NCBI RefSeq assembly: GCF_002093745.1
Contig: NZ_MTSB01000001.1
Location: forward strand, 124,001 to 188,000
Length of the DNA: 64,000 nt
DNA from: Pseudomonas graminis
GTDB lineage: Bacteria; Pseudomonadota; Gammaproteobacteria; Pseudomonadales; Pseudomonadaceae
Direction: 5' to 3'
The notes below the pieces were generated by a model. That model had not been told where the DNA came from. It saw only the letters and a program-made list of their open reading frames with translations, and ran no database searches. Of the stretch, positions 1 through 64,000 are shown piece after piece (positions within the stretch are counted from its first letter, which is position 1; each line of letters begins with the position of its first letter). A program made the position numbers and the translations under genes.

Positions 1-325
1 TTTTCTAAAAGTGCTGCGTGACTCAACATAATGCACGTTCCTTGTGCGAGTTGTTTTAACAGAGCAAAAAACTCTGGATATGTCCGGCCGACGGTACTTA
101 ATCGGTCAGGGCAACTATAAAGATGTTTAAGCGCGGTACAAGTAAGGTACGGTGTTTTTTGACCCGCAATCTTTTACTGAGTGTGTGTTTCATCGTGGTG
201 TGTAGGCCCGTGGCGACAGTCGGTGTAGTCATTTAAAAATAGGGGTGACCCTGAAGCGCTGACGCGCCTAAAATACCGGCCTGATTTTTCAAGTCCCGGC
301 AGGGACGCTTGAGGCACATCGTTCA
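1..325. other. Intergenic region, no gene seen
   Basis: This leading stretch has no open frame that resembles a protein and no RNA gene that I recognise. It should contain the promoter of the methyltransferase gene that starts at 326. A GAGG about 11 bases before that start is the only ribosome-binding candidate I see. Confidence 0.5.
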
Positions 326-1546
326 ATGTCAGTCATTACGTCCGCTCCACTTACCGCTTCGGGCGATCACCGCGCGCAGTTCCTTGGCTTGCTGGACACC
401 AGCCTGTCGCAGAATTCGCTGATCAAGCTGGTGCTGGCCAAATACGTGGGCAGCGAGGCCGAGTTGCAGCGGGTCATCATCAAGCCGCTGACGGTCAAGG
501 AGCAGCCATGCCTGACATTCGTGTACCGCTATAAAACCCGCGATATCACCAAGAACTTTCCGCTGGTCGACGCCGTGAACGTGATCGCCGGGCTTGTCCC
601 CGAGTCGTTCAAAAACGCTCACCTGCTGTCGCTGACCGACGAAGTGCAACTGGAATTCAGCAAGAAGGGCAAGACCACGCTGTTCAAGAGCAAGCCCCAG
701 CAGGCGCGCGAGGCACCTTCAACCGGGCACGATCGCGAGAAAAAACGCTACCTGGAGCTGACCCGGCCGTTTCTGACCGACCTGGGCGTGACCAACCGAC
801 AGCACGAGCTGATTCCGGCCATGTCACGTAAATGGAAACAGATCAACAAGTTCATCGAAGTGTTCTCCCATGCACTGAGCGCGTCGCCGCTCCAGCTCGA
901 TCAGCCGATCAAGGTGTCAGACTTCGGTTCGGGCAAGGGCTACCTGACCTTCGCCATCCATGATTACCTGTGCAACACCTTGCAAGCCCAAGGCCACGTG
1001 ACCGGTGTCGAGCTGCGTGAGGACATGGTCACGCTGTGCAACAAGGCTGCAGCCGGTCTCGAACACCCAGGCCTGACGTTCCAGCATGGCGATGTGCGCA
1101 CCGTTGCGCCCAGCGCACTGGACGTGATGATCGCGCTGCACGCCTGTGACATCGCGACGGACTATGCCATTCACATGGGCATTCGTTCAGGCGCATCGAT
1201 CATCATGTGTTCGCCGTGCTGTCACAAGCAGATTCGCCTGCAGATTCAGAGCCCTGCGCTGTTGAAGCCGATGCTGCAATACGGTCTGCACATGGGGCAG
1301 CAGGCCGAAATGGTTACCGACAGTCTGCGTGCCCTGCTGCTGGAAGCATGCGGATATGAAACCAAGGTGTTCGAGTTCATCTCGCTGGAGCACACCAACA
1401 AGAACAAGATGATCCTGGCCGTCAAACGCGCCGAACCGGTTAACCCGAGCCGCTTGCTGGCGCGCATTCAGGAACTCAAGGCTTTTTACGGCATTTCCGA
1501 GCAATGCCTGGAAACCCTGCTTCAGGCGGATGGTTTTCTGGGCTGA
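326..1546 (+). CDS. Class I SAM-dependent methyltransferase
   Basis: A 406-residue cytoplasmic protein. The central part carries a Rossmann methyltransferase core: the glycine-rich SAM loop is DFGSGKGYL near residue 200, followed by a GVELRED acidic strand end and an [12 protein letters not shown] segment. [11 protein letters not shown] motif follows near residue 293. This HACD plus CSPCCHK pairing is typical of the Trm13/GSTCD-like methyltransferase group in proteobacteria, whose substrate is not settled; an RNA or small-molecule target is possible. The N-terminal 130 residues have no domain I recognise. It appears monocistronic, with a 148-base gap to the next gene. The fold is secure; the substrate is unknown. 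Confidence 0.85.
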
Positions 1547-1694
1547 AGACAACGACCCGGTTTTCGCAGTCTGCACCGGCTGCGACCAACGGCTTGATAC
1601 ATGGCAGTTTGTTGCTCTGGGTCAATGGTTGCACCTCGCACAAGGCGGATGCTTGAGCTATTCCTTAGCGTCCGGCCGCCCACGAGGGCCCATC

Positions 1695-2843
1695 ATGATC
1701 AGCACTTTTTTCATTCCCGCTGTGAACATCATCGGCACTGGTTGTATTGATGAAGCGATGCGAGCCATACGAAAATACGGCTTTCGCAAGGCCCTGATCG
1801 TCACTGACGCCGGGCTGGCCAAGGCCGGGGTCGCCAGCCAGGTCGCCGGACTGCTGGTGGAGCAGGGCATCGACTCGGTGGTGTACGACGGTGCCAGACC
1901 CAACCCGACCATTGCGAACGTCGAAAACGGGCTGGCCTTGCTGAACGCGCAGCAGTGCGATTTCGTGATTTCTCTGGGCGGTGGTTCGCCCCACGATTGC
2001 GCCAAAGGCATCGCCCTCTGCGCCAGTAACGGCGGGCATATCAGCGACTATGAAGGCGTTGATCGCTCTGAAAAACCTCAGTTGCCACTGATTGCAATCA
2101 ACACCACCGCCGGAACTGCCAGCGAGATGACTCGCTTCTGCATCATCACCGACGAAGCCAGGCACGTAAAAATGGCCATTATCGACCGCAACGTCACGCC
2201 GCTCTTGTCGGTAAACGACCCGAACATGGTGGTCGCGATGCCGAAATCGCTGACGGCAGCCACCGGCATGGACGCGCTGACCCACGCCATCGAAGCTTAT
2301 GTGTCGACCGCCGCCAACCCGATCACTGACGCCTGCGCGCTACAGGCCGTGGCGCTGATTGCCAACAACCTGCACGACGCCGTCTGCGACGGGACGAACA
2401 TCACGGCCCGCGAGAACATGGCCTACGCACAGTTTCTTGCCGGCATGGCCTTCAACAATGCATCGCTGGGCTACGTACACGCGATGGCGCATCAACTGGG
2501 CGGCTTCTATGATTTGCCTCATGGCGTATGCAATGCCGTGTTGCTGCCGCATGTGCAGTGTTTCAACGCCAGCGTCAGCGCTGCACGCCTGACCGACATT
2601 GCGCATGCAATGGGCAGCAATATTCGCGGCCTCTCCCCGGAAGAGGGGGCGCAGGCAGCCATCGAGGCCATTCGCCGCCTGTCCGCCGCTGTCGATATTC
2701 CTGCGGGGTTGACCGCGTTGGGCGTCAAGGAAGAGGATTTTCCGATGCTGGCTGCCAATGCGTTGAAAGATGCCTGTGGCCTGACCAATCCGCGTCCGGC
2801 GGACCTCGATCAGATTCAGGCTATATTCCGTCAGGCACTCTGA
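1695..2843 (+). CDS. Iron-containing alcohol dehydrogenase (AdhB/YiaY-like)
   Basis: A 382-residue group III (Fe) alcohol dehydrogenase that should oxidise or reduce short-chain alcohols and aldehydes with NAD(P). Visible family motifs are [14 protein letters not shown] (nucleotide binding), [32 protein letters not shown], and the metal-binding region [29 protein letters not shown] with the conserved histidines. The start at 1695 is chosen because the family N-terminus ([14 protein letters not shown]) begins there behind GAGGG. The open frame extends 55 codons further upstream, but that part is not family-like. The GNAT gene follows 25 bases downstream. The specific substrate cannot be told from sequence. 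Confidence 0.93.
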
Positions 2844-2868
2844 TCAATCGCACAACACAGGCTCGCAC

Positions 2869-3315
2869 ATGGACACGCTTCGGCCCTACACCCTTGCAGA
2901 CCGGGACCTCTGCCTGGCTATCTTCGACAGTAATGTTCCGCATTATTTCGACCCCATTGAACGGGAGCGATTTTCCAGCTTCCTCATGGCGCCGCTGGGG
3001 CATTATTTCGTGGTGGAACGTGATGGCGAGGTGGTCGCGTGCGGTGGATACCTGGTGCTGTCAGACCCGTCAGTGGCCGAGCTTACCTGGGGCATGGTCA
3101 AGAATGACCGCCACGGCGGCGGACTCGGCAGGTTTCTGACTCAGGCCCGGCTGGACGTCATGAAGTCCTTACCGGGTGTCACTCGTGCCTATATCAATAC
3201 CAGCCAGCGTGTTCAGGGCTTTTACTCGACTATCGGGTTCGCCGTCACCTCCGTGGAGGTCGATGGACATGGCCGTGGCATCGACAGCGTCAAGATGGAG
3301 CTGACGATCTCGTGA
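2869..3315 (+). CDS. GNAT-family N-acetyltransferase
   Basis: A 148-residue single-domain GNAT protein expected to move an acetyl group from acetyl-CoA to an amine. The N-terminus (LRPYTLADRDLCLAIFDSNVP) is the typical first strand and helix. The acetyl-CoA loop is the region NDRHGGGLGRFLTQARLDVM at residues 79-98, and the C-terminal NTSQRVQGFYSTIGFAV segment matches the family beta-alpha end. It lies 25 bases after the alcohol dehydrogenase on the same strand, so the two may be cotranscribed. The acceptor substrate is unknown. Confidence 0.88.
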   Translation: MDTLRPYTLADRDLCLAIFDSNVPHYFDPIERERFSSFLMAPLGHYFVVERDGEVVACGGYLVLSDPSVAELTWGMVKNDRHGGGLGRFLTQARLDVMKSLPGVTRAYINTSQRVQGFYSTIGFAVTSVEVDGHGRGIDSVKMELTIS

Positions 3316-3434
3316 GTGCGGGCGCCTGAACGAAGGCTGACGAAAGCTACAGAACACGCGGCATGCAGGCTGCTGCCCGTTTAGCATTCAGGCAGTCTTC
3401 GCGATCCCCGCGAATATGCCTGGATGACCTGTTC

Positions 3435-4715
3435 ATGAGGCCTTGGCCTTGCCTGGTGAAAGGCAGCGTTCAGAGACGTGGCCTTTGGCAATTCACCGTT
3501 GCCTTGCTGCTGATTCTTTCCGGCCCACTGTGTTCGCAGGCCGCGGACAGACCACAAGGCTTCGCCAAAGACGTCACCGGTGGCGGCTCCGCGACAGCGG
3601 TGCATCCCGCTACGCTTGATGACCTTCGGTCGGCGCTCTGTGCGTCTTACAACTCGCGCGGTGCCTGCACTGATGAGGCCCCGCGGGTCGTTGTGCTGGA
3701 CCATCTTTTCGACTTTCGTGGGAGCGTCGTTTCCAACGGGCGCGCCGAAACCACTGAGCCTGGCTGCATCGTCAAACCCTGTCCGCATGGCGGAGAACAA
3801 CTGGCACTCAATGGTGCCAACGGGTTCTGCCAATCAAGGCCGCCAATCATGGTGACCTACGACAATGCCGGGCTCAAGCCACTGAAAGTCGGTTCGAACA
3901 AGACGCTGATCGGGACGGGAGGCAAGGCAGGCATCAAGGGCGCCGGGCTGTTCATCGGTGACGGCGCGCATAACGTAATTGTCCGCAACCTGACACTTTC
4001 CGATATCAACCCAAGCGTCGTGTGGGGCGGAGACGCGCTCACCCTCGACAAGGCTGATGGCGTCTGGATCGACCACAACACCTTTGCGCGCATCGGACGG
4101 CAAATGATCGTGACGGGGTGGGGTGCTGCTTCACATGTCACGATATCGAGCAACGAATTCGATGGCCGAACCCCTTACTCATCGACCTGCGACGGGCATC
4201 ATTACTGGGTGTGGCTGTTCCTTGGCAGCCAGGACACGCTGACGATAGCGAGAAATTACCTGCACGACACATCCGGCAGAGCGCCGCATTCCGGGGGCAT
4301 GAACAATGCAGAAATCCGGGCGCAAGTGGTCAATAACGTCTTCCAGCGCATGACCTACCAAGGCGCAATCATGTCCCGAACCCCGTCCTCGCACGTGTTG
4401 GTGGAAGGCAACGACTTCGAAAACGTAACTCATCCGCTGTTCAACGACGTGGACCAACCGGGCACCGCATTTGCCCTGTTCGAACCCATTTCTCTTGCTG
4501 TAAATGATGCTTGCACGAGCGTGATCGGCAGAGCGTGTGTTGCAAACCAGCAACGGGTAAGCGGCGAAGACTATCGCCCTCAGGATGCTTCTGCACTGGA
4601 GGCTTTCAGGGGTTATCGACAGTATCTGGTGGTGCCGATGACGGCGGAAGAGGCCAGGGAAAAGGTGCCGGAGGCGGCGGGGGTTGGGAAGGTCGCTGTG
4701 GGTGTCACGAGATAA
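3435..4715 (+). CDS. pnl: Secreted pectin lyase (PL1)
   Basis: A 426-residue secreted enzyme predicted to cleave methyl-esterified pectin in plant cell walls by beta-elimination. After a basic N-terminal stretch there is a hydrophobic signal segment (FTVALLLILSGPLCSQA) with cleavage expected before ADRPQ. The parallel beta-helix carries VWGGDALTLDKADGVWIDHNTFARIGRQ, then STCDGHHYWVW and HDTSGRAPH. The WIDH, RIGRQ and CDGxHYW signatures match fungal and Erwinia pectin lyases more than the calcium-dependent pectate lyases. An in-frame ATG at 3363 would add 24 residues. I prefer 3435 because the signal peptide is then closer to the N-terminus, but no strong ribosome site decides it. Confidence 0.85.
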   Translation: MRPWPCLVKGSVQRRGLWQFTVALLLILSGPLCSQAADRPQGFAKDVTGGGSATAVHPATLDDLRSALCASYNSRGACTDEAPRVVVLDHLFDFRGSVVSNGRAETTEPGCIVKPCPHGGEQLALNGANGFCQSRPPIMVTYDNAGLKPLKVGSNKTLIGTGGKAGIKGAGLFIGDGAHNVIVRNLTLSDINPSVVWGGDALTLDKADGVWIDHNTFARIGRQMIVTGWGAASHVTISSNEFDGRTPYSSTCDGHHYWVWLFLGSQDTLTIARNYLHDTSGRAPHSGGMNNAEIRAQVVNNVFQRMTYQGAIMSRTPSSHVLVEGNDFENVTHPLFNDVDQPGTAFALFEPISLAVNDACTSVIGRACVANQQRVSGEDYRPQDASALEAFRGYRQYLVVPMTAEEAREKVPEAAGVGKVAVGVTR

Positions 4716-4868
4716 AGGCGTTCAGAGAGATGACGCTCAGTGGGTTTGTGTCCCCCTGACGTCCGATAACAAGGCCACAGATCGCGGTCATTCCGTTCGG
4801 AGAGTGGCTGCGGAAGAGGTGCGAAGGCAAGACGGTTTACGCTGTTCGTCTTGCCTTGCGTAGCGGGC

Positions 4869-5981
4869 TCACGGGGCCGTAACCGGAACAGCACGATAGG
4901 CCGCCACCTGGTCTGAACGTATTGTTTCTTTCAGCACGTAAGTCGATCCCGCTTCAATGTTGATTTTCCACTGTTTGTCCGCCATCGATGCGTTCCCGTT
5001 AAAAGCTGATTCAGGCACTTTGTCGAAGCTATCGTAGCGGTACAGGGTATACGGCACGCCAGGCTTGAGCCCCGACACCGTGACAGTCAAGTTCACCTGT
5101 GCGGAAGCAGGACGAGTGTCAGAACCTTCGCCCATGACGGGCCTTTCTTCGTTTACGTCGGTCGTGAGACGAACCGGCAGCGTCTTGCCGTCCCGGTCGA
5201 TAACCCCGGTAATGGCCACGCCATAGTTTTTCCTACCGCGAGGCAGCGAATACACAGGGCGGGACGGGTCGTTAGCCGTTTGACGGTTTGCCTGAAATGC
5301 ATCGAACCTGAAGCGGTAAAGATAAGCCGGTTTCCCGTCGGGCGACCAAAGACCGTTATCGCTGAATGTAATCACGTCGTCGGCGTTATAGACAGCGGGA
5401 TGAGCTTTCGTTTTTTGGGACGAAACACCGATGACGGGCACGATATGGTCGTACTCGTCATCGCCTGCGTTTTCATCGTCGGAATCTTCGAATCGGGAAA
5501 GATTTTCGTAAACGCCGATGATGACCGGATGGCCGGACAGTACATTGCCCTTGACCCATGCCAGGAATGTATTCGCGTTCGGCGTGGTAACGCTGTCCCA
5601 CTCGACGGCGTTCAGGCGCATTTTAGCCGCGGCGGCCTCATCATTTGCGCCCAAGAGCAGCTGGCTTCCTCGCCTGGATTGGTGAGTGTTTGGGCTGGCA
5701 ATGGCGCGAGCATCGAACTGGGATACGTATTGGCCGTAGTAAAGCCCGGCACTGATAAGCGCTGTCTCACCGCAATAGCCGTAGTTCGCTGTCCACTGGA
5801 GCCGTGGAGGAATGTCGTTCATGTGGGTGCGGTCTTTTATCGCGCTTGTCTCCGCGGGTTTGACCTGGGTGTCTGCCGCACAGACAGTTGAAAAAGGTGC
5901 GCACAGGGTCAAAGCCGCTAGCAGGCACACAGGTCCGGTTTGCGCGGAAGGGCTTTTCAGAAGCAGGCTGAAGTCAAACAT
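4869..5981 (-). CDS. Secreted papain-like (C39-type) peptidase-fold protein
   Basis: A 370-residue protein with an N-terminal signal segment (CLLAALTLCAPFSTVCAA). Downstream is an apparent papain-like triad: Cys in ANYGYCGETALISAGLYYGQ, His in YDHIVPVIGV, and an Asp/Asn pair in ITFSDNGLW. These sit in the order expected for C39-like peptidases. The C-terminal third (residues about 250-370) looks like a beta-sandwich with VNLTVTVSGLKPGVPYTLYRYD. The start at 5981 is chosen because it gives a short n-region and has AAAGG upstream. It is transcribed towards the pectin lyase and may be a secreted virulence or cell-wall factor. Peptidase activity is inferred from fold only. Confidence 0.6.
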   Translation of the reverse strand: MFDFSLLLKSPSAQTGPVCLLAALTLCAPFSTVCAADTQVKPAETSAIKDRTHMNDIPPRLQWTANYGYCGETALISAGLYYGQYVSQFDARAIASPNTHQSRRGSQLLLGANDEAAAAKMRLNAVEWDSVTTPNANTFLAWVKGNVLSGHPVIIGVYENLSRFEDSDDENAGDDEYDHIVPVIGVSSQKTKAHPAVYNADDVITFSDNGLWSPDGKPAYLYRFRFDAFQANRQTANDPSRPVYSLPRGRKNYGVAITGVIDRDGKTLPVRLTTDVNEERPVMGEGSDTRPASAQVNLTVTVSGLKPGVPYTLYRYDSFDKVPESAFNGNASMADKQWKINIEAGSTYVLKETIRSDQVAAYRAVPVTAP

Positions 5982-6374
5982 TCTTGGTGCCTTTACGGAG
6001 TGTTTTAAGACGCGAGTGGTGTTCAGCGTTAACAACGTCAGTGGGCGAGAGTCAGGAGGTTCAGGGCGCCGATAATGTCATATCAATATTGCACAGCGAT
6101 AGATCGACAAACCCGTGGCCGTCGTTAAACCGGGCAATAGAAACAGTCGAGCCTGCCTTTTATCGTGGCAACCCAGTGCTGAAATCAGAGAATGAATAGA
6201 GGTAGGAGTATCGGTGCCGCTGTGGGCTGCATTTTTACGCTGGACACACTGCTGTAATCACCGGCAATCGCCAGCAGTTATCAACCACCGCGCCTTTTCG
6301 TCCTTGAGGGGCTTATCCTCAGGATGAAGGCAACACAATGAGAGGGATGTGGAACGAGAAGTGCGACGCAAAAA
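5982..6374. other. Intergenic region before the island
   Basis: About 390 bases of chromosome lie between the secreted peptidase-like gene and the tRNA fragment at 6375. I see no convincing gene, RNA or terminator. The overlapping short open frames here have no protein-like composition. It should hold the promoter of the leftward gene starting at 5981. Confidence 0.4.
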
Positions 6375-6401
6375 TGGAGCGGGTAGAGGGAATCGAACCC
6401 T
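6375..6401 (-). pseudogene. 3' fragment of host tRNA-Gly(CCC) left of the island
   Basis: These 27 bases are identical to 23011-23037, the 3' end of the intact tRNA-Gly (T loop, T-stem 3' side, acceptor 3' strand and encoded CCA). Identity stops at 6402. Joined through the shared GAACCCT to the 5' fragment at 23127-23180, it rebuilds one complete tRNA-Gly(CCC). It is therefore best read as the displaced 3' end of the host gene. Confidence 0.88.
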
Positions 6402-6407
6402 TATTGG
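6395..6407. other. Left attachment site of the island (core GAACCCT plus arm)
   Basis: The 7-base core GAACCCT (6395-6401) also occurs at 23127-23133. To its right, on the island side, lies TATTGG (6402-6407). This forms an inverted repeat with CCAATA on the island side of the right junction (23120-23125). Core length and dyad arms fit a tyrosine-integrase crossover site. Confidence 0.75.
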
Positions 6408-6623
6408 TCAAAGATCCTTTGAAGCGTGTATTCGTGTAGTCCTCAAACTATCTGGAACCTCAGTAAACGCTGGCGATCCTTCGATATCACTACGGTGCAC
6501 CATGGTGCATGAAGCAATCGTAAAGTTTTCGCGCCTCATCCGATGGAGATTACGCTCGAACCTAGCCGCTGAACCCTCAGCCAGCAGGAGCACGCCTATC
6601 TTTCTTTTCATCACTTCATCCAT
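6408..6623 (-). CDS. Small hypothetical protein at the island left end
   Basis: A possible 71-residue protein beginning MDEVMKRKIGVLLLAEGS. Its best support is a strong ribosome-binding site, GGAGG, five bases before the ATG at 6623. It ends in the base next to the left attachment arm. I recognise no domain and the composition is ordinary, so it may be a real small gene, the remnant of a longer one, or chance. Confidence 0.35.
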   Translation of the reverse strand: MDEVMKRKIGVLLLAEGSAARFERNLHRMRRENFTIASCTMVHRSDIEGSPAFTEVPDSLRTTRIHASKDL

Positions 6624-6973
6624 ACCTACCTCCGTAAGTCGATTGAAATGCTTCGTTGATGTCGGAGCTTCGATCTGACTAACGCCGTTTTTTCTGAGGC
6701 TGCATAAGGGGGTCGATTTTTTGCAAATTTGGAGGATAACGCCAAAGGCTTCAAAGAGGACGTATTAAAAGGGCATCTTGGGTCTGTACCGATGGCTGGG
6801 CCGAAGCGGCATCTCGACGCCCATCTAATACCTCGGCTATCACCCGATGGGTGATTGGAGAGTTCGTATGCGGTCGTAGATCAATGAGTTTTGCCGATGG
6901 TTTCCAAGCTCAGAGGTTGCCATCTTGGTTTAGGCGCATTGACATCATCGTCACATCTGACGATGATTGTCCC
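6624..6973. other. Island left-end non-coding stretch with possible gene remnant
   Basis: No complete gene is seen. An open stretch from about 6707 to 6856 on the + strand reads ...NLEDNAKGFKEDVL KGHLGSVP..., which is protein-like but has no good start. It could be the tail of a lost gene. The region must also hold the promoter for the methylase-glycosylase pair that follows. Confidence 0.3.
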
Positions 6974-7651
6974 ATGAAATATCCAGGTGGGAAGGGCAAG
7001 TGCTACCAGCGCTTGATTAATTTGATGCCCCCGCATCAGACGTACATCGAATCGCACCTAGGTGCGGGCGCGGTCATGCGCCACAAGAAACCTGCAGCTC
7101 GCAACATTGGGATTGACCTTGATCCTGCCGTTCAGGGGGCTTGGTCTAGCCAAGCCCGAGATCGTCTGGAGCTCGTACAGGACGATGCTACGAGTTATCT
7201 AAGCTCATTCCCTTACCAAGGGAATGAGCTGATCTATGCTGATCCACCGTACCTAACTCAAACACGACGTCGTCCCAAAATCTATCGATTCGAGTATGAC
7301 CAGACCCAGCACGAGTCGCTGCTCCAAACACTGCGCAGCGTGCCATGTAAGGTCATGATTTCCGGGTACGACAGCCTGCTGTACAACGAGGTGCTCCACG
7401 GATGGAGGAAGGTTACATTCATGGCCAAAACGCACGTCGATCTCAGGGAAGAATGCGTATGGATGAACTACGCTGCCCCTGAAGAACTGCACGACAGTCG
7501 TTACTTGGGCGACACGTTCCGTGAACGTCAGACCATTGCCCGACGCCAGGCGCGCCTTCGTGACCGTGTAAGAGCTATGGATCCTCTTGAGCGCAACGAC
7601 TTCATGCGCTGGATTTCGCAGGCCTATGGCTCCACCCAGGAGGCCGTGTGA
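6974..7651 (+). CDS. DNA adenine methylase, D12 class (Dam-like)
   Basis: A 225-residue protein of the D12 class N6-adenine DNA methyltransferases. The order of motifs is standard: MKYPGGKGK at the very N-terminus, ESHLGAGAVMRHKKPA (SAM loop), GIDLDP, and the catalytic YADPPYL (DPPY) at about residue 95. I start it at 6974 because the family begins with xKYPGGK. The open frame reaches back to 6851, but those 41 residues are not family-like. The ribosome site is weak. It overlaps the OGG-like gene by 4 bases, so the two are surely cotranslated. The family methylates adenine. Whether this one marks self DNA, or marks a target for the paired glycosylase, is not known. Confidence 0.88.
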   Translation: MKYPGGKGKCYQRLINLMPPHQTYIESHLGAGAVMRHKKPAARNIGIDLDPAVQGAWSSQARDRLELVQDDATSYLSSFPYQGNELIYADPPYLTQTRRRPKIYRFEYDQTQHESLLQTLRSVPCKVMISGYDSLLYNEVLHGWRKVTFMAKTHVDLREECVWMNYAAPEELHDSRYLGDTFRERQTIARRQARLRDRVRAMDPLERNDFMRWISQAYGSTQEAV

Positions 7652-8421
7652 TGCAGAGCGGCGTGGTTTTCATAGATTCTCAAATTTACAGCCGGGAGTT
7701 CCCTGACGCTCAAAGTGAAGTCTTGCCTGGTGTAACGTGGGGCTTAATTGAGGCTTTTCCCTCTCCCGCATACTGGGCTTATCAAGCGTGGGCGAATGAT
7801 CAAGAGCCCGAGCCACTCAACTACCACCTCGGTGATTCGCTCGTGGAAGAGGTGGGGGCGTGCCTTCTAGGTGGTCACGGTATTCCGTCACAGGTGGGGC
7901 TTGCGGCGTTTGCTCATCTTCGGGCTCTCGGGGTCTTCGAAGGTAGTGCTCCGTCTGAGACTCAGATTCTGGAGTGGCTGAGCGCGCCCTTGAGTGTTGG
8001 TAGCCGGGCCATTCGCTATCGGTTTGCAAAACAGAAAGCACGGTATCTGCATGCGGCCCTGGTCTCACTGGAGGGAGGCAATATCCCTACTCACTCTGGT
8101 AGAGCACTTAGGGACTGGCTGCTCAGGCTGCCAGGCATCGGATACAAAACGGCGTCGTGGATTGCGCGAAACTGGCTGGATGCCGATGACGTGGCCATTC
8201 TCGACATCCATATTCTCAGAGCTGGCGCGCTAGCTGGATTCTTCTCCGTAGGCCTGACTGTAGAGCGTCACTACCTCAAACTGGAGCAGGAGTTTCTTGC
8301 CCTGAGTAATGCCATCGGCGTTCGGCCATCAAAACTCGACGCCCTGATGTGGTACCAGATGATGTCGGCTACAGATCTCGTGCATGGCCTGATGGGGCAC
8401 ACTGGGAAGAAAGCCGCTTAA
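7648..8421 (+). CDS. OGG-like HhH-GPD DNA glycosylase/lyase
   Basis: A 257-residue helix-hairpin-helix protein. The catalytic core is LLRLPGIGYKTASWIARNWLDADDVAILDIHILRAG, at residues about 164-199. It contains the hairpin Lys used by bifunctional glycosylase/lyases (OGG1-type) and the downstream Asp of the DIHI motif. The start is GTG at 7648, overlapping the methylase stop; an ATG at 7651 is an alternative. OGG-fold proteins of this size occur as Cap11 in type IV CBASS and elsewhere in defence loci. Its last 4 bases overlap the end of the oppositely oriented nitroreductase gene. Base specificity cannot be read from sequence; a modified or mismatched base is expected. Confidence 0.87.
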   Translation: MMQSGVVFIDSQIYSREFPDAQSEVLPGVTWGLIEAFPSPAYWAYQAWANDQEPEPLNYHLGDSLVEEVGACLLGGHGIPSQVGLAAFAHLRALGVFEGSAPSETQILEWLSAPLSVGSRAIRYRFAKQKARYLHAALVSLEGGNIPTHSGRALRDWLLRLPGIGYKTASWIARNWLDADDVAILDIHILRAGALAGFFSVGLTVERHYLKLEQEFLALSNAIGVRPSKLDALMWYQMMSATDLVHGLMGHTGKKAA

Positions 8422-9101
8422 TCGGGCTTGTCTGATCCACCGATCAAGGCGACTCCTACTCCGCTGAGAATTCCAATGGGTGCCAGCTGGCTGGCCCACG
8501 GCTCTCCCGTGACACCCAGCGGGCAAAAGGTGCAGCCGAGAGCCTCAGCAACCATTGCCATGATCGCCAGTAACACACCTGCATCACGCCAGATCAGGCT
8601 CTCACCTTGTTGGTATTTCGCAAACGTCTTGCCCGGCTCTGCGACCAATAACAACCGTGTGCCTTCCCCGATGGCCAATGTGGCCTCGCACTGCTGATTC
8701 ATCTTCGCGAAGAGCTCAGACGAACCTGGGATGTCATGAAATCCGTGGCGGCGGCTGTCATAGCGTTGCCAGCTGCCCGTCGCATGGTGATCGACCAGGA
8801 TGTGGATGGGATGAATGGCGCCTGCGGACAAAGCAGGGCGACGTTCCAGCTCGAACCCGTATTCGGAGTCAGCAACTGCCTGCGTACGCGCACAGCGCCA
8901 TAGCAGTTCACTAAGCTCTGTTTTGCTCAATGCGTTGAACGAGCGCTTCGACCGTCTGCGTTCAAGCAAGTGGAGAAGCCCTGCATCGGCTCGGGCTACT
9001 GGTTGCTTAAGTGGATGAAACTGGGCCTCAGTCCATACGAAGGGTTCGTAATAGCCTGGGACTGCACTGACGATGGGGCTATCAAGAATGATCTTGCTCA
9101 T
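8418..9101 (-). CDS. SagB-like nitroreductase-family flavoprotein
   Basis: A 227-residue FMN-dependent oxidoreductase of the nitroreductase superfamily. It shows LLERRRSKRSF (FMN phosphate-binding start), SAGAIHPIHILV, and the C-terminal DAGVLLAIMAMVAEALGCTFCPLG helix. The SAGAxHP pattern is that of SagB-type enzymes, which oxidise azoline rings in peptide natural products. The start at 9101 is preferred to the longer frame because it overlaps the QueC-like gene by 20 bases. It is the last gene of the leftward operon. A role in oxidising a product made by the QueC-like or deoxyribosyltransferase steps is inference. Confidence 0.83.
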   Translation of the reverse strand: MSKIILDSPIVSAVPGYYEPFVWTEAQFHPLKQPVARADAGLLHLLERRRSKRSFNALSKTELSELLWRCARTQAVADSEYGFELERRPALSAGAIHPIHILVDHHATGSWQRYDSRRHGFHDIPGSSELFAKMNQQCEATLAIGEGTRLLLVAEPGKTFAKYQQGESLIWRDAGVLLAIMAMVAEALGCTFCPLGVTGEPWASQLAPIGILSGVGVALIGGSDKPD

Positions 9102-9684
9102 GTTCCAGCTCGTGCCAGACTTCAAAGTACTTGTTGCAGCCTCGACAGTTGCCGCATGCCACGTTGGATTTATGGCAACTGTGAGCCCAAGCCAGTACGG
9201 AAGATGGCACGCCGGCGACCCGCACTAGCTCAGTGGTACTTAATCCAATGGCCGGTGCTTCAACCGTCATTTCACCCTCCTGAATAACCATGAGCTGATT
9301 GATAGCCTCGACAAATTCAGGTGTACCGTCGCGGTGCGATCCGTCAGATTTCACCGTTCCCAGATAGAGCGTTTTGACGCCCAGACTGATAGCTTTCATC
9401 GACGCCAAGGTGACGAGCATCTGGTTTCGATACGGCCACCAATCACTTGCCGGCGCATGAGCATCCGCCCGACCTCCCGCCATGTCACCAGAGCCCACGG
9501 AGCGGCAATCAATGGAAATGACATGGTGCTCAATCTGGAGCTGCTTACAGATCGCTGAAGAAGCTGAGATTTCTGCTTCTGCTGCGAGTTGGCCGTAATT
9601 CAGGGTGATGCCGACTTCTGGGTGTAGCCACCAGGCGATGGCGAGGGAGTCCATGCCACCTGATAGCAGAAGGGCTCGTTTCAT
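9082..9684 (-). CDS. QueC-like PP-loop ATPase
   Basis: A 200-residue enzyme of the QueC (7-cyano-7-deazaguanine synthase) family. The PP-loop is LLSGGMDSLAIAW at residues 6-18. YRNQMLVTLASMKAISLG follows near residue 85, with a C-terminal zinc site of the form C-x8-C-x2-C-x2-C (SCHKSNVACGNCRGCNK). True QueC makes preQ0 from a carboxy-deazaguanine and ammonia for queuosine. Here no queD/queE neighbours are present and the gene sits in an island. That matches the separate QueC-like branch found in Qat and type IV CBASS, where the enzyme modifies a protein or other partner. It overlaps the PfkB-NDT gene by 4 bases. The family is sure; substrates are unknown. Confidence 0.9.
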   Translation of the reverse strand: MKRALLLSGGMDSLAIAWWLHPEVGITLNYGQLAAEAEISASSAICKQLQIEHHVISIDCRSVGSGDMAGGRADAHAPASDWWPYRNQMLVTLASMKAISLGVKTLYLGTVKSDGSHRDGTPEFVEAINQLMVIQEGEMTVEAPAIGLSTTELVRVAGVPSSVLAWAHSCHKSNVACGNCRGCNKYFEVWHELEHEQDHS

Positions 9685-10883
9685 AGCTCGGTCGTTTGCC
9701 AGAATGTTTGGTAGATCGCGGTGACGAAATCATTCGACATGACGCAGTCACTCCCCTCCATCATCTTCTGGCTTTCCTCAGACTCATTTTCCACATACAC
9801 CACTACCGGCTTCTTCAGGGCGCGAGCATAGCCGATCTCGTATATCGTCCCAGCGTCTAGGCCGTCCCCTATGGCAAGCATCAGATCGCAGGCATGGATC
9901 GCATCGATATCCTTCTGGACGACCTCTTCGGCTCGCCCCAGTCCAACATCATGCACGGGAGAAAACACTCGCAGGCCCATATCGAGAAGTAGACCTCGCG
10001 CTTCCTCAACCAGCCACATCTGTGCCAACGAGAAGAACGGGCCTGCCAAGTAAACCAGTGGTGCTGGCTTCGAGGTCTGCTTGAAAACGGCAGGTGCAGG
10101 AGCATAGCGAGCGAGTTCTACTTGAGAGCCAAAGCCCATGGTCTTGCAGTAATAAGCGGTAGCGCGAGACGCTTGAGTTGCTGCGTCCAAGGGGGAGAGT
10201 TCTTGCTCCAGCCAGAAAAAAGCGAAGCTTGCAACGAACACATCCCCAGATCCAATCTTCCATACGTGCGGTGTGACGAAAGGCGGGATGAGGTGCGTTT
10301 GGTCGTCATGATGTAACAGCGCACCCAGTGGGCCCATTTTTATGATGACAATTTCGGCTTGCTGCGATCGCGCCAAGGCAGCAGCCATGTCAGCTGAACT
10401 GAGCTCTGTACTGCCATGCAAAGCTTCTGCTTCGCTTCTGTTAAGGATCAGAGCAAGGTGCTTAGCGCTTGAGCCGTTATGATTGAAAGGTAGCGGATCC
10501 TTCGAAGTTTGTGGGTCGTAAACCGCGCTTTCAGCATGGACAATGCAATCACCTTCCAAATAGCCAAAGCGAACCACCTTGTCAGCGTTCACGCTCAGCG
10601 GTGGCATAGTTTCAGGGATCGGGTAGATTGCCGGTTTGCTAAGGCCATGGGTATAGCGGAAATGAGGGCTTTCTTTGGTCGCCATCACATCCATCTCAAA
10701 TCCTTCGAGCGCGGCTCGCTGGAGGAAAATCGCCTTCGCAGTTTCATCGGCATATGTGTGTAATTTTGCCATACCGCCCAGCCGAGCTATCGCAGTAGCA
10801 GCCCTGCCACCCGAACCAAACAACTCTTGCCACATGGGATGCATGCACTGCTCATAGTAGATTCCACCTGCTATCGTGATCAC
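9681..10883 (-). CDS. PfkB-family kinase fused to nucleoside 2-deoxyribosyltransferase
   Basis: A 400-residue two-domain protein. Residues 1 to about 255 are a PfkB/ribokinase-like sugar or nucleoside kinase, with GSGGRAATAIARLGG near residue 23 and the catalytic-site signature IGSGDVFVASFAFFW near residue 210. Residues about 270-395 are a nucleoside 2-deoxyribosyltransferase-like domain: LVYLAGPFFSLAQ, FSPVHDVG, DIDAIHACDLMLAIGDGLDAGTIYEIGYA. The nucleophile Glu is kept in the GTIYEIGYA loop. The pairing suggests a nucleoside or base is exchanged or hydrolysed and a sugar or nucleoside phosphorylated in one pathway. It lies 2 bases after the small gene and overlaps the QueC-like gene by 4. 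Confidence 0.9.
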   Translation of the reverse strand: MITIAGGIYYEQCMHPMWQELFGSGGRAATAIARLGGMAKLHTYADETAKAIFLQRAALEGFEMDVMATKESPHFRYTHGLSKPAIYPIPETMPPLSVNADKVVRFGYLEGDCIVHAESAVYDPQTSKDPLPFNHNGSSAKHLALILNRSEAEALHGSTELSSADMAAALARSQQAEIVIIKMGPLGALLHHDDQTHLIPPFVTPHVWKIGSGDVFVASFAFFWLEQELSPLDAATQASRATAYYCKTMGFGSQVELARYAPAPAVFKQTSKPAPLVYLAGPFFSLAQMWLVEEARGLLLDMGLRVFSPVHDVGLGRAEEVVQKDIDAIHACDLMLAIGDGLDAGTIYEIGYARALKKPVVVYVENESEESQKMMEGSDCVMSNDFVTAIYQTFWQTTEL

Positions 10884-10885
10884 GA

Positions 10886-11227
10886 TCAGCCCTCCTTGAT
10901 CGGTGAAATTCTCAGGACAACTTGAGCCCCGTTTTTGTCGACTACAGCCGCTCTATAACTGGTACCGCTTTCGATGCATGCGATGAGCCGAAGTACTCTC
11001 GGAGACGCAATGCCGCCCGCAACTTGGCCTTGCCATAGCGCGACGGCAACGAGCTGGCCATTCAGGTTGCTCAGGCCAATATCCAAAACGTCATCAATGT
11101 TTATCTGATCGACAACATCTGGTTTAGGAGATGCAAGCTGGGTCTGCAGATACAGCATGTCGCATGCTGTTTCAGTCGGACTTCCCGAGGTGTAATCGCG
11201 AAAAAGCTTCCCATCTGTACCTGACAT
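10886..11227 (-). CDS. Small protein of unknown function, first gene of the QueC operon
   Basis: A 113-residue acidic-to-neutral soluble protein beginning MSGTDGKLFRDYTSG. I recognise no domain. Residues about 45-110 look like a small all-beta unit (DVLDIGLSNLNGQLVAVALWQGQ). The start at 11227 is preferred to 11242 because GGTGGGG lies at good distance. It is the promoter-proximal gene, separated by 2 bases from the PfkB-NDT gene, so it is certainly part of the operon. Because QueC-like enzymes in type IV CBASS act on a protein partner, this could be such a partner, but nothing in the sequence proves it. Confidence 0.7.
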   Translation of the reverse strand: MSGTDGKLFRDYTSGSPTETACDMLYLQTQLASPKPDVVDQINIDDVLDIGLSNLNGQLVAVALWQGQVAGGIASPRVLRLIACIESGTSYRAAVVDKNGAQVVLRISPIKEG

Positions 11228-11451
11228 TCCGTTCCCCACCATCCCTATGTGAACCAGCGCAGTGCTTGCTTCGCGTTCTAGCTCATTCTGTTGACAGCTT
11301 CCCGCTTGATGCTAGAGTGCTGGCACTTTACCCCTCTCGGATCCAATTTGCCAATAGTTGAAAATGGCCTGGAAACTCCGACAGGGCGCCAGCTCGCCGG
11401 CTTGATCAACACCCCGGTTTAGCTCAGATTCGTGCTTACACAGGGTAGTGT

Positions 11452-13401
11452 GTGCTGATGTCGAAGATCCTGGATTTTGAAATTGAGAATTACAAAGGTA
11501 TTGTCAAAACTAAGATCGAGCTTGCAGGGAGGATCGATAGTCCGGTCGTTACGCTGATTGGACTAAATGAGAGTGGAAAGACCACCATCCTTGAAGCTAT
11601 CTCACAATTCGTGAGCAGCGATAGATCTGTCTCCAGCCTTTATTTTTTTAGCCCTGAGAATAAGGATGAGTTTTCATTCATTCCCGTGAGCCAAAAAGGG
11701 GGATTCACTGGGGAAGTCTCGATCGCTGCCACTGTCGTGCTCGACACATCTGAGGTCGAAGAGATCTCCGCCACTGGAGAAAGCCTGGGTGTGGAGGTGG
11801 ATACGGCGGCTTTGTCAGCACCGTTCAAAATCATTAAGGCGATTCGTTTTAAGAACAGCGAGGCGCAGTCGAGCAGCGGAAGCTTGGGGTTTGATCTCAA
11901 AACAAGACTGCCGGGCACTCCGGATTATGAGATCTATGCCCAGCCAGACTCAGTATCAGAGAACCTCTGGGTAATAGCCGCCGACTTGATCGCGAGCAAG
12001 ATCCCAACGGTGGCTTACTTCCCCACCTTCCTGATCCACGTCCCAGAGGAAATTTTGCTGGTTCATCGCCCTGGCGAGAAGTACGAAACACGGCATTATC
12101 GCGAGATCGTAGAACGAATCATCCGGTTCGCGGGCTATGACGTCGAAGAGAACGTCAACAAGGTCTTGAGGCAGTTTCGAGATCAGGCCAAGGGAAATTG
12201 GATTGAGGACTTTCGCCGAAGCGAGGAGGGGAGCCGAGTTGACGCGGTTTTCAAACGAATGTCGGGCGTGCTCTCCACTGAGGTCATCGGCGGTTGGAGG
12301 CGTGTGTTTTCACGAGATACCACCGCCAAGAGAATTGAATTGAAATGGTCGATTTCCGATGGTGAAAAGCCTTCGGTCATGGTCAGCTTTATGGTCAGCA
12401 GTGGTGATTCCGACTACCAGATCAGCGAACGTTCTGTTGGCTTTCGTTGGTTCTTCACATTTTTGCTGTTGACGAGGTTCAAGTCAGCGGATGATAAGCG
12501 CCAGATGATCTACGCCTTTGACGAGCCAGCAGCCAACCTCCATTCCCGCGCCCAGGTGGAATTACTGAGCTATTTTGCGCTAATGACGAGTGCCGGCGAC
12601 AAGATCATCTACTCAACGCACAGCCATCACATGGTCGATCCGCGTTGGCTATCCAGCGCCTACATCATCGAAAACCGAGCCGCTCGTAGCGACGATTCTG
12701 ACGGATATGAGCTGGAGTTCCTGCCGGCGGAAATCAACGCCGTTAAGTACAAGCAATTCCTCGCGATGCAGGGCACCCGACATCACTACTTCCAGCCCGT
12801 CATTGATCGTCTGCAATACGTGGTGCCAGAGATCGTGGGCGACAAACCTTGCCTCATTGTTGAAGGCATATCTGATTACTATGCCCTCAAGGCCGCGTCG
12901 TTAACCTTGAGCAGCGATCTGGAATTCAACATCATCCCAGGCGTTGGGTCGAGCGCCGCGGGCCCCTTGATCAGCTTGCTGTTGGGGCGCGGAGAACATT
13001 TTATCGTCCTACTTGATGATGATCTGGAAGGTCGTCAGGCGCGTGATCGGTATCGTGAACAATGGGTACTGTCAGACCAGGTTGTTATTACCTACGCAGA
13101 CATTGATCCGGGATTTGCTAGCAAGGCTCTGGAAGGCGTATTGGGCAATGAAAGCCAAGAGATTGCCAAGCGCAGCCTGAATATAAGCTCGCGTCCATCG
13201 AAGAGCCAATACGGCCTCCTCTTGGCCGAGCATTACTATAAGGGCGATCCGGCTGGCGTCATTTTCTCAGATGAGGGGCTTGCGAACCTGCAGAAGGTGC
13301 TGGGGTTTTTAGGTCACCAATTCAAGAGTTTCTCAGCTGAATTCGTTCCGATTCCGACAGTAGAGACGGATTCTGCCTCAATGCGCGCAGATTCGACTTG
13401 A
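11452..13401 (+). CDS. OLD-family ATPase with TOPRIM nuclease domain
   Basis: A 649-residue protein of the OLD (overcoming lysogenization defect) family. The N-terminal ABC-type ATPase has Walker A GLNESGKTTILEAI near residue 37 and Walker B FDEPAANLHSRAQ near residue 358, followed by an H-loop region STHSHHM. A C-terminal TOPRIM domain begins at LIVEGISDYYALKA near residue 467, with the metal-binding FIVLLDDDLEGRQA about 60 residues later. OLD proteins are DNA nucleases in anti-phage systems. No UvrD-like helicase (GajB) is next to it, so Gabija is not supported; it resembles single-gene class 1 OLD. The start may be GTG 11452 (AGGG six bases before) or ATG 11458. It is divergent from the QueC operon across a 209-base gap. 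Confidence 0.88.
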   Translation: MLMSKILDFEIENYKGIVKTKIELAGRIDSPVVTLIGLNESGKTTILEAISQFVSSDRSVSSLYFFSPENKDEFSFIPVSQKGGFTGEVSIAATVVLDTSEVEEISATGESLGVEVDTAALSAPFKIIKAIRFKNSEAQSSSGSLGFDLKTRLPGTPDYEIYAQPDSVSENLWVIAADLIASKIPTVAYFPTFLIHVPEEILLVHRPGEKYETRHYREIVERIIRFAGYDVEENVNKVLRQFRDQAKGNWIEDFRRSEEGSRVDAVFKRMSGVLSTEVIGGWRRVFSRDTTAKRIELKWSISDGEKPSVMVSFMVSSGDSDYQISERSVGFRWFFTFLLLTRFKSADDKRQMIYAFDEPAANLHSRAQVELLSYFALMTSAGDKIIYSTHSHHMVDPRWLSSAYIIENRAARSDDSDGYELEFLPAEINAVKYKQFLAMQGTRHHYFQPVIDRLQYVVPEIVGDKPCLIVEGISDYYALKAASLTLSSDLEFNIIPGVGSSAAGPLISLLLGRGEHFIVLLDDDLEGRQARDRYREQWVLSDQVVITYADIDPGFASKALEGVLGNESQEIAKRSLNISSRPSKSQYGLLLAEHYYKGDPAGVIFSDEGLANLQKVLGFLGHQFKSFSAEFVPIPTVETDSASMRADST

Positions 13402-13719
13402 ATGCACACTGAGCTCATTTGAAAGAAGCCGGATTCGTTTCGAACAACAAAAAATTTTTGCGTGGAGTGAAATCTGGTTTTTGCCAGAGATGGTTGGTCG
13501 ACCGATCTGGTAACGCCTCCCCCCTGTAGGCCGCCGCTTTATGAAAAGTATATTGGCTATGCCGTACCCTGACCTAAGTGTCGCCTTTCGATACATTAAT
13601 CCCCTTAAAATAGACTCAAGGGTGGCTTTGGGCTACTATGTTAGCATTTGGGATTAGAGTTGACTCTGCGCTTGAAGATCCGCGCAGGCTAGCTTTAACT
13701 AGGTGCGTACCTTTCGATT
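13402..13719. other. AT-rich intergenic region in the island
   Basis: The 318 bases between the OLD gene and the GrpB fusion hold no gene I can support. Base composition changes sharply to AT-rich towards the right, which marks a likely junction between pieces of different origin. Confidence 0.4.
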
Positions 13720-15105
13720 ATGCAAGTAAATAAAATGAAAAGTGTAGAGATTAGCGAGCATTCAGTTGATTGGGGAAAAGCTTTTGCTAAGGAGGCTCAA
13801 GTAATAAGGGACAGATTGCATGATCTCTCGTTTTTCATTCATCATGTAGGATCAACATCAGTACCTGGGCTGTCCGCAAAACCTATAATTGATATTTTAA
13901 TATCTCTACAGGACTGGAAAGCGTCTGGAGACGTAGTGAATAATATTCGAGATCTAGGTTACCAAGTCGGAGAGAGTGATTTGGATACCCCGCGTTATTT
14001 TTTAGTTAACTATTCGTCCCCTGATAGCATTGGTTATCATATTCATATTTGCAAGCCCCAAAGTACCTGGGAGAATGATATGATAAATTTTAGAGATGAG
14101 TTGCGTATAAACGATAAACTCGCTTGCGATTACGCGAGGCTCAAGGAAGGTTTGGCCAAAATTTATAAAAATGATATTGATTCCTATGCTCTGGGTAAAA
14201 AGGAGTTTATCGAAAAAGCATTGAAAAAACTAGCACCTAAGTTTAGCATAAATAAACTACTTACACACCAAAACTTAGAGCTCGACAAGGCCGATCGCTA
14301 CGGTAGATCTATGATGTGGCTACAGTTGTCTATGGCTCTTACTGCAGCATTCTCAGTGTATGTTGATCAAGGCTGGCTGCTTTTGTTAATAGCACTCATG
14401 GGATTTGGGTTTCTGGCTGCATGGTTAATGCTAAGCCAGTCTCAACAAAAGCATCGTGCAGCGGGAGATCAAGCCCGGCGAGTAGTATTATTTATGAGTG
14501 GCTTAGGCAAAAAACCATCTCTAGAAGAACAGCAGCGAATTCTTAGAAAGTTTATTCTTCCGCTATCAGGTGCTGACTGGAACTTAGAGGAAAGTCGTTT
14601 CGCCAGTCGTGAATTTCCAGGCTATCAAAGGTTGGCAGAGATTATTGAGGAGTCTGCATTTTGGACTGGTGATCTCCATCATGCCAGTGCCGGATTGATG
14701 AGTAAATTTCTGTGGGGCTCTTTATTGTGCTCCTTTGTAGGGAGTATCGCTGCTATCGTGCTTGCCCCTCCTAATGACCTGATAGCATTTAATAGGGCTC
14801 TCATTGCTGTAATGTTGTTCTTTATTTCGTCCGATATGCTTGGGTTGTATTTCGCATATAAAAAATCAGCAACTTCTTTAGATGAAATATTTCATAGAGT
14901 AGAGATCTCTGCTCTGAGAGGCTATCCGGATGCGGATATTTTGCTATTAGCCTCTGACTACAATGCTGTGATCGAGAACTCTCCATCTCCGCTTAGTTTT
15001 TTTCTCAAGTCTAGAACGAATAAGCTGAGCCTGCGGTGGGCAATTTATAAAGAGATGAAACGAGCTGGTGCTGCGAAAGAAATTGAAGGTCGCCGCTCTT
15101 ACTGA
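13720..15105 (+). CDS. GrpB-type nucleotidyltransferase fused to four-TM effector-like module
   Basis: A 461-residue fusion. Residues 8-168 are a GrpB-family domain (polymerase-beta superfamily), with HHVGSTSVPGLSAKPIIDIL at 41-60 holding the GS and Asp nucleotidyl motif, and PRYFLVNY and YHIHICKP further on. Residues 185-461 carry four predicted membrane helices in two pairs (about 199-216, 219-238, 329-349, 358-379) joined by a soluble loop, with a soluble tail. This 2+2 layout resembles the SLATT/S-4TM pore-like effectors that accompany nucleotide-signalling defence enzymes. The gene is much more AT-rich than its neighbours. No clear ribosome site; an ATG at 13735 is an alternative start. 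Nucleotide synthesis and pore formation are inference. Confidence 0.75.
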   Translation: MQVNKMKSVEISEHSVDWGKAFAKEAQVIRDRLHDLSFFIHHVGSTSVPGLSAKPIIDILISLQDWKASGDVVNNIRDLGYQVGESDLDTPRYFLVNYSSPDSIGYHIHICKPQSTWENDMINFRDELRINDKLACDYARLKEGLAKIYKNDIDSYALGKKEFIEKALKKLAPKFSINKLLTHQNLELDKADRYGRSMMWLQLSMALTAAFSVYVDQGWLLLLIALMGFGFLAAWLMLSQSQQKHRAAGDQARRVVLFMSGLGKKPSLEEQQRILRKFILPLSGADWNLEESRFASREFPGYQRLAEIIEESAFWTGDLHHASAGLMSKFLWGSLLCSFVGSIAAIVLAPPNDLIAFNRALIAVMLFFISSDMLGLYFAYKKSATSLDEIFHRVEISALRGYPDADILLLASDYNAVIENSPSPLSFFLKSRTNKLSLRWAIYKEMKRAGAAKEIEGRRSY

Positions 15106-15247
15106 TGAGCTGTTGTGGGGCGGTATTGGTTCTGTGTATGGAATTCACGGCATCACGTTGAGCCAGCCGGTAACTTGGAAGCCATAGTTGAACTCAGCCA
15201 GGTACGAGGTGTTTTGCCTCAGTGTGGTAAGCCTCTACTCAAAGGTG

Positions 15248-16870
15248 TCATTCAACCAGCGGCACGATCCGCTGCAAAGTCCCAGCGCTCGCAACCCTCG
15301 GATACCCCTCAATCTCATACACACAATGTTCAATCACACGAACTCCTTGCGCTTGCAAGTTTCTGACGAACGCTGGCCCCGCTACCGTTTCGCCTACCCC
15401 GTGCTTGACGGAGGTGAAGATCAACACTGGTGGGAGGGCGACGCCGAGCGCTTCATGGGGGCTCAGTGCAAACCCCGCAGCCCACGAGTACCTTGCAAAC
15501 TCGTCGGCTTTGATCGTCCGATATGTCTGCGACTGTAATACAAAAAGCTCACTTGGCTTGACATTCATAACGCGAATCAGGGCGTCATCCTGGTGCCGGA
15601 GTCCACGTGGTGAGAGCCGAATCAGATCCCCCTTTTTTGGCACTTTCGTATCTGCTGGAATCGAGCTGTACCGCCGGTTAAGCAATAGCGAAATATCTGG
15701 ACAGTCACATATCACTGCAATGCGCTGAACATCCTCTACATCGATCCGCGCCTCAATCTCGGAAAGCTCCTGACAGCAACGCTGGATCGGCAACGCACCT
15801 TGTTGGCGCACTCGGACATCGGCTGTTGGGAAGTAACGAGACATCTGCTCAACGGCAGCACTAGCCGGCAGGGTGGTATCGATCAGAGCAACCAGATTTA
15901 CTAAATTTCCCAGCTTTGCCAACAGTTGAAATATCTCAAACAAAGGCAGTTGATTGAACTGGTGGATAACGACCGCCTGCCCGTGGGCGCCGTCGGTGAT
16001 TTCGTAAAACGGAACATGGGTAACACCCAATTCATCCTCATAAGTTACACACCTGGCTCTGGCAGCTGTCACTGATGTCGGAACGGTGTTCGTCAGGAGC
16101 TCAGAGACAGCACAGTACTGTTGGGTGAATTCGAAGGCTGCCTTGATATCGTCATAACGCACAAGCACCACTCGCGAGTTAAGGGCCAGTGAAACTTCGT
16201 CGAGCATGTCGTGAGCAAAGAGATCTGGAGTGAATGCACTCAGGCGGCTGAAAGCATGTTCAATCTCAAGCTGGCTGTAGGCTGGGTGAAAAGGGCCGCA
16301 TATCCTGGTCAGATGGTGACGTACCGCGTTCTGCAGGCAATAGTTACTTTGGAGTTGAATCAGACCATCCGTCGCGACGACCCAGCCATGGCGCTCACAT
16401 TCGCGAACGGCCTCAAGCACTTCATCCAACCTCCCTCCAGCCCTAAGACGCCCAGCAACCCCACCCCCGTCAACATTACCACCCCCATAAATTGAAGCGA
16501 CCTCAACAACGGTATTGCCTGCCAGAGACAGCGCTTCCAGATACCGCAGCAGCCTTACGGCATGCTCTAAGCCCGGATTCTGCTCGAAGCCGGATAGCAC
16601 CGCTGAAACGTCATCGGCCTCAAGAAACGGCAGTGCCACGAGGGGGGTGGCCAGGAGGGCACTGGCGTCCACCGGCAGAGTTATCATCATCCGCTCTGCA
16701 GTGGCCTGAAGAAATCCTTGACGCATCACTTCGAACACCGATGCCTGGAAGGCCATGTAGTCTTCCCACGCGAATTGCAGCTGGGCCGTCTGGGCATCGC
16801 CGAGATACTTTCCAAGGACGAAGCGACTCTCATGCTCAAGCAGTTGTCGCACGCTGCGCCGTTCGGCCAA
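15248..16870 (-). CDS. Unknown 540-residue island protein, possibly N-terminally cut
   Basis: A soluble protein of about 540 residues with no domain I can name. A helix-turn segment (GGRLDEVLEAVRECERHGWVVATDGLIQLQ, residues about 143-172) looks like a winged helix. The middle has alternating beta/alpha stretches (VVLVRYDDIKAAF, AVVIHQFNQLPLFEIFQLL, LVNLVALIDTTLP). No ATG is available: the longest frame starts at TTG 16870, with an in-frame stop 24 bases upstream. It begins 9 bases after the point where the integrase breaks off, so a deletion may have removed the true N-terminus. It runs opposite to its neighbours at both sides. Confidence 0.6.
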   Translation of the reverse strand: MAERRSVRQLLEHESRFVLGKYLGDAQTAQLQFAWEDYMAFQASVFEVMRQGFLQATAERMMITLPVDASALLATPLVALPFLEADDVSAVLSGFEQNPGLEHAVRLLRYLEALSLAGNTVVEVASIYGGGNVDGGGVAGRLRAGGRLDEVLEAVRECERHGWVVATDGLIQLQSNYCLQNAVRHHLTRICGPFHPAYSQLEIEHAFSRLSAFTPDLFAHDMLDEVSLALNSRVVLVRYDDIKAAFEFTQQYCAVSELLTNTVPTSVTAARARCVTYEDELGVTHVPFYEITDGAHGQAVVIHQFNQLPLFEIFQLLAKLGNLVNLVALIDTTLPASAAVEQMSRYFPTADVRVRQQGALPIQRCCQELSEIEARIDVEDVQRIAVICDCPDISLLLNRRYSSIPADTKVPKKGDLIRLSPRGLRHQDDALIRVMNVKPSELFVLQSQTYRTIKADEFARYSWAAGFALSPHEALGVALPPVLIFTSVKHGVGETVAGPAFVRNLQAQGVRVIEHCVYEIEGYPRVASAGTLQRIVPLVE

Positions 16871-16878
16871 GGCAGCTT

Positions 16879-17553
16879 CTACGAGCTGGGTTCAAAATTG
16901 CGGACATGGGGTACCTCACTGCTGAGGATTTCATTTGCTCGCAGCCCAGACTCCAACAGAAGAAAAATACTATGGTCGCGCAGACTACTTGTGCGTTTGA
17001 CAACCTGCCTGAGTGCCTCAATCTCCTTCTGGCTAATCGAGTTCTCGGGACGCCCGAAAGGGGTGGGTATTTCCGTTCTTATCATTGGATCTGTGTACAT
17101 CGGAGTTGTCTTTGCAGGGCAGGTAAGATTCACTGGGCAGACTTGACCTGGTGTCGGGTCGAGCGTTAACGGCTTGGTGATTAGCGATGATGTGGCGCTT
17201 GAAGCCGCCATTTTGAAGGCGGTCAAGGCTGTCAACGGAAGTGTTTCTACGAAAGCTTCCAGGCGGCTAAGAGTGACGGATATCTCATTGGCGGATTGGA
17301 GAGCAGAAGCAAGTGCAGCCACAATCCCGGCGCGCGCGTCTCTTTCGGAAGGTGTCGGCGTTTCAGGAGGGCAGTTTAGGGACGAACTTCTGAGCTCGTA
17401 ATAGTCCAGATACCCCAAGCCTTTAGAAAGGATTTCGTTGGCTAGCGTTTGCTGGATAGAGGGCTGGACTGGCCACCTGTTTTTGAGGCTTTTGGCGAGC
17501 TTCTTGAAGGCTGCATTGGGCAGCAAATCTTGGGCATAGATCGGAAGGCGCAT
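16879..17553 (-). pseudogene. Truncated tyrosine-recombinase integrase
   Basis: A 224-residue remnant. It starts MRLPIYAQDLLPNAAFKKLAKSL behind GGAG seven bases upstream. This N-terminus is typical of large Pseudomonas island integrases, which run to several hundred residues. The catalytic domain begins at ISQKEIEALRQVV and reaches the first catalytic arginine in LLLESGLRANEIL, then ends in a short unrelated tail. The HxxR, His/Trp and Tyr nucleophile boxes are absent. The frame dies 8 bases before the start of the 540-residue protein, consistent with a deletion fusing the two. It is probably inactive. It lies 5.5 kb from the tRNA junction rather than beside it, which also points to rearrangement. 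Confidence 0.78.
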
Positions 17554-17870
17554 GGCAATTCTCCAATACGTCAGGGTGTCGGCTTTCCGCTGACTATCGT
17601 CGAAGTGCGTGCGAAAAGAAGGGAGAAACACCTGATGCGCAAAGGCTTTGCTGACCGACCGCTCGATTCAGATAAATCGAAGCTCGACGGTATCACGCTG
17701 CTAAAGCTTCATCAACCTCCCGATCTGACACTGCGCTGATGCTGTGGCAACGGGGAGGCATTTACTTGCAGTAGTGGCTTTGGCGTGAGGCCAGGAAGGC
17801 GGTCTTTCCTCTTGGGCGTGTCAGTAATAGGATACGGACGTGTTAGTTTCTGGCAGCTAAGGACAGCGAC
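17554..17870. other. Intergenic region between integrase remnant and RloC-like gene
   Basis: These 317 bases separate two divergent genes and should contain both promoters. I see no gene or RNA. The last part has an AAGGA six bases before the GTG start at 17871. Confidence 0.4.
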
Positions 17871-20009
17871 GTGATCAAGAATCTCATACTGCGCGGCGTA
17901 TCGAGCTACTCGCCCGAGCTCAACTCCCAGGTCGGCCCACTCACGAAAGTGAACATGTTCTATGGGCACAATGGCACGGGCAAAACCACCATTGGGAACT
18001 ACCTCCAAGACCCTGCTGATTTGCTGTATCACCAATGCCAGACTCAGCCTGCTTTAGCGGAGCGTGAGGTGTTGGTGTACAACCATACCTTCATGGAGGC
18101 CAACTTCCAGGCCAGTTCGCAGGCCGGCATCTTCACGCTCAATGAAGGCAATATCGAGGCAGAGAAAGAGCTGGAGGCTGCCGAGCTGGCCCTCAAACAG
18201 GTGTTGACTGAACATCAGGCCGAGGTGGCGGCAGGGAACGCTTTTGGCGACTCTCAGAAAGCCAAAAAAGCGGACATGCTGGATCAGCTATGGGCCCTAA
18301 AAAAACCTTTCGAAACCGGCCCTCTCCGGTATTGCCTCGTTGGGCCCAATACCAAAGAGCGCCTCGGCGACAAACTACGTGATATTGCGCTTGTGACATC
18401 GAGTGAGGATTTCACCGCGTTGGCAACTGAGGCGGAGCAGTTGCAGTCTGCGGGAGATACCGAGCTCCCTGCGATACCTACTCTCAGATTTGCAGAAAGC
18501 GAGGTTGAAACCAGCCCCCTGCTTTCCGAAGTCATTTCCGGATCCGGCGACTCGTACCTTTCCGCGTTGATTACTGATCTGGGTAACTCGGACTGGGTCA
18601 AGCATGCCCTTGAGTTTCACGAACGCGAGCAGTGTCCGTTTTGCCAGCAAACCCTGGCAGCTGGTTTCTACGATGAAATCCGGAAGGTGTTCGACAAAAC
18701 GTACGAGCAGCGGGTCTCTCAGCTGAAAGCTCTGAAAAACCGATACGACGGCGGTGTCGCTCGATTGAAAGGCCAGTCCCAGCGTGCGGAGTATCGGGCT
18801 CCTGAGTACCAGGCACTTCTGGCAAGGTTGGACGCATTATTCACCCAAAACATTCAAGAGCTGGCTGCCAAATTGGCGAGTCCATCGATGGTTATCACGC
18901 TGGAGTCGACCGAGGCTCTGCTCAGCGGAATCAACGCCTTGATCGCGGAAGATCAGCAGAAGATTGATGCCTTCAACCTCAAGGTAAAAGACAAGAAAAC
19001 CCACCTGGAGAACATCAAAACGCGTTTCTGGAACTGCTTTCGAGCGAGCTGCGACACGGTCATCACGTCCGCGAGAAAGGTACATAGCGAGCTTGGTGTT
19101 AAAAAGGAGGAGAAGCGAAAGCTGGCTGACGAGATCCGCATAAAGGCTCAGGTTCACCGGGATGCTATTGCTCTGAGCAAAGCCAAGATCACGAACATCG
19201 ACCAGTCCATCGACAGCATCAACACGTCGTTGGCTGTGCTAGGGCTCAAGGGCTTTCTGGTTGTCAGAGAGGAGGGTGAGCTTCCTCGTTACAAGCTGCA
19301 AAGGCCCGACCAGCAGGCCGGCGTGTTCAAGACGCTCAGCGAGGGTGAGAAGACGTTGATCTCCTTCCTATACTTTCTTGAAGTCTGTAACGGCGAGCTC
19401 GATGAAAACGGTTCCAAGCTGAAAAGCGAGCGTATCATCGTCATCGACGATCCCATATCAAGCCTTTCTCATAACTACATTTACGACATCGCCTCCATGA
19501 TCCACCGGCGAGTACTCAGCCCGAAAGAGCGCTTCAAGCAGGTCTTCATCCTGACGCACAACCTGTTCTTCTTTCACGAGATGCTCAAGCATTTCAAAAA
19601 ATCAGATGAGTTCTCGTTGTTCCGGATCACCAAGGCGGCACACAGCGTCATCACTCCGATGAAGGCCAATGACGTACAGAATGACTACCAATCATTTTGG
19701 CAGGGCATCAAGGACGCCCAGGCAGGGCGTACCTCCGCTACCGTCATTCCGAACATGATGCGAAATATCCTGGAGTACTATTTCACCTTCGTACATCGCC
19801 AGAATGAGCTGCAGGCGGCACTGGCGACACTCGCCGATGAGGATGCAGATTTCAAGGCCCTATATCGATACGTCAACCGCGAGTCCCATGCCGATGCGGT
19901 CAATCTCACGGATTTTGGTGAGATTGAGCCGGCGCATTACGTCGAGCGGTTCAGACAGGTGTTCGTGAGAACAGGGTTTGAGGAGCACTATGACAAGATG
20001 ATGAGCTAA
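17871..20009 (+). CDS. RloC/PrrC-like ATPase with zinc-hook and possible anticodon nuclease end
   Basis: A 712-residue AAA_13-type protein. Walker A is MFYGHNGTGKTTIGNYL near residue 32. A long helical middle carries a CPFCQQTL zinc-hook-like Cys pair near residue 261. Then come the ABC signature LSEGEKTLISFLYFLE and Walker B IIVIDDPISSLSHNY. The C-terminus has RNILEYYF followed 38 residues after the Glu by NRESHAD, giving an Arg-x3-Glu...His order like the PrrC/RloC anticodon-nuclease triad. RloC proteins of this size cleave tRNA anticodons on phage or DNA damage. The start is GTG 17871 with AAGGA. The nuclease assignment rests on three residues and needs alignment; the ATPase part is firm. 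Confidence 0.8.
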   Translation: MIKNLILRGVSSYSPELNSQVGPLTKVNMFYGHNGTGKTTIGNYLQDPADLLYHQCQTQPALAEREVLVYNHTFMEANFQASSQAGIFTLNEGNIEAEKELEAAELALKQVLTEHQAEVAAGNAFGDSQKAKKADMLDQLWALKKPFETGPLRYCLVGPNTKERLGDKLRDIALVTSSEDFTALATEAEQLQSAGDTELPAIPTLRFAESEVETSPLLSEVISGSGDSYLSALITDLGNSDWVKHALEFHEREQCPFCQQTLAAGFYDEIRKVFDKTYEQRVSQLKALKNRYDGGVARLKGQSQRAEYRAPEYQALLARLDALFTQNIQELAAKLASPSMVITLESTEALLSGINALIAEDQQKIDAFNLKVKDKKTHLENIKTRFWNCFRASCDTVITSARKVHSELGVKKEEKRKLADEIRIKAQVHRDAIALSKAKITNIDQSIDSINTSLAVLGLKGFLVVREEGELPRYKLQRPDQQAGVFKTLSEGEKTLISFLYFLEVCNGELDENGSKLKSERIIVIDDPISSLSHNYIYDIASMIHRRVLSPKERFKQVFILTHNLFFFHEMLKHFKKSDEFSLFRITKAAHSVITPMKANDVQNDYQSFWQGIKDAQAGRTSATVIPNMMRNILEYYFTFVHRQNELQAALATLADEDADFKALYRYVNRESHADAVNLTDFGEIEPAHYVERFRQVFVRTGFEEHYDKMMS

Positions 20010-20156
20010 TCACCCGAACTGGCCCGCCAGCAGAGGTGTGAACAGCTTGGCCGCAAAAAGCTAGGCGCTGTCAGAAACGCCACATAGAAATTTGAGCTGG
20101 ACTCCTCTATCAGTTGCTACATTGTCACTAACCTTGCCAGGAAGATCTAAATTCGA

Positions 20157-21458
20157 ATGTATAATTTTCTTGTGACTTCTCAGGATGGTGCGTGGGATCA
20201 GCCTGGTTATGAATACGATAAGAGTCGCTTCCTGGAGTACACAAGCGATGACATCGCTGCGAGCTTTAAGGAACTGAAAGAGCCTCAGCTTGCGGCGCTG
20301 ATGGAGCTTCCGTGCTTATTCGCTTATGAAGGCACCCGTCAATCCCTGAGAGTGGGGAGGTTGGAGGTAAAACTTCGCAACAACGGCAAGACTTTGCTCA
20401 TTCGACCAACCATCGACGATCGTATTGGCCCCATTGAATTCGCGCAGATCAAGCCTCTGCAAGCGGCTCTCGATATCCGCGATTGGGAAATCAATCGGAC
20501 GCACTGGGCAGTTAAGGACGAGGATCTGCTGGACGTCCTCCATCAAGCCCAGCTAGTACCTGACGGGTTGATCCGCTCCAAGGTGACGAAGGAAGACCTG
20601 CCCGCGACCACGCCACCCCAGATCCATGCTGACAGCGTCGGAGCTTTTATTGAGCAGGTATTTCAACTCAATCATGGTGGGCGTGAGGTTTTTTATCGGG
20701 GCCACTCCAATAGCAAAAAATATCGGTTGGAACCATCAATATTTCGCAAAGATCCACACGGGAATTTTGTTCACCGGGACACTGAAGATCGGATGTACCG
20801 GGAGCTTCTGGTTTCCAATTCAGTGGATTTCAGCGGAGATATTTATACGCTCGATCGCCTCGTACGCATGCAGCATTACTCGTTGCCAACGAGACTGCTC
20901 GATATCACATCGAACCCGTTGATCGGCTTGTACTTTTGCTGCAAGAGTAACCTCGATGAAGACGGAGAGGTCATAGTCCTCTCTATGGACGCCGATCATA
21001 TCAAATACTTTGATTCAGATACTGCAAGCTGTATTGCTAACCTCTCCCGTCTGTCCAAGAGCGTCAGAGACTCTATCTCATTCGATGCTGCCGGCCTGGA
21101 AGATTTCAATAGTCAGCGGCCACTACGGCAGTTGCTTCATTTCATCAAAGAGGAAAAGCCATTCTTTGAGCCCAGGCTGGAGCCTGAGCATCTTCGATCC
21201 GTTCTGTGTGTGAAAGGAAAGCACACCAACAGCAGGATCTCATTTCAGTCCGGCGCGTTTCTGCTGTTCGGGGATGAAGCGGTGCTGGATGAAGAGGGTA
21301 CGGAAGATATTACGCTTCATCGCATAGCGATAACGAACAAGAGGAATGTGTTGAAGGAGTTGGATCGCCTGAACATCAATGAGAGTACGGTGTTTCCGTA
21401 TATAGAGAGTTCGGCGAAGTACATTGCTCAAAAATTTGCCTTCCAGGCTCGTGTCTGA
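20157..21458 (+). CDS. FRG-domain protein
   Basis: A 433-residue protein with an FRG domain, named for its Phe-Arg-Gly motif, at residues about 160-270. It shows GGREVFYRGHSN, YRLEPSIFRKDP, and MQHYSLPTRLLDITSNPLIGLYFCC. FRG domains are common as single-gene or partnered toxins in bacterial defence and conflict loci; the biochemical activity is not settled. The N-terminal 150 residues have no domain I recognise. It follows the RloC-like gene after 147 bases on the same strand, so it may be part of the same transcription unit. An AGGAAG lies about 12 bases before the ATG. Confidence 0.82.
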   Translation: MYNFLVTSQDGAWDQPGYEYDKSRFLEYTSDDIAASFKELKEPQLAALMELPCLFAYEGTRQSLRVGRLEVKLRNNGKTLLIRPTIDDRIGPIEFAQIKPLQAALDIRDWEINRTHWAVKDEDLLDVLHQAQLVPDGLIRSKVTKEDLPATTPPQIHADSVGAFIEQVFQLNHGGREVFYRGHSNSKKYRLEPSIFRKDPHGNFVHRDTEDRMYRELLVSNSVDFSGDIYTLDRLVRMQHYSLPTRLLDITSNPLIGLYFCCKSNLDEDGEVIVLSMDADHIKYFDSDTASCIANLSRLSKSVRDSISFDAAGLEDFNSQRPLRQLLHFIKEEKPFFEPRLEPEHLRSVLCVKGKHTNSRISFQSGAFLLFGDEAVLDEEGTEDITLHRIAITNKRNVLKELDRLNINESTVFPYIESSAKYIAQKFAFQARV

Positions 21459-21676
21459 TTGAGCTCGTCAGCGGGCTAATCACTGTCCCCGAAAACTCGG
21501 AACCGTATCGAGGTGGCAGGGATACTCGTGGGATGCCTCGACTGATGCCCCGCGCTACAAGGCATTTGTATTACTAGACGCTTTTGGCGCTGTAAATCAT
21601 CTGCGCGCTTTGGCTGCTCGTTCGGCCCTAAAATGCTGGTGGCCTGGTGGCCCGGCTGCTTGGTATTGCCCAGGGC

Positions 21677-22570
21677 TCAAGGAAGGCGGTCAATCGCGCG
21701 ACCGTAGTCGAAGGCCACTGTACTTCCTGACACGAGCACTGCTTCCAGCTGATGACTGGACGAACCGCTCACAATGCGAAATTCGCTCACTTTCCCGGTA
21801 TGGCTGGTGGTCGACCAGATCAGCTTGAGCTTTTCCATAGCCATTGGATGGTCGATCACGCCTGATGAGAACTTCATCAAGAAAGTGCTCAGTCTCTTCT
21901 TAAGTTCGAATCGGGACTCGTAAGGGTAAGGGCCGAGTAAAACGGGGCCGTCACCGATGATCTGGTTCAAGTCCAGCTTCGGCTTCAACAGAACCGCCTG
22001 GATATCTTGGTGTTCCCTCCAGCGATTCCGGACGATGTAACTTAGGCCCGTGCATTGCTCGACCCACCGCGTTTCTGCAGCCAACGCGTGTTCTTCCGAA
22101 TCACAGGATTCTACGACTTTGAAAATGGGGGACATGCCGGCATCGAGGATCTCAGCGATTTTGGCTGCCGCCCGCTTGGTATTGTGTCGAGCGCGTCCGA
22201 GGTGGGCTTGCTTTCGCCTTTCGAGATCGGTTGTAAGTCCGACGTAGAAAGGCTCTTCGGTGTCAGGATCGATGATCAAGTAAATGACATATCGCTTTGC
22301 ACCGATACCGTCCAACGCCGTCTGCCGTGGCACGGCTGTCGGCTGTTTCTCAAAGCCTTCAGTGCTGAAATGGGTGACCGGGGAGTGGTTTGAACCAGGT
22401 GTAGGGCTGTGTTGGCGATACCACTCGACAGCGAGTTCGAGCGTGGCGAACGACTGGTGCTTCGCTTCCGGAAACCGCTCAATCGACAAGCGAGCTCCAC
22501 CGTCCCAGGTATTGAAGATCCCTAGTTTCCGTCCTTTGACGACTGCGTAGAATTTGGGTTTCTTCGCCAT
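21677..22570 (-). CDS. RNA:DNA-hybrid-binding domain fused to GIY-YIG nuclease
   Basis: A 297-residue protein. Residues 4-50 (KFYAVVKGRKLGIFNTWDGG ... FATLELAVEWY) match the RNase H1 N-terminal hybrid-binding (viroplasmin) fold. Residues about 102-190 are a GIY-YIG endonuclease domain: YVIYLIIDPDTEEPFYVGLTTDLERRKQAHL, with the Arg of the RRKQAH helix and a later Glu in EHALAAETRWVEQ. The remaining 100 residues are unassigned. The start at 22570 is chosen because the domain begins there and AGGAAGG sits eight bases before; the open frame upstream to 22999 is not protein-like. A nuclease directed to R-loops or RNA primers is a reasonable inference. Confidence 0.82.
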   Translation of the reverse strand: MAKKPKFYAVVKGRKLGIFNTWDGGARLSIERFPEAKHQSFATLELAVEWYRQHSPTPGSNHSPVTHFSTEGFEKQPTAVPRQTALDGIGAKRYVIYLIIDPDTEEPFYVGLTTDLERRKQAHLGRARHNTKRAAAKIAEILDAGMSPIFKVVESCDSEEHALAAETRWVEQCTGLSYIVRNRWREHQDIQAVLLKPKLDLNQIIGDGPVLLGPYPYESRFELKKRLSTFLMKFSSGVIDHPMAMEKLKLIWSTTSHTGKVSEFRIVSGSSSHQLEAVLVSGSTVAFDYGRAIDRLP

Positions 22571-23010
22571 CCTGTGCAACCTTCCTGAATCACCTGATCG
22601 GCCTATTGACGAGGGGGGACGAGAGCAATCAACCTCACTTGAGCGCTTCAATAGTGCGCTCGACGTTGATCGTATCGCCATCTGAAAGCGCCGCCAACGC
22701 CTTGGCAGGTTTGGCATTGCGAATGCTTGGCTTATGGAGAAAGAAACGATGGTGGTGGCTTGGTTTTCAGGCACAGATAGGTGTGCACCGTTCAAGCTCA
22801 GGAGGTATGTCGGCGGATCAGACTTTAGGGTTTTATTGAGTGAGCTGAGGCGGAAGTGGGTCAGGTAAGACGCCGTACTGGGGGAATCGACGGTGCACCA
22901 AATTTTCGGGGCTTTTTGGGGAGGCTGATGGGGGCGCTGCGAGGAGGTCTCGACAGGCCTAGGCGGTAGGGAAAAACTGCCTGGAACGCCCGGAATCATT
23001 GGCTAGAAGG
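22571..23010. other. Island right-end region without a supported gene
   Basis: About 440 bases between the GIY-YIG gene and the tRNA. Short open frames occur on both strands, but none has a ribosome site or protein-like composition. It should contain the promoter for the GIY-YIG gene. Confidence 0.4.
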
Positions 23011-23084
23011 TGGAGCGGGTAGAGGGAATCGAACCCTCAACTAAAGCTTGGGAAGCTTTCATTTTACCACTAAACTATACCCGC
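23011..23084 (-). tRNA. tRNA-Gly (anticodon CCC), carried by the island
   Basis: A complete 74-base tRNA with encoded CCA. The acceptor GCGGGTA pairs with TACCCGC. The anticodon stem AAAGC/GCTTT encloses loop TTCCCAA, giving anticodon CCC (glycine, GGG codons). The T arm is GAGGG/CCCTC with TTCGATT. At the base of the D stem position 24 is T, so the closing pair is G-U, whereas the split host copy has C there (G-C). The gene lies inside the island, 43 bases from the right junction, and presumably replaces the disrupted host gene. Confidence 0.95.
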
Positions 23085-23119
23085 ATTACGCGTTTCTACC
23101 ATGCACCAAAGCGGCGTGT

Positions 23120-23133
23120 CCAATAAGAACCCT
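23120..23133. other. Right attachment site of the island
   Basis: The core GAACCCT (23127-23133) is shared with the left junction. The island-side arm CCAATAAG (23120-23127) is the inverted repeat of CTTATTGG (6400-6407) at the left. On circularisation the two arms would flank a 4-base centre in perfect dyad symmetry, as at integrase core sites. Confidence 0.75.
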
Positions 23134-23180
23134 CAACTAAAGCTTGGGAAGCTTTCGTTTTACCACTAAACTATACCCGC
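23127..23180 (-). pseudogene. 5' fragment of host tRNA-Gly(CCC) right of the island
   Basis: Bases 23128-23180 match 23032-23084 of the intact tRNA-Gly with one difference (23157 G versus 23061 A). They cover the 5' acceptor strand, D arm, anticodon arm, variable loop and the start of the T arm, and stop inside the T loop. The missing 3' end is the piece at 6375-6401. Because the promoter of the original tRNA lies further right, transcripts reaching the intact copy at 23084 probably pass through this fragment. Confidence 0.9.
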
Positions 23181-23277
23181 TCTGGGACCTGCTTTGAGCG
23201 GCTGACTTTGTACCAGAACCCTGCCTTGATTTGAAGCGCTAATTTCTTCCCGCAGCGCTTTTCCCCGTGATTGTTTC

Positions 23278-23324
23278 AAAAAAACCACCCGCCAGACCCT
23301 GACGTTCATGCCCCGGCGGTGGTT
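23278..23324 (-). terminator. Rho-independent terminator after rhlA
   Basis: Read on the minus strand, AACCACCGCC pairs with GGCGGGTGGTT (one bulged base) across a 26-base loop, and a run of seven T follows. It lies 12 bases past the rhlA stop codon. Confidence 0.65.
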
Positions 23325-23335
23325 CTTCTGTGGTT

Positions 23336-24217
23336 TCAGAACGCGAAAGCACGATGCTCGTGAACCCGTTTGTAGAGGCTGTATTCGGGCTCTCCCGGTT
23401 TCAGGAAATCCATCAGCACTTGCTTCGAGTCACTGCAGGCTGCTTTATGCTCCATGTCCAGAAAGTGGCCCGCGGCCGGGATGGTGGCGAAGCTGCACTG
23501 TTGCAGGTACCTGGAGAACTGTGCGGCGTCGTTCGCGGAGGTGTATTCGTCCCAGACGCCGTTGATGAACAGCACCGGTGCCTTGATGCGTTGGCCTGCG
23601 GTCAGGTAGTTGTCTGGATCAAGTTCCAGAACCTGGCTGAAGTGATAGTGCATCTGGTCATACTCATGACCGTCAAGGCTGCTGACGTGGCGATAGTTGA
23701 AGCGCTTGAACAGCGACGGCAGGTGTTTGCCGAGGGTGTTGTTGATCAGGTGCCCCATGTCGTAGCGGCTGTGTGCCCTCAAGTGGGTGAGGCCTTGATC
23801 CAGGTAGTTGCGCATGGGGTCGTTGATGACCGGGGAAAACGAGCTGATGACCGCGCTTTCGATACGTCTTGGTTGATGTGCCAGCGCCACCAGCGTGGCT
23901 GCGCCGCCCCAGGAAAAGGACAACACGTGCTCGGCGTTGAAGTGGTCAATCAGTTCCAGCAGAAGCTGGCCTTCCTCTTCTCGCGTCAGCGGCGCGCCAT
24001 GCAGGTTGTGGGGCTTGGATTGGCCTGAATAGGGCTGGTCGTAAAGCACCACGTTGAACGTCGGGTGAAGGCTGCGAACGGTCTGGGCAAATGAGGCGGT
24101 GGTGGCCAGTGAGCCGTTGACCAGAATGATGGTCTTTGCGGCGGGGTCGGTGCGATAGAACTCGGTGTAAACCCGAAACTGTCCTTGTATGTCCAGCACT
24201 GCTTTTTCTGGCGACAT
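23336..24217 (-). CDS. rhlA: RhlA-like HAA synthase (alpha/beta hydrolase fold)
   Basis: A 293-residue protein matching RhlA, which joins two 3-hydroxyacyl chains from fatty-acid synthesis into hydroxyalkanoyloxy-alkanoic acid (HAA), a biosurfactant used in swarming. Visible: IILVNGSLATTASFAQTVRSL, VVLYDQPYSGQSKPHN, the nucleophile region HVLSFSWGGAATLVAL, FINGVWDEYTSANDAAQF and AAGHFLDMEHK (catalytic Asp and His). The start at 24217 has AGGAG eight bases before. No rhlB follows, as in P. syringae, which secretes HAA without rhamnose. Confidence 0.88.
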   Translation of the reverse strand: MSPEKAVLDIQGQFRVYTEFYRTDPAAKTIILVNGSLATTASFAQTVRSLHPTFNVVLYDQPYSGQSKPHNLHGAPLTREEEGQLLLELIDHFNAEHVLSFSWGGAATLVALAHQPRRIESAVISSFSPVINDPMRNYLDQGLTHLRAHSRYDMGHLINNTLGKHLPSLFKRFNYRHVSSLDGHEYDQMHYHFSQVLELDPDNYLTAGQRIKAPVLFINGVWDEYTSANDAAQFSRYLQQCSFATIPAAGHFLDMEHKAACSDSKQVLMDFLKPGEPEYSLYKRVHEHRAFAF

Positions 24218-24512
24218 AGGTGTAACTCCTGGCGTAAACAGGTATGCGTGCAAACGACGTTGCACGGGTTTCGTGACAGGCAGGCGATAGCCGATTAAAG
24301 GCCCAGGTCGATCCGACAAGCTGTTCGACAGGTATTGTTATTGGCGGGCAATGTGTCGCGAGCCGGAGGCTGTGTGCGACAAAAGTTTTCTTGGAATAGT
24401 GTGTTGGCTGGCGGCCGCATAAGGACCGACGTTTTGAGTCAAGCAGCCGATCCGGCAACCCGCAAGTGCCGTTCGTGCCTTGTGTTCTCAATCCGCCAGA
24501 CGGTCACGGGCG

Positions 24513-25205
24513 TCAGAACAGGTCGATTTCCGCTGCATGCAGCGCACGGTAGCTGCCGGGTGCCAGCGCCGGGTCCAGGACCAGCGCGCCGATGCTTTCC
24601 CGGTGCAGCCGCAACACTTTGTTGTCGAAGTGGCCGAACATCCGTTTCACTTGATGGTAACGACCTTCGATGATGCTCAAGTGCGCGCTGCGTGGCCCCA
24701 GCACCGTCAGTTGCGCGGGTTGCGTGGTGATGTTCTCGAACGAGAAGTACAGCCCTTCGGCAAACGTCAGCGCATAGCGTTCGTCGATAAGTTGTTCGGT
24801 CTCGACGTAATACATTTTGGGCATTTTGGTTTGTGGCTGAGTCAGCCGTCGCGACCATTGCCCGTCATTGGTGATCAGCATCAGCCCGGTGGTGTTGAAG
24901 TCCAGTCGACCGGCGATATGCAGTTCATGTTTGTCAGGTTCGTCCAGCCAATCAAGCACGGTCGTGTGCTGCGCATCGGCCGTTGCGCTCACACAGCCGG
25001 GCGGCTTGTGCAGCATGAAGTAACGCGCGGCTTTGCCTGCCTGGATAATTTCCGTGTCGAACGCGACGCAACTGAACTCCCGCACTTCGTGATGCGGGTC
25101 CGTGGTGGTACGGCCGTCCACTTGCACCCTGCCGCTGGCCAGCGCCAGACGTACGCTCTTGCGATTGAAGCGGGGCAGGTTGCTGAGGAAGCGATCAAGG
25201 CGCAT
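24513..25205 (-). CDS. rsuA: 16S rRNA pseudouridine-516 synthase RsuA
   Basis: A 230-residue pseudouridine synthase of the RsuA/RluB/E/F group that modifies U516 of 16S rRNA. The N-terminal S4 RNA-binding domain (MRLDRFLSNLPRFNRKSVRLALASGRVQVDG) is followed by the catalytic motif HIAGRLDFNTTGLMLITNDG with the essential Asp. GRYHQVKRMF near the C-terminus is also typical. Presence of an S4 domain and overall length favour RsuA; RluE would lack S4. It follows the Cys-rich gene by 35 bases and may share its transcript. Confidence 0.9.
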   Translation of the reverse strand: MRLDRFLSNLPRFNRKSVRLALASGRVQVDGRTTTDPHHEVREFSCVAFDTEIIQAGKAARYFMLHKPPGCVSATADAQHTTVLDWLDEPDKHELHIAGRLDFNTTGLMLITNDGQWSRRLTQPQTKMPKMYYVETEQLIDERYALTFAEGLYFSFENITTQPAQLTVLGPRSAHLSIIEGRYHQVKRMFGHFDNKVLRLHRESIGALVLDPALAPGSYRALHAAEIDLF

Positions 25206-25240
25206 GAGGATGGCGGTGCATGGCAGATGAGACGCGCATC

Positions 25241-25477
25241 TTACTCTGTGATCGGACGGGTCGCTTGATCAGGCGTTGCGTCCATGATCCCTGCGCAGCG
25301 CGGGCACAGGCAGGCTTTGTTGCGCACCGCGTCGGGCAGTGCGGCAAGCAATGCCGGGTCGATGCGTTCGGAAAAGCACCAGCAGGGCTGATCCACTGTG
25401 CGTGGATCGGCCAGGCTGCACTGATTGCTGAAGCCGCACACGGGGCATAGCAGGGTATCGGTCTGAGCTGTTGTCAT
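25241..25477 (-). CDS. Small cysteine-rich CWC-family protein
   Basis: A 78-residue protein with the cysteine pattern CPVCGFSNQCSLA, PCWCFSERI, ACLCPRCAG. This matches the bacterial cysteine-rich CWC family, presumably a zinc-binding small protein. Function is not known. It sits 35 bases upstream of rsuA on the same strand, an arrangement often seen in Pseudomonas. Confidence 0.85.
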   Translation of the reverse strand: MTTAQTDTLLCPVCGFSNQCSLADPRTVDQPCWCFSERIDPALLAALPDAVRNKACLCPRCAGIMDATPDQATRPITE

Positions 25478-25507
25478 GCGGGTCAGGCGCCGTGTTCGAT
25501 GATCGGT

Positions 25508-28500
25508 TCAGGCCAGTCGGTTAATCGCGGGGCTGGCTGTCGGAGCATGATAGACCGGAGCGCGGCGCAATACCGCCGATATCGCTGCACAGCGGCAGTG
25601 AACCAGCAATATTCGGTCGTAATGGATGCCCTGCGCCGACAGACTTTTGAACAGATCGGCCAACGACGGGGGCGTCATGCCGAAACGCTTGCGGACCGTC
25701 AATACATCCATTGGCGTCGGTGGCAGCCAGCCTCGGAGCGGCGAGGCGTTCGAGTTTCGCACCACGCGGGCGATCTCGTCATAAGGCTCGTCACGGGTGG
25801 TCTGGAACTTGGACAAATTGTAGTTCTTCAGCCGGCCTGGCAGCGAGGTGCCGGCCATGAGTTTGTCCGTGATGAGCAACGGTTCAAGCGGCGGCGGTTG
25901 CATCAATGTGTTTGCAGCGGTGCTGGAGAGTGCGAAGGGTCTGGCATTCTTGTTGACGACACGATGCAGGCCGGGGTCCGTCAATTCATAGCCATGAGGC
26001 GCGTATGTCCGAAGCTCGGTGCCGTTGGGGATTTTCACGGTGGCAGTCCACGGGGTGTAATAGCCGTGGGTGCTGACCACCAGCGTCCGTGCCTGACCTC
26101 TGTCAGACGTCCACAGTAAAAACCGTCGACCCAGTTTCCAGGCATGCACCGGTACAAGGTTCGGCAAAGCCCCGCCGTTCAGGGTCCAGCGTTTGAGCAG
26201 TGCGTCGGTGTGAAAGAACTTTTCAAGCCGTGTCTGGCGCGGCTTTATTGGCCCCAGACGCAAGGGCGTGATGCTTCGCGACACGGCACGCGACCTGAGT
26301 GCGGCCCGTGCTTTGTGAACGGCAGGTTTGGCGAGCTTGCGGAATGTGCGCAACAGCCTTGGCGTTTGCGGGCCGAGTTGCATGAGGCCCAGCGACAAGG
26401 TGGACAGCAGCGCCTGATTTTTTTCCGTCTGTCGGCTGCCCGGCAACTGTGCAGACGCAATGCTCAACGACGTGATGCCGATTTCTGCTGCCAGCGAGGC
26501 GATAAAGGCCGGTGTCAGCAGCAGTGACATGGGCATCAGCAGGGATTGCAGGTGCTGCAGGCGGGCTGTCCAGTAGGCCAGCGAGACGTGTGCCGAGGTC
26601 ACGAGTTGATCGTCTGCGTCATCCTGCGTGTTCTGTTTCAGGAGTTGATGCAGGTAAACAAAGGGCGAACCTTCCAGTTCTTTTTTGCACAACGAGTGGT
26701 GCAGGGCGTGTCGCGTGTCGGGGTTGAACAGCGCATCGGTCCAGGGGCGCAGCAGGGAGACAGGCTGATCCGGGGCCTGAGCCCCGCCCCACAGCTTGAA
26801 CAGGTACTCCAGGCGTGAATGATGTCGAGCGGGTACGTAACGCAGAACGGCACGTCGCCATTCGGGGTCTGCGGTGTTCTGATTCAGGTAGCGCTCGAGC
26901 GCCGGGGCGTCGGCGAACTCGACGAATGCCCGTTGATGGCCTGCCTGATAGAGCACTGTCGGCTTGGCCGGCTGATCCAGCATCAGCAGCCCGGTGTATT
27001 GGTGCTCCATGCCGTCGATCAGTGAACCCTGAACGAAAAATCCCAGCGCCCGCCAGTGGGTCTCGGCGTTCGTTGTAATGGTTTGCACCACCCGGTCAAA
27101 ACCGTCCCGGGTGAGGCTGCCCTGCTTCAGGCAGATCAACGCCTGAGCGACGAAGGTCGATCTGAAGGCCTGTTCGATGGCCGTTTTCTGCTGGTGCCAG
27201 AAGTCGTTTAAGTGCCGCGTCATCCAGTTCAGGAAGTCGAATGCCTTGATGTAGTCCTCGAGTGCCTGCGGGTCGATAGCCAGCACCTGGCCTTGCGCGC
27301 TATTACCCAGGCCAGTGGTGTCGAGGAAGACCGCTGTGCTGCCGTCGTGATCAATGTAGCCCGCCGGATAATCGACCCGGTAGTTGTTCATCAGCGCTTC
27401 ACTCAGGCTGAGCGGCTTTTCGTCGGGAGAATGAGTGTAGGTCGCCGGTGTGCGTGGGCCGCCCAGCGGGCTGATCAGCCGGCCGCGCTGATAGGCGATG
27501 AACACATGATCAGGGTTGAGCGTCAGGCCATGATGTTCATACAGATAAACCCCCATGATCTGGGCGGCCATTGTGGCGGGGACGGGAATCTGATCCAGCA
27601 GCTCGGGTTCGGCCTGCCAGAGGTCAACCGCCCCGGCCAGGGTGAGACCGCGCGTGATGGGCCTGAGCCAGTCGATACTGTCGTAGTGGTCGCCACAGAG
27701 CAGGGTGTCGGCGAAAGAGGCCTGTGCTCGTGTCAGTTCGGTAAACACATCCCCGTCGATCAGCGGTGCATCGGCCACGCTTTCAGCGTCTGGCTCGAGC
27801 GCATGCAGCAATGGGCCGTAAAGCCCTGAAGCGTTCATGGCGGCCACCAGACGGTCGCGCATTCTGCGTGGATCGTCGCTGATGTATTCGACTGCATTGC
27901 GCTGGGCGCCCAGCACATGAATAAAACAGTGAGAGGTGGTTTTCGATCTGACCTGAAAAATACCCGGCACCCGTTGGCCGTCGAGAGACAGCATTCTGAC
28001 TTCGGATTTTTCGCCTCTTCCGGTGTGTGCCAAAGCCTCGGCATCAACCGGAAACGCACTCAGCCCCAGTGCGTCCAGTGTCAGCACATAGCCGTCCCGG
28101 CTGATGCGTCCCCGAGCGAACTGGCGGGCCAGGCTGTCCAGCAATCCCAGTCGTGAGAGCGCTCGACAGGTTTCACCATGACGGTTCCGAAAATCGTTGA
28201 GTGCCGCACTGTAATCGCTTGACCAGGGTGTCTCGATGATCCACTTCAGCACCTTGGCTGTGCTGATGGAGGGCGCGTCGTCGGGCATTGAGATGTCCGT
28301 GACCTGGCTACGATAGAGGGCCAGAAAATAAGGTGGGTCGAATGTCGCCAGTGCCACATCGGTCAACGAAAGGCGGACGCTGTCATGTTCCTGCTGTGCC
28401 CCGGTGCTGAAGGTGATCTGCAGTTGATCAGGGTTCAGGGCCAGGCCGGTCTTTTGCGTCAGCATCGAAGCCAGCTTTTGCTGAACAAAGTGGTGCCGGG

Positions 28501-28825
28501 TCGGTGGGGCATCCATGTCCAGCTGGCAGGCTTTCAGGAACAGCGCCGAGTCGGCAATCAGTTTGAAACCCGGGCTTTTGCGCAGCGCCTTTAATTGACG
28601 CTCGATACCTTTAGCCAGGTCCTCCGGCTCGTGTTCGTCCGTCAAAGGTGGCGTACTTTCACGGAGCGGCAGAAGAAGTGCAGGCAGCGCAAAAGGCGCC
28701 GAAGCATTGAGCGTGTCATGCCTTGGATTGCCCTGCCACGGCATCAGAATGCCGGGCTGCTCCAGCCAGACAGGTGAGGATTGAAACAGCGTGTCCTGGC
28801 GAAATGGACTCCAGAGATGATTCAT
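25508..28825 (-). CDS. Large DUF6543-like (dermonecrotic-toxin-type) protein
   Basis: A protein of about 1,105 residues (1,133 if started at 28909). Its N-terminal half resembles the large Pseudomonas proteins annotated as dermonecrotic toxin domain or DUF6543: repeated units such as HHFVQQKLASMLTQKTGLALNPDQLQITF and VRLSLTDVALATFDPPYFLALYRSQVTDIS. A hydrophobic stretch near residue 780 (LLMPMSLLLTPAFIASLAAEIGI) may insert in a membrane. No signal peptide and no type III-type leader are clear. No ribosome site separates the possible starts; 28825 is a choice. Related genes vary strongly between strains, suggesting toxin or effector use. The assignment is from recalled family resemblance. Confidence 0.6.
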   Translation of the reverse strand: MNHLWSPFRQDTLFQSSPVWLEQPGILMPWQGNPRHDTLNASAPFALPALLLPLRESTPPLTDEHEPEDLAKGIERQLKALRKSPGFKLIADSALFLKACQLDMDAPPTRHHFVQQKLASMLTQKTGLALNPDQLQITFSTGAQQEHDSVRLSLTDVALATFDPPYFLALYRSQVTDISMPDDAPSISTAKVLKWIIETPWSSDYSAALNDFRNRHGETCRALSRLGLLDSLARQFARGRISRDGYVLTLDALGLSAFPVDAEALAHTGRGEKSEVRMLSLDGQRVPGIFQVRSKTTSHCFIHVLGAQRNAVEYISDDPRRMRDRLVAAMNASGLYGPLLHALEPDAESVADAPLIDGDVFTELTRAQASFADTLLCGDHYDSIDWLRPITRGLTLAGAVDLWQAEPELLDQIPVPATMAAQIMGVYLYEHHGLTLNPDHVFIAYQRGRLISPLGGPRTPATYTHSPDEKPLSLSEALMNNYRVDYPAGYIDHDGSTAVFLDTTGLGNSAQGQVLAIDPQALEDYIKAFDFLNWMTRHLNDFWHQQKTAIEQAFRSTFVAQALICLKQGSLTRDGFDRVVQTITTNAETHWRALGFFVQGSLIDGMEHQYTGLLMLDQPAKPTVLYQAGHQRAFVEFADAPALERYLNQNTADPEWRRAVLRYVPARHHSRLEYLFKLWGGAQAPDQPVSLLRPWTDALFNPDTRHALHHSLCKKELEGSPFVYLHQLLKQNTQDDADDQLVTSAHVSLAYWTARLQHLQSLLMPMSLLLTPAFIASLAAEIGITSLSIASAQLPGSRQTEKNQALLSTLSLGLMQLGPQTPRLLRTFRKLAKPAVHKARAALRSRAVSRSITPLRLGPIKPRQTRLEKFFHTDALLKRWTLNGGALPNLVPVHAWKLGRRFLLWTSDRGQARTLVVSTHGYYTPWTATVKIPNGTELRTYAPHGYELTDPGLHRVVNKNARPFALSSTAANTLMQPPPLEPLLITDKLMAGTSLPGRLKNYNLSKFQTTRDEPYDEIARVVRNSNASPLRGWLPPTPMDVLTVRKRFGMTPPSLADLFKSLSAQGIHYDRILLVHCRCAAISAVLRRAPVYHAPTASPAINRLA

Positions 28826-28966
28826 GACGGCGGATCGAAGTGAGTGGATACTCACTATGCCGGGAAGCGAGGCCCTGCGTGTCTTAACTATATGTTGTGA
28901 AACCGACATGTTGCGAAGCCGGACGGAGGCAGCAGGGCGGCCTGCACGCGCCTGCCGCCCGTTCGG

Positions 28967-30781
28967 TCATTGCTGTTGCAGGTAGGCGCGCCAGCCGCCC
29001 AGATGGCTGATATCGCGAGCGCCTTCAAGCCCATAGGCTTCGCAAATGAAGCCGCTTTCCCAGCGACCATCAGCCAGTTGCACTTTACCCAGGCCGAGAG
29101 GGGCCGGAATGCCGGTCAGGAACGAACCCAGTTCGGCGCTCGGCAGCTCCCAGACTTCAACCGCAATCGCCACGCCATGCTCGGCCACTCGCACCATGCC
29201 GGGCCTGAATGGCGGTCCGCCGGCCAAGGCGAACAATTGATAGTCGGCAGAGCTGTGTGTGGTTTCCAGCAAGCGGGCACCGCGTTGTTTGAGCTGCCAG
29301 TTCAACGCCAGGCCGTCCAGGTGCGCGCCGCAGACCACCAGCCGGGCCATATCGTTGCGAGCGCTTGTGGTCGGTGCGGGCAACTGAGGGGGGGCGCCGC
29401 CAATCAAGGGCAGGGCGGTCTGCCGCTGGAATGCATCGGCAAGGCTGAGCAGAGACTGGTCGGTCAATGCCCGTCCGAACAGCGTGACGCCCCACGGCAG
29501 ACCGTTGCTCATGAACGCGCTGGGCACGGCGATGGCCGCGTAGTCGAGCAGGTTGACGAAGTTGGTGTAATAACCCAGCTCCGAGTTACGCAACACCGGC
29601 TCGGCCATCAGTTCTGCCGACGTTACCGGGCGTCCGATACTGGGTGTCACCACGCAATCCAGCCCTTCCAGCGCCTGATCACACAGGACTTTGAGCGCTT
29701 GCAGACGGTATTGCGCACGGAAGGTGTCGACCCCGCTGACGCTGGGCGCGTTGGCCAGTACATCGCGAATGACCGGGAGTACCGAATCGGGATTGTTCTC
29801 CATCAATTGCCCGACAACGCTGTAGCGCTCGGCCACCCAAGGGCCTTCGTACAGCAACCGCGCCGCTTCCAGAAAAGGCGTCAGGTCTACTGTAACCGAC
29901 TCGCCGCCCATTGCCGTGAGGTCATCAATGGCATCGCTGAACAGCTGCGGCCCTTCGGTGCAACCAAAAAACGCGAGGTCTTCAGCCCGTGGAACGCCAA
30001 AGCGGAACGGCCGGGGCGCGCCAAATGCCGACGCATTGTTCCATTGCGGGTTGTGACGGCTGTACGCGTCGCGCGGGTCAAGCCTGGCGACCAGCCCCAG
30101 CAACTGGCTGGCTTCTCTGGCCGTGGCGGTGAACAACGAAACGCAATCTTGCGTACGGCAGGCGGGCACCACTCCCGCTGTAGAGATCAAGCCCTTGCTG
30201 GCCTTCGTGCCCACCAGATTGTTCAGCGCTGCGGGCACTCGCCCCGAGCCTGCGGTGTCGGTACCCAGCGAGAAACTGCTGACCCCCAGTGCAACCGCCA
30301 GTGAAGAGCCGGAGCTTGAACCGCCGGACGGGTAGCCGCCGAGAACACTGTTGGGGCAAGCGCCATAGGGCGAGCGGCTGCCGTTCAGGCCTGTGGCGAA
30401 CTGGTCCAGATTGGTCTTGCCCATCGGCACTGCGCCCAGTGCGATCAGTTGTTCGACGATGGTCGCTGAACGGTCTGGTGTGTAGGCGTACTCCGGGCAG
30501 GCGGCGGTGGTCGGAATACCGGCCAGATCAATGTTGTCCTTGATCGCGAAAGGCACGCCATACAGCGGCAGGTCGCTGGGGTCACGGCTTTCCAGTGCGG
30601 CCAGATAAGGCTCCAGTTCAGCCGGGCTGAGCAGGTGAATGAAGAGGTGATAGACGGGGTTGAGCGCCGCGGCTTTTTTCTGCAGGGCCAGAATCAGCTG
30701 GCGCGGCGACAGATGGCCGGCCTGGTAGTCGGCGCGTACGGTGTCCAGACGAAGGTCGTTCGGCAGGGGTGTGTCGTTCAT
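28967..30781 (-). CDS. atzF: Allophanate hydrolase
   Basis: A 604-residue amidase-signature enzyme that cleaves allophanate to ammonia and CO2, the last step of guanidine or urea breakdown by the carboxylase route. The Ser-cisSer-Lys amidase is seen as the Lys in VPFAIKDNIDLAGIPTTAACP and the Gly/Ser-rich SGGSSSGSSLAVALGVSSFSLGTDTAGSGRVPA at residues about 150-185. The C-terminal domain, residues about 460-604 (RLVVCGAHLDGLALNWQL...), matches the AtzF C-terminal domain that processes the N-carboxy intermediate. It is the last gene of the guanidine operon, 35 bases after the carboxylase. Confidence 0.93.
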   Translation of the reverse strand: MNDTPLPNDLRLDTVRADYQAGHLSPRQLILALQKKAAALNPVYHLFIHLLSPAELEPYLAALESRDPSDLPLYGVPFAIKDNIDLAGIPTTAACPEYAYTPDRSATIVEQLIALGAVPMGKTNLDQFATGLNGSRSPYGACPNSVLGGYPSGGSSSGSSLAVALGVSSFSLGTDTAGSGRVPAALNNLVGTKASKGLISTAGVVPACRTQDCVSLFTATAREASQLLGLVARLDPRDAYSRHNPQWNNASAFGAPRPFRFGVPRAEDLAFFGCTEGPQLFSDAIDDLTAMGGESVTVDLTPFLEAARLLYEGPWVAERYSVVGQLMENNPDSVLPVIRDVLANAPSVSGVDTFRAQYRLQALKVLCDQALEGLDCVVTPSIGRPVTSAELMAEPVLRNSELGYYTNFVNLLDYAAIAVPSAFMSNGLPWGVTLFGRALTDQSLLSLADAFQRQTALPLIGGAPPQLPAPTTSARNDMARLVVCGAHLDGLALNWQLKQRGARLLETTHSSADYQLFALAGGPPFRPGMVRVAEHGVAIAVEVWELPSAELGSFLTGIPAPLGLGKVQLADGRWESGFICEAYGLEGARDISHLGGWRAYLQQQ

Positions 30782-30816
30782 GACGAAATTCCATTGAAGT
30801 TGAAAAGTTGATCGGC

Positions 30817-33800
30817 TCAGTCTGCTGTCAGCACCACCACCCGCTGCCCTGCGCGTATCGCAGAACCGGGTTGCACACGGACTTCCTGAACCACGCCAGC
30901 GACAGGCGCGAGCAGCGGGATTTCCATCTTCATCGACTCCAGGATCACCAGCACATCGCCCGCTTCGACTCGCTCACCGGGTTGCACTTGCACCTGCCAG
31001 AGGTTGCCGGCGATGTGGCTGTCGACGCCTTGCTGACCCGGTTGCAGAGGCAGTTCCTCGGAGTGCGGGGCAGCGCCTTCGTCACTCTGGAAGTCCGCCT
31101 GGCCATTGGCGATCCAGCGCTCGCGTTCGGCGTTGAACGCTGATTGCTGTTGCGCGCGAAAGGCCGCGATGCCGTCTGCTTCACGGGTCAGGAACGCCTG
31201 ATAGTCAGTCAGGTTCAGCGTGCTGTGCTCGATGTTCAGCGCGAAGCGGCCCAGCGGGAAATCGCGGCGGATACGCAGCAGTTCGTCGGCACTGACGGGG
31301 TAGAAGCGGATCTGGTCGAAGAAGCGCAGCAGCCACGGTTTGCCCTCAAAGGCTGCGACCTCGCGATAACGATTCCACATCTGCAGCGTGCGCCCGACGA
31401 ACTGGTAGCCGCCGGGGCCTTCCATGCCATACACGCACATGTAGGCGCCGCCGATGCCGACCGAATTTTCGGCGGTCCAGGTGCGCGCCGGGTTGTACTT
31501 GGTGGTCACCAGTCGATGGCGCGGGTCCAGCGGCGTGGCGACCGGTGCGCCGAGGTACACATCGCCCAGCCCCATGACCAGATAACTGGCGTCGAACACC
31601 GTGCGCTGCACTTCGTCGAGGTTGGGCAGGTCGTTGATGCGCCGGATGAACTCCAGATTGCTCGGGCACCACGGCGCGTCCTTGCGCACGGTGGTCATGT
31701 ATTTCTCGATGGCCAACTGGCAGGCCGGGTCGTCCCAGGACAGTGGCAGGTGAACGATGCGTGAGGCGACTTGCAGGTCTTTCGCGGCGCACACGGCGTC
31801 CCATTCGCCGGCAATGATGTCGACCAGTTGCTGAAGCGGCAGTTGCTCCGGGCGGTAGTGGACTTGCAGCGAGCGAATGCCCGGCGTCAGGTCGATCACC
31901 CCTGCCAGCGCCTTGGCTTCCAGCGCGAGCATCAAAGCATGGCCGCGCAGACGCAGCACCAGATCCAGCTCCGGCGCGCCTATTTCCAGCAGCAGATGGG
32001 TATCGCCAGAAAGACGCGCCACCAGACGTTTGTCGTCCTGACCGATGTCCAGAATGATCGGGCTGGGCAGGCAAAAGTTCACGGCACCCTGTGGGAGCGG
32101 ACTTGTCCGCGAATAGGCCGGTACATCTGATGCACTTTCTGCGTTTGAACCATCGCTTTCGCGAACAAGTTCGCTCCTACAGTTACTCACGGGACCTTGT
32201 GGGAGCGGACTTGTCCGCGAATGGGCCGGTACATCTGATGCATTTTCTGCGTTTGAACCATCGCTTTCGCGAGCAAGCTCGCTCCCACAGGCATTCACAG
32301 AACCTTGTGGGAGCGGACTTGTCCGCGAATGGACCGGTACATTCGATGCATTTTCTGTGTCTGGAATATAGCCTTCGCGAACAAGTTCGCTCCCACAGGT
32401 ATTCACGGGACTTTGGGGGAGGGTTGAGGTCATGGCCGCATGGCACGCCTCGACACTCACCGGGTAAAACCGCACCCGGTCACCGGCCTTCAACTGTCCC
32501 AGTTGCCACAGGTCCGCTTCGATGATGGTCACCGGGCACACGAAACCGCCCAGACTCGGGCCGTCCGGGCCGAGGATGACCGGCATGTCTCCGGTGAAAT
32601 CCACTGCGCCAATCGCATACGGATTGTCGTGAATGTTGGACGGGTGCAGACCGGCCTCGCCACCGTCGGCGCGCACCCATTCAGGCTTGGGGCCGATCAG
32701 TCGCACGCCGGTGCGGCTGGAGTTGAAATGCACTTCCCAGTCGGTCGCAAAAAAGGTATCGATGTACGCTTGGGTGAAATATTCCGGCGCCGCATGCGGG
32801 CCGTAGATCACCCGAATCTGGCGAACATCGTTCAGCGTATCGAGTGCTTCATCGGCAATCCGCTGGCCCGCACTGCGATCAGCCAGGGGCGAGATATGCA
32901 GCACATCACCGGCGCGTAACGCCCGGCCGCCATGCCCGCCGAACTGGCCGAGGGTGAAGGTGCTTTTACTGCCCAGATAATCCGGCACGTCCAGCCCGCC
33001 ACGCACGCACAGGTAACTGCGCACGCCGGCACCGGCCATCGTGCCCAGCGCAAGGGTTGAACCTGCACGCACCAGCAGCGCGGTGTTCATGGCGCGGGCC
33101 TCGCCGTCCAGCGTGATCGGGATAACCGCGCCGGTCACGGCGATCACTGCATCGGTATTGAAGCGCAGCAACGGTCCGCTCATGGTGATTTCCAGCGCGG
33201 CACAGCCTTCGGCATTGCCCAGCAGGCGGTTACCCTGACGCAAGGCGCGGCTGTCCATTGGCCCGGAAGGTGGCACACCGACCGCCCAGTAACCCAGCCG
33301 ACCGGGGTAGTCCTGCACGCTGGTCTGCGTTCCGCCGCTCAACACCTCGAAGGTATCAGCGTGATACACTAGGCCTTCCAGGCAGCGGGTCCACGGCTGG
33401 CCGCTGGCGAAGGGCTGGTCGTCGATGATCTGGCGCAGGTAATCGCGATTGGTCTCCACACCATACAGGCGCGTGTCATGAAGCGCGGCGGCCAGCCCGG
33501 TGCTGGCCTGATCACGGGTCGGCGCCCAACTGATCAGCTTGGCGATCATCGGATCGAAGTACGGCGGTATCTCGCAACCGGCCTCGACCCAGGTATCAAT
33601 GCGCAGCGCATGGCCATCGGCAGGCGGAAAACTCACCGCTGTCAGCAGGCCAGGGCAAGGTTGAAAGTCACGGCCCGGGTCTTCAGCGTACAGTCGTGCC
33701 TGAATCGCATGCCCGACCGGTTTCAGACGGGCCTGCAACTGGTCGAGCGGCGGCAGATCACCCGCCGCGAGTTGCACCATCCAGCTGACCAGATCCACGC

Positions 33801-34713
33801 CCCACACTTGTTCGGTCACACCGTGTTCGACCTGCAGGCGGGTGTTCACTTCCAGAAAGTAGAAACGCTGATCTTCGCTGTCGAAGACAAATTCAACGGT
33901 TCCGGCGCTGCGGTAGTTGACCGCCCTGGCCAGCTTGATCGCCGTTGCGCACAGCTCATCGGCCATGCCGGCCGGCAGGTTCGGGGCCGGGGTTTCTTCC
34001 AGCACCTTCTGGTTGCGGCGTTGCACCGAGCAGTCGCGCACGCCGAGGGCCAAAACCTCGCCCTGGCCGTCACCGAACACCTGGACTTCCAGGTGGCGGG
34101 CGCGCTGGATGTATTTCTCGATGAACACGCCCGCGTCGCTGAAGTTGTTCTGGCCCAGCCGTTTTACCGCTTCGAACGAGTCCGCCAGTTCCTCTGCGCT
34201 GCGGCACACACGCATGCCGATACCGCCGCCGCCAGCGGTGCTTTTGAGCATGACCGGATAGCCAATGCCGCGCGCAGCGGCGATGGCCGATTCAAGGCTG
34301 TCGAGCAGCTCGGTGCCTTCCAGCAACGGCACGCCGTGCTGTCGGGCCAGCGCACGGGCGGTGTGCTTGAGGCCGAACACGCGCAATTGCTCCGGCGTCG
34401 GGCCGACAAAAGCGATACCGGCGTCTTCACAGGCTTGAGCGAAGGCAGCATTTTCAGAGAGAAAGCCGTAGCCGGGATGAATGGCTTTGGCGCCGCTGGT
34501 GTGGGCGATGGCGAGGATCTTGTCCACCGCCAGGTACGTCCCGGCCGCGCCGCCTTCGCCCAGGCTGTGGACTTCGTCGGCCTGCATCAGGTGCAGGCTG
34601 GCGGCGTCGGCTTCGGAATACACCGCCACGCCTTTCACCTGCAATGTGTACAGGGTCCGCAGGATGCGGCAGGCAATGGCGCCACGGTTGGCGATCAGCA
34701 GTTTGTCGAACAT
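30817..34713 (-). CDS. Biotin-dependent guanidine/urea carboxylase
   Basis: A 1,298-residue multidomain enzyme: biotin carboxylase (residues 1 to about 450, MFDKLLIANRGAIACRILRTL, GGGGIGMR), the AHS2-type domain (about 465-760), the AHS1-type domain (about 880-1100) and a C-terminal biotinyl domain with ILESMKMEIPLLAP. The start at 34713 is where the family begins, behind CCGGGG. Enzymes next to a guanidine-I riboswitch and DUF1989 proteins prefer guanidine over urea, so carboxyguanidine is the likely product. Residues about 768-876 between AHS2 and AHS1 are not part of the family: they are encoded by three REP-doublet repeats and explain the extra length over the usual roughly 1,200 residues. 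Confidence 0.92.
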   Translation of the reverse strand: MFDKLLIANRGAIACRILRTLYTLQVKGVAVYSEADAASLHLMQADEVHSLGEGGAAGTYLAVDKILAIAHTSGAKAIHPGYGFLSENAAFAQACEDAGIAFVGPTPEQLRVFGLKHTARALARQHGVPLLEGTELLDSLESAIAAARGIGYPVMLKSTAGGGGIGMRVCRSAEELADSFEAVKRLGQNNFSDAGVFIEKYIQRARHLEVQVFGDGQGEVLALGVRDCSVQRRNQKVLEETPAPNLPAGMADELCATAIKLARAVNYRSAGTVEFVFDSEDQRFYFLEVNTRLQVEHGVTEQVWGVDLVSWMVQLAAGDLPPLDQLQARLKPVGHAIQARLYAEDPGRDFQPCPGLLTAVSFPPADGHALRIDTWVEAGCEIPPYFDPMIAKLISWAPTRDQASTGLAAALHDTRLYGVETNRDYLRQIIDDQPFASGQPWTRCLEGLVYHADTFEVLSGGTQTSVQDYPGRLGYWAVGVPPSGPMDSRALRQGNRLLGNAEGCAALEITMSGPLLRFNTDAVIAVTGAVIPITLDGEARAMNTALLVRAGSTLALGTMAGAGVRSYLCVRGGLDVPDYLGSKSTFTLGQFGGHGGRALRAGDVLHISPLADRSAGQRIADEALDTLNDVRQIRVIYGPHAAPEYFTQAYIDTFFATDWEVHFNSSRTGVRLIGPKPEWVRADGGEAGLHPSNIHDNPYAIGAVDFTGDMPVILGPDGPSLGGFVCPVTIIEADLWQLGQLKAGDRVRFYPVSVEACHAAMTSTLPQSPVNTCGSELVREGYIPDTENASNVPVHSRTSPLPQGSVNACGSELARESDGSNAENASDVPAHSRTSPLPQGPVSNCRSELVRESDGSNAESASDVPAYSRTSPLPQGAVNFCLPSPIILDIGQDDKRLVARLSGDTHLLLEIGAPELDLVLRLRGHALMLALEAKALAGVIDLTPGIRSLQVHYRPEQLPLQQLVDIIAGEWDAVCAAKDLQVASRIVHLPLSWDDPACQLAIEKYMTTVRKDAPWCPSNLEFIRRINDLPNLDEVQRTVFDASYLVMGLGDVYLGAPVATPLDPRHRLVTTKYNPARTWTAENSVGIGGAYMCVYGMEGPGGYQFVGRTLQMWNRYREVAAFEGKPWLLRFFDQIRFYPVSADELLRIRRDFPLGRFALNIEHSTLNLTDYQAFLTREADGIAAFRAQQQSAFNAERERWIANGQADFQSDEGAAPHSEELPLQPGQQGVDSHIAGNLWQVQVQPGERVEAGDVLVILESMKMEIPLLAPVAGVVQEVRVQPGSAIRAGQRVVVLTAD
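32091..32400. repeat. Three tandem 108-bp REP-doublet units inside the carboxylase gene
   Basis: Each unit begins GTGGGAGCGGACTTGTCCGC (32091, 32199, 32307; exact 108-base steps) and ends with an inverted partner GCGAACAAGTTCGCTCCCAC or close variant (third unit ends near 32398). This is the arrangement of paired, oppositely oriented REP sequences (REPIN) known in P. syringae and relatives. Since 108 is 36 codons, the frame stays open, and the units are translated as repeats around SELVRES ... SRTSPLPQG. Confidence 0.93.
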
Positions 34714-34822
34714 GGCATAACCCCGGAAACCCAGCCGCGCTCGGTTTCGTGATGGGAAGCGGGCCGTCCCGCTATTGATCTGTCTACGCAACGGTCGTCC
34801 GTTGCTGAGGGCGGGTGCCGGG

Positions 34823-35440
34823 TCAGTCGCGAATCAGCAGCTGCGCGGGCGTCGGGTTGTAGCCGTTGCAGGGGTTGTTGAGTTGCGGGCAGTTGGAGAT
34901 CAGCACGATCACGTCCATCTCGGCACGCAACTCGACGTATTTGCCGGGCGCTGAAATACCGTCTTCGAAGGTCAGGCCGCCCTCGGCGGTCACCGGCACG
35001 TTCATGAAGAAATTGATGTTCGGGCCGATGTCGGCTTTGGTCAGGCGTCCGTCATGCAGGCAGGCGCGCAGGTAGTTGTCTCGGCAACTGTGCATGTAGC
35101 GTTTTTCCAGGGCGTAACGCACGGTGTTGCTCTCTTGGGCGCACGCGCCACCCAGCGTGTCGTGGCGGCCGCAGGTGTCATCGACAAGGGTCAGCATCGG
35201 CTGGCCGAGGTTGGAAAACAGCACGCTGCCGGTGGTCAGGTAAACGCTGTTTTGACGGCGTAAGGTGCGCTGCACGTCGTAGCGTTCACGCGGGTTGGCG
35301 AGGCTGAAAAACAGCGTGTCGACGGCCTGATTGCCTTCCAGATCGAGAATGCGCACGGTCTGCCCGGCCTTCACTTCGGCCAGAAACGGCTCGCCGGCCG
35401 GGATGGTCGCGTCGCAGCAATGATGATGGTGTGAGTTCAT
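34823..35440 (-). CDS. Carboxyguanidine deiminase subunit (UAAP2, DUF1989)
   Basis: A 205-residue DUF1989 protein, known as urea amidolyase-associated protein 2 and shown in other bacteria to be one subunit of carboxyguanidine deiminase (CgdAB), which converts carboxyguanidine to allophanate. Visible family motifs: [32 protein letters not shown] and NFFMNVPV; C-terminal [21 protein letters not shown]. The Cys and Asp/His residues likely bind metal. The carboxylase gene starts 109 bases downstream; the partner subunit ends 11 bases upstream. Confidence 0.9.
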
Positions 35441-35451
35441 GACAGGGCTCC

Positions 35452-36177
35452 TCAGGCGAACAGGCGATCGGTGTTGATGAAACCGCGCTCGTTTTCCGGG
35501 CGCGAGGTTCGGCAGTGTTCGGCAACGCTGGCGTCGGCTTTCATCCAGCTGAGCTTGAGCGGTTGCGGCGCATATTCCGGGTTGGGGTCCATCGGGTGTT
35601 GCAGCGCGGTCAGGACCACCAGCGTGTCCATCGGCGCATACAGTTCGATACAGTCACCGGCTTTCGAATTGTTCGGCACGAAATGCAGCGCGCCCGTATC
35701 GTCGACATCGACGCGGCTGAACAGGTTGAGCGTCATCAGCAGGTCCGACAGCCCCAGCCCCCACTTGCCCAGCTCGACCAGCAGGTTGTCGACGCCATTG
35801 CGGAAGAAACCGTTACGCAGTTCCTGATAGCGACCCTGGCCGTATTTTTCAGCGACTTCCTGGGCGTTGAGCACGCCGCCAATGCTGTCGCTCCAGCCAC
35901 AGGTGTCAGTGACGATGGCGGCCAGCACGCGCCCCATGTCCGAATACAGGCAGTGGCCTTTGCTCAACCTGGCGGTGTGCTGGCATTTGAGGCTGTCGGG
36001 CAGGTTCAGCCGTTCGGTTTTTTCGTGCGCGTTGAGCAAGGTCAGGCTGACGTTGGCATTGCCGTGCAGGTCAGTCAGACGCAGCAGCTCGCCACGTTTG
36101 AGGATGAACGAGCGATGGCCGCCACCGGGCAGGCGTTCTTCGGCGAAAACCGGGTACAGCGTGGTCGAGTCAGTCAT
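35452..36177 (-). CDS. Carboxyguanidine deiminase subunit (UAAP1, DUF1989)
   Basis: A 241-residue DUF1989 protein, the larger partner of the downstream UAAP2 subunit. Motifs include [27 protein letters not shown], a CGWSDSIGG segment, [16 protein letters not shown] and [19 protein letters not shown]. Together the pair should hydrolyse carboxyguanidine to allophanate plus ammonia. Its start overlaps the end of the ABC ATPase gene by 4 bases, showing it belongs to the same operon as the transporter. Confidence 0.9.
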
Positions 36178-36956
36178 TGAGCGGGCTCCTCTGAAACGGT
36201 AAGCAGCGAGTCGATGGCGGCGCGTTCGGCGCGGCGTTCGCTGTTGAGGGGGATGTCGTAAGTGATGCGCGCGCCATACGCGCCGGGTTCATGCGGGTCA
36301 TGGCGCACCTTGTCGAACACCAGCAGGCGGGTGCCGAGGTTGAAGCCTTCGGACAGGTCATGGGTGACCATGAACACCGTCAGTTTCGTCTCGCGCCACA
36401 GCTCCAGCAGCAGGTGGTGCATGTCCTTGCGGATGCCCGGGTCGAGGGCACCGAACGGCTCGTCCAGCAGCAGAACGCGGGGTTTCATGATCAGCGCCTG
36501 GGCAATCGCCAGCCGCTGTTGCATGCCGCCGGACAACTGCGTCGGGTACTTGTCCAGCGCGTGGCTCAGGCCGACTTTGTTCAGCAGGTGCGCGGCCTGC
36601 TCGCGAGCCTCGCGTTTGGCCTGACCGAACAAACGGCCCAGCCATGCGGCACGGGGCAGCTCCAGGCCCAGCGCCACGTTGTCGAGCACCGACAAATGCG
36701 GGAAGACCGAGTAGCGCTGGAAGACCACGCCCCGGCTGGCATCCGGTTCATGGGCCAGTGCCTCGCTGTCCAGTGTGATCAGGCCGCGGCTCGGGGTTTC
36801 CTGACCCAGCAGCAAACCCAGGAAGGTCGATTTGCCACAACCCGACGCGCCGACCAGCGTGCAGAACTCACCTTCGGCGACGTCCAGATTCAAGCCTTCA
36901 AGCACCACCTGATCGCCGTATTGCTGCCAGACGTTGCGCACACGGATAAAGCTCAT
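36174..36956 (-). CDS. ABC transporter ATP-binding protein (guanidine uptake)
   Basis: A 260-residue nitrate/taurine-type ABC ATPase: Walker A VGASGCGKSTFL, Q-loop region VFQRYSVFPHLSVLDNV, signature QLSGGMQQRLAIAQAL, Walker B LLLDEPFGALD and the H-loop VTHDLSEGF. The start at 36956 overlaps the permease stop by 4 bases; the open frame continues upstream but not in family sequence. From its operon it should power uptake of guanidine or a related nitrogen compound. Confidence 0.93.
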   Translation of the reverse strand: MSFIRVRNVWQQYGDQVVLEGLNLDVAEGEFCTLVGASGCGKSTFLGLLLGQETPSRGLITLDSEALAHEPDASRGVVFQRYSVFPHLSVLDNVALGLELPRAAWLGRLFGQAKREAREQAAHLLNKVGLSHALDKYPTQLSGGMQQRLAIAQALIMKPRVLLLDEPFGALDPGIRKDMHHLLLELWRETKLTVFMVTHDLSEGFNLGTRLLVFDKVRHDPHEPGAYGARITYDIPLNSERRAERAAIDSLLTVSEEPAQ

Positions 36957-37768
36957 GCGCGGGCTCCTTCGTACCAGGGAAAGGCGCGTCGGGTCAGGGC
37001 TTTCAGGCCCCAGTCCATCAGCCAGGCGAGCAGGGTGATCCACACCACATACGGCAGAATCACGTCCATCGCCAGATAGCGCCGCACCAGAAAAATCCGG
37101 TAGCCCAGACCGTCAGTCGATGCGATGGCTTCGGCCGCAATCAGAAACAGCCACGCCGACCCGAGTACCAACCGCAGGGCAATCAACAGACGTGGCAGCA
37201 ACTGCGGCAGGATGACCCGCAGAATCAGCGTCCAGGTGTTGGCACCCAACGTCTGTGCCTTGATCAGCAGTTCGACCGGAATTTCCCGAGCGCGCTGTTC
37301 CAGGTCACGCGCCAGAATCGGCGTGATACCGATCACGATCAGCATCACTTTCGACAGCTCGCCCAAGCCAAAGACGATGAACAGAATCGGCAGGATCGCC
37401 AGCGGCGGCACCATCGACAGCACGGTCAGCAAGGGCGACAACGGCGCACTGAACAGTGGCAGGGCACCCGCCGCAATACCCAGACACAGCCCCAGCAATG
37501 CGCTGATTCCGAGGCCGATTGCCAGGCGCTTGAGGCTCGACGCCGAGTCTTGCCACAGCAGGTAATCGCCGGTTCGGGCGTCGGCGGTAAATGCCACGCG
37601 TTTCACCGCATCGGCCATCTGCACCGCACTGGGCAGCAGTTTGTCGGTGGGGTTTTCCGCAAGCCGGGTGGCCGAACCCATGAAATAGGCGAACAGCAAC
37701 AAGGCGAACGGCAGGATCACCAGAATCAGGCGACCGGCGCGATCCGGATGACGGTTTATCAAGCGCAT
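36953..37768 (-). CDS. ABC transporter permease (guanidine uptake)
   Basis: A 271-residue inner-membrane permease of the SsuC/TauC type. Hydrophobic helices are spread along it, e.g. LILVILPFALLLFAYFMGS, IGISALLGLCLGIAAGAL, LLTVLSMVPPLAILPILFIVFG. The EAA loop that contacts the ATPase is around LIKAQTLGANTWTLILRVILPQLLPRLL. It sits between binding protein and ATPase genes (28-base gap upstream, 4-base overlap downstream). Confidence 0.92.
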   Translation of the reverse strand: MRLINRHPDRAGRLILVILPFALLLFAYFMGSATRLAENPTDKLLPSAVQMADAVKRVAFTADARTGDYLLWQDSASSLKRLAIGLGISALLGLCLGIAAGALPLFSAPLSPLLTVLSMVPPLAILPILFIVFGLGELSKVMLIVIGITPILARDLEQRAREIPVELLIKAQTLGANTWTLILRVILPQLLPRLLIALRLVLGSAWLFLIAAEAIASTDGLGYRIFLVRRYLAMDVILPYVVWITLLAWLMDWGLKALTRRAFPWYEGARA

Positions 37769-37795
37769 GGCAATGACCTTTCTACTGAGCGTGAT

Positions 37796-38863
37796 TTACA
37801 GCGTGCCGTCGGCGGCCATCTGCACGTAGCTGGGGTCGAAGTGCAGCTTCAGGTTGGCTTTGTCGCCCACGATCACACCGTTGGCGAACGACATGCCGAC
37901 GGCATTGGCATCCCGCGCGCCTTCGCCCAGCAAGCCGTGAGCGAACGAGAAGTCAGCGACCTTGCGTTGGGTCTCGGGCAGTTGTTTGCTGGTGGCGAAT
38001 TCGAGGGCTTCCTTAGGCGTGGCGAACAGCTTGGTGGTGTCCAGTTGCGCCTGAAAACCGGCCAGATCAGTGCCCGATGCCTTGGCCATGTGTTCCAGTG
38101 CGGCCTTGCTCTGGGCATTTTTGGCATTCATCAGCGCGACCACTTCAAACCATGCGCCGGTCAGGGCTTTGCCCAGGGCTGGGTTGTCTTTCAGGGTCTG
38201 AGTGTTGACGACCATCATGTCCATGATCTCGCCAGGGATCTGACTGGAGTTGAACACTTCGGTCACGCCGGGCCTGGCTTTGATGTCCGACAGCATCGGG
38301 TTCCAGGTGGTGACTGCCTGAACGTCATCGGTGTTGAAGGCGGCAGAGATATCAGCATCCGAGGTGTTGACGACCTTGAGGTCTTTCTCGCTGAGTCTGG
38401 CCGTGTCCAGTGCGCGGGCCAGCAGGTAGTGAGACACCGAGAGCTCGACCAGATTGACGTCCATGCCTTTCAGGTCGGCAACTTTCTTGCCTTCGCCCTT
38501 GAGCACGATGCCGTCGTTACCATTGGAGAAGTCGCTGACGATCAACGCGGTGCTTTCTACGCCCCCTGCGGCCGGGATGGTCAAGGCGTCCATGTTGGTC
38601 ATGGTGCAGCCATCGAACTGGCCGGCGGTGTATTGATTGATGGATTCGACGTAGTCGTTGAGCTGAGTGACATCGATTTTGATGCCGTACTTTTTCGCCC
38701 ATTTGTCGACAATGCCCTGGCTGCCTGCGTATTCCCAAGGCATCCAGCCTGCATAGATAGTCCAGCAGACGTTGAAGTGATCTTTCTGGGCGGCATTCGC
38801 CGAGAGGCTCAACGCAGCAAGCAGGCCTGCGGTGAGCAGGCCGAAAAGACGAGACTTTTGCAT
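37796..38863 (-). CDS. Periplasmic substrate-binding protein (guanidine uptake)
   Basis: A 355-residue binding protein with signal peptide MQKSRLFGLLTAGLLAALSLSANAA. The mature start FNVCWTIYAGWMPWEYAGSQGIVDKWAKKYG is of the nitrate/taurine (NMT1-like) type seen in operons with urea carboxylase. It is the first gene after the guanidine-I riboswitch. The start at 38863 has GGAG about nine bases upstream; a longer frame from 38905 would spoil the signal peptide. Confidence 0.92.
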   Translation of the reverse strand: MQKSRLFGLLTAGLLAALSLSANAAQKDHFNVCWTIYAGWMPWEYAGSQGIVDKWAKKYGIKIDVTQLNDYVESINQYTAGQFDGCTMTNMDALTIPAAGGVESTALIVSDFSNGNDGIVLKGEGKKVADLKGMDVNLVELSVSHYLLARALDTARLSEKDLKVVNTSDADISAAFNTDDVQAVTTWNPMLSDIKARPGVTEVFNSSQIPGEIMDMMVVNTQTLKDNPALGKALTGAWFEVVALMNAKNAQSKAALEHMAKASGTDLAGFQAQLDTTKLFATPKEALEFATSKQLPETQRKVADFSFAHGLLGEGARDANAVGMSFANGVIVGDKANLKLHFDPSYVQMAADGTL

Positions 38864-38923
38864 GTTGAGAAATCTCCAGTAGTGAAAAAAGGCGGCCAGG
38901 AGCAACGTGACACCACTGGTGTC

Positions 38924-39023
38924 CCTGTCTCCCGGGCTTTTGTCCCGCCGTGTAACCTCTACTGGAGGTCGCCAACTCTCGGACCAGCCACTTGCCTGTC
39001 GGCAAGCCGGAACCCTAGTCGGC
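38924..39023 (-). promoter_or_regulatory. Guanidine-I (ykkC) riboswitch
   Basis: On the minus strand the hallmark guanidine-I elements follow in order: GACTAGGGTTCCG (39020-39008), then CTGGTCCGAGAG (38986-38975), then ACACGGCGGGACAAAAGCCC (38952-38933) and GGGAGA. These match the conserved ykkC subtype 1 aptamer that binds free guanidinium. Downstream, before the first start codon, GGCCGCC followed by TTTTTT (about 38885-38897) can pair with GGCGG of the aptamer's 3' part, which gives a plausible transcription-termination switch. This places the transporter, carboxylase, deiminase and hydrolase genes under guanidine control. Confidence 0.93.
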
Positions 39024-39436
39024 TATTGCAAATTGTGGTGCCGCGAACCTGTGTTGACTCCTGCACGCCACTCATCAAGCGAGAGTTGTGCCAACTCGCT
39101 GAAACCGTTGGTTTTGAGGGGCACAGGCAAGGTTGCAGCGGATCGGCAGGCTTGGAGCTGCCTTGTGCTGGTGCGGGGCTGCACCGGGATGAAGCGAAGC
39201 AGTGACTGCTGTGGTGAAATGTTTTGTAGCATCTTTGTAAAAAACCGGAACAGCATCGAAAGTGTTGTTTTCACAGCTTTTTCCGGCCTGATCGGCATGG
39301 CGTATGAGACGCTGCCACTGCTGGACCCAGGGCACTAGAACGCGTTTTTGCTGTCTGATTTTTCGTCCGCCAACCGCTTTGGCGGACGCCGACCAGCGTC
39401 GCTGGTTTGTGCCCAATCGCGGTCCAGGAGGCCGCC
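39024..39436. other. Intergenic region with a 10-bp perfect hairpin
   Basis: About 410 bases between the riboswitch and the lipoprotein gene. I see no gene. A perfect 10-bp stem (39364-39373 with 39379-39388, loop of five) lies about 50 bases before the lipoprotein start and could be a leader structure. Promoters for both divergent units should be here. Confidence 0.4.
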
Positions 39437-39886
39437 ATGTATCGAAGACCCTTGCTTATCACGTTGCTGACCCTTTTCCTTGCTGGTTGCTACGGAGGCC
39501 CTGGATACTACGAATCTGATGTGTACACGCAGCCGACAACTGTCGTCGGCGGCGCTTACGCGTATGACAACGGCTACCGCTCCACTTATTACCAGGAGCG
39601 GCGCATCTACGTGGCGCCTCAACCGCGCTATTACAATCAGCCGCGCTATTACGCCCCGGCACCGCGTTACTACGCGCCGCCGCCCGTCCCGCGCTACTAC
39701 CAGCCAGGCCGTCCACCGGGCTATGGCTGGAGGAATGACGGATTCCGCGGGAACGATGGCTACCGTGGTAACTATCGCGGAGACCGTGGCAACCGCGGCT
39801 GGGATGACCACGGCGGACGAGGCGGGCGCGATGGCCGTGATCACGGAAGAGGCGGACGCGGCGACGGTCGTGGCGGTCATCGGTAG
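39437..39886 (+). CDS. Tyr/Arg/Gly-rich lipoprotein
   Basis: A 149-residue small lipoprotein. The signal peptide MYRRPLLITLLTLFLAGCYG ends in a lipobox LAGC, so the mature protein starts with lipidated Cys. The remainder is very rich in Tyr, Arg, Gly and Pro, with repeats such as PRYYNQPRYYAPAPRYYAPPP and a C-terminal RGDRGNRGWDDHGGRGGRDG tail. The start has CAGGAGG upstream. Function is unknown; the composition suggests an envelope-associated, disordered protein. Confidence 0.8.
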   Translation: MYRRPLLITLLTLFLAGCYGGPGYYESDVYTQPTTVVGGAYAYDNGYRSTYYQERRIYVAPQPRYYNQPRYYAPAPRYYAPPPVPRYYQPGRPPGYGWRNDGFRGNDGYRGNYRGDRGNRGWDDHGGRGGRDGRDHGRGGRGDGRGGHR

Positions 39887-39937
39887 CTGAAGGGCTCCTG
39901 TATCTGGATCGACCATCCTGATCTCTATCGACTAGCG

Positions 39938-39968
39938 TGCCGACGCTCTGCGTCGGCATGCTTTTCTC
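39938..39968 (+). terminator. Hairpin terminator after the lipoprotein gene
   Basis: TGCCGACGC and GCGTCGGCA form a perfect nine-base stem with loop TCT (39938-39958), followed by TGCTTTTC. A second GACGCTCTGCGTC copy follows at 39969-39981. This hairpin motif is frequent after genes in P. syringae genomes. Confidence 0.6.
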
Positions 39969-40067
39969 GACGCTCTGCGTCCCTCCTGAATGCGCAAACC
40001 GCAACCGGCATTGACTTTGCCGCCGAGCTTTCCTAGTGTCCGCCCATTGTTTTTACCGGATGTAACC

Positions 40068-40760
40068 ATGACGAGCGACGACCGCATCAAGCTTGAGCCA
40101 AGCTGGAAAGAGGCCCTGCGTGACGAATTCGAACAACCCTACATGGCGCAGTTGCGTGAGTTTCTGCGTCAGGAGCATGGGGCAGGCAAGGAAATCTATC
40201 CGCCGGGGCCGCTGATTTTCAATGCGCTGAACTCGACGCCGCTGGATAACGTGAAGGTCGTGATCCTCGGTCAAGACCCGTATCACGGTCCGAATCAGGC
40301 CCACGGTCTGTGCTTTTCGGTGCAGCCCGGCGTGCCGACGCCACCGTCGCTGGTCAACATCTACAAAGAGCTGAAACGTGACCTGAACATCGACATCCCC
40401 AATCACGGTTGCCTGCAATCCTGGGCTGATCAGGGCGTGCTGTTGCTCAACACAACGCTGACTGTGGAGCGCGCCAATGCGGCCTCGCATGCGGGAAAAG
40501 GCTGGCAGCACTTCACCGACCGCATCATTCAGGTGGTCAGCGAGCATCAGCCGCATCTGGTGTTTCTGTTGTGGGGCGCTCATGCGCAAAGCAAGCAGAA
40601 GCTGGTCGACGCGACCAAGCATCTGGTGCTGACGTCCGTCCATCCTTCACCGCTGTCAGCCTACAAAGGCTTTCTGGGCAACGGTCATTTCGGGCGGGCC
40701 AACAAGTACCTTGAGCAAAACGGTCTGGCACCGATCGACTGGCGGCTGCCCGCGCTCTGA
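40068..40760 (+). CDS. ung: Uracil-DNA glycosylase
   Basis: A 230-residue family 1 uracil-DNA glycosylase that removes uracil from DNA as the first step of base excision repair. The catalytic water-activating motif is [21 protein letters not shown] near residue 60, and the uracil/minor-groove loop is [17 protein letters not shown] near the C-terminus. The start at 40068 gives the family N-terminus and usual length. It appears to be a single-gene unit convergent with the AbrB-like gene. Confidence 0.97.
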
Positions 40761-40789
40761 CCAAGTGCTTCTGATGCTGACCGACGCGC

Positions 40790-41824
40790 TCAGTCAGCGA
40801 GCCGCTTGTTCCAGCGTCGATACAGCGGCTCGGCGAGAAACAGCACGAACAGCAGGCGCATGACCTGCATGGCCGTGACCAGCGGCACCGACAGTTGCAG
40901 CACCTCGGCGGTCAGGCTCATTTCGGCAATGCCACCGGGCATCATGCCCAGCGTCAATGAGCGCAAGTCCAGGTGGGTGAGGGCGCTGAGGCCCAGAGCC
41001 GCCAGTGCCGCGATCAGCATCGTCAGCGCAGTACCCAGCAGCGTGCGCGCCAGAAACGACGGTGCTCGCCGAAAGAACTCCCGATTGAAATGGCAACCCA
41101 GCCCGCTGCCGATCAGCAACTGGCCGAGTTGACTCGCGCCATTGGGCAAGCCGATTCTCAGGTCCCAGACCACACTGACCACGGCGCTGAGCAACAGCGG
41201 GCCGAACAGCCACGGATTGGGCTGCTTGAGACGTTGCCACAGCCAGGCCAGTGCGGCGCCGAACGGCAGCAGAAAGGCCAGCCAGCGCCAGTCGACCGCG
41301 GTGGCGTGCAACACCGGCGCACCGTCACCCAACAGGTATTTGAAGATCGCCGGTACACACAGCACCACCGCCAGGACCCGCAGGCTTTGCGCGGCAGCGA
41401 CACTGCTGAGCCTGGCGCCGTTGCGTGCGCCAAGGTTGACCATCTCCCCGGAGCCGCCCGGCATGCTGGAAAAAAACGCGGTCGCGCGGTCTTCTCCCGT
41501 GCGCAGCATCAGCCAGACGCCGACCAGGCACGACAGGCTGGTGATCAGCGCACCGATGAAAATCAGCCCGAAGTGAGCCAGTACCTGTTCGATGACCACC
41601 GGCGTGAAGTGCAGGCCGATACCGATTCCAATGATCAGCTGACCGCATTTGCGCCCGCCTGGAATCTGCGCCAACTGCCACGGTGTCAGGCAACGCACAA
41701 GGATGATTGCCAGCAACGAGCCAACCATCCACGGCAGCGGCCAGCCGACCTGACTGGCGAGGTATCCGCCCAGCAGGCCGACCAGTGACGTTGCCCACCA
41801 TTGGCGCAGAGGCGAATCAGCCAT
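40790..41824 (-). CDS. AbrB-family integral membrane protein
   Basis: A 344-residue polytopic membrane protein with a duplicated AbrB/AmoA-like domain. The repeat shows in ASQVGWPLPWMVGSLLAII with GGRKCGQLIIGIGIGLHF, and later GASQLGQLLIGSGLGCHF with GMMPGGIAEMSLTAE. Despite the name there is no transcription-factor domain; the family is thought to be a transporter. It overlaps tctA by 8 bases at its start and so is the last gene of the tct transport operon, which suggests a linked transport role. Confidence 0.85.
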   Translation of the reverse strand: MADSPLRQWWATSLVGLLGGYLASQVGWPLPWMVGSLLAIILVRCLTPWQLAQIPGGRKCGQLIIGIGIGLHFTPVVIEQVLAHFGLIFIGALITSLSCLVGVWLMLRTGEDRATAFFSSMPGGSGEMVNLGARNGARLSSVAAAQSLRVLAVVLCVPAIFKYLLGDGAPVLHATAVDWRWLAFLLPFGAALAWLWQRLKQPNPWLFGPLLLSAVVSVVWDLRIGLPNGASQLGQLLIGSGLGCHFNREFFRRAPSFLARTLLGTALTMLIAALAALGLSALTHLDLRSLTLGMMPGGIAEMSLTAEVLQLSVPLVTAMQVMRLLFVLFLAEPLYRRWNKRLAD

Positions 41825-43331
41825 GTGTCGCGGCAGCTTGCTGTTTCGCGCGTTTGCGCCAGATACGGAACAGCGGGAACAGCAGCATGAACACGGTCAC
41901 GACCCAGACCCCGAGGGTGATCGGGCTGGACCAGAGAATCCCCAGTTCGCCGTTGGAGATGGACAAGGCACGACGCAGGTTCTGTTCCATCAGGCCCCCA
42001 AGGATGAAACCGAGCAGGATCGGCGAGAGCGGGAAATCCAGCTTGCGAAGGATGTAGCCGAAGATGCCGATGCCGACCATCAGGAACAGGTCGAAGGTGG
42101 TGGCATGCACCGCATACACACCGATGCCGGTGATGATCGCGATCACGGGCACCAGCGCCCAGTTCGGCACGGCGAGGATGCGGGTGAAGATGCGGATCAT
42201 CGGGATGTTGAGGATCACCAGCATGATGTTGGCGATGAACAGCGACGCGATCAGGCCCCAGACGATGTCCGGCTGCTGTTGAAACAGCATCGGGCCGGGC
42301 GTGATGTTGTACAGCGACAGCGCGCCGATCATCACCGCCGTGGTGCCTGAACCCGGAACGCCCAGGGTCAGCATCGGCACCAGTGCGCCACAGGCGGTTG
42401 CACCGATGGCGGTTTCCGGTGCGGCCAGACCGCGCATGTCACCCTGGCCGAACTTGCCGGTTGCCCCGGCGATGCGTTTTTCGGTCATGTAGGCGACCGC
42501 GCTGGCCAGCGTTGCCCCGGCACCCGGCAGCACGCCGAGGATAAAGCCCAGCAGCCCGCAGCGAATGTTGACCACGAACACCGAAGCCGCTTCCTTGAAA
42601 TTGAACATCATGCGCCCGGTGGCTTTGACCGCTTCCTGGCCGCGATGGGTTTTCTCCAGCAGCAACAGGATTTCGCTGATCGAAAACAGTCCCAGAACCA
42701 GCACCACGAACTGGATGCCGTCGGTCAGGTGAATGTTGTCGCCGGTAAAGCGGTACACGCCGCTGTTGGCGTCAATGCCCACGGCGGACAGAAACAAACC
42801 GATCAGCGCAGCAATGAACGTCTTGAGTGGCCTGTCGCCGGCCATTCCGCCCAGGCAGACAATCGCAAACACCATCAGGACGAAATATTCCGCCGGACCG
42901 AAAGCAATCGCCCATTTGGCGAGCAGGGGCGCGAACAGCACCATGCCGCAGGTGGCGATGAACGCACCGATGAACGAGCTCCACGCCGACAGCGACAGCG
43001 CAACCCCGGCCAACCCCTGGCGGGCCATCGGGTAACCGTCCAGCGTGGTCATGACTGTCGAGGCTTCACCCGGAATGTTCAGCAGGATCGAACTGATGCG
43101 CCCGCCATATTCACAGCCCAGGTAAACGGCGGCCAGCAGAATCAGCGCTGACTCGGGCGGCAGGCCCAAGGCAAACGCGATGGGTATCAACAAGGCCACG
43201 CCGTTGATCGGGCCCAGCCCCGGCAACAGGCCGACGACGGTGCCGATCAGCGTGCCGGAAAGCGCGGTGATCAGGTTATACGGGGTGAGCGCGACGCCGA
43301 AGCCCTGACCCAGGTAGCTGAAAGTATCCAT
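41817..43331 (-). CDS. tctA: Tripartite tricarboxylate transporter large membrane subunit TctA
   Basis: A 504-residue inner-membrane protein with about 12 hydrophobic helices. The TctA signature LIPIAFALGLPPESALILLAAVYLGCEYGGRISSILLNIPGEASTVMTTLDGYPMARQG is clear at residues about 57-115, and GVPGSGTTAVMIGALSLYNITPGPMLF is the second repeat. With TctB and TctC it imports citrate or a related carboxylate. The start at 43331 follows the tctB stop by one base; upstream codons are not family-like. Confidence 0.94.
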   Translation of the reverse strand: MDTFSYLGQGFGVALTPYNLITALSGTLIGTVVGLLPGLGPINGVALLIPIAFALGLPPESALILLAAVYLGCEYGGRISSILLNIPGEASTVMTTLDGYPMARQGLAGVALSLSAWSSFIGAFIATCGMVLFAPLLAKWAIAFGPAEYFVLMVFAIVCLGGMAGDRPLKTFIAALIGLFLSAVGIDANSGVYRFTGDNIHLTDGIQFVVLVLGLFSISEILLLLEKTHRGQEAVKATGRMMFNFKEAASVFVVNIRCGLLGFILGVLPGAGATLASAVAYMTEKRIAGATGKFGQGDMRGLAAPETAIGATACGALVPMLTLGVPGSGTTAVMIGALSLYNITPGPMLFQQQPDIVWGLIASLFIANIMLVILNIPMIRIFTRILAVPNWALVPVIAIITGIGVYAVHATTFDLFLMVGIGIFGYILRKLDFPLSPILLGFILGGLMEQNLRRALSISNGELGILWSSPITLGVWVVTVFMLLFPLFRIWRKRAKQQAAATHG

Positions 43332-43332
43332 G

Positions 43333-43791
43333 TCAGTTCTCCAGAACGCGAAGCAGGCCCAAAGGCAAGGGGACATCCATTGCTTTGTCGAACAGCAGGT
43401 AAAGGCCGACACTCATCAGAATCACCACCACCACGCTGGGCATCCAGCGCCCGCCGTACAGGCGCGCCATGGGAATACCGATCAGGATGCTGCTGAGGAT
43501 GAAGCCCAGCGGTTCGAACAGCCCGGCGAAGATCAGCAACAGGACGATGCACAGGCCGATCTTGACCAGTGTTTCGCGATCCAGCGCAGGTTCCTCTTCG
43601 GTGTGGACGATGGCGGTAGGACGAATCAACAGGTAAAGCAGGGCGACGCCCATCAGCCCGAGCATCAGCAAGGGAAAGGCGCGTGGTCCGACCGGCTCAT
43701 AGGAAAAAGGTGCCTGATACGGCCAGGCCATAAGGGCCAGGCCTGCGCAGGCCAGCAATAATGTGGCTGCGAAAATGCGTTGTATGACCAT
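43333..43791 (-). CDS. tctB: Tripartite tricarboxylate transporter small membrane subunit TctB
   Basis: A 152-residue protein with four hydrophobic helices, the usual TctB size and layout: LLACAGLALMAWPYQAPF, RAFPLLMLGLMGVALLYLLI, IGLCIVLLLIFAGLFEPLGFILSSILIGI and VVVILMSVGLYLLFDKAM. The PF...GPRAFP region after the first helix is typical. It lies between tctC (62-base gap) and tctA (1 base). Confidence 0.9.
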   Translation of the reverse strand: MVIQRIFAATLLLACAGLALMAWPYQAPFSYEPVGPRAFPLLMLGLMGVALLYLLIRPTAIVHTEEEPALDRETLVKIGLCIVLLLIFAGLFEPLGFILSSILIGIPMARLYGGRWMPSVVVVILMSVGLYLLFDKAMDVPLPLGLLRVLEN

Positions 43792-43853
43792 GAGAAGCTC
43801 CTGAGCTGCGCCCGCGGTGCAGGCGCAACTGAAAGTCAGTCAAGTGTGTTCAA

Positions 43854-44831
43854 TCACTGAATCAGGCCGAATTCCTTGGCCATCATTTTGTAATCGGCTA
43901 CCTGCTTCTTGACGTAGGTGTCCAGCTCCGCACCGGTCATGGCGAACGGGAACAGCTCGCGCTGGTCACGCAGTTTGGCGAAATCTTCCGAGGCCAGGAT
44001 CTTGTCGAACGAGGCCTTCCACCAGTTGTAGTCTTCGTCGCTGACCTTCGGCCCGAGATAGAAACCACGCACCACCGGCCAGACGATGTCGTAGCCCTGC
44101 TCTTTGGCGGTGGGGATGTCTTTCATTTCCGGTTCGTCGATACGCTTGTCGGCGAACACCGCAAGCAGGCGCATGTCACCGCTCAGAATGTGCGGCATGG
44201 AGTCGGAGATATCGGTACTGCCCACCTGAATATGACCGCCGAGCAGTGCCGTGGCGATTTCGCCGCCGCCTTCCAGCGCGACATAGCGCAAGGCGCGTGG
44301 GTTGATACCTGCGGCCTTGGCGATCAAGGCGGTCTGCATCCAGTCCTGACTGCCGACCGTGCCGCCGGAGCCGATCACGACTTTGCTCGGGTCGGCTTTG
44401 AGCGCCTGAACCAGGTCATCAAGGTTTTTATAAGGCGAGTCGCTTTTCACTGCGATAGCGCCGTAACTGGTGCCGACCGCAGCAAGCCAGCGCACTGCGT
44501 TTTCATCGAAACGGCCGAATTTGCCCTGCGCCAGATTGAGCAGCGAACCGCTGGACCACGCGACCAGCGTGCCTGCGTCAGCCGGACGCTGAGCGACCAC
44601 CGCGTTATACGCGACCGCCCCGACGCCCCCGGGCATGTACGTCACGCGCATAGGGGTGGACAGGATCTTCTCGTTGATCAATGCGCTTTGTATCAGCTTG
44701 CAGGTCAGGTCGAATCCGCCGCCTGGCGACGCTGGCGCGATGCACTCCGGGCGTCTTGGCTCGGCGAGCAACTGGCTGGCAATCAGCATGCATCCGGCGG
44801 TGGCCGCTATCTGACGCAGGGAAAATTTCAT
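43854..44831 (-). CDS. tctC: Tricarboxylate-binding periplasmic protein TctC
   Basis: A 325-residue periplasmic binding protein (Bug/TctC family). The signal peptide is MKFSLRQIAATAGCMLIASQLLA. The mature start has ECIAPASPGGGFDLTCKLI, the ligand-pocket loop of the family, and VTYMPGGVGAVAYN follows. GGAG lies before the start. It is the first gene of the operon tctC-tctB-tctA-abrB-like, probably activated by TctD encoded divergently. Confidence 0.94.
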   Translation of the reverse strand: MKFSLRQIAATAGCMLIASQLLAEPRRPECIAPASPGGGFDLTCKLIQSALINEKILSTPMRVTYMPGGVGAVAYNAVVAQRPADAGTLVAWSSGSLLNLAQGKFGRFDENAVRWLAAVGTSYGAIAVKSDSPYKNLDDLVQALKADPSKVVIGSGGTVGSQDWMQTALIAKAAGINPRALRYVALEGGGEIATALLGGHIQVGSTDISDSMPHILSGDMRLLAVFADKRIDEPEMKDIPTAKEQGYDIVWPVVRGFYLGPKVSDEDYNWWKASFDKILASEDFAKLRDQRELFPFAMTGAELDTYVKKQVADYKMMAKEFGLIQ

Positions 44832-45158
44832 GTTCAGTCTCCAGAGATTTTTTGTTTTTGGATGAGAGAAGCTGTCAACAATCGCTTTTTGTCAGGCGCA
44901 GGGCGAAATACTGTTCAATGACAGAGAGGCGTCATGGGTACAGGGAATGGCGCGGGCGATTCGAGAAGGGGGCTGTCGTGGGAGTGCTTGCAGTGCGCAA
45001 GTGGCGGATAAAACGCGGTCAACGAACGGGCGAGCCTGGGCTGGCGTAGACATGGGTGACTCCGTTTACTGATTTATTGTTTTTATTTTCCAGACGCATC
45101 CGGGCGCCTGTTTTTTACGTACCCGTTTGTCGGGCCGTACTGCGATGCTAAACGACCA

Positions 45159-45187
45159 ACCTTTCGCAAACCTTTCAGCTACCTTTC
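45159..45187. promoter_or_regulatory. Three ACCTTTC direct repeats, candidate TctD operator
   Basis: In the 467-base gap between divergent tctC and tctD, ACCTTTC occurs at 45159, 45170 and 45181, exactly 11 bases apart, about one DNA turn. OmpR-type response regulators such as TctD bind direct repeats with this phase. Nothing else gene-like is seen in the gap (44832-45298). Confidence 0.5.
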
Positions 45188-45298
45188 AATTCGCAGTGGT
45201 GGGGTGGCGAGTGGTTTCCGGGCTTCACAGAAGGCGGTCTGTCTGTAAACTCCGCTGCCACAAACCCTGACAATAACCGTGACTATCAGGAGACGGCG

Positions 45299-45970
45299 AT
45301 GCGTGTTCTTCTTGTGGAAGATCATCTGCAATTGGCTGAAAGTGTCGCGCAGGCGCTCAAGGGCGCAGGGTTGACCGTTGATGTGCTGCACGATGGCGTG
45401 GCCGCCGACCTGGCGCTGAGCAGCGAGGAATATGCGGTTGCGATTCTCGATGTGGGGTTGCCGCGCATGGACGGTTTTGAAGTCCTTGCCCGATTGCGGG
45501 CGCGCAGCAAAAACCTTCCGGTGTTGATGCTCACCGCTCGCAGCGACGTCAAGGATCGGGTTCATGGTCTTAATCTGGGTGCCGACGATTACCTGGCCAA
45601 ACCTTTCGAACTCTCCGAACTGGAAGCCAGGGTCAAGGCCTTGCTGCGTCGCAGTGTGCTGGGCGGTGAACGGCAGCAGCGCTGTGGCGTGCTGACCTAC
45701 GATCTGGATACACGGCGTTTTACGCTCGGCGATGAGCTGCTGACACTGACGTCTCGCGAGCAGGCCGTGCTGGAAGCGCTGATCGCTCGGCCCGGCAGGG
45801 TAATGAGTAAAGAACAGCTGGCGGCGCAGGTCTTTGGCCTGGATGAAGAGGCCAGCCCTGACGCCATCGAAATTTATGTTCATCGACTGCGCAAGAAGCT
45901 CGACGGGCATGCTGTGGCCATTGTGACCTTCCGGGGCCTGGGGTATTTGCTTGAAAGCCGCGATGATTAA
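45299..45970 (+). CDS. tctD: Response regulator TctD
   Basis: A 223-residue OmpR-family response regulator. The receiver domain (1-115) has the acidic pair ED at 8-9, phospho-acceptor Asp in VAILDVGLPRMDGFE, Thr in LMLTARS and Lys in DDYLAKPFE. The C-terminal winged helix (about 125-220) has LTSREQAVLEALIARPGRVMSKEQL and EIYVHRLRKKLDG. AGGAG lies before the start. The position divergent to tctCBA and overlap with tctE identify it as the citrate-transport regulator. Confidence 0.93.
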   Translation: MRVLLVEDHLQLAESVAQALKGAGLTVDVLHDGVAADLALSSEEYAVAILDVGLPRMDGFEVLARLRARSKNLPVLMLTARSDVKDRVHGLNLGADDYLAKPFELSELEARVKALLRRSVLGGERQQRCGVLTYDLDTRRFTLGDELLTLTSREQAVLEALIARPGRVMSKEQLAAQVFGLDEEASPDAIEIYVHRLRKKLDGHAVAIVTFRGLGYLLESRDD

Positions 45971-47345
45971 CGACAGCCTGCGCTGGCGGTTGCTGTGGAA
46001 TCTGGCCTTGCTGCTGGTGGTACTGATGCTGGCCAGCGGCATGAGCGCCTACTGGAATGGGCGAGAAGTGGCCGATACGGCCTACGACCGCACGCTGTTG
46101 GCCTCGGCCCGCACCATCGCCGCCGGCCTGACCCAGCGCGACGGGACCTTGAGCGCCGACATTCCTTATGTGGCGCTGGACACCTTTGCCTACGACAGCG
46201 AAGGACGTATCTATTACCAGGTCAACGATATCAACCAGAAGCTGATTTCCGGTTATGAGAACCTGCCTTCACCGCCTCCCGGCACCCTGCGCACGGATGA
46301 TTATCCCGCACTGGCCAAGTTCTATAACGGCATTTATCAGGGCCAGGACGTGCGAGTGGTCAGCCTTCTCAAACCCGTGACCGACCCGGGGATGAACGGC
46401 ACTGCCGAAATTCGCGTGGCGGAAACCCAGGAAGCGCGCAAGGGCATGGCACGCAGCCTGATGGCCGACACATTGCTGCGCCTGGGCATGCTGGGAGGCG
46501 GCGCGCTGCTGTTGGTCTGGTTCACGGTGAGCGCGGCACTGCGACCGCTGGAACGCTTGCGCACGGCGGTCGAAGAGCGTCAGCCTGACGATCTGCGGTC
46601 GCTGCCGATGGTTGAGGTGCAGCATGAGTTGCGTCCGCTGGTGGGCGCACTCAATCACTTTACCGAACGGCTGCGGCTGCAATTCGAGCGTCAGGCGCAG
46701 TTTATTGCCGATGCGGCCCATGAATTGCGCACGCCGCTGGCGGCCCTGAAGGCTCGGGTCGAGCTGGGTTTGCGCGAGCGTGATCCGCAACAGTGGCGCA
46801 GCACGCTGGAATCCGCAGCGTTGGGCACGGACCGACTCACGCATCTGGCCAATCAATTGCTGTCGCTGGCGCGGATTGAAAACGGTGCCAGGGCCATCGC
46901 CGAAGGCGGCGCGCAACAACTGGACCTCAGCCAGTTGGCCAGGGAGCTGGGCATGGCCATGGCACCGCTGGCCCATTCACGCGGCGTCGCATTGGCGCTG
47001 GAGGCTGACGAGCCGGTCTGGCTGCGCGGCGAGCCGACATTGCTGAACGAATTGCTGAGCAACCTGATTGATAACGCGCTGGCCCACACGCCCCCCGGCG
47101 GCAACGTGGTGTTGCGGGTGTATGCGCCCGGCGTGCTTGAGGTCGAGGATGACGGGGCTGGCATTCCGCCCGATGAGCGCGAGCGGGTTTTCGAGCGCTT
47201 CTACCGTCGTGGCCAGCAGGGCAGCGGGGCGGGGCTCGGGTTGGCTATCGTGGGAGAAATCTGTCGTGCGCATCTGGCTAGAATCACGTTGCATGACGGC
47301 GCCGAGCGAGGCCTCAAGGTACGAGTCAGTTTCAGCATGTCCTGA
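45963..47345 (+). CDS. tctE: Sensor histidine kinase TctE
   Basis: A 460-residue membrane kinase partner of TctD. TM1 is LLWNLALLLVVLMLASGM; a periplasmic sensor of about 130 residues follows; TM2 is LGMLGGGALLLVWFTVSAALR. Then HAMP-like sequence, the phospho-His box FIADAAHELRTPLAALKARVE, N-box LLSNLIDNALAHTP, G1 EVEDDGAGIP and G2 GAGLGLAIVGEI. The ATG at 45963 overlaps tctD by 8 bases; a TTG at 45951 is possible but less likely. Confidence 0.93.
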   Translation: MINDSLRWRLLWNLALLLVVLMLASGMSAYWNGREVADTAYDRTLLASARTIAAGLTQRDGTLSADIPYVALDTFAYDSEGRIYYQVNDINQKLISGYENLPSPPPGTLRTDDYPALAKFYNGIYQGQDVRVVSLLKPVTDPGMNGTAEIRVAETQEARKGMARSLMADTLLRLGMLGGGALLLVWFTVSAALRPLERLRTAVEERQPDDLRSLPMVEVQHELRPLVGALNHFTERLRLQFERQAQFIADAAHELRTPLAALKARVELGLRERDPQQWRSTLESAALGTDRLTHLANQLLSLARIENGARAIAEGGAQQLDLSQLARELGMAMAPLAHSRGVALALEADEPVWLRGEPTLLNELLSNLIDNALAHTPPGGNVVLRVYAPGVLEVEDDGAGIPPDERERVFERFYRRGQQGSGAGLGLAIVGEICRAHLARITLHDGAERGLKVRVSFSMS

Positions 47346-47357
47346 CGCGGGTCGAGC

Positions 47358-48179
47358 CTAGTAGAGCATGCTCTTGGCTTCGTCCATCTGAACATCCAGC
47401 AGGTCGCCGGCCCTGGCAAGGCCAAGCTGGCTGAAGGCCGGCAGGTCGATCATTTCGATCAGGCTGAAGGGGTGCTCGGTGTTCTTGTGGATATGTACTG
47501 TGGCGATCTGGACCAGATCGGTGTAGTCCGGGCTTCTGGAAATGCGTGCGAAATTCTGGAACTGCCCCGGCACACAGGAAAGCGGCTCGGGAAAATCCCA
47601 TGAGCGCAACAGGCGTTCGCCGATGACCGGGTGAATGCTGTCGATCACATGGTTGAGGCTGATCGGATCGGCCAGCAGTTCGTAATGGTCTTCAGCGTAA
47701 GTCAGGATCGGCAGAATACCGATCAGGTGGATCAGCCCGGCGAGCGTGGCCTGGTCGGGTTTGAGCTGGGTGTAGCGCTGGCACAGGGCGTAGCTGATAC
47801 CGGCGACCTGCAGGCTCTGTTTCCAGATATCGCGCATCTTCTGCTCGATAACGGGGGATTTGGCGTGGAACATCTGCTCGACCACCAGGCCGATGGCCAG
47901 GTTGCAGGTGTAGTTGACGCCCAGCCGGCGTATCGCTGTATTGACGTCGCTGACCTCAAAATTCGGGCGCAGCAGTGGGCTGTTCGCGACCTTTATCAGG
48001 CGTGCGGAAAGGGCTGTATCGCTACCGATGACTTTGCTCAGGGCCGAAATACTGATTTCAGTGTCTTCGGCGGCAAGGCGAATTCTCAGTGCTACTTCCG
48101 GCAGGGTAGGCAGAAACAAGGCATCTCTGTCGATGGCCTTGATCAAATTTCTCTGCACCTCGTCAGCCATCTTGCTCAT
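47358..48179 (-). CDS. HDOD-domain protein
   Basis: A 273-residue HDOD protein. The domain covers residues about 20-215: LFLPTLPEVALRIRLAAEDTEISISALSKVIGSDTALSARLIKVANSP is the standard opening, and IHLIGILPIL and HPVIGERLLRSWDFPEPL close it. HDOD proteins lack catalytic HD metal residues in most cases and act as signalling scaffolds. The start at 48179 has GAGAAG upstream and matches the family start; the frame extends 21 codons more. It is convergent with tctE. Confidence 0.88.
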   Translation of the reverse strand: MSKMADEVQRNLIKAIDRDALFLPTLPEVALRIRLAAEDTEISISALSKVIGSDTALSARLIKVANSPLLRPNFEVSDVNTAIRRLGVNYTCNLAIGLVVEQMFHAKSPVIEQKMRDIWKQSLQVAGISYALCQRYTQLKPDQATLAGLIHLIGILPILTYAEDHYELLADPISLNHVIDSIHPVIGERLLRSWDFPEPLSCVPGQFQNFARISRSPDYTDLVQIATVHIHKNTEHPFSLIEMIDLPAFSQLGLARAGDLLDVQMDEAKSMLY

Positions 48180-48293
48180 GTTGCTTCTCGCAGCCGTTGG
48201 GGGTGTCCAGCGTCGTTCGCGCGCCCCGGAGGGCGCCAGCATGTTCGCTGGATCGCTCTAGAGACAGTAGGAACCTGAATGTGTTCGCCGGGC

Positions 48294-49241
48294 TCAGCGC
48301 AGAGTTTCGAGTTTGCTGTCCAGCTGGTAGGGCAAGTCACTCATTTGCAACGCTGCGCCTTCAGGCGAACCCAGGTGTATGCGCCCGTCTTCGGCAGCAT
48401 CGCCCTGCAGCACGGCGAGCAGTTCGATCCCCTGATCGGCCTGTGCAGCGATGACAACATTGCCTACGGCGCTGGCATGCACGGGCGAAAACACGGCGGT
48501 GCCAGGCTCCGGAATTTCATCGCCTTGCAAGGTCAGGCGGTAAAGCCGGCGCTTGAGTTTGCCAAGGTACTGCATGCGCGCCACGATTTCCTGGCCGGTG
48601 TAGCAGCCCTTCTTGAAGCTGACACCGCCGACCGCCTGCAGGTTGATCATCTGCGGGATGAACTCTTCGCGGGTGCTGCCGAACACCTGACCGATACCGA
48701 CGCGGATCTGTCCCAGTAACCAGTCGTTCAGCGGGCCTTCTGCCAGTTGCGAAGCCAGTCGTGAGCGGACGCTGTCGGCCTGCTCGGCGCGCACCCAGAG
48801 TTCGGCGCGGGCGGGGGAGACGCGAATCGCGATCAGCTCTTGAGCCCGTACGACCGTATCGGTTTCCTGGGGAAGGTCCAGGCCGAGGCTGGCCAGTGCG
48901 CCATCACCGTCCTGCAGGCCGAAACGCACCCAGGCTGCGCGCTCATCGGTCAGCCTGGACTTGGAGAACACTGCGTATTTGCGAAGGTCCAGCAGTTGCG
49001 GCTCGATCAGCTCGCTGGCCATGGCCAGCAGGCAGCCGTCACCTTCGAAGACGACACGGAAGCTCGACTGCATCCGGCCTTTCTGTGTGCAGCGCGCACC
49101 GAGGCTGGATTTGTCTTCGTTGAGATAATTGAGGTTGCACGTCAGTTGACCCTGAAGAAACTTGCTGGCATCCACGCCGCGAACGGCGAGAACGCCTTCA
49201 TGGGATAGCGTGCAGAAAAAAGCTGTGTGGGCCATGGTCAT
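48294..49241 (-). CDS. ygfZ: Folate-binding YgfZ (iron-sulfur protein maintenance)
   Basis: A 315-residue YgfZ/CAF17-type protein with an aminomethyltransferase-like fold that helps repair or assemble certain Fe-S enzymes using folate. The diagnostic motif [24 protein letters not shown] is at residues about 210-235, and [13 protein letters not shown] near the N-terminus also fits. An ATG two codons later (49235) is an equal candidate start. It is divergent from sdhE, a link often seen in gamma-proteobacteria. Confidence 0.93.
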
Positions 49242-49387
49242 CGCAGATTGGGAAAAAAGTCCGGGGACACATCATAGTGCCGAGTCGAGGTTATGCATAC
49301 GGGTACATGAAAACTGCTGCGACCATTGCAAGATTCGCGTGGCTGCCTCACGGCTGTATACTTGCCGCCTACTTTGAGGAGCGCTCC

Positions 49388-49642
49388 ATGGTCGAAGACG
49401 TTGAACTCAACCGCCTTTACTGGCACAGCCGCCGTGGCATGCTTGAACTGGACGTGCTGCTGGTGCCGTTTGTCCGTGAGGTCTATCCGCATTTGAATGA
49501 CGAGGATCGCGATCTGTATCGCCGTTTGCTGACCTGCGAAGATCAGGACATGTTTGGCTGGTTCATGCAGCGCGCCGAGTCCGAGGACGCTGAATTGCAA
49601 CGCATGGTTCGCATGATTCTGGACCGTGTCCAGCCCAAGTGA
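49388..49642 (+). CDS. sdhE: FAD assembly factor SdhE
   Basis: An 84-residue protein with the conserved [15 protein letters not shown] (RGxxE) motif near residue 12, which inserts FAD into succinate dehydrogenase SdhA. The helical C-terminal part ([11 protein letters not shown]) is typical. The start has GAGGAG eight bases before. It overlaps the following ygfX by 17 bases, so the two are translationally linked. Confidence 0.95.
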
Positions 49643-50090
49643 CCGTTTCGAGTGCCACTGGCAGGCATCACGCCTGCTGTTGGCGGCCTACCTTGTCGTT
49701 CTGGCGCTGGCACTGACTGCCCTGTTCTGGCTGGACATCGCGTGGTGGGCCACAATGGCTGGCGTTGTGCTGTGTCTGGCGCATGCGGCCTGGACGTTGC
49801 CCAGGTCCATTCTGCTTAGCCATCCGGCAGCCTTTCGTGCGCTGAAACGCGATCAGGATGGTTGGTGCATATGGAGCGAGCGGGGCGGCTGGCTGCCCGT
49901 GCAGTTATGCCCGGACAGCCTGGTGTTGCCGTCCGTGGTGGTACTGCGCTTTCGTCCGGTCATCAACGGCAGGCCGTCCCGTTCGACAAAAAGCTGTTGT
50001 GTCCCGCGTGACGCGCTGACATCAGACCTCCACCGACGCCTGCGCGTACGTCTCAAATTCAGCCGGCGTACGTGGGCGGTACCAGAATAG
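49626..50090 (+). CDS. ygfX: YgfX-family inner-membrane protein
   Basis: A 154-residue protein with two hydrophobic helices, [20 protein letters not shown] and [18 protein letters not shown], followed by a soluble tail. Its position right after sdhE with a 17-base overlap is the standard sdhE-ygfX (CptBA) pairing; toxin-antitoxin claims exist for the E. coli pair but are disputed. The start is GTG 49626. Its 3' end overlaps the convergent nadB by 32 bases. Confidence 0.8.
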
Positions 50091-51675
50091 TGTCCAGCGC
50101 TTCGGGCAGCAGATCAGGGTAATCCAGCGTGTAATGCAGGCCGCGACTCTCTTTGCGTTGCATGGCCGAGCGGATCATCAGTTCGGCCACCTGTGCCAGA
50201 TTGCGCAATTCGATCAGGTCGCGGCTGACTTTATAGTTGCTGTAAAACTCGTCGATCTCATCCAGCAACAATCGCACACGATGCTGAGCGCGCTGCAGGC
50301 GCTTGTTGGTGCGCACGATGCCGACGTAATCCCACATGAATCGCCTTAACTCATCCCAGTTGTGGGCGATGATCACGTCCTCGTCCGAATCGGTGACCTG
50401 ACTGGCATCCCAGGCCGGCAGGTCGGTCGGCATCTGCACGTCAGCCAATTGCTGTTCGATGTCGGCGGCTGCCGAGCGGGCATAGACAAAGCACTCCAGC
50501 AATGAATTGCTGGCCATCCGGTTGGCGCCGTGCAAGCCCGTGAAGCTGGTCTCGCCGATGGCGTAAAGACCTGGCACGTCGGTATGCCCGTTGCTGTCCA
50601 CCATGACGCCGCCACAGGTGTAGTGCGCTGCTGGAACCACCGGGATCGGCTGTCGAGTGATGTCGATGGAAAATTCAAGGCACCGCTCGTAGACGGTCGG
50701 GAAGTGCGATTTGATGAAAGCTTCCGGTTTGTGACTGATGTCCAGGTAGACGCAGTCGATGCCCAGCCGCTTCATTTCGTGGTCGATTGCGCGGGCCACG
50801 ATGTCGCGAGGGGCCAGTTCTGCCCGTTCGTCAAAGCGTGGCATAAATCGCTCGCCGTTGGGCAGCTTGAGGTAGGCGCCTTCACCGCGCAGTGCTTCGG
50901 TGATCAGAAAGCTCTTGGCCTGCGGGTGATACAGGCAGGTCGGGTGAAACTGATTGAATTCAAGGTTCGCGACCCGGCAGCCGGAGCGCCAGGCCATTGC
51001 GATGCCGTCGCCGCACGCGCCGTCCGGGTTGCTGGTGTACAGGTAGACCTTGGCAGCACCCCCTGACGCCAGAATGGTGAAGCGCGCGCCGTACGTGTCC
51101 ACTTCGCCGCTGTTGCGATCCAGGACGTAAGCGCCCAGGCAGCGCTGGCCGTCGAGGCCAAGGCGACGCTCAGTGATCAGGTCAATGGCGGCGCGCTGCT
51201 CGATCAGCTCGATATTCGGTCGTTTACTGGCTTGCTCGAACAGCGTCCGGAAAATAGCCGCGCCTGTGGCATCGGCGGCGTGGATGATTCTGCGGTGACT
51301 GTGGCCGCCCTCGCGTGTGAGGTGAAACTCGAAGCTGCTTTCGTCGGCATCGGCTTCGTCGCCCCGGGTAAACGGGACGCCCTGGTCAATCAGCCACTGG
51401 ATTGCTTCGCGACTGTGCTCGACCGTAAAGCGCACAGCCTCTTCGTCGCACAGGCCGCCGCCGGCGTTCAGCGTATCGTCCACGTGGGATTGAACCGTGT
51501 CGGTGTCATCCAGCACTGCGGCTACACCGCCCTGAGCCCAGAATGTCGAGCCATTGGACAGGTCCCCTTTGCTCAGGACTGCAATTCGCAGGTGGTCCGG
51601 GAGGTTCAGCGCAAGGCTCAATCCGGCAGCGCCACTGCCAATAACCAGCACGTCGTGCTGAAAATTTCGACTCAT
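50059..51675 (-). CDS. nadB: L-aspartate oxidase
   Basis: A 538-residue FAD enzyme that converts aspartate to iminoaspartate for NAD synthesis. FAD-binding [19 protein letters not shown] is at the N-terminus, with [33 protein letters not shown] next. [14 protein letters not shown] and [13 protein letters not shown] with [25 protein letters not shown] complete the succinate dehydrogenase-like signature. The start at 51675 is preferred over the longer frame because the protein family begins there. It is divergent from the algU operon, as in other Pseudomonas. Confidence 0.96.
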
Positions 51676-51897
51676 CTGTGAATTCTGCCCTTGGCGGCTA
51701 CTAGTATAAGTATGGGGGTAACGGCACAATAGCCACGCCTACATGGCAATGTGAGACCACGGCGGGTTCGGATTGTGCTCCAGTCCCGAACGTCCTGCAT
51801 ATTGTTTTCCCTTCGGTCGGTCACTGGAAATGTCCCAGTGCGTTGATTTCAGGGCGTTTCATACAATGTGCTGCTCACCCCTGCAATTGTGCCAATG

Positions 51898-51925
51898 GAA
51901 CTTTTCCACAAGAACCACGCTCAAT
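51898..51925 (+). promoter_or_regulatory. Candidate distal AlgU-dependent promoter
   Basis: GAACTT (51898-51903), 17-base spacer, TCAAT (51921-51925). The -35 is a perfect AlgU/RpoE element; the -10 is weaker than the TCTGA consensus. Confidence 0.45.
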
Positions 51926-52085
51926 AGCAGGTTGCCTACACAGGAACAGCGCCGTTTTCGCAGGGTTAGATAAGTGATCATCAACTGCGAGCCGGCGACA
52001 AGACTATTCGCGTAGCCGACCTTGTCGAGCTGCGTTTTTCGTGCAGGCTTTACGACGTCCTGCAGGAAACTTGCTTGAAGGGGGA

Positions 52086-52112
52086 GAACTTTTGCGAAAA
52101 GCCCGAGTCTAT
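52086..52112 (+). promoter_or_regulatory. AlgU-dependent promoter of algU
   Basis: GAACTT (52086-52091), 16-base spacer, TCTAT (52108-52112), 60 bases before the algU start. This matches the extracytoplasmic sigma consensus and the known self-activation of algU in Pseudomonas. Confidence 0.8.
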
Positions 52113-52171
52113 GTTTGCGAGCCTGAACACTGTCAGTTGCAACACTCCTTCATGCTTAACGAGGAGTGTTC

Positions 52172-52753
52172 ATGCTAACCCAGGAAGAGGATCAGCAGCT
52201 TGTAGAGCGCGTACAGCGCGGTGATACGAGAGCGTTTGATCTGTTGGTGCTGAAGTATCAGCATAAAATTCTAGGGTTGATCGTGCGGTTCGTGCACGAC
52301 ACCCATGAGGCTCAAGACGTTGCACAAGAAGCTTTTATAAAAGCGTATCGTGCGCTCGGAAATTTTCGCGGTGACAGTGCTTTCTATACATGGCTGTACC
52401 GCATCGCCATCAACACGGCGAAAAACTATCTGGTGTCGAGAGGTCGTCGGCCACCTGATAGCGATGTAAGGTCTGAAGACGCGGAGTTCTACGACGGCGA
52501 TCATGGCCTCAAGGACATCGAGTCGCCGGAACGTGCATTGTTGAGAGATGAGATCGAGGGCACCGTCCATCGGACCATCCAGCTTCTCCCGGAAGATTTG
52601 CGTACGGCACTAACTTTACGTGAATTCGATGGTCTGAGTTACGAAGACATTGCGAGCGTCATGCAGTGTCCTGTTGGTACCGTGCGCTCTCGCATCTTTC
52701 GCGCTCGGGAAGCCATCGATAAAGCCCTGCAGCCGTTGTTGCAGGAATCCTGA
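52172..52753 (+). CDS. algU: Envelope-stress sigma factor AlgU (RpoE/AlgT)
   Basis: A 193-residue ECF sigma factor controlling alginate and envelope stress genes. Region 2 shows FDLLVLKYQHKILGLIVRFVHDTHEAQDVAQEAFIKAYRAL and FYTWLYRIAINTAKNYL; region 4 shows LREFDGLSYEDIASVMQCPVGTVRSRIFRARE. The ATG at 52172 with GAGGAG gives exactly the known length. It heads algU-mucA-mucB-mucD and is preceded by its own recognition promoter. Confidence 0.98.
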   Translation: MLTQEEDQQLVERVQRGDTRAFDLLVLKYQHKILGLIVRFVHDTHEAQDVAQEAFIKAYRALGNFRGDSAFYTWLYRIAINTAKNYLVSRGRRPPDSDVRSEDAEFYDGDHGLKDIESPERALLRDEIEGTVHRTIQLLPEDLRTALTLREFDGLSYEDIASVMQCPVGTVRSRIFRAREAIDKALQPLLQES

Positions 52754-52786
52754 GACAGCGGCGATAGCCCAAGAGAGGAACCCGCC

Positions 52787-53377
52787 ATGAGTCGTGAAGC
52801 CCTGCAGGAATCGCTGTCCGCGGTACTGGATAACGAAGCGGACGAACTGGAATTACGTCGGGTATTGAATGCCATTGACGATGCCGACACTCGCGCCACC
52901 TGGTCGCGTTATCAAGTTGCTCGTGCAGCGATGCACAAAGAGTTGCTGCTCCCTCATCTGGATATTTCGGCTGCTGTGTCTGCCGCTATCGCCGATGAAG
53001 TAAGCCCGCTCAAAGCCGCTCGCGGTCCTTGGCGTACGCTGGGTCGTCTGGCCGTTGCAGCATCGGTAACCGTTGCCGTTCTGGCCGGTGTCCGCCTGTA
53101 CAACCAGGACGACATCGCGGGTGCCCAGCTCGCACAGCAAACGCAACAACCTGCCAATCTGACGGTCCCGCAAGTCAAGGGTCCTGCTGTTCTGGCCGGT
53201 TACACTGAAAGCGCCGAACAGGCACCGGGTCCTATGGCCAACGGTGTGTTGCAAGGTGCTGGTGAAGGTGATCAGCGTCTGCCAGGTTACCTGCGTCAAC
53301 ACGCACAGGAAGCTGCGTTGAAAGGTACTGAAAGCGCGCTGCCATACGCCCGTGCTGCGAGCCTGGAAAACCGTTAA
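52787..53377 (+). CDS. mucA: Anti-sigma factor MucA
   Basis: A 196-residue inner-membrane anti-sigma factor binding AlgU on the cytoplasmic side. N-terminal MSREALQESLSAVLDNEADELELRRVL is the RseA-like AlgU-binding domain. One membrane helix, GRLAVAASVTVAVLAGVRLY, is at about residues 84-103. The C-terminal periplasmic part binds MucB. The reading frame is intact, so no mucoid-type mucA mutation is present. It follows algU by 33 bases and precedes mucB by 8. Confidence 0.97.
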   Translation: MSREALQESLSAVLDNEADELELRRVLNAIDDADTRATWSRYQVARAAMHKELLLPHLDISAAVSAAIADEVSPLKAARGPWRTLGRLAVAASVTVAVLAGVRLYNQDDIAGAQLAQQTQQPANLTVPQVKGPAVLAGYTESAEQAPGPMANGVLQGAGEGDQRLPGYLRQHAQEAALKGTESALPYARAASLENR

Positions 53378-53385
53378 GGAGGATC

Positions 53386-54345
53386 ATGCGAGCCGTCCCT
53401 CTACTGCCGCTACTATTTGGTGGATGGCTTGCCCTCCCGGTACAGGCTGATGATGCACAAGACGCGATCAACCGGCTTGCCAGGGTTGATCAGCAACAGA
53501 GCTATCAAGGTACTTTTGTATACGAACGCAACGGTAGTTTCTCTACCCATCGGATCTGGCACCGCATAGCGGAAGGCAAGGTTCAGGAGCGTTTGTTACA
53601 GCTTGATGGTTCTGCTCAGGAGGTAGTCCGTGTGGGCGGCCTCACTCAGTGCGTCAGCGGTACGCTTGAAGCGGGTGTAGCCAATCCCGCCGCTCCTGCC
53701 TCCCGCGCCTTCGATGTGAAAAAACTCTCTGCCTGGTACGACATGAAAATTGTCGGCAAATCCAGAGTGGCCGGTCGCCAGACAACCATCGTTGCACTGT
53801 CGCCCAAAGATCAGCATCGGTATGGCCTCGAATTGCACCTGGATAACGAAACCGGGCTCTTGCTCAAGTCGCTCCTGTTGAGTGAGCGGGGTCGGTTGCT
53901 CGAACGTTTCCAGTTTACCGATCTTGATACTGCCAGCGTCCTGTCTGAGCAGGCACTCAATCCTAGCGCCGACTGCAAGCCCGTCTCTGCTGTGAAAGCC
54001 AGGCCCGAGCCGTCCTTAAGCCCCGTGGTATGGCACTCCGACTGGTTGCCACCAGGGTTTGAACTCGGCAGCAGTGGTGTTCGCAAGGACGCTGCTGGCC
54101 AGTCGCCTGTCACGCGTCTGACCTACAGCGATGGTCTGGCAAGTTTCTCGGTGTTTATCGAGTCCGTGAAAGGATCGTCGTCATCAGACATACGTACGCA
54201 GTTGGGGCCTACAGTGGCCGTTTCGCGTCGCCTCACGATGCCTCAGGGCGACATGATGGTCACGGTCGTCGGGGAAGTGCCGATGGGCACGGCCGAGCGT
54301 ATTGCGCTGTCGATGCGCAGTGACGAAACTCAAGCAAAGAAATAA
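53386..54345 (+). CDS. mucB: Periplasmic sigma regulator MucB (RseB)
   Basis: A 319-residue periplasmic protein that shields MucA from proteolysis and senses lipid or LPS signals. The signal peptide is MRAVPLLPLLFGGWLALPVQA. The RseB-like lipoprotein-fold domain begins at NRLARVDQQQSYQGTFVYERNGSFSTHRIWHR. The C-terminal small domain has HSDWLPPGFEL and GLASFSVFIES. AGGAGG sits before the start. Confidence 0.96.
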   Translation: MRAVPLLPLLFGGWLALPVQADDAQDAINRLARVDQQQSYQGTFVYERNGSFSTHRIWHRIAEGKVQERLLQLDGSAQEVVRVGGLTQCVSGTLEAGVANPAAPASRAFDVKKLSAWYDMKIVGKSRVAGRQTTIVALSPKDQHRYGLELHLDNETGLLLKSLLLSERGRLLERFQFTDLDTASVLSEQALNPSADCKPVSAVKARPEPSLSPVVWHSDWLPPGFELGSSGVRKDAAGQSPVTRLTYSDGLASFSVFIESVKGSSSSDIRTQLGPTVAVSRRLTMPQGDMMVTVVGEVPMGTAERIALSMRSDETQAKK

Positions 54346-54364
54346 ACATCTGAAGCGACGAATG

Positions 54365-54392
54365 CCCAAGATGTAAAATTTTTCATCTTGGG
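54365..54392 (+). other. Stem-loop between mucB and mucD
   Basis: CCCAAGATG and CATCTTGGG form a perfect nine-base stem (54365-54373, 54384-54392) with an AT-rich loop, 20 bases after the mucB stop. No T run follows, so it is more likely an mRNA-stability or attenuation element than a strong terminator. The rest of the 279-base gap (54346-54624) has no gene: the mucC present in P. aeruginosa is missing. Confidence 0.6.
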
Positions 54393-54624
54393 TTCGATGA
54401 GCCGCCAGACCGCAGTCAAACTGGCCTTGGGCGAGGAGCTGAAATGTTTGGTGAGGTTTGCGAGTTGCAAAAAAACCGTTTTTTTTCTATAGGTCACAGC
54501 CTCGCAGCTCTGGCCTTTGTCGTTTGTGGGCCCCATATCTGACTCTGGAATGAGCATCGCTGCTCCGGGTCTCTGAGTCAGGTGCTCTGTACTGCTTAAT
54601 TTGCTCGTTACGAACGGGAGCCGT

Positions 54625-56064
54625 ATGTCGATACCACGCATGAAATCTTACTTCTCATTGATTGCCGCCGTGCTGATGCTCGGACAGGTTGCCACGGCGC
54701 AGGCCGAGAACCTGCCGGATTTTACCGGGCTGGTCGAGCAGGCATCGCCTGCGGTGGTGAATATCAGTACTCGCCAGAAATTGCCGGACCGCGCCGTCGC
54801 CAATCAGCAGATGCCTGATCTGGAAGGCTTGCCGCCGATGTTGCGCGAGTTTCTGGAGCGCAGCATGCCGCCGGGCTCCCGTGCGCCGGGAGCCGGAAAG
54901 GGCGATCGCCAGCGCGAGGCTCAGTCGCTGGGCTCGGGGTTCATTATCTCGCCTGACGGCTATGTGTTGACCAACAACCACGTCATCGATGGCGCCGACG
55001 AAATTCTGGTGCGTCTTTCTGACCGTAGCGAGCTGAAAGCCAAGCTGGTCGGCACTGATCCGCGTACCGATGTGGCGGTTCTGAAAATCGACGGCAAGGA
55101 CCTTCCAACGGCCAAACTGGGCAACTCGAACACGCTCAAAGTGGGCGAGTGGGTACTGGCAATCGGTTCGCCGTTCGGTTTTGACCACTCGGTGACCAAA
55201 GGTATCGTCAGTGCCAAAGGCCGCAGTCTGCCGAACGACACCTACGTGCCGTTCATTCAGACTGACGTAGCGATCAACCCGGGTAACTCGGGTGGTCCGC
55301 TGTTCAACATGGCAGGTGAAGTGGTCGGGATCAACTCGCAGATATTCACGCGCTCCGGCGGTTTCATGGGGCTGTCGTTTGCCATTCCGATCGATGTTGC
55401 GATGGACGTGGCCAATCAGCTCAAGGCCAACGGCAAAGTCAGTCGCGGCTGGCTGGGTGTGGTCATCCAGGAAGTGAACAAAGACCTTGCCGAGTCGTTC
55501 GGGCTGGACAAGCCGGCCGGTGCGCTGGTGGCGCAGGTGCTTGAAGATGGCCCGGCTGCCAAGGGCGGGTTGCAGGTGGGTGATGTGATTCTCAGTGCCA
55601 ACGGCCAGCCTATCGTCATGTCGGCCGACCTGCCGCACCTGATCGGTAACCTCAAGGACGGCAGCAAGGCCGAGCTTGAAGTGATCCGTGACGGCAAGCG
55701 TCAGAAGCTGACGGTAACTGTGGGCGCGCTGCCTGACGAAGGTCAGGAAATGGGTGATATTCCAGGCTCCGGTGCCGAGCGCAGCAGCAATCGCCTGGGT
55801 GTGTCGGTCATCGAGCTGACCGCCGAGCAGAAAAAGACCCTGGACATCAAAGGCGGCGTGGCAATCAAGGAAGTCACTGGCGGTCCGGCATCCCTGATCG
55901 GCTTGCAGCCGGGTGATGTGATCACGCACCTGAACAATCAGGCGATCACGTCCAGCAAGCAATTCACCGATGTGGCGAAAAGCCTGCCCAAGGATCGCTC
56001 TGTCTCGATGCGCGTCTTGCGTCAGGGCCGTGCGACGTTCATTACCTTCAAACTGTCCGAGTAA
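54625..56064 (+). CDS. mucD: Periplasmic serine protease MucD (DegP-type)
   Basis: A 479-residue HtrA/DegP protease and chaperone. Signal peptide MSIPRMKSYFSLIAAVLMLGQVATAQA. The catalytic triad is His in GYVLTNNHVIDGADEI, Asp in TDPRTDVAVLKI, Ser in NPGNSGGPLFN. Two PDZ domains follow (starting near residues 270 and 385, with GWLGVVIQEV and RLGVSVIEL). GGGAG lies before the start at 54625; an upstream in-frame TTG at 54601 is unlikely. It degrades misfolded envelope proteins and dampens AlgU activation. Confidence 0.97.
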   Translation: MSIPRMKSYFSLIAAVLMLGQVATAQAENLPDFTGLVEQASPAVVNISTRQKLPDRAVANQQMPDLEGLPPMLREFLERSMPPGSRAPGAGKGDRQREAQSLGSGFIISPDGYVLTNNHVIDGADEILVRLSDRSELKAKLVGTDPRTDVAVLKIDGKDLPTAKLGNSNTLKVGEWVLAIGSPFGFDHSVTKGIVSAKGRSLPNDTYVPFIQTDVAINPGNSGGPLFNMAGEVVGINSQIFTRSGGFMGLSFAIPIDVAMDVANQLKANGKVSRGWLGVVIQEVNKDLAESFGLDKPAGALVAQVLEDGPAAKGGLQVGDVILSANGQPIVMSADLPHLIGNLKDGSKAELEVIRDGKRQKLTVTVGALPDEGQEMGDIPGSGAERSSNRLGVSVIELTAEQKKTLDIKGGVAIKEVTGGPASLIGLQPGDVITHLNNQAITSSKQFTDVAKSLPKDRSVSMRVLRQGRATFITFKLSE

Positions 56065-56084
56065 CGGGCTGATCCGACCGAAAA

Positions 56085-56108
56085 GGGTGGCCGTGGCCAC
56101 CCTTTTTT
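56085..56108 (+). terminator. Rho-independent terminator after mucD
   Basis: GGGTGGCC, loop GT, GGCCACCC and TTTTTT (stem 56085-56102, T run 56103-56108). A textbook strong terminator closing the algU operon. Confidence 0.92.
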
Positions 56109-56235
56109 GTGACTGTCTGTTTGCCCTGTCCCGATCCGGGTGCCTGCGAGCGTGACGCCTCTTGCTTAGTTCAGGTACAATTCCCGGCTATTTTTCGGCG
56201 GGCAATCTGCCTGCAACCTTTTTGAGTGTTGATCC

Positions 56236-58032
56236 GTGAGTGATTTGAGTCATATCCGCAATTTCTCCATCATCGCCCACATTGACCATGGCAAGTCGAC
56301 GCTGGCCGACCGCTTCATTCAAATGTGCGGTGGCCTGTCCGAGCGCGAAATGGAAGCCCAGGTGCTCGACTCCATGGATCTCGAGCGCGAGCGCGGGATC
56401 ACCATCAAGGCCCATAGCGTCACTTTGTATTACAAGGCCAAAGACGGTATCACCTACCAGTTGAACTTCATCGACACCCCGGGCCACGTGGACTTCACTT
56501 ACGAAGTCAGCCGTTCCCTGGCGGCGTGCGAAGGGGCGTTGCTGGTGGTCGATGCCGGCCAGGGCGTTGAAGCCCAGTCGGTCGCCAACTGCTACACCGC
56601 CATCGAGCAGGGCCTTGAGGTCATGCCGGTCCTGAACAAGATGGACTTGCCGCAGGCCGATCCGGACCGCGTCAAGGAAGAGATCGAGAAGATCATCGGC
56701 ATCGATGCCACCGACGCCGTGGCGTGCAGCGCCAAGAGCGGTATGGGTGTGGACGAGGTGCTCGAGCGTCTGGTGGCAACCATTCCACCGCCGACCGGCG
56801 ACATCGAAGCGCCGCTGCAAGCGTTGATCATCGACTCCTGGTTCGATAACTACCTGGGCGTCGTGTCTCTGGTACGGGTGCGTCATGGTCGCGTCAGGAA
56901 GGGCGACAAGATTCTCGTCAAATCCACCGGCAAGATGCACCTGGTCGACAGTGTTGGCGTGTTCAACCCCAAGCACACGGCAACCGTTGATCTGAAAGCC
57001 GGTGAAGTAGGCTTCATCATTGCGGGTATCAAGGACATTCATGGCGCGCCGGTCGGTGACACCCTGACCCTGAGCACCACGCCTGATGTGGACGTGCTGC
57101 CCGGCTTCAAGCGTATCCAGCCGCAGGTCTACGCCGGTCTGTTCCCGGTCAGCTCCGACGATTTCGAAGATTTCCGCGAAGCACTGCAAAAGCTCACGCT
57201 GAACGATTCCTCGCTGCAATATCTGCCGGAAAGCTCCGACGCACTGGGCTTCGGCTTCCGTTGCGGCTTCCTGGGCATGCTCCACATGGAGATCATTCAG
57301 GAGCGCCTGGAGCGCGAGTACAACCTCGACCTGATCACCACTGCGCCAACCGTAATCTTCGAACTGCTGTTGAAGACCGGCGAAACGATCTACGTCGACA
57401 ACCCGTCCAAGCTGCCGGACCTGTCGGCCATCGAAGACATGCGCGAACCGATCGTGCGGGCAAATATTCTTGTGCCGCAAGAGCACCTGGGCAACGTCAT
57501 TACGTTGTGCATTGAAAAACGCGGTGTTCAGCATGACATGCTGTTCCTCGGCACCCAGGTTCAGGTGAGCTACGACTTGCCGATGAACGAAGTGGTCCTC
57601 GACTTCTTCGATCGTCTCAAGTCTGTCAGCCGCGGTTATGCTTCCCTGGATTATCATTTTGATCGTTATCAGTCGGCCAACCTGGTCAAGCTCGATGTAC
57701 TGATCAACGCCGAGAAGGTCGATGCACTGGCGCTGATCGTTCACCGTGACAACGCGCACTACAAAGGGCGTGCGTTGACCGAGAAGATGAAAGAGCTGAT
57801 CCCTCGGCAGATGTTCGACGTGGCAATTCAGGCCGCCATTGGCGGTCAGATCGTGGCCCGGACAACCGTCAAGGCGCTTAGAAAGAACGTATTGGCCAAA
57901 TGCTACGGCGGTGACGTCAGCCGCAAGCGTAAATTGCTGGAAAAGCAAAAGGCCGGTAAGAAACGCATGAAGCAGGTCGGCAACGTGGAAATTCCACAGG
58001 AAGCCTTCCTTGCAGTGCTCAGGTTGGAATAG
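56236..58032 (+). CDS. lepA: Elongation factor 4 (LepA)
   Basis: A 598-residue translational GTPase. G1 is [14 protein letters not shown]3 is [13 protein letters not shown]4 is NKMDLP and G5 is the SAKSGMGV segment. The LepA-specific C-terminus ([38 protein letters not shown]) is complete. The start is GTG 56236. It is followed by lepB after 9 bases, the classic lepA-lepB arrangement. Confidence 0.97.
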
Positions 58033-58041
58033 TCAGGTCCT

Positions 58042-58896
58042 ATGTCACTAAATTTCCCGCTGTTGTTGGTCATCGCTGTCTTCGTCTGTGGCGTGCTTGC
58101 ACTGATTGATATGGTCATCCTCGCGCCTCGTCGCCGGGCGGCCATTTCGAACTATCAGGGAAGCGTCGGAGAACCTGACATTGCTGTCGTCGAGCGCCTG
58201 AACAAGGAACCTTTGCTGGTTGAGTACGGCAAATCGTTCTTTCCGGTGCTGTTCATCGTGCTGGTGCTTCGTTCGTTTCTGGTAGAGCCGTTCCAGATTC
58301 CTTCGGGCTCCATGAAGCCGACGCTGGATGTGGGTGATTTCATTCTGGTCAACAAGTTCGCGTACGGCATTCGTCTGCCGGTTCTGGACCAGAAGGTGAT
58401 CGAGATCGGTGATCCGCAGCGTGGCGATGTGATGGTGTTCCGCTACCCAAGCGACCCGAGCGTCAATTACATCAAACGTGTGGTCGGCCTGCCGGGTGAT
58501 CGCATTCGTTACACCAGCGACAAGCGGCTGTTCGTCAACGGCGAACTGGTGGCGAAGAAGCTGATCGGTACCGAGCCGGGTACCCTGGGCAGCGCGGAGC
58601 TCTATGAAGAGCAACTGGGTGCCGTCGAACACCAGATCCGTCAGGAAATGAGCCGTTACCGTGCGCCGCCTGACAGCGAGTGGACGGTGCCTGCCGCGCA
58701 CTACTTCATGATGGGCGACAACCGCGACAACTCCAATGATAGCCGTTACTGGGATGACCCCAATATTCCCAAAGACGAGCTGGGCATGGTGCCGGACAAG
58801 AACATCGTCGGCAAAGCCTTTGCTGTCTGGATGAGCTGGCCAGAGCCCAAGTTGAGCCACTTCCCTAATTTTGCACGCGTAGGGTTGATCAAGTAA
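58042..58896 (+). CDS. lepB: Signal peptidase I
   Basis: A 284-residue inner-membrane protease that cleaves Sec and Tat signal peptides. TM1 is LLLVIAVFVCGVLALIDMVIL, TM2 is FPVLFIVLVLRSFLVEPF. Catalytic Ser is in QIPSGSMKPTL, catalytic Lys in YIKRVVGLPGD, and box E is FMMGDNRDNSNDSR. Follows lepA by 9 bases. Confidence 0.97.
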   Translation: MSLNFPLLLVIAVFVCGVLALIDMVILAPRRRAAISNYQGSVGEPDIAVVERLNKEPLLVEYGKSFFPVLFIVLVLRSFLVEPFQIPSGSMKPTLDVGDFILVNKFAYGIRLPVLDQKVIEIGDPQRGDVMVFRYPSDPSVNYIKRVVGLPGDRIRYTSDKRLFVNGELVAKKLIGTEPGTLGSAELYEEQLGAVEHQIRQEMSRYRAPPDSEWTVPAAHYFMMGDNRDNSNDSRYWDDPNIPKDELGMVPDKNIVGKAFAVWMSWPEPKLSHFPNFARVGLIK

Positions 58897-58902
58897 TCGA
58901 TG

Positions 58903-58929
58903 CGGCGCTGCCAGAAGCAGCGCCGTTTG
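58903..58929 (+). terminator. Weak hairpin terminator after lepB
   Basis: CGGCGCTG (58903-58910) pairs with CAGCGCCG (58918-58925), followed by TTTG. The T run is short, so read-through to the next genes is likely. Confidence 0.55.
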
Positions 58930-59007
58930 TCATTTCGGGCTGGCGGGAAGCGCCGCTGAACGATGAGTCGGCCCGCTCGGGCAGGCTGTCCACTTTTGAG
59001 GTCGAAC

Positions 59008-59385
59008 ATGAAGTTCTCTACTTCTCAAAAAGGTTTTTCGTTCGTGGGATGGCTGCTGGTTCTGGCGCTGGTCGCGTTTGCAACCACCACGGCCTTCAAG
59101 CTGGTTCCGCATTACCTCGACTATATGACGATGAACAAAATCATCGAGGCGGTCGACACCAATCAGGCCCTGGACATCACCACGGTCGACGAATTTTACG
59201 GTTATGTCGGTAAGAACATGCAGGTCAACAGTATTCGGGATATAGATTTGAACAAGGCGTTGAAAGTGACGGTGGAGAACAATGCGTTCAAGGCTCATTT
59301 GAATTATGAGCAGCGTGAACCCTGGTTCCAGAACATCGATCTGGTGTTGAAGTTCGACAAGCAATTCAGTGTGGGTAAACCGTGA
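59008..59385 (+). CDS. DUF4845 small membrane protein
   Basis: A 125-residue protein with one N-terminal membrane helix ([25 protein letters not shown]) and a small periplasmic alpha/beta domain. It matches the DUF4845 family, always between lepB and rnc in Pseudomonas. Function is unknown. The start at 59008 has GAGG; the stop overlaps the GTG of rnc by 4 bases. Confidence 0.88.
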
Positions 59386-60071
59386 GCGTATCCTTGAGCC
59401 GCCTTGAGCGTCAGCTCGGCTATACCTTCAAGGATCAGGAACTGATGGTCCTGGCCCTGACCCATCGCAGTTTTGCCGGGCGCAACAACGAGCGTCTGGA
59501 GTTTCTTGGCGATGCGATCCTCAATTTTGTGGCAGGCGAAGCGTTGTTCGAGCGCTTTCCTCAGGCGCGTGAAGGTCAGTTGTCGCGTTTGCGCGCGCGT
59601 CTGGTCAAGGGCGAAACCCTGGCATTGCTGGCGCGCGGCTTCGATCTGGGCGAGTACTTGCGTCTAGGTTCCGGCGAGCTGAAAAGTGGCGGCTTCCGCC
59701 GCGAGTCGATTCTGGCTGACGCCCTCGAAGCGTTGATCGGCGCGATCTACCTCGATGCGGGCATGGAAGCGGCACGTGAACGCGTGCTGGCCTGGCTGAC
59801 GACCGAGTTCGACAGCCTGACGCTGGTGGACACCAACAAGGACCCCAAGACCCGACTGCAGGAGTTTCTCCAGTCGCGGGCCTGTGACCTGCCGCGTTAT
59901 GAAGTGGTGGATATCCAGGGCGAGCCGCATTGCCGGACGTTTTTCGTCGAATGCGAGATCAACCTATTGAATGAAAAGAGCCGAGGACAGGGTGTCAGCC
60001 GCCGGATTGCCGAACAGGTAGCCGCCGCAGCAGCACTCATCGCCCTGGGCGTGGAGAACGGTCATGAATGA
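59382..60071 (+). CDS. rnc: Ribonuclease III
   Basis: A 229-residue double-strand RNA endonuclease. The catalytic signature is [21 protein letters not shown] at residues about 36-56, with a second acidic pair in [16 protein letters not shown]. The C-terminal dsRNA-binding domain starts at [13 protein letters not shown]. Start is GTG 59382, overlapping the previous stop. The end overlaps era by 8 bases, as in many gamma-proteobacteria. Confidence 0.97.
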
Positions 60072-60966
60072 TACAACTGCAACACGCTGTGGCTATGTTG
60101 CCATCGTCGGCCGTCCTAACGTAGGCAAGTCCACGCTGCTCAACCATATTCTGGGTCAGAAGCTGGCGATCACGTCGCGCAAGCCGCAGACCACTCGCCA
60201 CAACATGCTGGGCATCAAGACAGAAGGGGCCGTGCAGGCCATTTATGTCGATACCCCCGGTATGCACAAGAACGGCGAGAAAGCGCTCAACCGCTACATG
60301 AACAAGACCGCGTCGGCTGCATTGAAAGACGTCGATGTGGTGATTTTCGTTGTGGACCGTACTCGCTGGACCGACGAAGACCAGATGGTGCTGGAGCGCG
60401 TTCAGTACGTCGAAGGGCCGGTCATTCTGGCGATCAACAAGACTGACCGCATTGAAGACAAAAGCGACCTGATGCCGCACCTGGAGTGGCTGCAAGGCCA
60501 ACTGCCAAACGCCTCCATCATGCCGATTTCGGCGCAGCACGGCCATAACCTGGAAGCACTGGAAGGCCTGATCGCCACCCATCTTCCAGAGAACGATCAC
60601 TTCTTCCCTGAAGATCAGATCACCGACCGCAGCAGCCGCTTTCTGGCAGCCGAGCTGGTTCGCGAAAAGATCATGCGCCAGTTGGGTGCCGAGCTTCCGT
60701 ACCAGATCACCGTCGAAATCGAAGAGTTCAAGCAGCAGGGTCGCACCCTGCATATCCATGCGCTGATCCTCGTCGAGCGCGATGGGCAGAAGAAGATCAT
60801 CATTGGCGACAAGGGCGACCGCATCAAGCGTATCGGCAGCGATGCCCGCCGCGACATGGAGCTGCTGTTCGACTCCAAAGTCATGCTCAACCTGTGGGTC
60901 AAGGTCAAAGGCGGTTGGTCCGATGACGAGCGCGCACTTCGCTCGCTGGGCTACGGCGACCTTTAA
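60064..60966 (+). CDS. era: GTPase Era
   Basis: A 300-residue GTPase for 16S rRNA processing and 30S assembly. G1 [18 protein letters not shown]3 DTPGMH, G4 NKTDRI; the C-terminal KH domain has [27 protein letters not shown]. It overlaps rnc by 8 bases and is the next step of the same pathway. Confidence 0.98.
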
Positions 60967-60974
60967 GCTGTCCC

Positions 60975-61003
60975 TTCGCCCGACCGTTTTCCGGTCGGGC
61001 GAA
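60975..61003 (+). terminator. Strong hairpin between era and recO
   Basis: TTCGCCCGACC (60975-60985) pairs perfectly with GGTCGGGCGAA (60993-61003), followed by CCTTTCTCTT. The tail is T-rich but interrupted, so it may attenuate rather than fully stop transcription into recO. Confidence 0.6.
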
Positions 61004-61026
61004 CCTTTCTCTTCCGAGCCCGCCCG

Positions 61027-61710
61027 ATGAGCACGCCCACCGGCCAACCTGCTTATGTGCTGCACAGCCGTGCGTATCGTGAAAACAGCGCGCTGGTCGA
61101 TTTTCTGACGCCTCAAGGTCGCCTGCGTGCGGTCTTGCGCAGTGCGAAAGGCAAGGCCGGCTCGCTGGCACGCCCGTTCGTGCCGCTTGAGGTCGAATTT
61201 CGTGGCCGTGGCGAACTAAAGAATGTCGGTCGTATGGAAAGCGCAGGTGTTGCCACCTGGATGACCGGCGAGGCGCTGTTCAGCGGCATGTACCTCAACG
61301 AACTGCTGATTCGTCTGCTGCCTGCCGAAGACCCGCATCCTGCCGTGTTTGAACACTACGCCGCCACGTTGCTGGCGCTCGCGCTGGGCCGTCCGCTGGA
61401 ACCGTTATTGCGCTCGTTTGAATGGCGGTTGCTGGATGACCTCGGCTATGGCTTTGCGATGGACGCCGACATCAATGGCGAGCCGCTGGCTTCGGATGGC
61501 ATGTATCGTCTGCAAGTGGACGCTGGCCTTGAGCGGGTTTACCTGCTCCAGCCCGGCCTGTTCCAGGGTGCCGAATTGCTGGCGATGTCCGAGGCGGACT
61601 GGAACGTTCCGGGTGCCTTGTCAGCAGCCAAGCGTCTGATGCGTCAGGCGCTTGCGGTGCATCTGGGCGGGCGCCCGCTGGTCAGTCGCGAACTGTTTCG
61701 CAAGCCGTGA
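61027..61710 (+). CDS. recO: DNA repair protein RecO
   Basis: A 227-residue RecO that anneals ssDNA and loads RecA with RecR. The N-terminal OB fold ([36 protein letters not shown]) and the helical C-terminal domain ([13 protein letters not shown]) are both present. The zinc cysteines of some RecO proteins are absent, as is common in Pseudomonas. Confidence 0.95.
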
Positions 61711-61795
61711 TCAGGCTTTATGCTCTGCGTTATCCGTCGGCTTCAAATAGCCCCAGGTCTTAAGCAACCAGCTTGTCCACTTTCTGGAGAAAACC

Positions 61796-62536
61796 GTGAC
61801 CCAAAGCACTCGCATCCTTCTTGGCGTGAACATTGATCACGTGGCCACCCTGCGTCAGGCCCGCGGCACGCGTTACCCGGACCCGGTCAAAGCCGCGCTG
61901 GACGCTGAGGAGGCGGGCGCTGACGGGATTACCGTTCACCTGCGCGAAGACCGCCGACATATTCAGGAGCGCGATGTCCTGTTGCTCAAGGACGTGTTGC
62001 AGACCCGCATGAACTTCGAGATGGGCGTGACCGAAGAAATGCTCGCGTTTGCCGAGCGCATTCGCCCGGCGCATATCTGCCTGGTGCCGGAGACACGCCA
62101 GGAGCTGACCACCGAAGGCGGGCTGGATGTCGCGGGCCAGGAAGCGCGGATCAAGTCAGCGGTCGAGCGGCTGGCGAAAATCGGCTGCGAGGTTTCGTTG
62201 TTCATCGACGCCGATGAGCGCCAGATTGCCGCTTCGAAGCGCGTCGGCGCGCCAGCCATCGAGCTGCACACCGGCCGTTATGCCGATGCCCAGACGCCGA
62301 CTGAAGTGGCTGAAGAACTGCAGCGTGTGGCCGACGGCGTAGCCTTTGGTCTCGCTCAGGGCCTGATCGTCAATGCCGGCCACGGCCTGCATTATCACAA
62401 CGTCGAAGCCGTCGCAGCGATCAAGGGCATCAACGAACTGAACATCGGCCACGCGCTGGTGGCTCATGCTCTGTTCGTAGGGTTCAAAGCAGCGGTTTCA
62501 GAGATGAAAGCGCTGATCGTGGCGGCAGCCAGGTAA
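61796..62536 (+). CDS. pdxJ: Pyridoxine 5'-phosphate synthase
   Basis: A 246-residue TIM-barrel enzyme that condenses 1-deoxyxylulose 5-phosphate with aminoacetone phosphate to make vitamin B6. [23 protein letters not shown] is the diagnostic N-terminus; [11 protein letters not shown] and [17 protein letters not shown] follow, and [11 protein letters not shown] forms the phosphate site. Start is GTG 61796. Follows recO by 85 bases as in E. coli. Confidence 0.97.
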
Positions 62537-62544
62537 ACCCTCGA

Positions 62545-63504
62545 TCAAGGCTTGCGCCCCACGATCACCGCGCGCATCGGCGCGGGCAGGCCTTCGACGG
62601 TCTTGCTGTGATCGGTGGGGTCCAGGTAATCGCTCAGGGACTGGAAGCGCATCCATTCGGTGCTGCGCTGTTCTTCGACCGTCGTGTGGCTGACGTCGAC
62701 GCAGCGCACATCGGTGAACCCTGCGCGACGCATCCACAACTCCAGCGCAGGCACTGACGGCAGGAACCACACGTTGCGCATCTGTGCATAACGGTCTTCC
62801 GGCACCAGCACCTGATGCACATCGCCCGGTATGACCAGCGTTTCCATGACCAGCTCGCCACCTTTCACCAGGCAGTCTTTCAACGCCAGCAAATGGTCGA
62901 TGGGCGATTTGCGGTGATACAGCACGCCCATCGAGAACACCGTGTCGAAGCCCTCAAGGTTGGCGGGCAGGTCTTCGAGGGCGAAGGGCAAGTGCCAGGC
63001 GGGGAGATCGGGCAGGTAGCGTTGCATGGCCTGGAACTGGCAGAAGAACAGCCAGTTGGGGTCTACACCGATCACGCTGTCGGCCCCGGCACCGAGCATG
63101 CGCCACTGGTAATAACCGTTGCCACAACCCACGTCCAGAACACGCTTGCCCTTCAGGTCGAGGTGCGGCGACACCCGCGACCACTTCCAGTCCGAGCGCC
63201 ATTCGGTATCGATATGCACGCCAAACACGTTGAAAGGCCCTTTGCGCCACGGTGACAAGCCGAGCAGAGCCTTGCGCAGCACGGTGCGGGTTTCACCATT
63301 GCATTCGGTTTCCAGGGTAAAGCTGTCAGTCAGGTCGACCGTGGCAGGTCGCAGGTCTGGTAATGCGTCCAGCGCACTTTGCCAGCGCTGCAAATCACCG
63401 TGACCCTTGGTCATTTTGGTGTCGAGTTGGGCTTGCAGACCGTTGGCCCACTCAGCCAGAGGGGTTCCCGCCAGACGGCGGACAAGGGGGGCGAGATCAA
63501 TCAT
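62545..63504 (-). CDS. cmoB: tRNA U34 carboxymethyltransferase CmoB
   Basis: A 319-residue enzyme that uses carboxy-SAM to make 5-carboxymethoxyuridine at tRNA position 34. SAM-binding [31 protein letters not shown] is near residue 120, and [20 protein letters not shown] follows. It overlaps the cmoA stop by 4 bases and is convergent with pdxJ. Confidence 0.96.
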
Positions 63505-64000
63505 GGCAGGGCTATCAACGAGGCAAAGTTAAGGCATTGAAACCACGGCACCACCTTGGAAAAACCGGCAGCAAGCAGGCGCTGTCGGTGTTCTTCGAGG
63601 CTGTCGGGTTTCATGACGTTTTCGATGGCGCTGCGTTTCTGGGAAATTTCCAGATCGCTGTAGCCGTTGGCACGCTTGAAGGCAATGTGCAGGTCCGTCA
63701 GCAGCGCGTGTTCCGGTTCATCGTTGAAACGCAGTTTCTCCGAGAGTATCAACGCGCCGCCCGGCACCAATGCTTTACGAATGCGGCCCAGCAGTGCCAG
63801 GCGCTGATCCGGTGCGATGAATTGCAGGGTGAAGTTCAGCGCCACCACCGAAGCGGGCTTGAACTCCAGCGCCAGAATATCGCCCTCGATGACCTGCACC
63901 GGCAGCAACTCCTGAAACATGGAGTTCTGCGCATTGAGGTATTCACGGCAACGCTCGACCATCGCGCTGGAGTTGTCTATTGCAATGACTTCGCACCCTT
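63501..64000 (-). CDS. cmoA: Carboxy-SAM synthase CmoA, 5' end beyond the window
   Basis: The C-terminal part of CmoA, which makes carboxy-SAM from SAM and prephenate for CmoB. The open frame continues off the right edge ([21 protein letters not shown]). It shows [20 protein letters not shown] and [18 protein letters not shown] typical of the family. An internal ATG at 63962 is not the true start. Confidence 0.95.

Follow-up and report, generated by a model that had tools for sequence, protein, structure and literature searches.

Gene order and island context of the cluster

The window, a 64,000-nucleotide stretch of the Pseudomonas graminis genome, carries six genes at positions 6974-11227 in two tightly packed units that face each other. 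On the forward strand, genes for a D12-class adenine-N6 methyltransferase (6974..7651, 225 aa) and an OGG-type helix-hairpin-helix DNA glycosylase/lyase (7648..8421, 257 aa) share 4 bases. On the reverse strand, the gene for a small protein of 113 aa (10886..11227) ends at 10886, two bases ahead of the gene for a fusion of a PfkB kinase and a nucleoside deoxyribosyltransferase (NDT; 9681..10883, 400 aa). This PfkB-NDT gene shares 4 bases with that of a predicted QueC-like ATP-dependent ligase (9082..9684, 200 aa), followed by the gene for a SagB-like flavoprotein (8418..9125, 235 aa from a TTG start, or from an ATG at 9101), the latter overlap measuring 20 or 44 bases depending on which SagB start is used. 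All six reading frames of the initial annotation proved to be real and exactly placed, and the facing units it had described do meet in a 4-base overlap, formed by the 3' ends of the OGG and SagB-like genes.

The cluster lies inside a 16.6-kb island with a 27-bp tRNA-Gly-end repeat at both borders. One boundary is a tRNA-Gly (CCC) gene on the reverse strand (23011..23084, identified by ARAGORN), and the far boundary is a forward-strand direct repeat of the tRNA 3' end (6375..6401), an exact copy of 23011-23037. The GC content of 6375-23010 is 0.523, compared with 0.574 and 0.600 outside.

Protein families encoded by the cluster

Profile matches confirmed the D12, OGG, QueC-like and PfkB-NDT assignments proposed initially. 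The methyltransferase matched Pfam MethyltransfD12 (E 7.8e-8), with the DPPY motif retained in 33 aligned sequences. The OGG-type protein matched Ogg-HhH (E 2.8e-12) and has Ogg/AP lyases as PDB relatives; K167 and D186, which we take to be the catalytic residues, are conserved in at least 97% of 59 sequences, and no PADLOC model matched the protein at 0.1. Both halves of the fusion were recovered (PfkB, E 3.1e-11; NDT, E 1.9e-18), and NxxE, GSGD, D325 and E349 are each present in at least 97% of 63 sequences. The SagB assignment stood in part: the SagB domain TIGR03605 was matched at E 3.4e-12, but its 46.2 bits fall under the curated cut-off of 78.4, which makes the protein only a relative of the SagB peptide dehydrogenase. 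Its PDB matches, at E about 1e-6, are CyaGox and a dehydrogenase of SagB type. In Pfam none of the six proteins matched a KAP ATPase, TatD nuclease or reverse transcriptase, and profile searches gave no cyclase match for any of them.

The QueC-like protein matched the QueC profile at E 2.8e-25, and its PDB relatives are QueC and, as a distant homologue, Cap9 (9nto, E 7e-5); it is 22% identical to the Cap9 of a type IV CBASS locus (L094). Across 65 sequences the ATP loop, RN and four cysteines are conserved. Of the motifs of canonical, preQ0-synthesizing QueC (YxQxHxxE, VPxRN and the substrate-site YPDC), YGQ and RN are kept, and HRDG stands where YPDC is expected. A second QueC, of canonical type, is encoded elsewhere in the genome of the window host (L002). 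In the available text of Libby 2026 (PMC13329287), PF06508 Cluster 4 comprises a QueC-like protein and its PfkB-NDT neighbour, and the window protein is of this type. It is identical letter for letter over CH(x)5CxxCxGCxK and reads YGQ(x)5E where the Cluster 4 motif is printed with (x)6.

A three-gene core in unrelated genomes

To survey the gene set we used 53 loci chosen for exact matches to peptide words from the QueC-like protein, counting near-identical loci (e.g. L044-L049) singly. All but one (52/53) hold up as a module; the remaining locus, L055, had no hit to the window proteins and was left out. The small protein and PfkB-NDT, the latter a Cluster 4 trait, are present in all 52 loci and OGG in 50, while within 5 kb a SagB-like gene is found in 40 and D12 in 30. 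The shorter PfkB-NDT frame of L032 (256 aa) and the cut D12 of L028 were counted as present. The small proteins were found through similarity to other loci in 45 cases and as a reading frame upstream of PfkB-NDT in seven (L036, L044-L049), so the count of 52 includes self-matches; at L046 the gene counted is a second copy. When only the window proteins served as queries, the figures for the 52 loci were PfkB-NDT 52, OGG 50, SagB-like 41, small protein 38 and D12 30. The families therefore co-occur far above chance.

Within the genus, the QueC-like gene was found in 13 of 398 genomes, which may overlap with the genomes of the 52 loci, and an intact small-protein gene adjoins it in the same 13. 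The recurrence in unrelated places by which the initial annotation had proposed to check for a system is thus observed, yet its single six-gene system is reduced to a core of the small protein, PfkB-NDT and the QueC-like protein, with OGG nearly constant and SagB and D12 as accessories. The claim that the gene set was undescribed also needs qualification, since the full set was not found in print but the QueC/PfkB-NDT pair has been published, in the available text of PMC13329287 as probable purine salvage. In the same portion of that paper we found no tailed HIRAN-type protein, OGG, SagB, D12 or defence context.

The cluster moves horizontally between genomes. All 14 plasmid records inspected (of 26 matched) carry the three-gene core, and the fetched loci come from Proteobacteria, Bacteroidota, Verrucomicrobia, one cyanobacterium and haloarchaea. 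In a phage collection the small protein had no relative at 0.01, and the QueC-like protein had 62 matches, all below 60% identity (26-30% among the 15 matches listed). One viral contig (L098) carries a 42% relative.

A small protein with a disordered tail

The small protein, described initially as unknown, had no Pfam match at E 1 and none in other profile searches; a sequence-based PDB profile search likewise gave nothing useful (best E 1.4). Its structure model (pLDDT 84, with the tail, residues 1-18, below 50) led in a fold search to a HIRAN-type fold. The usual DNA-binding motif of HIRAN domains is N-x-[YF]-D-x-[NY], and it occurs in 0 of 88 small-protein sequences. Alignments, model and fold search together describe a disordered M-S-G tail followed by a HIRAN-type domain. 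The tail M-[SGTC]-G is present in 64 of 66 small proteins, a figure that is partly circular because starts were picked at the M-x-G codon. An independent figure is provided by database starts: gene callers chose an M[ST]G start in 103 of 120 relatives, with the motif inside the called frame in eight and absent in nine. The motif is missing from L043 and L062, and the tails of L052, L053, L060 and L063 read MGGS or MGGG. The residue after Met is Ser in 55 of 63 small proteins, unlike the Gly modified by Cap9.

A partner for N-terminal modification by a QueC-family enzyme is expected to have a disordered start and, after Met, a small residue and then Gly, and the small protein has both. It is the predicted substrate of the QueC-like enzyme, which is likely to modify its tail. 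The base that would be attached is quite possibly a 7-deazaguanine. Canonical-scoring QueC was found in 26 of 30 host genomes and QueD in 14 of the 16 tested further; the other two lack canonical QueC and QueD, and the QueE probe gave 23 bits or nothing. Neither genome seems able to make CDG, the base that Cap9 uses. The QueE result is no proof of absence, because TIGR03365 is a weak probe that exceeded its cut-off in 2 of 16 genomes and gave only 27.6 bits in one with canonical QueC (G010). As a universal substrate, CDG was not borne out in full by the QueC/QueD/QueE survey of host genomes. Import of the base is possible, since all four genomes without a canonical-scoring QueC have a VUT-type transporter and TGT.

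Relation to type IV CBASS, Qat and a TIR-TGT variant

Type IV CBASS resembles the module in combining a QueC-family enzyme, a Gly-tailed partner and a base-handling glycosyl enzyme; the CD-NTase of L094 begins MGGSGGGFF. Cap11 of type IV CBASS is OGG-like, and the OGG-type protein of the module may be its counterpart. The two differ in that type IV CBASS has a CD-NTase and TGT where window-type loci have NDT-PfkB and a HIRAN-type partner. As a tblastn query against 98 loci at 1e-4, the L094 CD-NTase matched only itself, and TGT queries (L089, L094) against the 98 loci matched only L089-L091 and L094.

Qat also pairs a QueC-family enzyme with a small partner bearing a disordered tail. According to the available text of PMC13279940, the partners of Cap9 and QatC carry MGGS and MGTS tails, and the MGTS tail is essential for Qat defence. 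At about 400 aa, and with extensions, QatC is longer than the 200-aa QueC-like protein here; QatB is helical, whereas the small protein has a beta-rich HIRAN-type fold; and QatA (KAP ATPase) and QatD (TatD nuclease) are matched by none of the six proteins.

The initial annotation had likened the cluster to type IV CBASS with NDT in the place of Cap10 (TGT), and this analogy is bridged by a relative of the module on Rhizobium/Agrobacterium plasmids. It encodes a TIR-TGT protein (best PDB match Cap10, 6e-8), OGG, QueC and an MGGG-tailed TIR protein, and the NDT half of its PfkB-NDT has lost the catalytic positions. The variant forms one clade, and NDT has also decayed in one second-copy PfkB-NDT that lacks a TGT (L046). 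NDT and TGT apparently can replace each other, and PfkB-NDT is the predicted counterpart of Cap10; that NDT acts on the protein-base conjugate is a tentative suggestion.

Defence genes surround the module

Flanks of the module elsewhere matched 98 and 115 PADLOC families, compared with 7 for control flanks, figures that count models, of which one protein may match several. Of 300 frames, 245 were scanned, coming from 36 of the 52 loci (37 had been chosen); those set aside were short frames, frames of second core copies, the OLD-like gene of L003 and the whole of L048. For the control, 125 frames were picked randomly among the 189 adjoining canonical queC in 20 of 30 host genomes. Among the families listed, dGTPase is the top PADLOC neighbour (3 + 3 proteins), present in 8 of 52 loci, and some flanks contain CBASS cyclases as separate neighbours. 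These surroundings, rich in defence genes relative to the control, support the candidate defence system proposed initially. The cluster is in all likelihood a defence system, and very probably an anti-phage one.

Discussion

Computation establishes the gene set, its conservation, the tail, the fold, the mobility, the defence surroundings and the TIR-TGT bridge variant. From these we infer the defence role and chemistry of the module, whose probable reading is a third QueC-type N-terminal-modification defence system. On balance we favour a mobile anti-phage system that would share the chemistry of type IV CBASS and Qat and use its own parts, coupling tail modification to DNA targeting.

PfkB-NDT might instead be a nucleotide- or NAD-depleting effector, with the QueC-like enzyme and small protein only its switch. 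An NDT-like effector is known from retron Eco1 (available text of PMC12405507), which resembles the module in this domain and differs in its reverse transcriptase, absent here, and in the PfkB kinase to which NDT is fused here. The prominence of dGTPase among the neighbours, and its place instead of SagB on a Moraxella plasmid, point the same way. Fusion to an intact kinase and the NDT loss in the TIR-TGT variant fit an exchange role better, and OGG would be left without a task; this reading appears rather unlikely.

Somewhat less likely again is the salvage of purine or 7-deazapurine nucleosides, or synthesis of a modified deoxynucleotide, in which the QueC-like enzyme would alter a free base, NDT add deoxyribose and PfkB phosphorylate, with OGG removing the base from DNA and the small protein a mere scaffold. 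Consistent with salvage as proposed for the pair in the available text of Libby 2026 (PMC13329287), the NDT and PfkB active sites are intact, and a VUT transporter gene adjoins the module on two Roseobacter plasmids. Salvage leaves unexplained the conserved tail, the sporadic distribution on islands and plasmids (13/398), the defence surroundings and the TIR-tail variant.

The co-directional, overlapping D12 and OGG genes could also be a restriction-modification pair that works by base excision and is merely adjacent to an independent QueC unit, glycosylase-type restriction enzymes being known (PMC10273834). Such a pair is very improbable: of 52 loci, 50 have OGG with the core but only 30 have D12, and in L038, L040, L043, L059 and others the OGG gene immediately precedes the small gene in the same orientation. 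In a term search of the available text of PMC10273834, no helix-hairpin-helix member turned up. A remote possibility is a peptide natural product, with the SagB-like enzyme, as its SagB-family resemblance might suggest, maturing the Gly-rich small protein into a toxin for secretion. Against this, 12 of 52 loci lack a SagB-like gene within 5 kb, the small protein contains a folded domain that is conserved, and the flank Pfam families listed (25 of 83, 25 of 107) include neither a peptide exporter nor a protease.

In the anti-phage system that we favour, removal of the initiator Met would expose a flexible Ser-Gly tail (Gly-Gly in some members). The QueC-like enzyme would use ATP to activate a carboxylated, probably purine-like base and join it to the small-protein N-terminus via an amide bond. 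PfkB-NDT would stand in Cap10's place, its NDT half carrying out deoxyribosyl exchange on the protein-borne (or a related free) base and its PfkB half phosphorylating the resulting nucleoside. The HIRAN-type domain may carry the conjugate to DNA, the simplest targets being the 3' ends or forks of phage DNA as it replicates. The OGG-type glycosylase/lyase would act on the base-sugar bond in DNA as attacker or eraser; SagB, D12, dGTPase or a Mrr-type nuclease would be exchangeable helpers or effectors. A more specific version, which we offer as speculation, is that a protein-linked deoxynucleotide is built on the tail, the base being placed there by the QueC-like ligase and receiving deoxyribose from NDT and phosphate from PfkB. 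The HIRAN-type domain would deliver this product to 3' DNA ends, where it would be joined to phage DNA or block it, and OGG would then resolve, or mis-resolve, the bond. In the literature searched we found no description of such protein-linked-deoxynucleotide immune chemistry.

Protein modification by the QueC family has been shown in type IV CBASS and is suspected in Qat, and the module would be a third, broad family. Its tailed partner is a different one (HIRAN-type or TIR), and NDT and TGT are apparently interchangeable, which makes the action of a glycosyl enzyme on a protein-borne base directly testable. A gene family recently filed as purine salvage can thus be re-read as probable immunity.

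Composition and distribution of the module

The initial annotation had placed six frames at 6974-11227, and we confirmed these positions together with the 4-base overlaps of the D12 methylase and OGG-type glycosylase genes, of the OGG and SagB-like genes (tail to tail) and of the QueC-like and PfkB-NDT (kinase fused to nucleoside deoxyribosyltransferase) genes. Its family calls for D12, OGG, QueC, PfkB and NDT stand in Pfam; the SagB call also holds, but more weakly than these five domains. PDB relatives of the QueC-like, OGG, PfkB-NDT and SagB-like proteins agree with the family calls. The small protein (113 aa; 10886-11227, minus strand), which had been left as unknown, matched no family in family profile searches.

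The module is real, widespread but sporadic, and island-borne. With the QueC-like protein as query, the species-genome collection yielded 53 loci, and the co-occurrence of families, proposed earlier as a check, was found across 52 of them; the 53rd (L055) was a fragment match with no further module match there. With the window proteins alone as queries, PfkB-NDT was detected at all 52 loci, OGG at 50, the SagB-like protein at 41, the small protein at 38 and D12 at 30. When more queries were used and genes up to 5 kb from the one for the QueC-like protein were counted, the small protein (seven through frame reading) and PfkB-NDT were recovered at 52 of 52 loci and OGG at 50; the accessories SagB and D12 were present at 40 and 30, and dGTPase at 8. 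By record title, the hosts are gamma-, beta- and alphaproteobacteria, Bacteroidota and Verrucomicrobia. The QueC-like protein also matched 26 of 72,556 records in the plasmid collection, two of which, at 26%, resemble ordinary QueC. Small protein and PfkB-NDT were present in all 14 plasmid records examined from these 26, including those of Synechocystis and of three haloarchaea, in which the module is reduced to small protein, PfkB-NDT and QueC-like protein. Within the host genus, 13 of 398 genomes have the QueC-like gene, adjoined in the same 13 by the small gene; a 14th retains a small-gene remnant with two stops, and G087, a listed genome of the same species, has neither gene.

Several loci vary in architecture. 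The core is duplicated in L024 (two small/QueC-like sets), and the Methylobacterium-type loci L046-L049 have a second tailed protein and a second PfkB-NDT after the QueC-like gene. In the haloarchaeal plasmids L060, L061 and L063 the tailed protein has two domain copies, which in L060 follow an acidic tail nearly 190 residues long. Besides the eight of 52 genome loci, dGTPase genes lie near the module in L056, L058, L065 and L092; in L058, a Moraxella plasmid, the gene overlaps the QueC-like stop and occupies the place of the SagB-like gene.

Genomic island and defence surroundings

The window module lies in a 16.6-kb island bounded by tRNA-Gly and a 27-bp copy of the tRNA 3' end (direct repeat at 6375-6401 and 23011-23037), with a G+C content of 0.523 versus 0.574 and 0.600 outside. 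A same-species genome has the tRNA side of the junction, and in it the sequence to the left of the island was not found at the corresponding place, so foreign DNA may reach further left. Pfam recognised no integrase among the island genes scanned (6375-23010). An AriA/OLD-like ATPase (11455-13401, plus strand) lies beside the small gene; four other Pseudomonas loci (L003-L006) have a relative (60-64%) in the same place. Other defence-like genes of the island encode a PDC-S06 ATPase, a PDC-S15 FRG-domain protein (both PADLOC) and a GrpB-4TM protein that matches a 4TM effector model. Two adjacent minus-strand proteins of 540 and 250 aa (15248-16870 and 16879-17631) have no Pfam match at 1e-5 and no PADLOC match at 1e-10, and the gene adjoining the tRNA (21677-22999, minus strand) encodes a protein that combines an RNase H1 N-terminal domain with a GIY-YIG domain. 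Outside the island, the window carries guanidine-II (34759-34806, minus strand) and guanidine-I (38927-39029, minus strand) riboswitches about 4 kb apart.

That the module acts in defence is well supported by context. Flank proteins from 36 other loci were scanned in two sets, of which the first (112 proteins) matched 98 PADLOC families and the second (133 proteins) 115 (1e-10); as a control, 125 proteins beside canonical queC in 20 of the same host genomes gave seven, one of them BrxL. Among the matches listed are BrxL, CBASS cyclases with CapP and PDC-S28 in the first set, and DRT3, ThsB, BilA-D, type IV restriction and AbiEi in the second, dGTPase being the commonest PADLOC family listed (3 + 3 proteins). 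Among the Pfam matches listed, Tn7-like TniB and TniQ each appear 3 + 3 times and phage integrase three times.

Active sites and the substrate base

In an alignment of 65 sequences, the QueC-like protein retains four cysteines, RN and the ATP loop. In their own alignments, PfkB-NDT conserves NxxE and GSGD in its PfkB half and D325 and E349 (with D343 at 90-97%) in its NDT half, and OGG conserves K167 and D186; we take all of these to be functional residues. HRDG occupies the YPDC site of the QueC-like protein, suggesting that its substrate base may differ from CDG, the base used by the type IV CBASS enzyme Cap9. A canonical-scoring QueC is present in 26 of 30 genomes having the module, and the four genomes without it all have a VUT-type transporter and TGT; among the genomes tested for these, 8/10 have the transporter and 10/10 TGT. 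Two of the four, A. segnis HK_296 and Rhizobium sp. BK251 (among 16 further-tested genomes), also lack QueD, and no clear QueE was found in them (23 bits and no match, respectively). These gaps, with VUT and TGT present, imply that the base is either imported or not CDG. In the Roseobacter plasmids L059 and L064, a VUT gene (queuosine-precursor transporter family) directly follows the SagB-like gene. The E. coli VUT protein YhhQ is reported to be connected with preQ0 transport (PMC5372724).

Relation to type IV CBASS and Qat

In type IV CBASS, the CD-NTase (MGGS) receives CDG at its N-terminal Gly from Cap9, according to the accessible parts of Gao 2026 (PMC13279940) and Wassarman 2025 (PMC11996544); those of the former also state that Qat depends on the MGTS tail of QatB, whose modification was proposed, not reconstituted. 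Like both systems, the module pairs a QueC-family enzyme with a partner having a disordered tail of the form Met-small residue-Gly. The exposed residue after Met is Ser in 55 of 63 small proteins. Tails in L052, L053, L060 and L063 read MGGS or MGGG, resembling the CD-NTase of the Pseudanabaena CBASS locus L094, which begins MGGSGGGFF.

A variant on Rhizobium/Agrobacterium plasmids (L089, L090 and L091) bears on the suggestion that NDT stands in the place of the TGT-like Cap10. Its order is PfkB-(NDT), TIR-TGT, OGG, QueC and TIR, with frames overlapping or closely spaced. The TIR-TGT protein matches TIR_2 at 4.8e-13 and TGT only at 0.0014, under the Pfam cut-off, and its best PDB match is Cap10 (6e-8); the full-length protein occurs in 13 plasmid records of one clade. 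The QueC matches Cap9 (1.3e-13), and identity to the window proteins is 28% for OGG and 24% for QueC. The last TIR protein starts MGGGSSGSW or MGGGGGGDG; Cap9- and Cap10-like enzymes here accompany a Gly-tailed TIR protein, in contrast to the cyclase of type IV CBASS. Pfam detects no NDT domain in PfkB-(NDT), and the Y-x-A-x-P-F, D325 and G-T positions of this half are lost, as if TGT had taken over from NDT. D325 and E349 are lost too in the second-copy PfkB-NDT of L046, without any TGT, which speaks against an exact rule tying NDT loss to TGT. With its decayed NDT, the plasmid variant serves as a bridge in the suggested analogy with type IV CBASS. A further variant, on Neotabrizicola (L095) and Cupriavidus (L097) plasmids, has a 443-aa PfkB-NDT, QueC and a protein in which a glycosylase-like helix-hairpin-helix was recognised by eye; L097 adds a 125-aa protein (3275-3652) with an MGSSGSG tail.

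In the accessible text of Libby 2026 (PMC13329287), the QueC group of the window is Cluster 4; about 89% of its neighbourhoods contain PfkB-NDT, and the function put forward is purine salvage. No description of the wider gene set was found in the literature searched, which comprised papers available without subscription and a minority of preprints. The reading that fits the module best is a third defence system of the kind that relies on QueC-type N-terminal modification, a chemistry that we infer; its carrier would be of HIRAN type, and a deoxyribosyltransferase-kinase would replace Cap10.
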